Shown here: one piece after another, positions 1-32,337 of the stretch
Position numbering within the stretch: the first letter of the stretch is position 1
Layout of the letters: every line of letters begins with the position of its first letter
Source: a virus
Length of the DNA: 32,337 nt
Virus record (IMG/VR): IMGVR_UViG_3300037115_000027
Span: 1-32,337 of that record
Direction: 5' to 3' (one strand)
Translations under genes and position numbers: made by a program
The notes under the pieces: generated by a model
What the model saw: only the letters and a program-made list of their open reading frames with translations
Database searches by the model: none
What the model was told of the DNA's origin: nothing

Positions 1-294
1 TGGCTCCGCGCAGGTTGGCTCCGCTCAGGTTGGCTCCGCTCAGGTTGGCTCCGCGCAGGTTGGCTCCGCGCAGGTTGGCTCCGTACAGGTCGGCTCCGTA
101 CAGGTCGGCTCTGCTCAGGTCGGCTCCGTGCAGGTTGGCTCCGCGCAGGTTGGCTCCGTGCAGGTTGGCTCCGCGCAGGTTGGCTCCGCTCAGGTTGGCT
201 CCGTACAGGTCGGCTCCGTGCAGGTAGGCTCCGTGCAGGTTGGCTCCGCGCAGGTTGGCTCCGCGCAGGTTGGCTCCGTACAGGTCGGCTCCGC
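1..294 (-). repeat. 15-bp tandem repeat array coding pentapeptides
   Basis: At least 19 head-to-tail 15-bp units lie here, minus-strand consensus GGAGCCAACCTGCGC. Most differ only at the first base of the Asn/Asp codon and in the X codon (CGC, AGC, CAC, TAC). There is almost no synonymous drift in the GGA, GCC and CTG codons, which suggests recent expansion by slippage or recombination. The array runs off the left edge, so its total length is unknown. Confidence 0.95.
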
Positions 295-379
295 AATTTG
301 CAGCCTCAACCACCGCGTCTTTCAATAGTGTTGCGACAGATGAAAATAGCACGTTGCCAACGATTCCTTTGATATCCAC
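1..379 (-). CDS. Pentapeptide-repeat protein, 3' end outside window
   Basis: The minus strand reads from GTG at 379-377, preceded by a GGAGGTGC ribosome binding site, to the window edge, giving about 126 residues. Residues 1-28 form a mostly hydrophobic leader ([14 protein letters not shown]...). From about residue 32 the protein is pure pentapeptide repeat: 19 visible A(N/D/Y)LX(G/R) units, with X being R, S, H or Y. The family folds as a right-handed quadrilateral beta helix; some members mimic DNA and bind gyrase, others are surface or membrane scaffolds. The units here carry an almost invariant Leu at the centre and vary mainly at the outward-facing fifth and second positions. It is the last visible gene of a three-gene minus-strand operon, 16 bases after the 24-aa peptide gene. 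A TTG at 382-380 is an alternative start. The fold call is sure; the function is unknown. Confidence 0.88.
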
Positions 380-395
380 AATGCACCTCCAGGGG

Positions 396-470
396 TTAGC
401 GTCCGTAAATAAGCACGATGGCGACAGCAATAGTAGCCAGCAATCCTAAAAAATCAAAGAAGTCAGACAT
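396..470 (-). CDS. 24-aa single-TM micro-protein
   Basis: ATG at 470-468 to TAA at 398-396 encodes MSDFFDFLGLLATIAVAIVL followed by IYGR. An acidic/aromatic N-terminus leads into one hydrophobic helix with a short basic tail. The start overlaps the stop of the upstream 57-aa gene by one base (TAATG), and TGAGG lies about six bases upstream, so translation is probably coupled. The product would sit in the inner membrane. No family is recognised. Its position between another small membrane gene and the pentapeptide gene, with a tight junction and a proper start signal, is the main argument that it is real. Confidence 0.6.
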   Translation of the reverse strand: MSDFFDFLGLLATIAVAIVLIYGR

Positions 471-643
471 TACGGCCTCACAATATGCGCGTAGCCAGCC
501 ACGACCGGCCCGAGCGAGTAGAAGAGAACGCCGAGCAACAGAAACATTGGCACGCCTACGAGGACGATGAGCGGCTCATAGTCTTTGGGGTTGGCGACGA
601 CAGCGCGGATGGCCAGTTCGAGCTTGGCGAGGATGATTTTCAT
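470..643 (-). CDS. 57-aa small membrane protein
   Basis: ATG at 643-641 has a strong AGGAGG seven to eight bases upstream; the stop is TAA at 472-470. The product has an amphipathic N-terminal helix (residues 1-18, KIILAKLELAIRAVV), a short polar stretch (NPKDYEP), then a strong membrane segment at about residues 24-43 (LIVLVGVPMFLLLGVLFYSL) and a short tail. It is the first gene of the minus-strand cassette that ends in the pentapeptide-repeat gene, driven by the promoter at 710-738. It resembles no family I can name. Holin-like or exclusion-type membrane peptides are possible roles but nothing in the sequence decides this. Confidence 0.7.
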   Translation of the reverse strand: MKIILAKLELAIRAVVANPKDYEPLIVLVGVPMFLLLGVLFYSLGPVVAGYAHIVRP

Positions 644-709
644 GGGTGGTGCCTCCTGATGGTTCGGGGAGATTGCGGTCTAGCCGTTGAGTCCCCGTCG
701 ATGAATTGA

Positions 710-738
710 ATAGTACGTAAACCGCATTGACTTGTCAA
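710..738 (-). promoter_or_regulatory. Sigma-70-type promoter, leftward
   Basis: On the minus strand TTGACA (738-733) is followed by a 17-bp spacer and TACTAT (715-710). The start point would fall near 703, about 60 bases before the ATG of the 57-aa membrane gene. The -35 hexamer lies in the left arm of the shared inverted repeat. Confidence 0.75.
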
Positions 739-750
739 CCCCCTTGACAA
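732..750. promoter_or_regulatory. Palindromic operator shared by divergent promoters
   Basis: The sequence is TTGTCAACCCCCTTGACAA: two perfect 7-bp arms around a CCCCC spacer. Each arm contains the -35 box of one of the two divergent promoters, so a dimer bound here would block both. The adjacent HTH gene (779-964) or the zinc-ribbon/XRE gene (977-1375) is the obvious candidate binder. Part of the symmetry is forced by two outward TTGACA boxes, but the seventh matching base on each side and the tight spacing go beyond that. Confidence 0.55.
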
Positions 751-772
751 ATATATTTATCGAGAGCATAAT
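744..772 (+). promoter_or_regulatory. Sigma-70-type promoter, rightward, apparently leaderless
   Basis: TTGACA (744-749), a 17-bp spacer and CATAAT (767-772). The expected start point, six to seven bases after the -10 box, is 778-779, which is the ATG of the HTH gene. No ribosome binding site precedes that ATG, which fits a leaderless mRNA of the kind known for lambda cI from PRM. Confidence 0.75.
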
Positions 773-778
773 CTGTTC

Positions 779-964
779 ATGCTAACCCGCAAACAATTCG
801 TGCGACTGCTTGCGACTCGTAGAGCGCAGGGCGAGACTATGGACGCCATATCAAAGCAGCTTGGAGTGACGCGTCAGGCGCTCTATCTATGGCAAGCGGG
901 TACGAATGATCCGCCCAAACCAATCCTACTGTTGGCTCAGGCCATCTGGGGAGTATCGAAATAA
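779..964 (+). CDS. Small HTH DNA-binding protein (Cro/repressor-like)
   Basis: 61 aa. The helix-turn-helix lies at about residues 18-42 (MDAISKQLGVTRQALYLWQ, then an AGTNDPP turn), the layout of short Cro-type or XRE phage regulators. The start is ATG at 779, placed exactly at the predicted transcription start of the promoter at 744-772 and with no Shine-Dalgarno sequence. The gene is followed after 12 bases by the zinc-ribbon/XRE gene. It probably binds the 732-750 palindrome and balances the two divergent operons; this is inferred from position only. Confidence 0.8.
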   Translation: MLTRKQFVRLLATRRAQGETMDAISKQLGVTRQALYLWQAGTNDPPKPILLLAQAIWGVSK

Positions 965-976
965 AGGAGAATAATC

Positions 977-1375
977 ATGTCCGACCCCAAGCCGGAACTG
1001 AAGTTGGAACTCACCCCACGCGAGACCGGCCGATGCCCAGCCTGCCAGCTAAACCAGTTCATCACGCGCTCGGGCAACTGCCGACGCTGCGAGGGAGCAC
1101 TGAAGGAAGAGTCGGAGCCTACTGTGGTTCGTAAGCCGCGGCCTGAATGTAGCTTGAGAGATGTTTTCGTGGTGAACATCCTCGCAGCACGCCATGAGCG
1201 CCGGTGGTCGCAGAATGACTTGGCGAGAGAGATGAGCGCTCCCCGCATTTGGATATCGCGGATGGAGAATGGGCATACTCACCCCTTGCTGACTTCGATC
1301 CAACGCTTTGCGGACGCCTTTGGAGTGGCTCCGTACACCCTTCTTATTCCACCACCACAGGAGTTTCAACCATGA
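977..1375 (+). CDS. Zinc-ribbon plus XRE-type HTH regulator
   Basis: 132 aa, ATG with AAGGAG eight bases upstream. Residues 20-38 hold a compact zinc ribbon (CPAC at 20-23, CRRC at 35-38). After a charged linker, residues about 66-122 form an XRE helix-turn-helix (RRWSQNDLAREMSAPRIWIS, then RMENGHTHP and a downstream helix ending in YTLL). The second recognition helix carries the typical S-R-x-E-N-G signature. The ribbon may bind DNA, a partner protein or act as a sensor. It is the second gene of the rightward regulatory operon; its stop overlaps the next start (ATGA). Confidence 0.85.
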   Translation: MSDPKPELKLELTPRETGRCPACQLNQFITRSGNCRRCEGALKEESEPTVVRKPRPECSLRDVFVVNILAARHERRWSQNDLAREMSAPRIWISRMENGHTHPLLTSIQRFADAFGVAPYTLLIPPPQEFQP

Positions 1376-1725
1376 TGCTCACCCTCGTAATTGTGCTGGC
1401 GCTTGTCTGTATCGGCTTCACCATCGACGACATCTACCTACGTTATGACCGCGCACGCCTTCAGGGGTTGCTGACTGCGGCGAATGAGGAAATTCGCGCT
1501 TTAGGCGATAAGATTTGGGATGCCACCCCTGAGCCGCGCGATCCAGCCCCAGACTCATTTCTGGAGATTGCAGACCTGCGGCGGCAATTGAAGGCATCCG
1601 AAGATTTAGCGGAAATGCGCGGGCTGGTATCGACGAGGTTACGTGCTGAACTTGATACCTGCCAGAGCTCGCGTGCAGCCCTACGAGGACAGATAACCAA
1701 GCTCAGCATACCGAAGAAGAAGTAG
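1372..1725 (+). CDS. Membrane-anchored coiled-coil protein
   Basis: 117 aa. ATG at 1372 overlaps the previous TGA (ATGA) and follows AGGAG by eight bases; a second ATG follows directly. Residues 1-20 (MMLTLVIVLALVCIGFTIDD) are one N-terminal membrane segment with no cleavage site. The rest is polar, with two helical stretches (about 24-45 and 60-110) rich in heptad-like Leu/Ala and Arg/Glu, and a Lys-rich end. The architecture is that of an inner-membrane spanin or a small regulatory anchor, but it sits in a regulator operon and not beside the endolysin. No family is recognised. Confidence 0.7.
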   Translation: MMLTLVIVLALVCIGFTIDDIYLRYDRARLQGLLTAANEEIRALGDKIWDATPEPRDPAPDSFLEIADLRRQLKASEDLAEMRGLVSTRLRAELDTCQSSRAALRGQITKLSIPKKK

Positions 1726-1741
1726 CCCACTGCAAACAGAA

Positions 1742-1771
1742 GCGCCCCAGCCAATCTATCGACTGAGGCGC
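1742..1771 (-). terminator. Hairpin terminator of the minus-strand Ig-like gene
   Basis: GCGCCCCAG (1742-1750), 12-base loop, CTGAGGCGC (1763-1771). Transcribed leftward, the one mismatch becomes a U-G pair, giving nine continuous pairs followed by a T-rich run (TTCTGTTTGC). Read rightward it keeps a C-A mismatch and has no T run, so it mainly serves the minus strand. It lies just downstream of the stop at 1789 and may also slow transcription from 1372-1725. Confidence 0.6.
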
Positions 1772-1788
1772 GTTGCTGCATCTGGAGG

Positions 1789-2226
1789 CTACGTGGTCTG
1801 CGTAAAAGTGATGGAGGTGGGGTAGTTCGTCACAACGGGTGGTGCGCTGGGGGTGATGGTAGCCGAGAGCGTCCACGACGGCACAGACGCGCTAGATGCC
1901 GCATACGTGAACGCCAGTGGGGTCGTGGTGCTCTCTACCCATCCACTAGGGTAGGTGACGCTCACGATGAGGCCGGTAGCATCCACAGAGGGCGATACTG
2001 CAGTGTCGTTCGAGCTGATAGTGAAGGCTGCGTCGGTGGGAGGGATGGAGGCGGCCGGCGCGAATACTCCGGTAAAGACTTGCGATTGTCCTGCTGAGGT
2101 AGGTGCCATTGTGATCTCCGTGAAACTGATTGAGGTGGGGAAGCGTGGGGCCGAACGGGATTCGATGCATTCGAGCCGATAGAGGATCTGATCTAAGAGT
2201 CTCAGGATGTGACGATCATTGGACAC
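1789..2226 (-). CDS. Ig-like/strand-repeat protein, phage-surface type
   Basis: 145 aa. GTG at 2226-2224 follows GGAGG by seven bases. Residues 1-25 form a charged helix (ILRLLDQILYRLECIESRS). The rest is all beta: an S/T/P/V-rich stretch with tokens typical of bacterial Ig-like (BIG2-type) repeats, such as SSNDTAVSPSVDATGLIVSV and FTYAASSASVPSW. The strand motif YPTSITFT at the C-terminus repeats FPTSISFT near residue 29, so a single domain is bracketed by two copies of one strand. Such domains decorate phage heads, tails or cell surfaces. The N-terminal helix could be an oligomerisation or docking segment. It lies on the opposite strand to the virion genes. Confidence 0.7.
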   Translation of the reverse strand: MSNDRHILRLLDQILYRLECIESRSAPRFPTSISFTEITMAPTSAGQSQVFTGVFAPAASIPPTDAAFTISSNDTAVSPSVDATGLIVSVTYPSGWVESTTTPLAFTYAASSASVPSWTLSATITPSAPPVVTNYPTSITFTQTT

Positions 2227-2265
2227 GGCGAGCCTCCACGATCAATATACGCTTAGATGCAGAAA

Positions 2266-2287
2266 GGCGACCCCGAGGAGAGTCGCC
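2266..2287 (-). terminator. Second (distal) minus-strand hairpin with T-rich tail
   Basis: GGCGACCC (2266-2273), loop CGAGGA, GAGTCGCC (2280-2287). In the leftward transcript this is an eight-pair stem with one G-U, followed by TTTCTGC. It stands in tandem with the hairpin at 2328-2351, downstream of the gene ending at 2420, and just upstream of the 2226 start, so it would insulate the Ig-like gene. Confidence 0.5.
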
Positions 2288-2327
2288 AGTCTGTTGCTTG
2301 GAGGCAATTTCAAGATAGCACAGAAAA

Positions 2328-2351
2328 GCCCCGATACGGTGGTATCAGGGC
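2328..2351 (-). terminator. Strong minus-strand rho-independent terminator
   Basis: GCCCCGATAC (2328-2337), GGTG loop, GTATCAGGGC (2342-2351). On the leftward RNA it forms ten continuous pairs with one U-G and is followed by TTTTCTGTG. It lies about 70 bases past the stop of the gene at 2420-2920 and is the best evidence that that gene is transcribed leftward. Confidence 0.7.
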
Positions 2352-2419
2352 CGGTCTGTCTTCCCATAAGAGGTTGTGGGGGAGTCTCCACGTCGGCCAA
2401 GAAGAGGAGAAAAGGATGA

Positions 2420-2920
2420 TCAGCGGCTCACCCCACACTTGCAATCATAAACCACTTGATGCACAATGGGGATGCCAAGAAGAGGTTTCGTGCAAATTTC
2501 CCCAAAAAATCGGCAAGAAAATTTAGCGCTTTCCTGCGTCTCGGCACCCTTGTCGAAAGGCAGGCGGCGCGGTTTACTCATAGTTGGTGAGTCCCATAGC
2601 GTCGTGAGTTCCGACCAGCACCTAAATCCTTGGTTCTCCAGGGGTAAGACGCGAGTCAAGATTGCAGCGCATCTACCGATGAGGATAGACAGCGGTCGGG
2701 CGGAAAACACGCGAAGCTGATACCCCACTAGCGCAGTAACAGGCGTGACGGAGGCATCCGGAGCGTCGGCGCAAAGTAGAGTCAGAGTCGCAGGATAATC
2801 GCCCCTCCCAAGCGTGAGCCTCTGTAGCGTTTCAGGTGTCAAGCGGGGATGGGAGAGCCACACTAAATGCCTTGCCGATCGCAGGCTCCGGCGCAAGTCA
2901 ATGCGTCGTCTCCGCGGCAT
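2420..2920 (-). CDS. Arg-rich protein of unknown function
   Basis: About 166 aa from ATG at 2920-2918; a TTG at 2977 would add 19 residues. Neither start has a good ribosome binding site. The N-terminus is strongly basic (MPRRRRIDLRRSLRSARH). The middle is a Leu/Thr-rich, beta-like region (residues about 25-90). The tail holds two Cys near the end (YDCKCGVSR). I recognise no family. Support comes from a long open frame with protein-like composition in a stretch where no plus-strand frame looks coding, and from tandem hairpins with T tails placed where a leftward terminator should be. It could be a diverged moron or a decayed gene; the lack of a clear start is a concern. Confidence 0.45.
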   Translation of the reverse strand: MPRRRRIDLRRSLRSARHLVWLSHPRLTPETLQRLTLGRGDYPATLTLLCADAPDASVTPVTALVGYQLRVFSARPLSILIGRCAAILTRVLPLENQGFRCWSELTTLWDSPTMSKPRRLPFDKGAETQESAKFSCRFFGEICTKPLLGIPIVHQVVYDCKCGVSR

Positions 2921-3001
2921 CACGGTTAGAGTTTTCCTACCACCAACGCCATAGGTGGGTCTAAGTACAACAAACAAAAGCGCTAATCAAGGAAAGTAGA
3001 G

Positions 3002-3007
3002 TATAAT
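3002..3007 (+). promoter_or_regulatory. Possible late-operon promoter (-10 TATAAT)
   Basis: A perfect TATAAT sits about 55 bases upstream of the terminase small subunit. No TTGACA-like -35 is found at 16-18 bp, so it is either activator-dependent or chance. The overlapping minus-strand hexamer TATACT (3004-2999) could be the -10 of the leftward gene. Confidence 0.35.
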
Positions 3008-3062
3008 GAATCCAAAGAGGGTTGCAGTCCCGTAATTTGCTGTCTTGGAGTACAATTTCCCT

Positions 3063-3536
3063 ATGGCTGACGAGTCCGAATCAGAGAGTGTAGGACCAGG
3101 GCGTCCGAGCGAATATCGTCAAGAGATGGTAGCCGAGGTCCTTATCATGGCCGAGGGTGGAGCTACCGACATGGAGATAGCTGATTCTCTTGACGTTAGC
3201 GTCCGAACCCTCTACCGATGGAAAGCTCAGCATCCAGATTTCCGTCAGGCCCTAAAGATTGCTAAAGATGTTGCAGATGAACGAGTTGAGCGGTCTTTAT
3301 ACCAGCGGGCTACAGGATACGAGCAAGATGCGGTGAAGATCTTCATGCCAGCCGGGGCAGCGAATCCAGTTATGGCTCCATACCGCGAGTTGATTGCACC
3401 GGACACTACCGCCTGCATCTTCTGGCTCAAGAACCGTAAATCGCAGGAATGGCGCGACAAGACGGACGTGACGCACGGAGGCGATCCCGACAATCCCATC
3501 GCTTTCGTAGTAAAGTCGATTCTGGAGGAGGAATAG
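3063..3536 (+). CDS. terS: Terminase small subunit
   Basis: 157 aa from ATG 3063; TTG at 3045 is an alternative that would place GGAG inside the gene. Residues about 12-60 contain a GRPSEY entry motif and a homeodomain-like helix-turn-helix (ATDMEIADSLDVSVRTLYRW) that binds packaging-site DNA. A helical central part (residues 60-125) would form the oligomeric ring. The acidic tail (FVVKSILEEE) probably contacts the large subunit. Length and layout match phage small terminases of the same HTH type. It opens the long plus-strand late operon; the next gene starts two bases after its stop. GGAGGAGG near its end is the ribosome binding site of that next gene. Confidence 0.85.
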   Translation: MADESESESVGPGRPSEYRQEMVAEVLIMAEGGATDMEIADSLDVSVRTLYRWKAQHPDFRQALKIAKDVADERVERSLYQRATGYEQDAVKIFMPAGAANPVMAPYRELIAPDTTACIFWLKNRKSQEWRDKTDVTHGGDPDNPIAFVVKSILEEE

Positions 3537-3537
3537 T

Positions 3538-3894
3538 ATGCCACTTTTCAACCCGTACGGCCCACTAACGATCCAGGTCTCAACAGGCAGCACAACCCCA
3601 TTGTTTTCAACGAGTGACACGGTTGCAATCAACTCGATTAGCCGAGTGATTGCGCCACTGGATGCAGGTGCGACAGAGCGCAGAAGCGTGACGTTTCAAT
3701 GTGTTGGATTTGGTGCAACGATCTACGGTAGCAACGTTCCGCCTACGGGTGGAGTAGGTGGCGCACCGCAGAATGGCGTGTCTTTAGGCACTCCGGCAGC
3801 CGGCGCAAGCTTCCAAGACCTGCTTGGCTACGCATTCTATTGGGCTGTGGCTGCTGCTGCTGGGCCTGGGTCTGTGATTGCACACGTTAGCTAG
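3538..3894 (+). CDS. Small structural-type protein
   Basis: 118 aa, ATG with GGAGGAGG seven bases upstream. The protein is Gly/Ala/Ser/Thr-rich and beta-like throughout, with few charged residues. A central Pro/Gly loop (NVPPTGGVGGAPQNG) is followed by a hydrophobic helix (LGYAFYWAVAAAAGPG). No signal peptide. Composition and place in the late operon suggest a virion or head-decoration component, but no family is recognised. Confidence 0.65.
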   Translation: MPLFNPYGPLTIQVSTGSTTPLFSTSDTVAINSISRVIAPLDAGATERRSVTFQCVGFGATIYGSNVPPTGGVGGAPQNGVSLGTPAAGASFQDLLGYAFYWAVAAAAGPGSVIAHVS

Positions 3895-3903
3895 TGGCCA
3901 CTT

Positions 3904-3966
3904 GTGTTACACTTGTTACATCATGGACCTAAATATCAGAAATATGGATGTAACACTTGTAACGCG
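3904..3966. promoter_or_regulatory. Four TGTTACA half-sites around an RHH start codon
   Basis: Left arm GTTACACTTGTTACATC (3906-3922) and right arm GATGTAACACTTGTAAC (3947-3963) are inverted repeats matching at 15 of 17 positions. Each arm holds two direct 7-mers nine bases apart (TGTTACA twice on plus, TGTAACA/TGTAACG on the right arm). The ATG of the downstream gene (3923) is the first base triplet after the left arm, so in mRNA the start would sit in a 24-base loop on a long stem and no Shine-Dalgarno sequence is visible. Paired direct and inverted short sites are typical operators for ribbon-helix-helix repressors, and the adjacent gene encodes one. Confidence 0.6.
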
Positions 3967-4180
3967 TCTGAAGAGTGAGGCTGCATTGTCTGGGCAGACT
4001 CTCCGAGCGCATTGCGTGGCGTTGCTATCCCAGGAGCTACACTCTGGCGATCCCGACAATATCGTCATCGTCGATCATGATTATCATGCTCATAGCAATG
4101 AGCGCGACAAAGCTATATGGAACTCTCTGAAACACCACGCAACATGTAAGTGTGGGATGTGCGCCGAAATGAAGCTATGA
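3923..4180 (+). CDS. Ribbon-helix-helix protein with Cys-rich tail
   Basis: 85 aa from ATG 3923. Residues 2-39 match the FitA/Arc-type ribbon-helix-helix: a beta strand (LNIRNMDVTLVTRLK), helix A (KSEAALSGQT) and helix B (LRAHCVALLSQEL). Such antitoxin or repressor proteins bind operator DNA as paired dimers. Beyond residue 40 the tail is acidic then His-rich and ends with C75-K-C77-G-M-C80, a possible metal site. The start lies inside the inverted repeat at 3904-3966, which suggests autoregulation. The stop overlaps the TerL start (ATGA), so its translation is coupled to that of terminase. No toxin gene is adjacent. Confidence 0.75.
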   Translation: MDLNIRNMDVTLVTRLKSEAALSGQTLRAHCVALLSQELHSGDPDNIVIVDHDYHAHSNERDKAIWNSLKHHATCKCGMCAEMKL

Positions 4181-5856
4181 GCCAAACCACCATAATCCTC
4201 CAACCGAAGCAGCTTGAGATTGGCAAACTCATCTACCGCACGGGAGCGGACGCTGCAACGTGGATTGGCGGAGGTGGAGCGAGGGCCGGCGGGAAGTCGG
4301 GCGGACTCAGGCGCATCATGCTTGACCGTCGAATGAAGAGGCCCGGAACTCCTGGCGTGATCCTCCGGCGCATCTACAAGGATGTGAATGAAAACCATAT
4401 CCAGAAGTACTTTAGCGAGTTTCCCGAACTGATTCCGTACTGGCGAGCAACCGACCAAGAGTTCCGCTTACCAAACAAGAGTCGCTTATGCTTCCGTTAC
4501 GCTGAGAACCAGATGGCTGTCGATCAGAGCTTCTGGGGGCCAGAGTGGTACGACATCTTCGTTGACCAGGCCGAGCAGTTCAACGAGCACGAACTGCAGA
4601 TCATTCATAGCGCGAACAGATGGCCAGACGCTCCCGAGAATGACTGCAAGACGGGGCTATTCTTCAATCCTGGCGGAATCGGGACCGAATATCTTCGGCG
4701 AATCTTCCGTCAAAAGCGCTTCATCGGCAACGAGAAGCCATCCGACTACGCCTTCGTGCATCTCTATGGGTGGGACAACTTCGTATGGTTCAGCGGTTTA
4801 GGTCTTACGGCGCGGCAATTCTACGCGATGATGGGGACTTGCATGGAGGGCGAGGAGCGCGACGATTCGATGTGTTGCCGGTTCCACCTGTTCATCAACC
4901 GCACTGCAGAGGGTCGCAAACTCAACGCTCTTCCCCAGAGCCTACGAGCCGGCCATCTACTGGGGTCGTTTGACCAGTTCGCCGGGCAGTACTTCGCGGG
5001 CGTATGGGACGAGTCGAAGTTGATCCTGACCGCGGGGCAAGAGGATCTGCTAATTCAACCGTGGTGGCCGAAGTGGATGGCTCACGATGACGGCTTTGTT
5101 CACCATGCGGCGATCGGGTGGGCGACGACGGGCAAGATAGCGCCAAAGCTGTTTGAGCAGGTCTTTGGCGTAGCGATTGCCGAGCCTGTTCCGGTGGTAA
5201 TCATCTACCGGGACTACGCCGTGCAGGAAGTGGAGCAGGGCGAGTTGATTCGGCGCTGCGTTGCGATGATGGACGAGGCTGAAAGGAAGCAGGTCAAGCG
5301 CTACTTCCTAAGTCCAGAAGCCGATGAGGACGACGCGCGAGGCCACAACACAAAGGATATCATCGACGGAGAGCTACGGCGGGCTGGGATGCCGTACTCA
5401 GAAGATGCCGTCAATACACGCGTTGGCGGATGGCGTTACCTGTACGCGATGATGAAAAAAACGGGAGATGTCCTAGCTGGCAAGATGAATCCAACGCGAA
5501 CAGACGACGACTTCACGATAGAAGGTGGAGGTTACTCTCTGAATACCCCGCTGCTGTTTATTTCTGGGCGCTGTACAGATGTGATCGAGTCGATACCTAT
5601 GGCGATCCGCGACACGAAGCACCCTGGCAAGTCTGAGGACGTTTGGAAGCAACCAACCAAGGCGGATGATGTTTTGGATATGATCCGGTACATCACGCAG
5701 AGCATGTTGAAGCAAGCGAGCGTTCCCCTGGCAGTGCAGCGGGCGGAGTTGATTGATAGTCTTGGCGATGTTTCTATGCAGGTAAAGGGGATGGCCGTGC
5801 TAAAATTCGACGCAGAGAAGAAGCAGCGGAGGTCTACGTGGTCAGCGCGGCAATAA
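4177..5856 (+). CDS. terL: Terminase large subunit (packaging ATPase/nuclease)
   Basis: 559 aa, ATG overlapping the previous stop. It drives DNA into the prohead and cuts the concatemer. The Walker A loop is GARAGGKS at residues 34-41. The expected Walker B strand is WYDIFVDQAEQF at 124-135, where the usual Asp-Glu is Asp130-Gln131 with Glu133 two residues on. The nuclease domain begins near VVIIYRDYA (Asp346) and includes RYFLSPEADEDD. It ends with the conserved DDVLDMIRYI helix (Asp497-Asp501). The size is usual for phage TerL. The C-terminal tail (residues 502-559) is Lys/Arg-rich. Separation of TerS and TerL by two small genes is unusual. Confidence 0.93.
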   Translation: MSQTTIILQPKQLEIGKLIYRTGADAATWIGGGGARAGGKSGGLRRIMLDRRMKRPGTPGVILRRIYKDVNENHIQKYFSEFPELIPYWRATDQEFRLPNKSRLCFRYAENQMAVDQSFWGPEWYDIFVDQAEQFNEHELQIIHSANRWPDAPENDCKTGLFFNPGGIGTEYLRRIFRQKRFIGNEKPSDYAFVHLYGWDNFVWFSGLGLTARQFYAMMGTCMEGEERDDSMCCRFHLFINRTAEGRKLNALPQSLRAGHLLGSFDQFAGQYFAGVWDESKLILTAGQEDLLIQPWWPKWMAHDDGFVHHAAIGWATTGKIAPKLFEQVFGVAIAEPVPVVIIYRDYAVQEVEQGELIRRCVAMMDEAERKQVKRYFLSPEADEDDARGHNTKDIIDGELRRAGMPYSEDAVNTRVGGWRYLYAMMKKTGDVLAGKMNPTRTDDDFTIEGGGYSLNTPLLFISGRCTDVIESIPMAIRDTKHPGKSEDVWKQPTKADDVLDMIRYITQSMLKQASVPLAVQRAELIDSLGDVSMQVKGMAVLKFDAEKKQRRSTWSARQ

Positions 5857-6122
5857 TCTTTAGCCTACTGTTCGGAGCGGCCTGCTTCCTTTCAGCCTCG
5901 TCCATCATCGCAACGCAGCGCCGCGAGCATTATAAAGAGCTGGAAGACGTAGCCGACGGGTGGAAGACGCGCTATGATGATCTCGTAGAAAAGGTGCGTG
6001 AGCGGGCGAAGAAGCCGGACAAGGGCGTTATCCACGCTCGCAACTCTGGTGACGTGCGAAGAGTGTTTGAGCAGGAAGTCGCTCGGTCAATGGCCGAGAT
6101 AGACAAGGAAATGGAGAATTAA
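5838..6122 (+). CDS. Membrane-anchored helical protein
   Basis: 94 aa from GTG 5838 with GGAGG five to six bases upstream, overlapping the TerL end by 19 bases. An N-terminal hydrophobic segment (residues 4-24, AAIIFSLLFGAACFLSASSI) is followed by a long charged helix, probably coiled coil (EHYKELEDVADGWKTRYDDL...). It ends in a Glu/Lys-rich stretch. No cleavable signal peptide. Similar in build to the product of 1372-1725. Function unknown. Confidence 0.65.
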   Translation: MVSAAIIFSLLFGAACFLSASSIIATQRREHYKELEDVADGWKTRYDDLVEKVRERAKKPDKGVIHARNSGDVRRVFEQEVARSMAEIDKEMEN

Positions 6123-6123
6123 A

Positions 6124-6462
6124 ATGGCAATCGAGCAGCAACGAATTGATAAGTTTGTTGGGGATTTGAACGCCGAGTTCATCCTTTCCCGCGATCCTCA
6201 CATGCAAGACCGGTTCCGTGGCCTGCTTTACGAGTTACTGAATCCCGAGGCTGCACCTAAAGAGCCACAGCGCATCATCTCCAGCAATGACGAGTTGGAC
6301 GCGTTGCAGAAGTCCAGCGGCGTCGATAGGGATGCTGGTGACTGGACGAAGACTGAGGGTCAAGGCTTGACGGACGACACTGCACCGTCGGCGGCTGATC
6401 TGGATGCGATTGCCGCCGAGCATGACGCTAAAACCGCAACATCTGAAAGCGAGGCCGTGTAA
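6124..6462 (+). CDS. Acidic hypothetical protein
   Basis: 112 aa, ATG with GGAG about eight bases upstream. Residues 1-40 are helical (RIDKFVGDLNAEFILSRDPH and RFRGLLYELLNPE). The rest is acidic and low-complexity (DDTAPSAADLDAIAAEHDAK). The acidic, probably disordered tail suggests a chaperone-like or scaffold-like accessory protein. No family recognised. Its stop overlaps the next start (TAATG). Confidence 0.6.
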   Translation: MAIEQQRIDKFVGDLNAEFILSRDPHMQDRFRGLLYELLNPEAAPKEPQRIISSNDELDALQKSSGVDRDAGDWTKTEGQGLTDDTAPSAADLDAIAAEHDAKTATSESEAV

Positions 6463-6905
6463 TGGCAATGGGACTGAATAAGTTAGCGAATCCTGACCGC
6501 ATGAAGGGTATGCAGGATTCAATGTCGAAGCTGCGCGAGCCTGCCGAGAAGAAGCCGGAAGGCGAAGAGCACGAAGAGGGCAAGTCGCCGATGGAGATTC
6601 ACGATCACGGCGATGGAACCTTCCACACTATCAAGGATGGCAAGCAGGAAGAGCATCCTGATTTGCTCCACATGACCACCCACGTCGCGCACGAGCATGA
6701 GCCGGAGTCGAAGCATCACCACGCCTCGCACGATGGATTTAGCGGCAAGACGCATGGCATCCACGAAGACGGCACCCATGAGGAGACGAAAGAGCACGAC
6801 GCTCCGGAAGAGATGGGTGAGGGCTTGAAGCAGTTCATGGGCGGCGAGGGCGAAGGCTCTGAGCCTGCCGGTGAAGAGGAATCAGCGCCTTTGGGCGGGA
6901 TGTAA
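6462..6905 (+). CDS. His/Glu-rich protein, possible metal binder
   Basis: 147 aa. By count 17 of the residues are His, all between about 37 and 113, in clusters such as HDHGDGTFH, HEHEPESKHHH and THGIHEDGTH. Glu and Asp are equally frequent, Cys is absent, and the C-terminus is a Gly/Glu tail. The composition fits a soluble, disordered metal- or DNA-mimic protein; zinc or nickel binding is a plausible inference. It lies in the accessory block between terminase and portal. ATG 6468 is an alternative start. Confidence 0.6.
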   Translation: MAMGLNKLANPDRMKGMQDSMSKLREPAEKKPEGEEHEEGKSPMEIHDHGDGTFHTIKDGKQEEHPDLLHMTTHVAHEHEPESKHHHASHDGFSGKTHGIHEDGTHEETKEHDAPEEMGEGLKQFMGGEGEGSEPAGEEESAPLGGM

Positions 6906-6930
6906 AAATCAGCAGTATAGGAGCATTACA

Positions 6931-7569
6931 GTGAAGAAGAGTCTATTCGCAATCCTTGGCCTGCTGGTATGTTCCAGCTTCGCCCTCGCCCAGACCAGTC
7001 CAACCATCAGCGCCTTTGACTATGCTTACGGGCAAGGTGGAGGCCCTGCTCCGTTTCAGGTTGCAGCCGGCGCTCCCATCGCTGGCACATACGCAATCAC
7101 GTTAGCCTACGGCGTCACCAATACCGTCAAGGGCACGCAGATCACTCCGTTCGATACCTGCGTATCGTCTGCGACCTGCCCGCCTATCTCCATCGGTTCA
7201 GGCACGAACTTCGAGACAGTCACGCCGACAAGCGCAAGCTGCCTGACGCCTGCGGTCATCAACACCTGCACGGTTACCGCAGTGTTTGGCTTCGGTCATG
7301 CAATAGGCGATACAGTTCGCTCTGGCGACTTTGGTCTACAGGAAGCGGCCCAGGTTGCGGTTAGTTTGGGTGGCGGACTGGTTACGTTGACTCCACAGTG
7401 GTTCCAGGCGGCTGGCGGTCACACGGCTGGTCTGACGCTGCTTACCGGACAGAAGTCATTGGCGACCTCGACCTACACTGTACTGGACTACTCCGGAATC
7501 GCTGGCGTGTTCTCGTATGCCGCCGCGTCTGGGTCGGTCTACGCTTCCACCACGCACGTTCTCTACTAG
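6931..7569 (+). CDS. Secreted beta-rich protein with Sec signal peptide
   Basis: 212 aa from GTG 6931, preceded by AGGAG at eight bases. Residues 1-20 are a textbook signal peptide: KK, hydrophobic core LFAILGLLV, and an ALA cleavage site before Gln21. The mature protein is Ala/Gly/Thr/Val-rich and beta-like, with six Cys spaced as pairs (FDTCVSSATC, SCLTPAVINTC), suiting periplasmic disulfides. Its last third (LLTGQKSLATSTYTVLDYSG) resembles phage-decoration or adhesin strands. Phage late genes seldom encode Sec substrates other than lysis proteins. No family recognised. It may be exported, or packaged via the periplasm. Confidence 0.75.
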   Translation: MKKSLFAILGLLVCSSFALAQTSPTISAFDYAYGQGGGPAPFQVAAGAPIAGTYAITLAYGVTNTVKGTQITPFDTCVSSATCPPISIGSGTNFETVTPTSASCLTPAVINTCTVTAVFGFGHAIGDTVRSGDFGLQEAAQVAVSLGGGLVTLTPQWFQAAGGHTAGLTLLTGQKSLATSTYTVLDYSGIAGVFSYAAASGSVYASTTHVLY

Positions 7570-7578
7570 GGAGGTGTG

Positions 7579-7794
7579 ATGGCTGGACTCTACGAAAAGC
7601 ACAAGACGAAGCGCGTTGATCTTGGGTCTGCCGGGAGTTGGACGTCTCACCCCGGCAGACTTCACCGTGAGCTTGGAGTTCCTGATGGCGAGAAGCTGGG
7701 CCCAGCGCGGATTGATGCGGCGCTGGACTCCAAGAACCCACAGACGCGCCGGGACGCACGTTCTGCAAAAGGGTATGCCGGGATGCGAAAATGA
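7579..7794 (+). CDS. Small basic protein, unknown
   Basis: 71 aa, ATG 7579 with GGGAGG four bases upstream (the GTG directly before it is an alternative). Lys/Arg-rich, with segments SAGSWTSHPGRLHRELGVPD and NPQTRRDARSAKGYAGMRK. No membrane segment or motif I can name. Its stop overlaps the next start (ATGA). Confidence 0.55.
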   Translation: MAGLYEKHKTKRVDLGSAGSWTSHPGRLHRELGVPDGEKLGPARIDAALDSKNPQTRRDARSAKGYAGMRK

Positions 7795-7964
7795 AACGCA
7801 ATTTTATCATAAGGTTACGCGGCGGTGAAGAGATTGGACTAGATGCAGATCAGGTGAACTTCACTGATCACTTCGTAGCATTTGTGTCTTTTGGGGATGG
7901 ACTCGAGTATCGCGCGGCGTACTATGCGATTGATACCATCGAGTATATTTTGGATAAGGCATAA
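7791..7964 (+). CDS. 57-aa hypothetical protein
   Basis: ATG at 7791 overlaps the previous TGA; stop TAA 7962-7964 overlaps the next ATG. The sequence alternates strands: NFIIRLRGGEEIGLDADQV, then NFTDHFVAFVSFGDGLEYRA and YAIDTIEYILDK. This resembles a small single beta sheet of the kind seen in phage capsid-associated or regulatory mini-proteins. Function not recognised. Overlaps on both sides and lack of any competing frame support it. Confidence 0.6.
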   Translation: MKRNFIIRLRGGEEIGLDADQVNFTDHFVAFVSFGDGLEYRAAYYAIDTIEYILDKA

Positions 7965-8239
7965 TGGACTTGAACGATGTCATCGACGCGGCCAACGATC
8001 CCCAACTGGCGAAAGGGAATGAGAAGCTCGGATTCGTCCGCGAGCAGATGGAGGCGATGTGGCGCGAAGGCTGCGAGAAAGAGATTTCCTGCCCCTACTG
8101 CCTCTCGGTGGTTCCGGTGGGTGCTGCGGCGTGCTGCGCAACGCTACAGAGGGCGGTAAACGCCATTCTGGAAGCCCAGAACGTGTGCGATAAGCTCGAT
8201 ACGGCGCGGAGGATACAGGAAATTGCCAGACTCAACTAG
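7964..8239 (+). CDS. Small Cys-containing protein, unknown
   Basis: 91 aa. A helical N-terminus (residues 1-37) leads to CPYC (43-46) and a CC pair (57-58), a treble-clef-like metal site, then a C-terminal helix rich in Ala/Arg (VNAILEAQNVCDKLDTARRI). No assigned family. Coupled to its upstream neighbour and overlapping the next gene by 17 bases. Confidence 0.55.
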   Translation: MDLNDVIDAANDPQLAKGNEKLGFVREQMEAMWREGCEKEISCPYCLSVVPVGAAACCATLQRAVNAILEAQNVCDKLDTARRIQEIARLN

Positions 8240-8519
8240 CCCCGTGCAGATATGTACAGCCTTCGAGAAAGCAGCTGATGAACTTCGCGGGAGGGATATT
8301 CATGTTTGGGAAAGCCCGTCGATTGCACCTCCAGGATTCATTGATTTCTGCGCCGGTCAGACGATTTTCTCTGTGTTTGGGACAGATGGAAAGCCCACAG
8401 TTGAAAAAATATTCTATCTTACGGATGGCAACCATGTGCAAGGATTTCCAATAAAGCTATCTGACGATGTCGGAAGTGTCATGGCTTCCGCCGTCGAATT
8501 TTTCAGGGCATCGAGGTAA
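8223..8519 (+). CDS. Hypothetical protein, 98 aa
   Basis: Starts at TTG 8223 with GGAGGATACAGGAAA immediately upstream; GTG 8244 is an alternative. Alternating strands and helices are visible (CTAFEKAADELRGRD, then IFSVFGTDGKPTVEKIFYL), ending in FRASR. It resembles small single-domain phage proteins of unknown function. It lies at the end of the accessory block, with its stop just upstream of the portal start. Confidence 0.55.
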   Translation: MPDSTSPVQICTAFEKAADELRGRDIHVWESPSIAPPGFIDFCAGQTIFSVFGTDGKPTVEKIFYLTDGNHVQGFPIKLSDDVGSVMASAVEFFRASR

Positions 8520-8520
8520 C

Positions 8521-10932
8521 TTGGCTACTAGCCCTATCATCGAAGATCAGGAAGAGGAGCAGTACGCCGACGAAGTTGCGCCGGATGACGTTCCGCAGTC
8601 CGACGATCCTCCAACCTTCGGCCAGAATAACCGCGATCTTCCCGACATCCTCCAAGACGCGTTCGACAAGCTAGTGAAGAAGTTCCAAGCTAGAGACGTG
8701 TACGATCGCCGAATCGAAGTGCTGATGGATCGCATCCTGCGCTTCTACGATGATGGCGTGCAGCACGTCTACCCGAATTGGGGAACTGGCGTCTATCAGG
8801 TTGGTACGGCTGGCGGATACGTCAACGTGGGGAACGGCAAGTCGATTGAGTGCCCTGAGTTTATGGGAGCCTACAACATCTTTAGAATCAGGCGTCGTTC
8901 GCTGGATGCGGTGCTGACGCAGAATGAGCCTGGGATTGATTTCACTCCTGACCGCCCGGGCCAGTCCGAGGATATTGAAGCTGCAGAGACGGCGGAAGGT
9001 TTCCGGCATCTCTTCGACCAAAACAACGACATCAAGAAGATTCAGCAAGACATTGCGCGGATGTTCGAGCTATCAGGTCGATGCGTTGCGTGGACACGCA
9101 CCATCAAGTCGAAGGCATCGTTCGGAACAGACGACAACGGCGCTCGGTCGATGGAGACAACGAAGATTTACGGAACATTGGAGAGTAAAGTCCCAATCGT
9201 CTGCGATGCGTTCTCTCCGAATGCACTCTACTGTTTTCTGTATAACGACCTTGATGCTCTCACTGCAAAAGCCGAGAACGATTGGATCAAGGACGAGATC
9301 GCACCTGGCGAAGCAGGCTTGGGCGAGTCCGACTGGGAACGATACGCCAGAATCGGCGCACGGCAAGCGAAGAAATCCTATTATCTGACTGGAATGGCTT
9401 TGTCGTATCTGACCACGGAGATGAACTGCTTTCTTCGCCCTGGCGGGTTTACAGACAAGTCGATGGATGAGCCGTACACCGGCGAGATGCCCGATGGCAA
9501 CATGTCGGACGGAACGAAAACCATTCAGAACATGATGGAGCTGCTCTTCCCCGATGGTGCGCACGTCAAGTACATCGGAAAGACGTATTCAGAGGCGTGG
9601 AACGAATGCCCCGACGATGCGCTGGACGTAGGCTTTCCGGTTGAGCGGGATGGTATGAGCGGCGGCGCTCTGATGGAGCCAGCCAAGGTTGTGCAGGATG
9701 CGTTCAACGATTACATGAACGCCAAGCGCGAGAACTACGAGAAGGGTTGGAGCTTCACTTATTTCAATGGTGACGAGCAGGACTGGGACGCGATGCAGGA
9801 TCAGCGCTCCAAGCCCGGAAGCGCCGTATTGCTGAAGAACTCCGATCCAAACACTCCACTCGTAGATAAGTTCTACCGCGAGCCGCAGGTAGAGAGTCCG
9901 GCTGGATTCGATGAGGCAATCGAAGAGTTGCGCGGGTTGAGCCAAGAGCTTGTCGGCGCGCTTCCTGCGCTGGAAGGGCAGTCCAAGGCCGATCAGACCG
10001 CATCCGGGCAAGCGATGGATCGCTCGCAGGCTATGGGGATGCTTGGTCCTGCATGGGCGAACCTGCAAAAGATGTTCTGCGGAATCTACACCAAGGCTGC
10101 GCTGCTGGCGTCGAAGAATCCAGATCACGGGTCGGAAATTGTCGTGACCTCCGGCGATGGTAAAAATGTGACGCTGAAGCTGGAGAAGCTGACCAAGGGC
10201 AAGTTTCACGCGCATACCAGCGAGTCGAACTTCCCCGAGTCGACCGCATCGAAGCGCGCGAACATGACCAACCTTATCAACATCGCTTCAAAGTCTCCAA
10301 TCGGCCAGACGTTGTTTGAGTCACCGGATAATTGGGAGCAGTTCCTCGAGCTAAACGGCAATCCTGATTTGAAACTGACTCCGGCACTAGCCTATAAGAA
10401 GCAGACGCGGGAGCTGGAAATCCTTCTACGTGAGCCGCCTGTACCGAATCCGGCAGTCGCGGAATACAACATTCAGCACGCGGCGCAGGCGCTGCAGGGA
10501 CGCGCCATGGGGCTTCCTGACCCGCCGTATCAGCCGCCGCCGCCGATGGTTACCAGCTTGATGCCGGAGATGGATGATTATCATCAATGGGAGTCGGCGA
10601 AGTGCCAGGAGTATCTCTCGAGCGAGGATTGCTGGATTCGCCAGAACGTGGGCGAGGCGAAGAACATCGAGCAAGCTAAACTTGGCGTGCAGAATGTTAG
10701 ACTGCACAAGTCGGTACACGATCAGATGATGGCGCAACAGGCACAAGCGAAGGCAGCGGCAATGCAGCAGATGAAGCCGCCGGCCGAGAGCATCAATTTC
10801 AAGGATGAGAGTCCCGCTGGCAAGGTGCAGATGGATAAGCAAGCAGGGATTGTAGACGCGGCTCCGGAAGCACAGCCGGGGGTTGCAAAGGCAGCAGCAG
10901 CACCGGGAACACCGGGAACCGCAACACTCTAG
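8521..10932 (+). CDS. Portal protein
   Basis: About 803 aa from TTG 8521, which has GAGG four to five bases upstream. ATG 8467 is an alternative but has no ribosome binding site and overlaps the previous gene by 53 bases. The dodecameric portal is the DNA channel and the tail docking site. Evidence: large size, place between terminase and scaffold, acidic N-terminus, long mixed alpha/beta crown with ARMFELSGRCVAWTRTI, and a helical stem region near QELVGALPALEGQSKADQTA. The Gln/Ala-rich tail (residues about 700-803, DQMMAQQAQAKAAAMQQM) is barrel-like, as in large podovirus portals. The scaffold gene follows after nine bases. Confidence 0.75.
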   Translation: MATSPIIEDQEEEQYADEVAPDDVPQSDDPPTFGQNNRDLPDILQDAFDKLVKKFQARDVYDRRIEVLMDRILRFYDDGVQHVYPNWGTGVYQVGTAGGYVNVGNGKSIECPEFMGAYNIFRIRRRSLDAVLTQNEPGIDFTPDRPGQSEDIEAAETAEGFRHLFDQNNDIKKIQQDIARMFELSGRCVAWTRTIKSKASFGTDDNGARSMETTKIYGTLESKVPIVCDAFSPNALYCFLYNDLDALTAKAENDWIKDEIAPGEAGLGESDWERYARIGARQAKKSYYLTGMALSYLTTEMNCFLRPGGFTDKSMDEPYTGEMPDGNMSDGTKTIQNMMELLFPDGAHVKYIGKTYSEAWNECPDDALDVGFPVERDGMSGGALMEPAKVVQDAFNDYMNAKRENYEKGWSFTYFNGDEQDWDAMQDQRSKPGSAVLLKNSDPNTPLVDKFYREPQVESPAGFDEAIEELRGLSQELVGALPALEGQSKADQTASGQAMDRSQAMGMLGPAWANLQKMFCGIYTKAALLASKNPDHGSEIVVTSGDGKNVTLKLEKLTKGKFHAHTSESNFPESTASKRANMTNLINIASKSPIGQTLFESPDNWEQFLELNGNPDLKLTPALAYKKQTRELEILLREPPVPNPAVAEYNIQHAAQALQGRAMGLPDPPYQPPPPMVTSLMPEMDDYHQWESAKCQEYLSSEDCWIRQNVGEAKNIEQAKLGVQNVRLHKSVHDQMMAQQAQAKAAAMQQMKPPAESINFKDESPAGKVQMDKQAGIVDAAPEAQPGVAKAAAAPGTPGTATL

Positions 10933-10941
10933 GAGAAAACG

Positions 10942-12213
10942 ATGCCTGAAGACGCAGTTTTAGAAACTCCGATTGAAGAAATAGCCGAGCCGGTAGAAGT
11001 CGCGGAATCCGTTGAGGGCGCAGAGTCAACCGAGGGCGCTGAATCTGGCGGTGAAGCTCTTTCCGGCGCTCCGCTGTGGAAGGCGATCAAGGATTCCTTC
11101 ACTGGCAAAGACGCCAAGACGACCGCGCAGGTACGCAAGGCGCTGTTCGATGCGTCCGAGATAGGGAAGCGCCACCCCGAGGGCTTGAAGGGCATAGACG
11201 CGGTATTGGAGTCGGTGAAGAAGCTCTCTGCGGACTCCGAGACGCCCGATGCGATGCCGGTTGAGCAGGTGATTGAAGAGACGTTGCAGGAGCGGTCATT
11301 CTGGCGTGACTTCGACACGAAGTTCCAAGCTGGCAGCCCTGAACTGATTGAGCAGATGGCGACGGCAAACCCCGAAAGCTTCAATGCACTCATCCCCGCT
11401 GCAATCAACAAGTTTGCCGAAGTCAATCCCGAGGGATACAGCTCGATTGTCTCTAAAGCTGTAGTACAGTACCTCGCGGATCAGGACATTCCACTGCAAA
11501 TCAAGCTCCTCGATCGGATCATCCCAACCGAGTCGAGCGATCCTGCCGTACAGCAGTTGATTGAAGGGTACGGAGCCATCAAAAAGGCATTGGACGGACT
11601 TTCAGCGATGGCGGCAAAGCCTCTCAGTGCGCCAAAGCGTGTAGAAGAGGCAGCAAAGCCTGGAGATACCTCTTCACTGGAAGATCGAGAGACACGCATC
11701 CTCGATGCTGAGTGGAACCGCGATGTGGCGGCTACGAGCAACAGCCTGATGGTTACGGAGGCGCAGAAGATCCTCGGCAAAGGCAAACTGACGCAGGATG
11801 AGGTCAACTCAATCAAGTCGAAGGTCAAAGAAGAGATCAATGCACGGATTTCCGTCAATTCCGGCTATCAGAGCGCAATCAAGGCGTATCTGAAGGCGAA
11901 CAACCGGAATGCCTACCTCCAGCGCGTCAACTCAGAGCACAAGAAGATCATTCCGGGCGCGGTGAAGCGCGCATTGGATGACGTGATTAGCGCTCGCAAG
12001 ACAGCGCCTAAAGTTGCAGCGAAACCCGTCGCAGTGGCAGCGAAGCCGGGAGTTCAGCAGGCACAATCGAGCTTGAAGCTGGAGCGCATTGCTGGATCGC
12101 CGACGACGCAGGGGTTGAAGGTTGATTTGAACAGAACGCCGCAGTCGATGCTTGTGAAGCGGCAGGCGTATATTGTCGGTAGAGCAAACCCTGTAAGTTG
12201 GGGACAGAAGTAG
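10942..12213 (+). CDS. Capsid assembly scaffold
   Basis: 423 aa, ATG with AGGAG five to six bases upstream. The N-terminus is very acidic with degenerate repeats (VEVAESVEGAESTEGAESGG). The middle is helical (residues about 60-230). The C-terminal 150 residues are Lys/Arg/Ala-rich helices and end in a basic, capsid-binding tail (RQAYIVGRANPVSWGQK). The acidic-to-basic charge layout, position right after portal and right before capsid, and lack of Cys fit a phage scaffold. The tail repeats VAAKP and related Lys-Pro motifs. Confidence 0.7.
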   Translation: MPEDAVLETPIEEIAEPVEVAESVEGAESTEGAESGGEALSGAPLWKAIKDSFTGKDAKTTAQVRKALFDASEIGKRHPEGLKGIDAVLESVKKLSADSETPDAMPVEQVIEETLQERSFWRDFDTKFQAGSPELIEQMATANPESFNALIPAAINKFAEVNPEGYSSIVSKAVVQYLADQDIPLQIKLLDRIIPTESSDPAVQQLIEGYGAIKKALDGLSAMAAKPLSAPKRVEEAAKPGDTSSLEDRETRILDAEWNRDVAATSNSLMVTEAQKILGKGKLTQDEVNSIKSKVKEEINARISVNSGYQSAIKAYLKANNRNAYLQRVNSEHKKIIPGAVKRALDDVISARKTAPKVAAKPVAVAAKPGVQQAQSSLKLERIAGSPTTQGLKVDLNRTPQSMLVKRQAYIVGRANPVSWGQK

Positions 12214-12366
12214 TGGTATGATGCGGATGAGCAGCAGAAGCGAACGGATGAAGGCGAGTCTAAAACTCACCGGAGTAGTCCACTAATTCGCGGCAGGGCT
12301 TCCAGCATGGCATACACCCCAGAAGGGTGAGCGCATGAGGATGAATCTTGTAACTGAGGTTTCCCC
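12214..12366 (+). promoter_or_regulatory. Leader of the capsid gene
   Basis: A 153-base non-coding gap, the longest in the late operon between 3063 and 28080. It contains a TATGAT hexamer at 12217-12222 without a clear -35 box, a small hairpin CACCC-CAGAA-GGGTG (12315-12329), and GAGG seven bases before the capsid ATG. A 22-codon frame from 12219 has no ribosome binding site. Such a leader could carry a capsid-specific promoter, an mRNA processing site or a stabilising structure. Confidence 0.35.
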
Positions 12367-13641
12367 ATGGCAATTGCCAATAGTATGCAAGCCCTAGCGT
12401 CCGAGCAGGAGTATGTACGCCCGGAACTCGAAGATTTGTGTTTGAGCGCGTCAGTACTTCGCAAGCGCATCCAGAAGAATACCTCTGTGAAGCCGGTATC
12501 TGACCGCCCCTGCAGAATCCCCACTATGCCGTCTCGTGGCGGCAAGCCCCGTGTCGGCAACATGAATGGCGCTGACATGGGCATTGGTTCCGGCCCGACT
12601 CAGGTTCCCGGCCAGCTGACCACCACCTGCTTTATCCATGCCTTCAGCTACACCCGGCAGGCCGAGTACGCAACCGATTCGGACGAGAAGGCGATTGAGA
12701 ACTTCGCTACGCTCACTCGCTCGATTGCTCCAAAGCTGTTTGCCGACTTCCTCGACATCACGCTTCAGGGTGACGGATCCAACACGCTCGACACCATCGT
12801 TTCGCTGGTAGCCGAGGGTGGCAACACGGTTGGGCTGGTCGTGAACAATGCCAACTTCTTCCTCGACGATCAGGATACCGACGTCTGGACGGCTGTTGGC
12901 GGCGCTTTCGTCACCACGCTGACCGTGCAGGATTCCGACATCCTCTCCAACACGATTTGGCTCACCAACCCTGTTCCGACCGGCACCGTTGCCATTGGAC
13001 AGAAGTTGCTCGTGTCCGGCTCGTCTGGTCAGGCCAACTCTGGCATGTTTGGGCTGCGCTACTACCAGGTCGGCACCAACACCGGCAACTGGATGGGTGT
13101 GCAGCGTTCCGCGTGGCCTGGGAAGTACAACACTCCCTCGGTCGCAGTGAACGGCGCTCTCACTCCGCAGATCGTTCGTGCGCTTCAGACCCAGATGGAG
13201 TTTTCGAAGGGTATGGACAACGATGGCGAAGACTTGGTGGCTCACGCTACCCCGTCTGAGCTCGCCGCATGGGAGCAGAACGCGCTTCTCGTGCAGCACA
13301 TCGACATGGCACAGCTGAAGGGCGATGAGTCCGTCGACATGCTCAAGCGCAAGACACCCTCAACGATTGGCGGACGGGAGTTCCTTCCCAATCCCCGCGC
13401 ACTCCCTGGCTACATCGACTTTCTGACCCTGAAGAATATGTTTCAGATCCAGACCAAGGCCGATGATTTCTACGACGTTGCCGGACAAACGCTCTTCGGC
13501 GTCATCGGAGCAAGCGGTGGTCAGGCTTCTTCGGTGGTTTTCTATATGGTTACAGAATCGCAATTAGGCGCAGTCCAAACGAGAGAGAATGCGTTTGCAA
13601 GCGGCATTGCAATTCCGAGCGGCATCCTTGGTCAGGCATAA
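12367..13641 (+). CDS. Major capsid protein
   Basis: 424 aa, ATG with GAGG seven bases upstream and its own leader. Evidence is the position after the scaffold, a size typical for capsid subunits, balanced alpha/beta composition, and a long beta-rich middle (residues 170-280, NSGMFGLRYYQVGTNTGNWM). The N-arm (ALASEQEYVRPELEDLCLSA) and Asp-rich spine helices (NFATLTRSIAPKLFADFLDI) follow the HK97-fold plan. I cannot prove the family by motif. The last 20 residues are Gly/Ala-rich, as in other head proteins. Confidence 0.7.
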   Translation: MAIANSMQALASEQEYVRPELEDLCLSASVLRKRIQKNTSVKPVSDRPCRIPTMPSRGGKPRVGNMNGADMGIGSGPTQVPGQLTTTCFIHAFSYTRQAEYATDSDEKAIENFATLTRSIAPKLFADFLDITLQGDGSNTLDTIVSLVAEGGNTVGLVVNNANFFLDDQDTDVWTAVGGAFVTTLTVQDSDILSNTIWLTNPVPTGTVAIGQKLLVSGSSGQANSGMFGLRYYQVGTNTGNWMGVQRSAWPGKYNTPSVAVNGALTPQIVRALQTQMEFSKGMDNDGEDLVAHATPSELAAWEQNALLVQHIDMAQLKGDESVDMLKRKTPSTIGGREFLPNPRALPGYIDFLTLKNMFQIQTKADDFYDVAGQTLFGVIGASGGQASSVVFYMVTESQLGAVQTRENAFASGIAIPSGILGQA

Positions 13642-13644
13642 AGA

Positions 13645-14331
13645 ATGAGTGAGAACTTCCAACTCGCGGGTGAGCTCCCCAAGCCGACACACTGGCTAGG
13701 GGAGCCGTCGCCTGCGACCATGAAACGCCTTGGGGGAACCAACCCATACGGCGATCCACTCTTCCGCATCGTCTTCGCGCCGTCGGTGAAGATGCTCTGC
13801 GGTGGTGAGTTTTCAGATGGATACACTGGCTACCGGATACGTCCGGCGCATCGGCATATTGGCAGCAAATGGATCATGGAGAAGTGGATTTCTGGATGGG
13901 ATTCTACATTCATGAGCCCAGAGCAATATGATCTGAAGTTCCGCGATCCTTTTACGGGACTAGTTTCGACGGGGCCATATCCATCCAAAGGCTCTTACTT
14001 CCATTGCCACACATTCGAGTATTCGCAGCCTGGAGATGGTGGAATCGACACCATCATCGCGCTAGTGAAGAAAGCCAAGCTGAACGACCCTACAGAGAAC
14101 GCGCGGGCGATCAGGGCAACACGCGAGGCAGAAGAGAAGGACGCGCAGAACAAGCGATTCGACAAGATCAAAGACCTGATGCCGGTAGCCGGTATTCGTG
14201 CAGCAAACATCGGCGGTCACGTCAAGGTAACCAAGAGCGCACCAACCCCGAAGACGGCGAATGAACTTGGTTTGCCAACTCGCGGAGCAACACAGATTCG
14301 ACCGGAGACACTACATTATGCCAACAGCTAA
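13645..14331 (+). CDS. Head-associated protein, unknown
   Basis: 228 aa, ATG three bases after the capsid stop. Residues 1-130 form a compact domain with Trp/Tyr/Gly motifs (SDGYTGYRIRPAHRHIGSK, WDSTFMSPEQYDLKFRDP). A charged helix (about 140-185, NARAIRATREAEEKDAQNKR) and a basic tail follow. It is in the slot where podoviruses carry head-completion or decoration proteins. No family is recognised. The next gene starts within its last codons. Confidence 0.6.
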   Translation: MSENFQLAGELPKPTHWLGEPSPATMKRLGGTNPYGDPLFRIVFAPSVKMLCGGEFSDGYTGYRIRPAHRHIGSKWIMEKWISGWDSTFMSPEQYDLKFRDPFTGLVSTGPYPSKGSYFHCHTFEYSQPGDGGIDTIIALVKKAKLNDPTENARAIRATREAEEKDAQNKRFDKIKDLMPVAGIRAANIGGHVKVTKSAPTPKTANELGLPTRGATQIRPETLHYANS

Positions 14332-15109
14332 TCATCTTGGAATGCGTACCATCGCCGACGAGCATATCGAGCGCAAGCTATCCGTGGCCCGTGGCCGCGC
14401 CGTCCCTCCCGTACTCGCAGAGATTGAAGAACTGAAGAAGAAGAAGGTTCACGTCTTCAATGTTGGGCCGTGGCCGATGTTGGTCAACACCGGATCGACC
14501 GGATCGTATCTTATCCCCGGCTGCCCCGAGGGCACGAAGTTTGTTGAGCTCCTGATTGATGATGGAGAAGGCAATCGGATTCCGCCCATCAGCTACATCA
14601 TGGACGAGCTTTACCCTCAGTCCGAGGATGAGTACCGCAGGCTTCAGGAGCGCGGCAAAGACTTCGCGCGGTCGATGATTGGCCTTGGCCGTGGACAAGC
14701 TCCCGGCAACGCGCTGACACACCAAGGCGTATTCGTGGCCGAGGGTGATAGACCTACGTCGGAGGAGATTGAAGACGCACATGCGAAGCTGAGAGCCTAC
14801 TGCGAGGGCGTCGTGCGACAGATTGCCGACATCTACACCACCGACCGTAAGGCGTTTGGGATGATCGTTCGCCCGAAGGTGCATTTTGTCGCTGCGCACT
14901 ATCTGAACCTCGACAACCCCGTAGATGCGCCTTGGATGACTTCGGCGGCTCCCAAAGGACGGACGAAATGCAAGATGTGCGGTCGCGTTGTCGATCCCGA
15001 CGTGGCAATGTGTGAAGGTGGACACATCGTCAATCAGGAGCTCTACGTCGCCGCAATGCTTGAGCAGGAGAACGTCAAGGCTGCAACCCAACCGAGAGCG
15101 AGCAAGTAA
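14318..15109 (+). CDS. Head/neck protein with C-terminal zinc ribbon
   Basis: 263 aa from ATG 14318, with GGAGA nine bases upstream. A helical start (HIERKLSVARGRAVPPVLAE) is followed by a beta domain (residues 35-80, VFNVGPWPMLVNTGSTGSYL) and helices. Residues 218-236 form a zinc-ribbon-like site: C218-K-M-C221, C232 and H236. It may hold the portal-adaptor interface or bind nucleic acid. No family recognised. Its TAA stop directly abuts, in frame, the TTG that opens the next gene. Confidence 0.6.
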   Translation: MPTANHLGMRTIADEHIERKLSVARGRAVPPVLAEIEELKKKKVHVFNVGPWPMLVNTGSTGSYLIPGCPEGTKFVELLIDDGEGNRIPPISYIMDELYPQSEDEYRRLQERGKDFARSMIGLGRGQAPGNALTHQGVFVAEGDRPTSEEIEDAHAKLRAYCEGVVRQIADIYTTDRKAFGMIVRPKVHFVAAHYLNLDNPVDAPWMTSAAPKGRTKCKMCGRVVDPDVAMCEGGHIVNQELYVAAMLEQENVKAATQPRASK

Positions 15110-15904
15110 TTGCCTATTCCCGCAATGACCGCGGCACCCTACGACACGCTTGAGAGCGCATTGAATCTCGGGCGTGTGCGGATGGGTGACGCGATCGCGT
15201 CTTTAGGCGGAGACGTGCTTACAGATTTGCAGCCCTTCACTAACACGATGGTCAATTCCGCGTGGCGGAAATTGCAGGCGTATCTCGCCAACCTCGGTTA
15301 CTCGCGGATGAAGAAGCCGGTCGTGCTGTATGGGCTTACTGCCGTGACTAGCTATGATCCCGCTTCGTGGACGGCGCTAACGTGGAGCAGCTTTTTCAAT
15401 GGGTCAGGCTACGACATCCCGCCTACATCCCCTGTTCTCCCGCAAGACTTCATCCTTCCCTTGAAGATTTGGGAGCGGCAGAATGGAAGCAATGCGCAGT
15501 TTATCCCAATGGAGCAATGCGTTGAGGCGTTGCCGGATGCGAGGAAGGGGCCATTCAACTCCTACTGGTATTGGGAGAATGACACGCTCTACATGCCAGG
15601 GTCGATCTATTCGATGGATCTGCGCCTTGAGTATGCCGCTTATCTCTCCGACTTCGCTGCGAACGTGGACGGCACAGTCATTGGAGCGCAGCCGGTTCCT
15701 ATCATGCGGGCGCAAGACGCGCTTGCCAACTACTTCTGCGCGGAAGCTGCGTTAGGCAGAAACGACGTAGACGCAGACCCTTTCACCTTGAAGGGCGACC
15801 AAGCGGCAAGGATGATCTTCAACCGTGAAGTTGCCATGAAGCAAAGACGGCCAGTTTCAAGGCGGAGCTTTTCATCGCATCGCGCATCGTATGGAATTTT
15901 CTAA
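15110..15904 (+). CDS. Adaptor/tail-tubular-A-like protein
   Basis: 264 aa starting at TTG 15110; ATG 15125 is the alternative and neither has a strong ribosome binding site. The helical N-terminus (TLESALNLGRVRMGDAIASL, then FTNTMVNSAWRKLQAYLANL) and Trp/Tyr-rich middle fit the ring adaptor between portal and nozzle. The C-terminus is basic (MKQRRPVSRRSFSSHRASYG). Position between head genes and the nozzle-like gene matches T7 gene 11. Assignment rests on synteny and helical pattern, not on a confirmed match. Confidence 0.55.
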   Translation: MPIPAMTAAPYDTLESALNLGRVRMGDAIASLGGDVLTDLQPFTNTMVNSAWRKLQAYLANLGYSRMKKPVVLYGLTAVTSYDPASWTALTWSSFFNGSGYDIPPTSPVLPQDFILPLKIWERQNGSNAQFIPMEQCVEALPDARKGPFNSYWYWENDTLYMPGSIYSMDLRLEYAAYLSDFAANVDGTVIGAQPVPIMRAQDALANYFCAEAALGRNDVDADPFTLKGDQAARMIFNREVAMKQRRPVSRRSFSSHRASYGIF

Positions 15905-15912
15905 GGAGAACT

Positions 15913-16287
15913 ATGGCACTCGCTTTCACTAATCCAAAGGTAATCGGCTATCCCGACGTAACGCAGAATCAGGAAATCGTCGAGATGATTATGACGCTTT
16001 CCGGGAACTACGGCGGCGCTGCAACTCATGGCGATACGGCGAACTTCTCAGGGCTGAACTTTCTCAAGTCTCGCGCGATTCCGACCCGCGTGGATATTTG
16101 GGAGATGCCTCCGGCTGGTACGGCTCCTTCGTTTTACGAGGGCGTTTACTGTCCCGGCACGACTCAGGCCAACGGCGTGATTTCCTTCGCTCTCGCTGGG
16201 GTTGAGTACACGGAAGCTGCAGCCTACGCTGGCGTTATCGCAGCAGCGACTTTCCGCGTCTTCGCATACTTCCCGCTGGGCAAGTAA
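15913..16287 (+). CDS. Small beta-rich virion protein
   Basis: 124 aa, ATG with AAGGAG five bases upstream. Beta-type pattern with Gly/Ala/Ser/Thr, for example GNYGGAATHGDTANFSG and YTEAAAYAGVIAAATFRVF. No membrane segment. It resembles other small head- or tail-decoration proteins in this operon. The next gene starts directly after its stop (TAA-ATG, same frame). Confidence 0.6.
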   Translation: MALAFTNPKVIGYPDVTQNQEIVEMIMTLSGNYGGAATHGDTANFSGLNFLKSRAIPTRVDIWEMPPAGTAPSFYEGVYCPGTTQANGVISFALAGVEYTEAAAYAGVIAAATFRVFAYFPLGK

Positions 16288-19200
16288 ATGGCAATCAGTC
16301 CGACAGGCGCGGTTCCTGTACCCCTTTCGGTTTTCGGAAGCTGGGTAACAGAAGTCGCGCCTGAATCCGTGCCAGAGAATATCTCGCCGGACTGCCAAGA
16401 CATATCCTTCGCGCCGGGGCAGGTTGGCTCTCGTCCCGGGCTTCAGGTCGTCTTTACGCCTGCACTGGAAGCGAACGCAACTATCGTCTACGGCAAGTCG
16501 TTTGTGCTGCCTACGGGCGCTATTCGGAATCTCTATCTCAGCTCTACGGGCAACTTCTACGTCGAAGACCTAACCAACGCGCCGGGCGTTGCGACGGTGC
16601 TGTTTACCACCACGCCCGGAAGCTACTGCAAGTCGCTCACGCAGTTCGGGCGCGAGTACATTGCCATCTCGGACGGATTACATGGGGCGGAAGTTCCATT
16701 GCAGTACGACGGGACTTTGCTGCGGCGGTATACCTGCGACGGCCCCGGCGCGCCGCCGACAGTTATTAGCCTCGCGCTTCCGCCGGCACAGATGGCGGCT
16801 ACGGGGAATACGCTCACTCGCAACAATAATCAGGTCATTGCGAATACAGCAACGCCTCACGGCTTGCAAGTGGGGTACGAGGCGCAGATTTCCAACGTGC
16901 CGGACTCCAACGCGACATCGGTAAACCAGACGAACGCCTCCAGCACGCAAACTGCGGCTGGCGACTGGCAGTATGTTGGAATACAGTACCGCACCATTAC
17001 AGAGCCGGTAACGACGGCGCTCAGCGATCTGGTGTTCAACGGTTTTGGCTTCTCCATCCCTTCGACCGCAACCATCTTGGGCGTGGTCGTTAGTGCCGTG
17101 CTCGTGGCAGAGAGTGGCACGGCTTCGACACTTTCGCAGGTTGCGCTTTGGCGTACAGGCGCACAACTAGGGACACTCAAAAGCCCAGCAACGGCGTTTA
17201 CGACTACCCTAACAACGGAAACTTATGGCAGCGCGGCGGATATGTGGGGCGCTGCGTTGACTCCGGCGATCGTCAACGATCCAAGCTTCGGCTTTGCGAT
17301 GGCTGTCGCTACGGACGCTACCCGCGTATTCATCGGACAGCCGTTTCAGATGACGGTGTATTACACGCTTTCTGGTTCGGGAACGTTCGCGCTCATCGCC
17401 TCCATCGTCATCAACAACGAGTCGAACCCCGGACTCGCGCTGGTAACGACGACAGCGCCTCACGGCTTAGCGCCGGAAGAGTATGTCTCGATTGTCGGCG
17501 TAGAGCCGGGAGTGATTGCAAACATCTCGGCGGCGCAGTGGTCGTCTGGGGTAACGACGCTGACAACCACGACTCCGCACGGGTTGACACCCGGAAGTTT
17601 GGTGCAGGTTACGGGGGTAACAACGTCAACAACCGGAACCGCGTTTAGCTTCGATGGCACATTCACGGTCGAGAGCGTTCCGGGCCCGAATCAGGTAACT
17701 TACGCGCAGACGCCAATCACCGCGACCGATCCTGACGTGATAAACGCCACATCCACAACGGGGCAAATTGTCCTTTCGTGGCCGATTCCCGATAATACGC
17801 CAACGCCAACCTATTTCGAAGTACAGTCCGCGCCGACGCCTACGACGTTCCTCATCCCCATCACCTACTCGGATGGAACGTGGACGACGGGCACGGTTGG
17901 GTTTATCTGGGAAGGCATCTTCTATGTGACGGCGGTGCTTTCCCCGACGCAGTTCCAATATCAGCAGTATGGACCAAACGGTGCGACGACGGCGGTTGGT
18001 ACGGTCACGCCTTATGGACAGGCGGCTCCGGGACTTCACTTGATGCAAGTCTTATGGCTGACTGACCAAGGAGCAATCCCAGCGCCGTCACCATTCGTGA
18101 CACTCATTGCAAATGGCGGCCAATATGTCGAGGTTTCGGACATCCCGATTGGGCCATCGTACGTGACGGGGCGCATCCTGGCGTTTACTGGTGCTCAGCC
18201 GAACGTTCCGGGCGAGCTTCCGCCGTTCTTCTACATCCCGTCGACGCCACAAGTTGAAGGGCAGATCGTCGGCACGGCTACGCAGATCAACGACAACACG
18301 ACGACCTCGATTGTGCTGGATTTCTCCGATAACACGCTCTTCGCGGCAATCGGCATCAGCATCCCCGGAAACAATCTGGTCGAGCAGAACGTGCTGGATA
18401 GCGCGTTAGGGTTTGGCGCGTATGAATCTCGCCTGCTAACTTGCGGGCAGCGAAACATCATCAACAACATGGTCAACATGGGCTTCGGGGGTGGAGCATC
18501 CTACTTGACTCCTACCGTTCCGCTGGGATGGAATGTCCACGCCCCCAACCCTGACGCCATTCTGGTGCCGGGTCGATTCGGAGGCCAAGCATTGCAGCTT
18601 GTCTCTGGAACACTACTCGACCCCGGAGCCGTGTTTTCTCAGTCATTCTTCGAGGATTGCTACGGCGATCCGATTGCTGAAGTCAACACCCCGTACACCG
18701 TCCGTTACTACCTGGCAGGCGCAGGCACTTTTATAGCGACCATTACGAGTGCATCTACAGGGTTCTCGGCGACCGCAACCATCACATTTACGAAAACAGG
18801 ATGGTACGAGGCAGACTTTAGCCTTCCAACTCCTGCAACGATCCCTTCAGATATATTCTACGGAATTGTCAGCAAGGCTGGAACGTTCACTGCATCAGAA
18901 GGCTCCATTATCAACGCCCAGAAGCCATATACGGATACTCTGGCGTGGGGATCATACATCGACAACCCCGAGAGCATCGACGGCGTAACGGGGCAGTTTG
19001 GGCCAGAGGATGACACCGCGCAGATCATGGATTTCGGCATCTTGCGCGACACGCTATATATCCTGACGCGCGCGCCATCTGGAAGACTTCACGAGACGAC
19101 GGGCAGCGGAGTAACCGAGCCGTCGGGCTGGGCGGTCAACGAAGTTGCGGCTGACTGCGGAATACTCTCGGCTTTCGGGTTGACGCACTCGCAGGCAGAC

Positions 19201-20085
19201 GACACGACCGCGTCTGGTGGAGATAACTGGTTTGCGTGGCCGACCGAGGGCGGCGTATCAATCTTTGGTGGCGGAACCCCTGAGAAGATCAGCCAGGAGA
19301 TTCAGCCCAACTGGTATGACCCAACGCGGGCAAACGCTGCTATCCAGATCAACATGGCAGCGGCGAAGACTATTTGGGGGATCAATGATCCGGTGCAACG
19401 GCTTTTGATGTTTGGGCTTCCGATTGGAGCTGCTACCGCACCAAGTAAAGTTTATGTGCTGAACTATCGCAACCTAAACTCCTCGGCTGCGATTGCAGGA
19501 TCGCCGCCATTCCACCCCTCGTTTGCCGGAAAGTTGATTGCCACAGACAATAGCCGGAAGTGGGCTCCATGGAACATGACCATCAACAATGTCGCACTGA
19601 TGTACCGCGGGGCCGGCGCGTTGAATCTGGTGCTCTTTAGCGGCAATGGCAACACGCCTGGGGAGTCTGGAATATGCAACGCCTACACGTTGAATCCTGC
19701 AAAACTCACAGATGACACTTACGGCCTCATCTCCCCATATTATGTGACATATTTCTTCCTCGATCCCGAGAAGGCTCAAATGCTTCAATTGAAGGGGTTA
19801 CGCATTCTGTTAGCCTACTTGCGAGCGTACATCCAAGGGACGGGTAATGTGACGTTTAGTTACTACCCTGATTCCTTATCGAATTTATGGCCTCTAGATA
19901 CGGTGAGGGCGCTGACTCCAGTATTCTTCGACCGCGAAACGGGCGGCGGGCAATGCACAGGAGATCGCATCGCTATCAAGATCGCTTCATCGCCGATTGT
20001 CGGGACAGACAACGGCTTCGTTATGACGCGGCTTACGGCGTTCTTCAAGGATGCTCGACTTTTGATTAGATCGGCGGCGAAGTAG
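16288..20085 (+). CDS. Large tail nozzle-like protein (T7 gp12-type)
   Basis: 1265 aa. The first 60 residues (SVPENISPDCQDISFAPG, then QVGSRPGLQVVF) resemble the entry of podovirus tail-tubular-B/nozzle proteins, where a list of inputs is followed by an xRPGL motif. The body is nearly all beta. Three copies of a T(T/A)PHGL motif stand at about residues 189, 390 and 429, each followed by a G-x-V-x-I-x-G/V strand; this motif is common in phage tail proteins. Later segments repeat similar strands. Position between adaptor and internal virion genes fits a short-tail nozzle. Length is above the about 800 aa of T7 gp12, so extra domains are inserted. Confidence 0.65.
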   Translation: MAISPTGAVPVPLSVFGSWVTEVAPESVPENISPDCQDISFAPGQVGSRPGLQVVFTPALEANATIVYGKSFVLPTGAIRNLYLSSTGNFYVEDLTNAPGVATVLFTTTPGSYCKSLTQFGREYIAISDGLHGAEVPLQYDGTLLRRYTCDGPGAPPTVISLALPPAQMAATGNTLTRNNNQVIANTATPHGLQVGYEAQISNVPDSNATSVNQTNASSTQTAAGDWQYVGIQYRTITEPVTTALSDLVFNGFGFSIPSTATILGVVVSAVLVAESGTASTLSQVALWRTGAQLGTLKSPATAFTTTLTTETYGSAADMWGAALTPAIVNDPSFGFAMAVATDATRVFIGQPFQMTVYYTLSGSGTFALIASIVINNESNPGLALVTTTAPHGLAPEEYVSIVGVEPGVIANISAAQWSSGVTTLTTTTPHGLTPGSLVQVTGVTTSTTGTAFSFDGTFTVESVPGPNQVTYAQTPITATDPDVINATSTTGQIVLSWPIPDNTPTPTYFEVQSAPTPTTFLIPITYSDGTWTTGTVGFIWEGIFYVTAVLSPTQFQYQQYGPNGATTAVGTVTPYGQAAPGLHLMQVLWLTDQGAIPAPSPFVTLIANGGQYVEVSDIPIGPSYVTGRILAFTGAQPNVPGELPPFFYIPSTPQVEGQIVGTATQINDNTTTSIVLDFSDNTLFAAIGISIPGNNLVEQNVLDSALGFGAYESRLLTCGQRNIINNMVNMGFGGGASYLTPTVPLGWNVHAPNPDAILVPGRFGGQALQLVSGTLLDPGAVFSQSFFEDCYGDPIAEVNTPYTVRYYLAGAGTFIATITSASTGFSATATITFTKTGWYEADFSLPTPATIPSDIFYGIVSKAGTFTASEGSIINAQKPYTDTLAWGSYIDNPESIDGVTGQFGPEDDTAQIMDFGILRDTLYILTRAPSGRLHETTGSGVTEPSGWAVNEVAADCGILSAFGLTHSQADDTTASGGDNWFAWPTEGGVSIFGGGTPEKISQEIQPNWYDPTRANAAIQINMAAAKTIWGINDPVQRLLMFGLPIGAATAPSKVYVLNYRNLNSSAAIAGSPPFHPSFAGKLIATDNSRKWAPWNMTINNVALMYRGAGALNLVLFSGNGNTPGESGICNAYTLNPAKLTDDTYGLISPYYVTYFFLDPEKAQMLQLKGLRILLAYLRAYIQGTGNVTFSYYPDSLSNLWPLDTVRALTPVFFDRETGGGQCTGDRIAIKIASSPIVGTDNGFVMTRLTAFFKDARLLIRSAAK

Positions 20086-20652
20086 ATGCTCAATGTCCGC
20101 AATCTCGCGTGGCTTAGAAGTTTGCAGATAGAGGGGATTCCCGACGCTGGAGCGCGCTTACACGAGATCATCTCCGACATGGCGAAGGGGATGAACACGC
20201 TCGAGCAACAGACGAATAGCAACTTCAACGGTAACCCCGCGCCGCCGCCGCCATTGCAGGCGGTCACGGTAACACCTACGTCGGTCGGGCATCACGTCTC
20301 CATCAACCATGCCGGAGACTACTATCGCGGCACAACGTACCATGTTGAGTCCGCGGACAATCCACACTTCAGCAACCCGTTTCCCACATATACAGGGCCG
20401 GGGCGAGAGATTGATCTTGCAACCGGGAACCAGAAACTCTATTTTCAGGCGTTTGCTTCCTACCCCAACAGCGGCAACACGACGCCAGTCTTTCATGGCG
20501 GCACGACGCCAACAGCGGTGACGGGCGGAGTGGCGACAGCACGCGGAACCTCGCAGGGATCAGGAACGGGTAGGCCGGGCGGCGGCTTGAGTGGCTACGG
20601 GCCAGTTCCATACACAGGATCGAAGCCGCCAACGAGGGCCAATACAAAATGA
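20086..20652 (+). CDS. Tail-associated protein with FN3-like domain
   Basis: 188 aa, ATG directly after the TAG of the nozzle-like gene and in the same frame. A helical N-terminus (ARLHEIISDMAKGMNTLEQQ) precedes a PPPP linker. Residues about 58-130 form an FN3/Ig-type beta domain (VTVTPTSVGHHVSINHAGDY, TYHVESADNPHF, QKLYFQAFASYP). A Gly/Thr-rich, probably disordered tail ends it. A needle, collar or fibre-attachment role is plausible. The next gene overlaps its stop (ATGA). Confidence 0.6.
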   Translation: MLNVRNLAWLRSLQIEGIPDAGARLHEIISDMAKGMNTLEQQTNSNFNGNPAPPPPLQAVTVTPTSVGHHVSINHAGDYYRGTTYHVESADNPHFSNPFPTYTGPGREIDLATGNQKLYFQAFASYPNSGNTTPVFHGGTTPTAVTGGVATARGTSQGSGTGRPGGGLSGYGPVPYTGSKPPTRANTK

Positions 20653-21017
20653 GAACGCGCCCATTGGAATATAGAGATTTACCAATACTGGAAGCGATAT
20701 ACAATGAGCTAGATTTATCGTTTGAAGATGGCTTCCCGAGAGATTTGCAGCACGCCTTTGTGGTAGTGGATGACGAAGATCGGCCTTTCATGTTGGCGGG
20801 AGTAAAGATGGTGCCTGAACTGGTTATGATTTGCGACCAAAGACCGCATGTGACCGTCCGGCTGAAAGCGATCGCGCTGCTACATGAGACGTTGCGGGAG
20901 AGGTTTCCGGCAGGCGCGTTCTGCTTCGTATCTCCTAGATTTGGTAAGAGTTTTATTGCAACAATGGTGAAGCGTTTCAAGTGGCAAAGGACGTGGGAAG
21001 GATTTCGGGTGCGATAG
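20649..21017 (+). CDS. GNAT-like protein (T7 gp13-type position)
   Basis: 122 aa, ATG overlapping the previous TGA. The start has the pattern of N-acetyltransferases: RPLEYRDLPILEAIYNEL, then a loop, then a strand with a small catalytic-type turn. Later strands (AFVVVDDEDRPFMLAGVKMV) and the tail FKWQRTWEGFRVR fit a shortened GNAT. A protein of similar size and place, between nozzle and internal core genes, occurs in T7 (gene 13). An acetyl-CoA loop (Q/RxxGxG/A) is not evident, so it may be structural. Confidence 0.55.
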   Translation: MRTRPLEYRDLPILEAIYNELDLSFEDGFPRDLQHAFVVVDDEDRPFMLAGVKMVPELVMICDQRPHVTVRLKAIALLHETLRERFPAGAFCFVSPRFGKSFIATMVKRFKWQRTWEGFRVR

Positions 21018-21572
21018 ATGCCTAAGGGCGTAGCGCAACAGGCGGGAAATAATTCGGCGACAGCGCAGGGTTTGTCGAGTAACCTGACGGGCAATGCGGC
21101 TGGTATTTATGGCGGGTTGGAGCCAACGTTGCAGGCGGAAGCCAGCGCGCCAGGCGGCTACACGCCGACGCAGATGGCCGACATGAACACCGCGGCGCAG
21201 CAGTCAGCCGGCGGCTCGCAGGCGGCGACGGCTGGGGCTGGCGGCCTTTACGCGGCGCGCACAAAGAACGCAGGGGCAGCGCAGAGCGCGATCGGAGCTG
21301 GTACGCGAGCGGCAGGCGCAAATCTATCGAAGGCTGCAGTCGGGAATCAGGTACAGAACGCCGACCTCGAGCAGCAGCAGAAGCAGGAAGGGTTGAAGGG
21401 GCTTGGCGGACTGTACGGAACCGACCTGAGTGGCGGTGAGAGCGCATTAGGGCTTTCTAATTCCGCTCTCAACACCGAAGCGCAGGCAGACGAAAACAAT
21501 CCTTGGATGAAGTTGCTACAAACGGGGATGTCTGGGGCAGCTACAGCGGCAACAGGGAATCTGGGCAGATAA
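21018..21572 (+). CDS. Internal virion/ejection-like protein 1
   Basis: 184 aa, ATG directly abutting the previous TAG, same frame. Ala/Gly/Gln/Ser-rich helical sequence (LSSNLTGNAAGIYGGLEPTL, AAVGNQVQNADLEQQQKQEG) with almost no aromatic residues. This composition and place (after the gp13-like gene) match the smallest T7 internal core protein, gp14. Its tail is Gly/Ala-rich and may insert in the host envelope at ejection. The assignment rests on synteny and composition. Confidence 0.5.
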   Translation: MPKGVAQQAGNNSATAQGLSSNLTGNAAGIYGGLEPTLQAEASAPGGYTPTQMADMNTAAQQSAGGSQAATAGAGGLYAARTKNAGAAQSAIGAGTRAAGANLSKAAVGNQVQNADLEQQQKQEGLKGLGGLYGTDLSGGESALGLSNSALNTEAQADENNPWMKLLQTGMSGAATAATGNLGR

Positions 21573-21573
21573 C

Positions 21574-23037
21574 ATGAGCACTCAACCGATGACGAACCCG
21601 CTGCTCAATCCTCAAGTGCTGAGTCAATTCGCGCAACAGGCAGCACAATCCGCGCCGCCACTCATGCGCCCGACATCGCCGGATGCATCGCCAGTCCCTT
21701 CGATTGCGGCACCCCCGCCGATGAGCGCCGGACAACCTCCCACGCTGCCATCTCCGATCGCTCCGCAAGTTACGAAGGCTCCTTCACAGACAGACATCGA
21801 CAAGACAGAGCTTGCGCGGAAGGTGAACACTGGATCGGGCATCTCGCAGATTGCTGGCAAGGTGGAAGGCGCGATGCCTAACCACCCATTCATCGGAAAG
21901 CTGCTCGGTGGGCTGTCGCAAGGCTTAGCTACGTTGGGCGACGTTGGGCTTCGTGCGGTTGCGCCAGCGGTCGACTTGGCTCTCCCTGGCACGTCGCTGC
22001 ACCATCTTTCGGACTTGCGGCAAGGGAACGCACAGGTAGCGCACGATGAGGCGGCGCAGACGGCGGAGGCAGGTCAAGCTAAGGATCAAGCGCAGACGGC
22101 TGGGCTAGTTGGAGAAAACGCTAATCAGCCACAGAAGGCTGCAGATGAACACGCATTATCGGTCGCGACCGCTGCGAATCTTGCGTCTGAAGCAAAGGAT
22201 CGTGATGCTGCTGCTGCTAACCCAGCCCTAGCGGTTGCCTATTCTCATGCTGTAAACAAAGCCATCAATGAAGGTCGCGACCCATCTAAAGACCCGATTG
22301 TTTCGCAGTTGTCGGATGCGATGACGTCGATTCAGCCCGGACAGAACAAGACTCCGAAGATCACTTATCAGACCGTAGATGGCCCCGACGGGAAGCCGCA
22401 TGTTATGGCGATGGACGAGGCTGGGAATCAAGTCAAGGATGAAGGCGTCCATTATGAGCGCCCAATGTCCGTAAACGTGAACGCTGGCGATGCGGCACTC
22501 GACCGCGAGACGAAGCAATATGGAACCTCCTACTCTAAAGCTAACGACGCCGGGAACGCGCAGCTAGAAAAGATTGCTGATGCTCGTAGCATGATAAACG
22601 GTAATGCGGAGTCGCAGGCGCTTGGGCTTCCGAAGGTGCTGACGGCGCTAGTCTCTGGAGCTGGGTCTGGCGTTCGGATTACGCAAGCTGAATTGAATAT
22701 GATTGGAAAGGCTCGCGGAATCTCTGGAGACGTAGAGGGAACGATCAATAAGTGGGCTGGGCAGGGATCGCTTTCGAAGGCCCAGCAGCAGCAGCTTACT
22801 CAAATTCTAGACGACGTAAAAACTCGCATCATGCAGAAGCAGGCTATCGCCAACAGTGCTCTAGATACGATCAATGGCGCATCCAGTCGCGGCCAGATTA
22901 TCCAAGCCGACAAGGAAGCGCGCCAGAAGCTCAATGATTACGAACAGCATGGTCATTATGTCGGACAGTCGGTTACGCTCAAGAATGGCGGGACGCATGT
23001 GGTTACAGCGGTTCATCCAGATGGGAGCTTCGACTAA
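21574..23037 (+). CDS. Internal virion/ejection-like protein 2
   Basis: 487 aa, ATG two bases after the previous stop. Residues 1-90 are Pro/Gln/Ala-rich and disordered. The rest is helical and Ala/Gln/Lys/Asp-rich, with a likely coiled-coil stretch at about 145-215 (AQTAEAGQAKDQAQTAGLVG). The C-terminal 60 residues end in a strand domain (GHYVGQSVTLKNGGTHVVTA). It sits in the gp15-like slot. Its stop overlaps the next start (TAATG). Confidence 0.5.
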   Translation: MSTQPMTNPLLNPQVLSQFAQQAAQSAPPLMRPTSPDASPVPSIAAPPPMSAGQPPTLPSPIAPQVTKAPSQTDIDKTELARKVNTGSGISQIAGKVEGAMPNHPFIGKLLGGLSQGLATLGDVGLRAVAPAVDLALPGTSLHHLSDLRQGNAQVAHDEAAQTAEAGQAKDQAQTAGLVGENANQPQKAADEHALSVATAANLASEAKDRDAAAANPALAVAYSHAVNKAINEGRDPSKDPIVSQLSDAMTSIQPGQNKTPKITYQTVDGPDGKPHVMAMDEAGNQVKDEGVHYERPMSVNVNAGDAALDRETKQYGTSYSKANDAGNAQLEKIADARSMINGNAESQALGLPKVLTALVSGAGSGVRITQAELNMIGKARGISGDVEGTINKWAGQGSLSKAQQQQLTQILDDVKTRIMQKQAIANSALDTINGASSRGQIIQADKEARQKLNDYEQHGHYVGQSVTLKNGGTHVVTAVHPDGSFD

Positions 23038-24404
23038 TGGCAACCGGGAAATACTCAGCGGCGGATGTTGCTCCCCAACAGCAGGGAGCCTACTCCGACG
23101 CGGACGTGCAGGGGAATGGAGTCACGCCAACGACCGATGCTCCCCCTCAGTCGATACTGTCTCGGGGATTGAACGCTATCCAGAATACCGGCATCGGGGC
23201 GGCCAAGGGTTTACTCCACACCGTCTCAGGTAGCGATAACTGGGCACGGCAGCATCTTCCCGCCGTCCTAACTAATTCCAACATGGGATTCGGGCCTCCT
23301 GCGAATGAACAGCACGTGCAGCAAATGGCTACCCCCAACGGCCTCGCGCAGAAAATCGGATACGGCGGCGAGCAGGTTGGCGAGTTCATGGCTCCTGGCG
23401 GCGCTGAGGCGGGGGCTGCTACCAAGTTATCCGAGTTTGCCCCAAAGATCGCGCCGCTGATTCGCATGGGAACCTCTGCGCTTGGCGCTGGTGCGGTGAA
23501 TAAATTGCAGGGAGGGTCATTTGGCACAGGTGCAGCGATGGGCGCGGGTGGTGCCGCGCTCGGCGAAGGACTCAAAGCGATGGCTCCGAATATGGCGGAA
23601 ACTGCTCTCCATATCGGAAAGACAGACCGCGCCGGTGGGCGGGATGTAGGACGCGCCGCGCTGGACTATACGAGCGGGATAAACCCAGCCAAGATTGGCA
23701 AAACCGCAAACGAGAGTATCAGCAACCTACAAAGCAAAGCTCTCTCTGCGATTGAGCCTGGGAAAACCATGTCGCTCTTTCCCGTTCGTCAGGCTGGCGA
23801 GGCAGGAATGTCAGATATCAATGCCGAGAACGTTCCTTCACTCATCAATGCAGGTCGTGGATTGCAGGACGTGCTGAATACGAGCCACGCAACGGGTGAG
23901 GCTATTCCCGAGATGGTTGGCCCATCCCAGGCGATGGCACTTCGGAGAGGGTTAGGGCGCTATCTCCCCGAAGGGACTTGGAACCCGGAGACTTCCAGCC
24001 GCATCGCTCCACTGCGTAATCAGATGTACGGCGCGATGAACAACCAGATCGGCGACGCATTCCCGGAGATACGGGAGGCAGACAAGCCCGTTACTAGCTT
24101 GATTCCAGTAGCGCGCCACGCTGAAAGTCTGAGCAGGGAAGCTCCACTCATGCAGCGCGTCGCTGGACGTGTAGCAGCGCGAACGGGTGCCCTGACAGGG
24201 GCTGGAATCGGTGGATATGCGGGATACAAAGAAGGTGGAATGCCCGGCGCGATTGTTGGCGGATTGACTGGCGCAGTCGCTCCAGAATTGATCGCAGACC
24301 CAGCCGGCCAGATGGCAGCGGCGCGCTTGATGAACAAGGCTTCTGGGCTACGTCCGCTAGTGGGTTCAGCACTTCAACTGACAAGAAAGAAGGATGACCA
24401 GTGA
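23037..24404 (+). CDS. Internal virion/ejection-like protein 3, glycine-zipper
   Basis: 455 aa, with GGAG about ten bases before the ATG. Gly/Ala-rich stretches (residues 150-175, GAGAVNKLQGGSFGTGAAMG) and near residues 385-420 (GALTGAGIGGYAGYKEGG, MPGAIVGGLTGAVAPELI) form glycine-zipper membrane-inserting helices, as in bacteriocin-like and ejection proteins. The middle is amphipathic helix. It is in the gp16-like slot but much shorter than T7 gp16 and has no visible transglycosylase motif. The next gene starts inside its last codons (GTGA). Confidence 0.55.
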   Translation: MATGKYSAADVAPQQQGAYSDADVQGNGVTPTTDAPPQSILSRGLNAIQNTGIGAAKGLLHTVSGSDNWARQHLPAVLTNSNMGFGPPANEQHVQQMATPNGLAQKIGYGGEQVGEFMAPGGAEAGAATKLSEFAPKIAPLIRMGTSALGAGAVNKLQGGSFGTGAAMGAGGAALGEGLKAMAPNMAETALHIGKTDRAGGRDVGRAALDYTSGINPAKIGKTANESISNLQSKALSAIEPGKTMSLFPVRQAGEAGMSDINAENVPSLINAGRGLQDVLNTSHATGEAIPEMVGPSQAMALRRGLGRYLPEGTWNPETSSRIAPLRNQMYGAMNNQIGDAFPEIREADKPVTSLIPVARHAESLSREAPLMQRVAGRVAARTGALTGAGIGGYAGYKEGGMPGAIVGGLTGAVAPELIADPAGQMAAARLMNKASGLRPLVGSALQLTRKKDDQ

Positions 24405-24556
24405 TTATCATCGGATTCGCTCTGCTTCTGCTGATTCTTCGCGTGCTGTACTCCGTTGCCGAGATTTATTTTGAGCACGACTGGCCTCGCAGCACATGGA
24501 AGGGTTTGGCTCTCTCGGCTATTTTGTTTGGTTTCTGCATATCGGTATTCGCATGA
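24401..24556 (+). CDS. 51-aa two-TM micro-protein, holin-like
   Basis: GTG 24401 with AAGGA about seven bases upstream; stop TGA 24554-24556. Two hydrophobic segments (IIIGFALLLLILRVLYSV and WKGLALSAILFGFCISVF) are joined by a short polar loop (EIYFEHDWPRST). It overlaps the ejection-like gene at its start and the next gene at its stop (ATGA). The build resembles a small class II holin, but a holin-like gene also exists at 29055. It may instead aid spike export or membrane docking. Confidence 0.65.
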   Translation: MIIIGFALLLLILRVLYSVAEIYFEHDWPRSTWKGLALSAILFGFCISVFA

Positions 24557-24825
24557 AGCGCATTATTCCATTTCTCTTCGCTCTACTGCTTCCCGCTATG
24601 GGTCATGCGCAGTATAGCCGATGGGATTCAACGGCGACGACCGTAACCACACTGAGCAATCTGACAACAGTTGCGGGTGGAACGTTCGGTACAGCGGCGT
24701 TTCAAGCCACAAGCTACTTCGATCTCGCGGGGGCTGCGGCAACCTCAGGAAGCATTGTGGCAACAACCACTGTTATGTTGACTATTCAATCAAAGACGCT
24801 GGACAATGGATGCCAATGGCAATGA
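24553..24825 (+). CDS. Short secreted paralogue of the tailspike head
   Basis: 90 aa from ATG 24553, overlapping the upstream stop. Residues 1-19 are a Sec signal peptide (MKRIIPFLFALLLPAMGHA) cut before Gln20. After the cleavage site the first ten residues (QYSRWDSTATTV) match the start of the mature tailspike (QNVRWDYAATTV) at seven of the first twelve positions or more. The rest (TSYFDLAGAAATSGSIVATT) is a small beta strand set and ends with NGCQWQ. Either a truncated duplicate of the spike head or an assembly partner. The spike lies 36 bases downstream in the same frame. Confidence 0.65.
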   Translation: MKRIIPFLFALLLPAMGHAQYSRWDSTATTVTTLSNLTTVAGGTFGTAAFQATSYFDLAGAAATSGSIVATTTVMLTIQSKTLDNGCQWQ

Positions 24826-24861
24826 GCAAGCTTGCAGTTTAGAGTAGTGGAGAGGGAAACG

Positions 24862-27800
24862 ATGAAACGTGCAATTCTTTTGATTTTAGGGATGCTGCTT
24901 CCGGTTTTCGCACACGCGCAGAATGTGCGCTGGGATTATGCCGCCACGACCGTAACTGGCTCTGGGCAGTTCTTGCCGGTGTTAGCGATTCCTGGCGCGG
25001 GCGTGACGTTCTACTCTTGCTCGTCGGACTTGCTAACGACCTGCACGACGCCTGCGATAACTTACACATCGACGGGGGTTACATGCCCATCGACGGCGCA
25101 GGTTGTGCTTCAGCAGGCCGATACCTGCACAAGCGCAGCTGATTCTTCTGGCAACTTCGGCGGATGGTTTACGACAGGGATCTACGCGTACACTCTTACT
25201 GTGGGGACAGCTACCTATGGCCCTTACATATTCAGCATTGGCGGCGGAAGTTTCCCCGCCTCTGGCTTGACGGGCACAACGCTTCCCTCCACGATCACGA
25301 GTGCGCCAGGAATCCCCTACGTCTCCACCGCGCAGACAACTCCGCAGACAATGGCAGGGCCGCTGAATGTACCTGCGGTCAACCAAGTCATCTATACCTC
25401 TTCAACGCTCTCCGTTGCCTCGGCTTGCACATCCCTTAATGGAGCCGCGGGAACGGTCGTGATTACGGGATCGCAGACTATAAGTACCACCACAATTCTT
25501 CCGCTCAACTGTGGACTAGATGTGAAAAATGGTGGTTCTCTAACAGTAGCGAATGGTCAGTATTTACAGATACAGGGACCGTTCTCGGCTGGCCTATATC
25601 AAGTATTCTTCGGCGCTGGCCCTGCGTTTTTCTACGGTGGTGCAGGATCAACTCCGCGAGTTTATCCGCAGTGGTTTGGGGCAATGGGAAACGCAAAGGC
25701 GGGAGGATTCCGTTGCACTGCCGGAAGTAATGCAATAATCGGAGATTCACATATTCCGTGGGTGATTGGCGATCCAATTACGTTGATAGGAGCAGGAACT
25801 GGAGGAGCTAATTTAGTCACTACGGTGACAGGGATTACTGGTCCCGGCTATCCAGAAACAGGATTTACGACCGCCGCTAACTGTGCTACGACCGTTTCAA
25901 CAACCAGCATGGCATACAATGTGGACGACTATCCTGCGTTGGCAAAGTGGACGCGGAGCGCAAGCGGCGGATCGCCAAACGACGCTGAACACGCTTACAC
26001 CTATGGTTCACAATATGGGCCAAGCAAGTTGTATCTGCCAAAGGGAGCGTACAACGCTTGCTCTGGATCAATTCCATTCTATGGTGGCACTTCATTTGAG
26101 GGTGAGTCTGCCGTAGTCACCGGCAACGCGATGATTATCCAGTGCAATCCTGCGATTCCTGCCGCAACGCTGGCTGCTGATAACTTCCGGCCAGATGCGA
26201 ATGTAGTCCCAACGGCATCTACCGTTGCAGAGGATCAGGGTAACGGTGTTTCTTTCTTCACGAATCTTGGTTTTTATAGCAGCTTTACATCAGTTATCTC
26301 ACCCGCCCATCCTTCCGGGCTCCAGACTCCAGACGTAGGCGCACTGCAATTCCTGAATGGAAGTAACACAAACAGCGACATCAAAATCCATAACTCCATC
26401 TGCGAGAATATAAGCGGAACCTGCTTTATGATGGGCTTTGTTACGAATACGGTTGGCACGTTGACTTCCGGCGCAACGTCGATGACCGTAGCAAATGGGT
26501 GGTCACTTCTAAATGGAATGTCGATTAACATTGTGGGTGCAGGATCGGCGGGTGGACTTTACACGGGCACCATCACATCCGCAGGGCGAAGCAACACCAT
26601 CACGTTCACCCCCGCGACAAGCACAACCGTAACCGCCGCGCAGGTGATGCCTGTAAAAGATAGTGAACAATTTAACTTGTACGATTCCGAGTCTGACGTT
26701 GCTGTCTGGTACTTGGCGGAGGGACAGGGAAACGTCACAGGCGGAGTAAATGTTAATGACAGTGAAATCTTTGGGATGAACTCAGGTGCGATCAACTTTC
26801 ACTCCACTGCCCCTATGTCTGTTGGTTGGTATAACAATACCTGCAACGGATGCGGATCATGGGGAGGATACCCAAATGTGCTGCTTGGCTGGGCTATCTA
26901 CGATAAAGATGGAAGCAACTCCCATTCAGCTACTGTTGAGATTGACGATTCAATCTTTGTGCCCTATGATGGAATCCCGATTCTAGTTGGTGAGTCCACA
27001 GGCGGAGTTTACGCAAATGGTATGTTTGCCCTGAACATGAGCAATGACCATTTCTACGGAGTTGAAGGCTCTAGCGGAACAGCAAACGGAGTCCAGAGCG
27101 TCGAGAATAGCTACATCGACATCAAGGGTTCAACCTTCGAGTCTGTCTTAGGTTTGAACCCAGGGAGCAACCTTTCCTGGTTCTACGCCCCAATAAACGC
27201 AAACCAAGTATCCATGATAGACGTTTGCTGCAATGCCGCCACGTTGATTCATGGCAATGTGTCAAACATAACAATGATTGACCCAAGCGGAAACGTCTCA
27301 GGAACATACTTCGATTATATTCGCGGCTTGAATCTTGAGTTTATGCCCAACAACGGGACATTTGGGCCGATAACCAAGCTTGGAAGTTTTCAAGCTAGCG
27401 GAGGGAACAACTACTTTGGGACTGACATAGCTACACAACCACTTACGCCGTCAACTGGAGCAGCTTTAGGAAGTGCTAACACTTTTACTGCCAATCAAAC
27501 AATCGGCTCGTCAACCGCGGCAGCTAATGGATATTATATTGGAGCTTTGAATGGTGCCTCTGAAATTCAATTATGGGAAACAGGAAGTGCAGGCGTATCT
27601 GGATTAAGTGGTATATTCCCCAATACTGACCTTTTGTTAGGATTTGGTGCGAATGGGACAGTGATAGATTCTTACTTCGGGCCGGTCAAGTTGGTTGTTG
27701 GGCCTGGCGCAACGCCTATAGAAAGCTGCACAGCCTCGACCTGCACATTTTCAGGCTCACTAGCCAACGCCAACGGTACACTCATTCCCTCCACGGCCCT

Positions 27801-28080
27801 CGGCTATCAGGGTCCAGCGGCGGGCTATGTGCAGCTTTCGGTCAATGGTACAACAGGAACGATCACTGGCACTGCTCTAACGGCAACCTGCAATTCAGGC
27901 ACGGCGAGTGTGACAGGCGCGATCGTAGGGCATCCTGTCGCAGTGAGCAGCACAACGGGTGCAGATGTGGGCGGTACGTTCAATCTCCGGGCATCCGTAA
28001 CGGCGACAAATACGGTTACGGTTTATGTCTGCGGAACCGGCACGCCAGCGAGTCTTGCGTACAATGTCACGGTGTTTTGA
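24862..28080 (+). CDS. Tailspike with signal peptide and beta-helix
   Basis: 1072 aa, ATG 24862 with GAGAGGG seven bases upstream. Residues 1-19 are a Sec signal peptide (MKRAILLILGMLLPVFAHA) before Gln20. A Cys-containing head domain (about 20-140) follows. The VYPQWFGAMGNAKAG motif at about 266-280 and DDYPALAKW at about 354 open a right-handed beta-helix of the pectate-lyase superfamily, with LYLPKGAYNACSGSIPFYGG near 390, running to about residue 830. A Gly/Thr-rich C-terminal region follows (residues 860-1072), with repeat-like strands (SVNGTTGTITGTALTATC). Spikes of this fold bind or cleave surface polysaccharide. A signal peptide on a virion spike is unusual. Confidence 0.8.
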   Translation: MKRAILLILGMLLPVFAHAQNVRWDYAATTVTGSGQFLPVLAIPGAGVTFYSCSSDLLTTCTTPAITYTSTGVTCPSTAQVVLQQADTCTSAADSSGNFGGWFTTGIYAYTLTVGTATYGPYIFSIGGGSFPASGLTGTTLPSTITSAPGIPYVSTAQTTPQTMAGPLNVPAVNQVIYTSSTLSVASACTSLNGAAGTVVITGSQTISTTTILPLNCGLDVKNGGSLTVANGQYLQIQGPFSAGLYQVFFGAGPAFFYGGAGSTPRVYPQWFGAMGNAKAGGFRCTAGSNAIIGDSHIPWVIGDPITLIGAGTGGANLVTTVTGITGPGYPETGFTTAANCATTVSTTSMAYNVDDYPALAKWTRSASGGSPNDAEHAYTYGSQYGPSKLYLPKGAYNACSGSIPFYGGTSFEGESAVVTGNAMIIQCNPAIPAATLAADNFRPDANVVPTASTVAEDQGNGVSFFTNLGFYSSFTSVISPAHPSGLQTPDVGALQFLNGSNTNSDIKIHNSICENISGTCFMMGFVTNTVGTLTSGATSMTVANGWSLLNGMSINIVGAGSAGGLYTGTITSAGRSNTITFTPATSTTVTAAQVMPVKDSEQFNLYDSESDVAVWYLAEGQGNVTGGVNVNDSEIFGMNSGAINFHSTAPMSVGWYNNTCNGCGSWGGYPNVLLGWAIYDKDGSNSHSATVEIDDSIFVPYDGIPILVGESTGGVYANGMFALNMSNDHFYGVEGSSGTANGVQSVENSYIDIKGSTFESVLGLNPGSNLSWFYAPINANQVSMIDVCCNAATLIHGNVSNITMIDPSGNVSGTYFDYIRGLNLEFMPNNGTFGPITKLGSFQASGGNNYFGTDIATQPLTPSTGAALGSANTFTANQTIGSSTAAANGYYIGALNGASEIQLWETGSAGVSGLSGIFPNTDLLLGFGANGTVIDSYFGPVKLVVGPGATPIESCTASTCTFSGSLANANGTLIPSTALGYQGPAAGYVQLSVNGTTGTITGTALTATCNSGTASVTGAIVGHPVAVSSTTGADVGGTFNLRASVTATNTVTVYVCGTGTPASLAYNVTVF

Positions 28081-28093
28081 TCGTAGTTGAATA

Positions 28094-28121
28094 CATCTGA
28101 ACGTTACCTAATCGTCAGATG
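28094..28121 (+). other. Hairpin downstream of tailspike
   Basis: CATCTG, bulged A, ACG (28094-28103), loop TTACCTAAT, CGT-CAGATG (28113-28121). Nine pairs with one bulge, no T run on either strand. It may be an RNA stabiliser or processing site between the tail and lysis genes. Confidence 0.35.
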
Positions 28122-28137
28122 GGAGGTAATTCGGGGC

Positions 28138-28227
28138 ATGACGCTGACCTACACGCCGACCACGGATGTTGGAGTACGCATCGGCGGGAGGGTCAACGGC
28201 GGCTCAGTTCTTCGGCGTCTTTCTTAG
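28138..28227 (+). CDS. Possible 29-aa micro-ORF
   Basis: ATG 28138, 11 bases after GGGAGG, to TAG 28225-28227, reading MTLTYTPTTDVGVRIGGRVN and a Ser/Arg-rich end. It fills part of the 178-base gap between tailspike and lysis genes. It has no membrane segment or recognised motif and could be chance or a spike-gene remnant. Low confidence. Confidence 0.25.
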   Translation: MTLTYTPTTDVGVRIGGRVNGGSVLRRLS

Positions 28228-28282
28228 TGGTGGAGTGCGGCAGTAAGCAGGGTAAAATATGATGACAATAGGAGCCGAACGC

Positions 28283-28540
28283 ATGCAGGATACGATTACG
28301 ATCTCAGTGACACTGTTGGTGTGGCTTCTGGGAATACTGATGGGGGCGGTTGCGGGCCTGTTTACACTGTGCGGGCATCTGCTGATTTCTGTCTATAGAG
28401 GCATGAGGCTGTTGGTGACAGAGGTGGAAGTCCATCGGGAACGCGTGGATGGGCGACTGGTAACGCTGGAGCGCCACGACAAAAGAAACGAAGAGCAGAA
28501 GGATGTGCTGTTGAGCTTTCTGGCCAAGAACAAGGAGTAA
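28283..28540 (+). CDS. Membrane/coiled-coil lysis-cassette protein
   Basis: 85 aa from ATG 28283, which has AGGAG eight bases upstream. ATG 28259 (eight codons earlier) has a weaker CAGGG signal. One long hydrophobic segment at about residues 6-36 (LLVWLLGILMGAVAGLFTLC) is followed by a charged helix (EVEVHRERVDGRLVTLERHD). It is followed two bases later by the endolysin. Role could be a spanin-like or holin-like accessory. Confidence 0.65.
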   Translation: MQDTITISVTLLVWLLGILMGAVAGLFTLCGHLLISVYRGMRLLVTEVEVHRERVDGRLVTLERHDKRNEEQKDVLLSFLAKNKE

Positions 28541-28542
28541 GT

Positions 28543-29058
28543 ATGGCAGTATTTGATGTTTCCTTTGCGTGGATGATGGCGAACGAAGATCCATCCTTCG
28601 CCTACAAGACTGTTCCCGACGATCCACCGGGCGCACACGCCATCTCAGGGATCAACTCGCACGCCTTTCTTGCGCAGTTTGAGGCAATCAGCGCCATCCC
28701 CCAAGCCCAGCGTGGGCCAGCTGTGCAGAGTTTCTATCAGGTGAACTTCTGGAACCGCTGGCTTGCCCAGATCACTTCCGACGGGGTAGTCAAGCGAGTG
28801 TTCGATGAGGCAGTCAATGGTGGTGCAGGGACGGCTGTCCGCATCCTTCAGGCGGCCGTCAATACCCTGACGAACTACAGAATCGGTGTAGATGGCAACT
28901 GGGGGCCAATGACGGTGGCTTCAGCGAACGCATGCGACCAGCTTTCTTTGACGGGGGAGTTTATTCAGTTGCGGTGCGCGCACTATCGTTCCATCGCCGC
29001 GTCCAACCCCAGCGAAGCGAAGTATCTACCTGAATGGCTAGCGAGGGCGCAGAAATGA
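28543..29058 (+). CDS. GH108-type endolysin (lysozyme)
   Basis: 171 aa, ATG with AAGGAG five to six bases upstream. Residues 4-60 match the N-terminal GH108 domain (FDVSFAWMMANEDPSFAYKT). Glu15 lies where the family has its catalytic Glu, and DDPPGAHAISGIN (about 26-38) is the family's D-P-G-G-A-T-N-x-G-I region with some replacements. Residues about 85-170 match the C-terminal peptidoglycan-binding domain common to these enzymes (GTAVRILQAAVNTLTNYRIG, VDGNWGPMTVASANA). It cleaves the glycan strand of the host wall at lysis. There is no signal peptide, so it needs a holin. The next gene overlaps its stop (ATGA). Confidence 0.85.
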   Translation: MAVFDVSFAWMMANEDPSFAYKTVPDDPPGAHAISGINSHAFLAQFEAISAIPQAQRGPAVQSFYQVNFWNRWLAQITSDGVVKRVFDEAVNGGAGTAVRILQAAVNTLTNYRIGVDGNWGPMTVASANACDQLSLTGEFIQLRCAHYRSIAASNPSEAKYLPEWLARAQK

Positions 29059-29360
29059 ATCTCACAATCAACGGGAAGGCCATTAGAAAGCAGACGCTGA
29101 TAGTTCTTGGCGTGATCGTCGCGGGTGCGGCCTCTAGCCAGATCGCCGCGGTAAATCACTTCCTCAGTTACCATCCACACTTGGAGCCGATTGGGGGATT
29201 CGTCCTGACGGCGATTGCCCTCCTGCACAACCCAGCCATCGAGCAGTTGATCTTCCAGCAGCATGTGGAGACGCCGGCCGCCACGACGGACACGACCATC
29301 ACGGTCGCTGGCAAGGATGCGGTATTGCCCCCAAAATCCGATCCGATTTCTCTACCGTAA
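29055..29360 (+). CDS. Holin-like two-TM protein
   Basis: 101 aa from ATG 29055, overlapping the endolysin TGA. Two hydrophobic segments stand at about residues 13-34 (QTLIVLGVIVAGAASSQIAA) and 46-60 (IGGFVLTAIALLHN). The tail is Thr/Pro-rich. Size, two TM layout and tight coupling to the endolysin suggest a holin. No holin family signature is seen. Confidence 0.6.
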   Translation: MNLTINGKAIRKQTLIVLGVIVAGAASSQIAAVNHFLSYHPHLEPIGGFVLTAIALLHNPAIEQLIFQQHVETPAATTDTTITVAGKDAVLPPKSDPISLP

Positions 29361-29403
29361 TCACGCAAGACGCGCCTATACTCGCAGACAAGGAGAAACA
29401 CAA

Positions 29404-29508
29404 ATGTTCGCAATTGCTGGATGGATCGCCGTCAACGTCGTTGCACCCCTCATCGCTATCTACTACACCGTCATATCTGGGCCATCCGGCGACGGCGGTA
29501 TCAACTAA
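29404..29508 (+). CDS. 34-aa one-TM micro-protein
   Basis: ATG 29404 with AAGGAG eight bases upstream; ends TAA 29506-29508. One hydrophobic segment (MFAIAGWIAVNVVAPLIAIY) and a short SGPSGDGG tail. A strong ribosome binding site and its place in the lysis region support it. Function unknown; lysis-regulator or membrane peptide. Confidence 0.6.
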   Translation: MFAIAGWIAVNVVAPLIAIYYTVISGPSGDGGIN

Positions 29509-29542
29509 CGCAACACAACCCGCACCACAGGAGAGACTTCCA

Positions 29543-30016
29543 ATGAGCATTTTCACTAAGATTGAAGGCGTTGAGCACTCAACTATCGTATGGCTCGACG
29601 GCGAACTGCTGAAGATTGAGGGCGCCGAACCGAAGATCGCCTCCCTCGTCGACACCGGCCTGACCTACATCACCCCCTGCTTGCAGATCGCTCTCAGCGC
29701 GGTAGGTGATCCTGCGGCGGCCGCGATCGTCGGCTCCGTATCCGTTCAGGCGCAAAAGGATCTCGCGGTCGCCAGTGCTCTCGTCACCGACTTCGGGCCG
29801 ACCCCGACGGCTGCCAGCGCGTTTGCGGCTGTCCAGACCAACCTGAGCGCCCTGCTCACTGCGGGACACGTCACCAGTGCAACCAGTGTCGCGGCGGTCA
29901 CCAAGGCTGTCTCCGAGGTTGGCGTGCTGGCTACGGCGGTCTCGACGGCTGCTACGGCCATCAGCGGAGCGGTGGGCACCTCGGGAGCGGCGTCAATTCC
30001 GCCCGCGACGGCCTAA
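29543..30016 (+). CDS. Ala/Val/Thr-rich protein, unknown
   Basis: 157 aa from ATG 29543, with AGGAG nine bases upstream. A short N-terminal domain (HSTIVWLDGELLKIEGAEPK) precedes long Ala/Val/Ser/Thr helices (PTPTAASAFAAVQTNLSALL, AVSTAATAISGAVGTSGAAS). No Cys beyond one, no clear membrane helix. The low-charge helices suggest a membrane-associated or structural role. No family recognised. Confidence 0.6.
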   Translation: MSIFTKIEGVEHSTIVWLDGELLKIEGAEPKIASLVDTGLTYITPCLQIALSAVGDPAAAAIVGSVSVQAQKDLAVASALVTDFGPTPTAASAFAAVQTNLSALLTAGHVTSATSVAAVTKAVSEVGVLATAVSTAATAISGAVGTSGAASIPPATA

Positions 30017-30022
30017 CAAGTT

Positions 30023-30058
30023 GGCGGCTTGGCTGGATGGAAGTCTCGCTGAGCCGCC
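30023..30058 (+). other. Hairpin overlapping a possible start codon
   Basis: GGCGGCTTGGC (30023-30033), 14-base loop, GCTGAGCCGCC (30048-30058): eleven pairs including two G-U. No T run follows. The ATG at 30037 falls in the loop, so this structure could block or gate that start or act as an attenuator between the 29543 gene and its neighbour. Confidence 0.45.
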
Positions 30059-30780
30059 ACCCTAACCCTATGACAACTCCAGAGCGCTTCCAAATCGCGC
30101 ATCACATAGCGACCATTGTCCTGTTTGGGACTTTGGCCGTTTGTGCTGTGATCCTGACTCGCAAGGTGCAGGGCAAGATCGACCTCGACGCGGTGAACAC
30201 GACCACGACGAAGCTGAACAAGCCCTGCAAGGGAAGCGGAGACGATAAGGCTGACAACTGCGGGACGATTGGGCTTATCAATCAGGCGTTCATCAAGGGT
30301 GGCGACGCCATCGTGACCACGCAGCAGCAAGAACAGACGCTCATCAAGCAGACGACTCCGATCCTCACATCACTTGCAACCATCCCCGGCCACGTCAACG
30401 GCACAATGGATGCGCTCACAGGAACCGCACAGACGGCCTCCAGAAGCCTTCAGGATGCTACAGACCACCTAACCCCCGTCCTAGACGCTGCCACGAGCAC
30501 CACGCTTGACGTAGGCACAGCAACCAGGCGTTTATTGCCTATCGAAGACGATGCAGATGCTTCTGTGAAGCACTTCGATGCTCTGGTGACGAGCAAGGAT
30601 GTGACGCGGTTCTTGAATTCGACTGCGGAGACATCTGAGCAGGTGGCCGGCATCGCAACGGATCTCCATAAGGCCACGACCGACGCGACCAAGCCTCAAC
30701 CGTGGTGGAGGAAAGCACTGGGATACGGGAACCTTGGCGTGAATATCGCTTGCCTTGCGACGCATTCATGCCCATTCTAG
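30037..30780 (+). CDS. Membrane-anchored helical protein, lysis region
   Basis: 247 aa from ATG 30037, or 236 aa from ATG 30070 which lies outside the hairpin; neither has a good ribosome binding site. One hydrophobic segment at about residues 24-41 (IATIVLFGTLAVCAVILT) anchors a long Thr/Ala/Leu-rich helical tail with heptad-like pattern (TMDALTGTAQTASRSLQDAT and later TSEQVAGIATDLHKATTDAT). A second short hydrophobic patch ends the protein. The build resembles chemoreceptor-like or apolipoprotein-like coiled coils. Last gene of the late operon, facing the minus-strand DUF4326 gene 22 bases away. Confidence 0.65.
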   Translation: MEVSLSRHPNPMTTPERFQIAHHIATIVLFGTLAVCAVILTRKVQGKIDLDAVNTTTTKLNKPCKGSGDDKADNCGTIGLINQAFIKGGDAIVTTQQQEQTLIKQTTPILTSLATIPGHVNGTMDALTGTAQTASRSLQDATDHLTPVLDAATSTTLDVGTATRRLLPIEDDADASVKHFDALVTSKDVTRFLNSTAETSEQVAGIATDLHKATTDATKPQPWWRKALGYGNLGVNIACLATHSCPF

Positions 30781-30802
30781 GAGACAGACCGTGGAGGATG
30801 GA

Positions 30803-31153
30803 TCACAGCGCATCCGTAGGGTAGGACTCATCCCGAAGCCGTGAGGGAGGATATGGATGAGAGTTCGCTAGTTCAAGCAAAACGTCCGCATGGCATGGCG
30901 TTCCAATAGGACACCAGCAAGCAAGATTCTTCCCGCTAAGCTCGTATATATCGAGACCTCCAGCGTCGAATCTCCATCGACCATCCTTATTCCAGAAGTG
31001 AGAACGGTATAAAGCGACACATTCAGATGCGTCTCCATCCTCGCCAACAACGTAAGGATTTCCGAACTTTCCCGGACGTGTGACGCACACCGTATGCTCG
31101 GGCATTCTCCATCCACGCGTGCGCTTCCGTTGGATTCTAATCGGCTCGCTCAT
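30803..31153 (-). CDS. DUF4326 protein
   Basis: 116 aa. The family signature is clear: an RxxRxRGWRMPE start (residues about 8-19), VCVTRPGKFGNPYVVG (about 23-38), and the C-terminal GKNLACWCPIGTPCHADVLL (about 74-94) with three conserved Cys and a His. The family is common in phages; its role is unknown, and the Cys/His set suggests metal binding or nucleotide handling. AGAGG lies nine bases before the ATG. Last gene of the minus-strand operon; its tail ends YPTDAL. Confidence 0.85.
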   Translation of the reverse strand: MSEPIRIQRKRTRGWRMPEHTVCVTRPGKFGNPYVVGEDGDASECVALYRSHFWNKDGRWRFDAGGLDIYELSGKNLACWCPIGTPCHADVLLELANSHPYPPSRLRDESYPTDAL

Positions 31154-31159
31154 CTTGCA

Positions 31160-31429
31160 CTACCTCTCATTCATGGTTGATGGATCGTCAGGGACGTAGT
31201 CTGAGTAGAATGTCTCCGCGTCATGGTGAATACCGTCGGCATCTATGAACTCCATCACATCACCGACATGCCCATTCTGAAGTAGCCCGCAAACGTCGAA
31301 CTTCAGAAGTCCGGTCTCAACGCAGATACGATCAAGTGGCCATGTAATTTTGTCTCCCGCTAAACGAATAAACAAAGGCTGCGGAAGCGAGTTGATGTGC
31401 TTCATATTGAGAAGGTCGTCGGTCTTCAT
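31160..31429 (-). CDS. Hypothetical early protein, 89 aa
   Basis: Start chosen at ATG 31429, five bases after AAAGGA; ATG 31435 is two codons upstream. Mixed alpha/beta with LPQPLFIRLAGDKITWPLDR and LLKFDVCGLLQNGHVGDVME. Tail ends VPDDPSTMNER. Small soluble protein without recognised motif. It lies six bases before the DUF4326 gene. Confidence 0.65.
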   Translation of the reverse strand: MKTDDLLNMKHINSLPQPLFIRLAGDKITWPLDRICVETGLLKFDVCGLLQNGHVGDVMEFIDADGIHHDAETFYSDYVPDDPSTMNER

Positions 31430-31475
31430 ATTCATCCTTTCCTGGTTGATGGATCATGCGGCGTCGGTGGGGTGC

Positions 31476-31706
31476 CTAGAGCTTCGGAGGATCAAGTAAT
31501 GGCGTCCAGTGTGTTACCTCATACATTTTCTCCAGCAGGGTACAGTCAGTTCGTGTCCAACGACCAAATCCAGCCTCGTCTCTCCACCAAATCAAGGCGT
31601 CCGAAAATTGGTACTTCGTCTTGTCCCCGCGCTCGATGAAACTGCACCAAACGCGCTGCTGATCCTTTGGCTTACGCCGACTTGTCACTCTGATCCATTC
31701 GCTCAT
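31476..31706 (-). CDS. DUF551-type protein
   Basis: 76 aa. It matches DUF551 at both ends: start SEWIRVTSRRKPKDQQRVWC (family EWIsv...P.....Vlv) and end VTHWTPLLDPPK (family vThWmpLPePP). The middle holds aromatic strands (ALIWWRDEAGFGRWTR). Small phage and host-associated proteins of this family are common, with no known reaction. The start has AAAGGA seven bases upstream. Confidence 0.8.
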   Translation of the reverse strand: MSEWIRVTSRRKPKDQQRVWCSFIERGDKTKYQFSDALIWWRDEAGFGRWTRTDCTLLEKMYEVTHWTPLLDPPKL

Positions 31707-31737
31707 CCTTCTATCCTTTCAGGTAACTCTATCCGTG

Positions 31738-31944
31738 CTAGTCGTCGTCGTACACTTCATCCATCTGCGCCTGAGTGTATTTGCGATAGGTGATGGTCAA
31801 CGATTCGCCAGCTTCAAGGCCATCTAGGCGATCCCATATTGTTTGCAGGAGGGCTGATTCTGGGGCATCGTGGCGAATCACGGTGTAATCGTAGCCGCCT
31901 CTTTTATCCTCAACTTCGTAAACATCAATTAGCACTTCGCTCAT
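31738..31944 (-). CDS. Small acidic early protein, unknown
   Basis: 68 aa from ATG 31944-31942, which has GGAGG five bases upstream and overlaps the upstream stop by one base. ATG 31998 is upstream in frame but inside the neighbouring gene. Strand-rich start (SEVLIDVYEVEDKRGGYDYT) and a helix (LLQTIWDRLDGLEAGESLTI), ending YDDD. No family recognised. Confidence 0.7.
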   Translation of the reverse strand: MSEVLIDVYEVEDKRGGYDYTVIRHDAPESALLQTIWDRLDGLEAGESLTITYRKYTQAQMDEVYDDD

Positions 31945-32102
31945 CACGACCTCCAAACTTTCCACAACTCGTATCCACCGAAGCAGATAATCCCCCACAA
32001 CGCTAGAGCAATAGGAAGCAGGATAAGCATTGTGTTGAGCACGTTCGGCGTATGCTCGGCGTGGAATCCTCTACGAACTTCATCATCGGTTAGCGGCTTC
32101 AT
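31944..32102 (-). CDS. 52-aa one-TM early protein
   Basis: ATG 32102-32100 with AAGGAG nine bases upstream; the stop TGA overlaps the next ATG. A polar N-terminus (MKPLTDDEVRRGFHAEHTPN) is followed by a hydrophobic helix at residues about 25-41 (LILLPIALALWGIICF) and a short basic tail. Likely inner-membrane. No family recognised. Confidence 0.65.
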   Translation of the reverse strand: MKPLTDDEVRRGFHAEHTPNVLNTMLILLPIALALWGIICFGGYELWKVWRS

Positions 32103-32203
32103 TTCTCGGACTCCTTCTCAGACCAATCAAACACATCGGCGGACACAAGTGAATCGTCTTGTCTCTCATCTCCCCTCCTGCGTATCGCGCCCGGATGGAA
32201 CAT
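32099..32203 (-). CDS. Possible 34-aa early protein
   Basis: ATG 32203-32201 to TGA 32101-32099, whose stop overlaps the next start (ATGA). The product is Asp/Glu/Arg-rich (DERQDDSLVSADVFDWSEKE). It has no ribosome binding site. A competing frame from ATG 32169, which has AGGAGG four bases upstream and overlaps the XRE stop, gives a 28-aa Pro/Cys peptide with less natural composition. Only one of the two, at most, is likely real. Confidence 0.3.
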   Translation of the reverse strand: MFHPGAIRRRGDERQDDSLVSADVFDWSEKESEK

Positions 32204-32337
32204 ACTGCGCCACTCGCTTGTAGCCCAGCCGCTTAGCCAGTGTTTCGCTGATCTCGCGGCGTCCCTTGAGTATGTGACATATTAGTCCCGGCGTAATCTT
32301 CAGATTCTTCGCCGCCTCAGTCTGAGATGACAAAAGC
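32166..32337 (-). CDS. XRE-type HTH protein, 5' end outside window
   Basis: 56 residues visible. The frame holds a classic helix-turn-helix (SQTEAAKNLKITPGLICHIL then KGRREISETLAKRLGYKRV), as in small phage or antitoxin regulators. The N-terminus is cut by the right edge. It would head the minus-strand early operon and is a candidate for its repressor. The stop overlaps a downstream start (ATGA). Confidence 0.75.
   Translation of the reverse strand, partial: LLSSQTEAAKNLKITPGLICHILKGRREISETLAKRLGYKRVAQYVPSGRDTQEGR

Follow-up and report, generated by a model that had tools for sequence, protein, structure and literature searches.

The spikes of tailed-phage virions normally fold in the cytoplasm, and late joining of spikes is known from P22, the tailspikes of which bind spikeless heads in vitro. 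To our knowledge, virion assembly in tailed phages is regarded as taking place entirely in the cytoplasm. Phage exports reported so far are endolysins and proteins of unknown function. The tailspikes of Vid5 (gp10), ECO1230-10 (Orf17) and their relatives are tail proteins in which the head fold also found in the spike described here is followed by an enzymatic body. Unlike the present spike, the same-fold spikes of enterobacterial and pseudomonad phages are without a signal and without the matching cysteine pair (13 of 13 checked); their annotated starts lie at the head in 12 and 24 bases inside the head in Phynn. WceF of Pantoea stewartii resembles the proposed spike in being a tailspike fold that crosses a membrane with a cleaved signal; however, it is bacterial, carries a Tat signal, serves the cell's own exopolysaccharide and lies outside a phage cassette (PMC7949094). 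Signal-peptide proteins of Porphyromonas gingivalis phages use the general secretion of the host and expose an N-terminal Gln, as is predicted here, but their functions are unassigned, their hosts are Bacteroidota and they are not tailspikes (PMC10367356). The lytic tailed phage fOg44 passes its own protein Lys44 through Sec before lysis, although this is a lysis enzyme and not a spike (PMC6116005). A paper on a Bacteroides phage describes the DGR target proteins of phages as being without detectable signal peptides. Searches of the open-access literature yielded no account of tailspike export by a tailed phage and, as far as this literature shows, the export route proposed below for a spike is undescribed among tailed phages.

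The stretch of DNA analysed as a whole (the window) is the record of an uncultivated virus, 32,337 bases long, with a podovirus-type gene cassette. The cassette holds a small terminase subunit, a large subunit (PHROG 979), and portal-like, scaffold-like, major capsid, nozzle-like, ejection-like, spike and endolysin genes, the names other than large terminase and endolysin being based on gene order and distant resemblance. The major capsid protein gave a weak NCBIfam match (capsid_maj_Podo), and no PHROG family matched the portal, scaffold, capsid, nozzle and ejection-like proteins (window 8467-24404; soil podovirus lineage). The gene at 24862-28080 is read here, with a probability of about 0.6 and on sequence grounds, as the tailspike of an Acidobacteria podophage that would be exported by Sec, oxidised in the periplasm and joined to virions at lysis. 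The features of the window are as follows.

6931-7569, plus strand: signal-peptide protein (VKKSLFAILGLLVCSSFALAQ) between the terminase and portal genes
16288-20085, plus strand: nozzle-like protein of 1265 aa, anchor of the lineage search
24553-24825, plus strand: short open reading frame with its own signal peptide (MKRIIPFLFALLLPAMGHAQYSRWD) and the motif QxxRWDxxATTVT, as in the start of the head
24849-24856, plus strand: Shine-Dalgarno sequence GGAGAGGG of the spike gene, read from the sequence
24862-24918, plus strand: predicted signal peptide, residues 1-19 (MKRAILLILGMLLPVFAHA), of a character shared by 78 of the 80 distinct homologous heads
24919-25251, plus strand: mature spike head module from Gln20 with Cys53, Cys61, Cys75 and Cys89, a beta domain like carboxypeptidase-regulatory domains and tailspike heads (alignment A5, AlphaFold, Foldseek)
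25018-25044, plus strand: codons of Cys53 and Cys61, putative disulfide pair 1, co-present or co-absent in 37 heads
25084-25128, plus strand: codons of Cys75 and Cys89, putative disulfide pair 2, co-present or co-absent in 37 heads
25252-28080, plus strand: linker, presumed beta-helix body (YPQWFGA...KLYLPKGAY motif) and C-terminal domains, with 16 further cysteines
28543-29058, plus strand: endolysin (PG_binding_3, Glyco_hydro_108-like) without a signal peptide

The endolysin implies lytic release. The two further secreted proteins that the first-pass annotation had placed in the same operon are present as the signal-peptide reading frames at 24553-24825 and 6931-7569, and with three signal-bearing genes in the window its view of export as a theme of the cassette holds. 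Beyond the QxxRWDxxATTVT motif the product of 24553-24825 resembles none of the collected sequences. Homologues of 6931-7569 (in L004-L028, L132, L139 and L154) occur with a signal (about 10) and without one (about 12), the latter beginning near the mature position; the contrast in cysteine content is less clear among them than for the spike.

The spike open reading frame encodes 1072 aa with the N-terminus MKRAILLILGMLLPVFAHAQ. The sequence 5' of the ATG at 24862 reads AGTGGAGAGGGAAACG-ATG and includes the good Shine-Dalgarno sequence. The preprotein consists, in order, of MKRAILLILGMLLPVFAHA, the four-cysteine head and a long variable body, with the predicted cleavage site between MKRAILLILGMLLPVFAHA and QNVRWDYAATTVTGSG. 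The signal-peptidase site is predicted at A17-H18-A19/Q20, and the leader has the features of Sec and signal peptidase I substrates (positive n-region, hydrophobic core, small-x-small site). Tat export was rejected, the leader (MKRAILL) being without an RR motif. Alternative starts at TTG 24832, ATG codon 11 and GTG codon 22 showed, by eye, no comparable ribosome site. The claim of a signal peptide under a good ribosome binding site was thus borne out by GGAGAGGG, by MKRAILLILGMLLPVFAHA in front of Q20 and by the survey of the family given below, while the internal true start also considered in the first-pass annotation finds no support: inspection revealed no ribosome site inside the gene, the character of the leader is kept in dozens of genes, and relatives with a longer leader show start features of their own (see below).

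A search for close relatives with the whole spike gave short or distant matches only, and relatives were therefore sought via the capsid, the head and the nozzle. The capsid protein retrieved 26 related contigs, 12 of which have a homologous spike head, directly preceded in 12 of 12 by a hydrophobic export-type leader; the nozzle protein retrieved 80 contigs. The head profile retrieved 80 distinct head genes, a mix of phage contigs, prophages and acidobacterial chromosomal genes. A home-made caller scored 71 of these as signal-positive, and 78 were positive after the misses had been read by eye; the misses due to start or boundary were L045, L050, L085, L088, L092, L094 and L135 (L045 and L050 belong to a single gene). 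On homologues of fifteen other cassette genes the same caller was positive in 3 of 609, a background that rules out a chance hydrophobic start. The difference (Fisher p about 1e-82) is indicative only, since related rows are treated as independent. A first null, comprising all non-head reading frames in the phage loci (78 of 781 signal-like), took account of all starts within the first 40 codons and included many real exported fibres; the homologue-based null is preferred for these reasons. The mature start follows the pattern small-x-small/Gln in 76 of 79 heads, the exceptions being L141 and two signal-less heads. In the signal-like reading frames of two acidobacterial genomes, which are noisy sets, Gln is also the commonest +1 residue (24% and 31%). 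A reminiscent preference, the Bacteroidetes Q rule, has been reported for secreted proteins encoded by phages (PMC10367356). A head search in the class around Terriglobus yielded mostly short partial matches, many of them real head-bearing secreted genes. Export of the spike, as predicted from a signal kept across a diverged family, is strongly supported. Exported spikes or fibres also occur in tandem within one cassette (L100 at 11619-17848, L121, L131), and several of these tandem genes are unrelated to the head family yet carry signals.

Nearly identical heads bear unrelated export leaders, which argues that export itself is kept. The heads of L035 and L050 are almost the same, but L035 carries a plain signal peptide and L050 a two-helix leader (ending CYERDWPRRTAPYLLAVLFLIVCASGFG before the Gln); L055 (plain signal peptide) and L127 (two-helix leader) show the same contrast. 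Selection thus seems to act on export and not on one leader sequence. In relatives with the longer two-helix leader the start either has its own Shine-Dalgarno sequence, as in L041 with AAGGAGG, or overlaps with the stop codon of the gene before it, as in L127, L130 and L133; translation of this leader is therefore probably real. Its basic loop would, under the positive-inside rule, be cytoplasmic and the spike outside. A conserved form of this leader (YSLxExxxERDWPRSTWRG plus signal) was observed in L127, L130, L133, L038, L041 and L036, on heads of different clades, as if it recombined independently of the heads.

The window spike contains 20 cysteines (1.87%), exactly four of them in the head. 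Among its neighbours the nozzle-like protein contains 0.63%, and the scaffold and the products of 21574, 23037, 21018 and 20086 contain 0%. Spike reading frames longer than 400 aa have a median of 1.85% cysteine and the fifteen other cassette genes medians mostly at or below about 1.4% (higher in p14261, 2.37%, and two endolysins, 1.73%); tests on cysteines count related rows as independent and are indicative only. Across the 37 aligned heads each pair is complete or absent, never single: both pairs occur in 27, pair 1 (C53, C61) only in 6, pair 2 (C75, C89) only in 3 and neither in 1, the last being L062, the signal-less spike of prophage L068. Signal-positive heads always have at least two cysteines, and the two signal-less heads (L062, L156) have none. 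Periplasmic folding with disulfides, suggested in the first-pass annotation, gains support from this paired gain and loss coupled to the signal, and the prediction of disulfides in the exported head is well supported. The same coupling tells against the idea that the leader is not used for export, the spike folding in the cytoplasm, as is normal for virion spikes, and the segment acting as a hydrophobic docking peptide or being skipped via an internal start. Given also that the cleavage pattern is kept in 76 of 79 heads, that leaders are replaced by unrelated export signals and that no internal ribosome site was seen in the window, this is very improbable.

The two signal-less heads differ in their placement in the tree. 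L062 has as its sister L061 of prophage L067, which has the signal and pair 1 (support 97/86); provided that the ancestor of the clade already had the signal, the L062 branch lost it at the same time as the cysteines. The two prophages are 74% identical in the nozzle and 82% in the adaptor, with neighbouring proteins within 72-82%. The L068 spike, preceded by AAAAGAGGAGCT, starts with ATGGCAGGCATTCGC, in a position equivalent to the first residue after the L067 cleavage site. Single-head scans with the L067 and L068 types gave no match in viral contigs. L156 forms a clade with the five same-fold spikes of enterobacterial and pseudomonad phages put in the tree (support 99/92).

The predicted head of the window spike (AlphaFold pLDDT 83.9) matched D5LGZ1 and the Vid5 and AAS21 spikes in Foldseek with probability 1.00; these are the tailspike N-termini of Escherichia phage ECO1230-10 and Pantoea phages Vid5 and AAS21. 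Alignment of the head profile with the profile of those N-termini (hhalign) gave an E-value of 1.9e-5 and a probability of 78%. A PDB fold search with the predicted head returned nothing significant, and the sequence profile of the head against the PDB gave a weak tail spike match only (9vyg, E 0.04). The window spike itself matched no Pfam, PHROG or PDB model, and its full-length prediction reached a pLDDT of 30. The body is variable among relatives, and only L030 aligns far into that of the window spike; with the same head, L040 has a Pect-lyase_RHGA_epim body (E 1.6e-13) and the L067 spike a body of the GDSL hydrolase type. A conserved head with an exchangeable body is the layout of tailspikes and receptor-binding proteins. 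The gene had been described as a beta-helix spike: the head stands, the spike assignment is probable, and the beta-helix part, which draws on the YPQWFGA...KLYLPKGAY motif and the L040 body, is less firm. Since the head fold is that of virion tailspike heads and a signal-less homologue occupies the same cassette in a closely related prophage, the protein would be a real virion spike, and we infer its attachment to virions from fold, synteny and module swapping. The head alone is insufficient to prove a virion role, because chromosomal secreted homologues of it exist (L102-L104).

Such bacterial homologues, and the presence of three signal-bearing genes in the window, would suit a captured host secreted gene carried as lysogenic-conversion cargo with no role in the virion. 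However, the head gene is situated inside the structural cassette or closes it in many contigs, and in some of them it overlaps with the ejection-like gene before it; this origin is improbable. The chief rival, itself somewhat unlikely, is that the spike is exported and never joins the virion, serving as a secreted exopolysaccharide-digesting enzyme or adhesin, a receptor coat or mask, or a decoy, whether following infection or produced by a prophage. Signal and disulfides fit this, as do the signal- and cysteine-bearing chromosomal homologues beside glycosyltransferase-like genes (L102-L104), the stand-alone gene of Terriglobus (L057) and the precedent of WceF, an exported tailspike-fold enzyme of an exopolysaccharide operon (PMC7949094). 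Against a secreted depolymerase or decoy, no second gene with an obvious role in receptor binding was seen in the phage contigs inspected, docked spikes have this layout of conserved head and variable body, and the homologue at the same place in the sister prophage has no signal.

In the preferred reading, that of an exported virion spike, the protein would be synthesised as a preprotein, pass through Sec and be cut by signal peptidase before Gln20. Oxidation in the periplasm would turn at least the two head cysteine pairs into disulfides, while in the cytoplasm virions without spikes would be filled. Once the cell has been opened by lysis proteins, folded spikes would meet the virions and dock via the conserved head; this requires that exported spikes stay soluble in the periplasm until lysis. 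The conserved export signal, the coupled paired cysteines, the head fold and the place in the virion cassette are read from sequence, and actual cleavage, disulfides, docking and its timing are the steps that would follow from them. The chances are even that virion assembly is split in this way, with heads and nozzles made in the cytoplasm, disulfide-bonded spikes in the periplasm, and the two joined at cell opening, as a trait that is switchable via signal and cysteines together. If true, docking would be late and extracytoplasmic, infectivity would have a redox requirement, and the phages would have a means of building disulfide-stabilised spikes for soil. Prophages L067 and L068 form a testable pair, closely related tails of which one has an exported spike and the other does not.

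Heads of the clade of the window spike occur in Terriglobus albidus (L057) and in prophages of the same family (L067, L068), so that the host of the window is most likely an acidobacterium. In L057, an exported spike-like gene that stands alone and another long exported gene, of fibre-like type (9998-13378 and 14604-17951), lie on opposite strands, with no obvious phage structural genes near them. L102, L103 and L104, from acidobacterial chromosomes, carry genes for secreted proteins that share the head and the cysteine pair. Their neighbours are glycosyltransferase-like and membrane-transport-like genes of the exopolysaccharide type, and these genes may be spikes that became domesticated, or the origin of the exported head.
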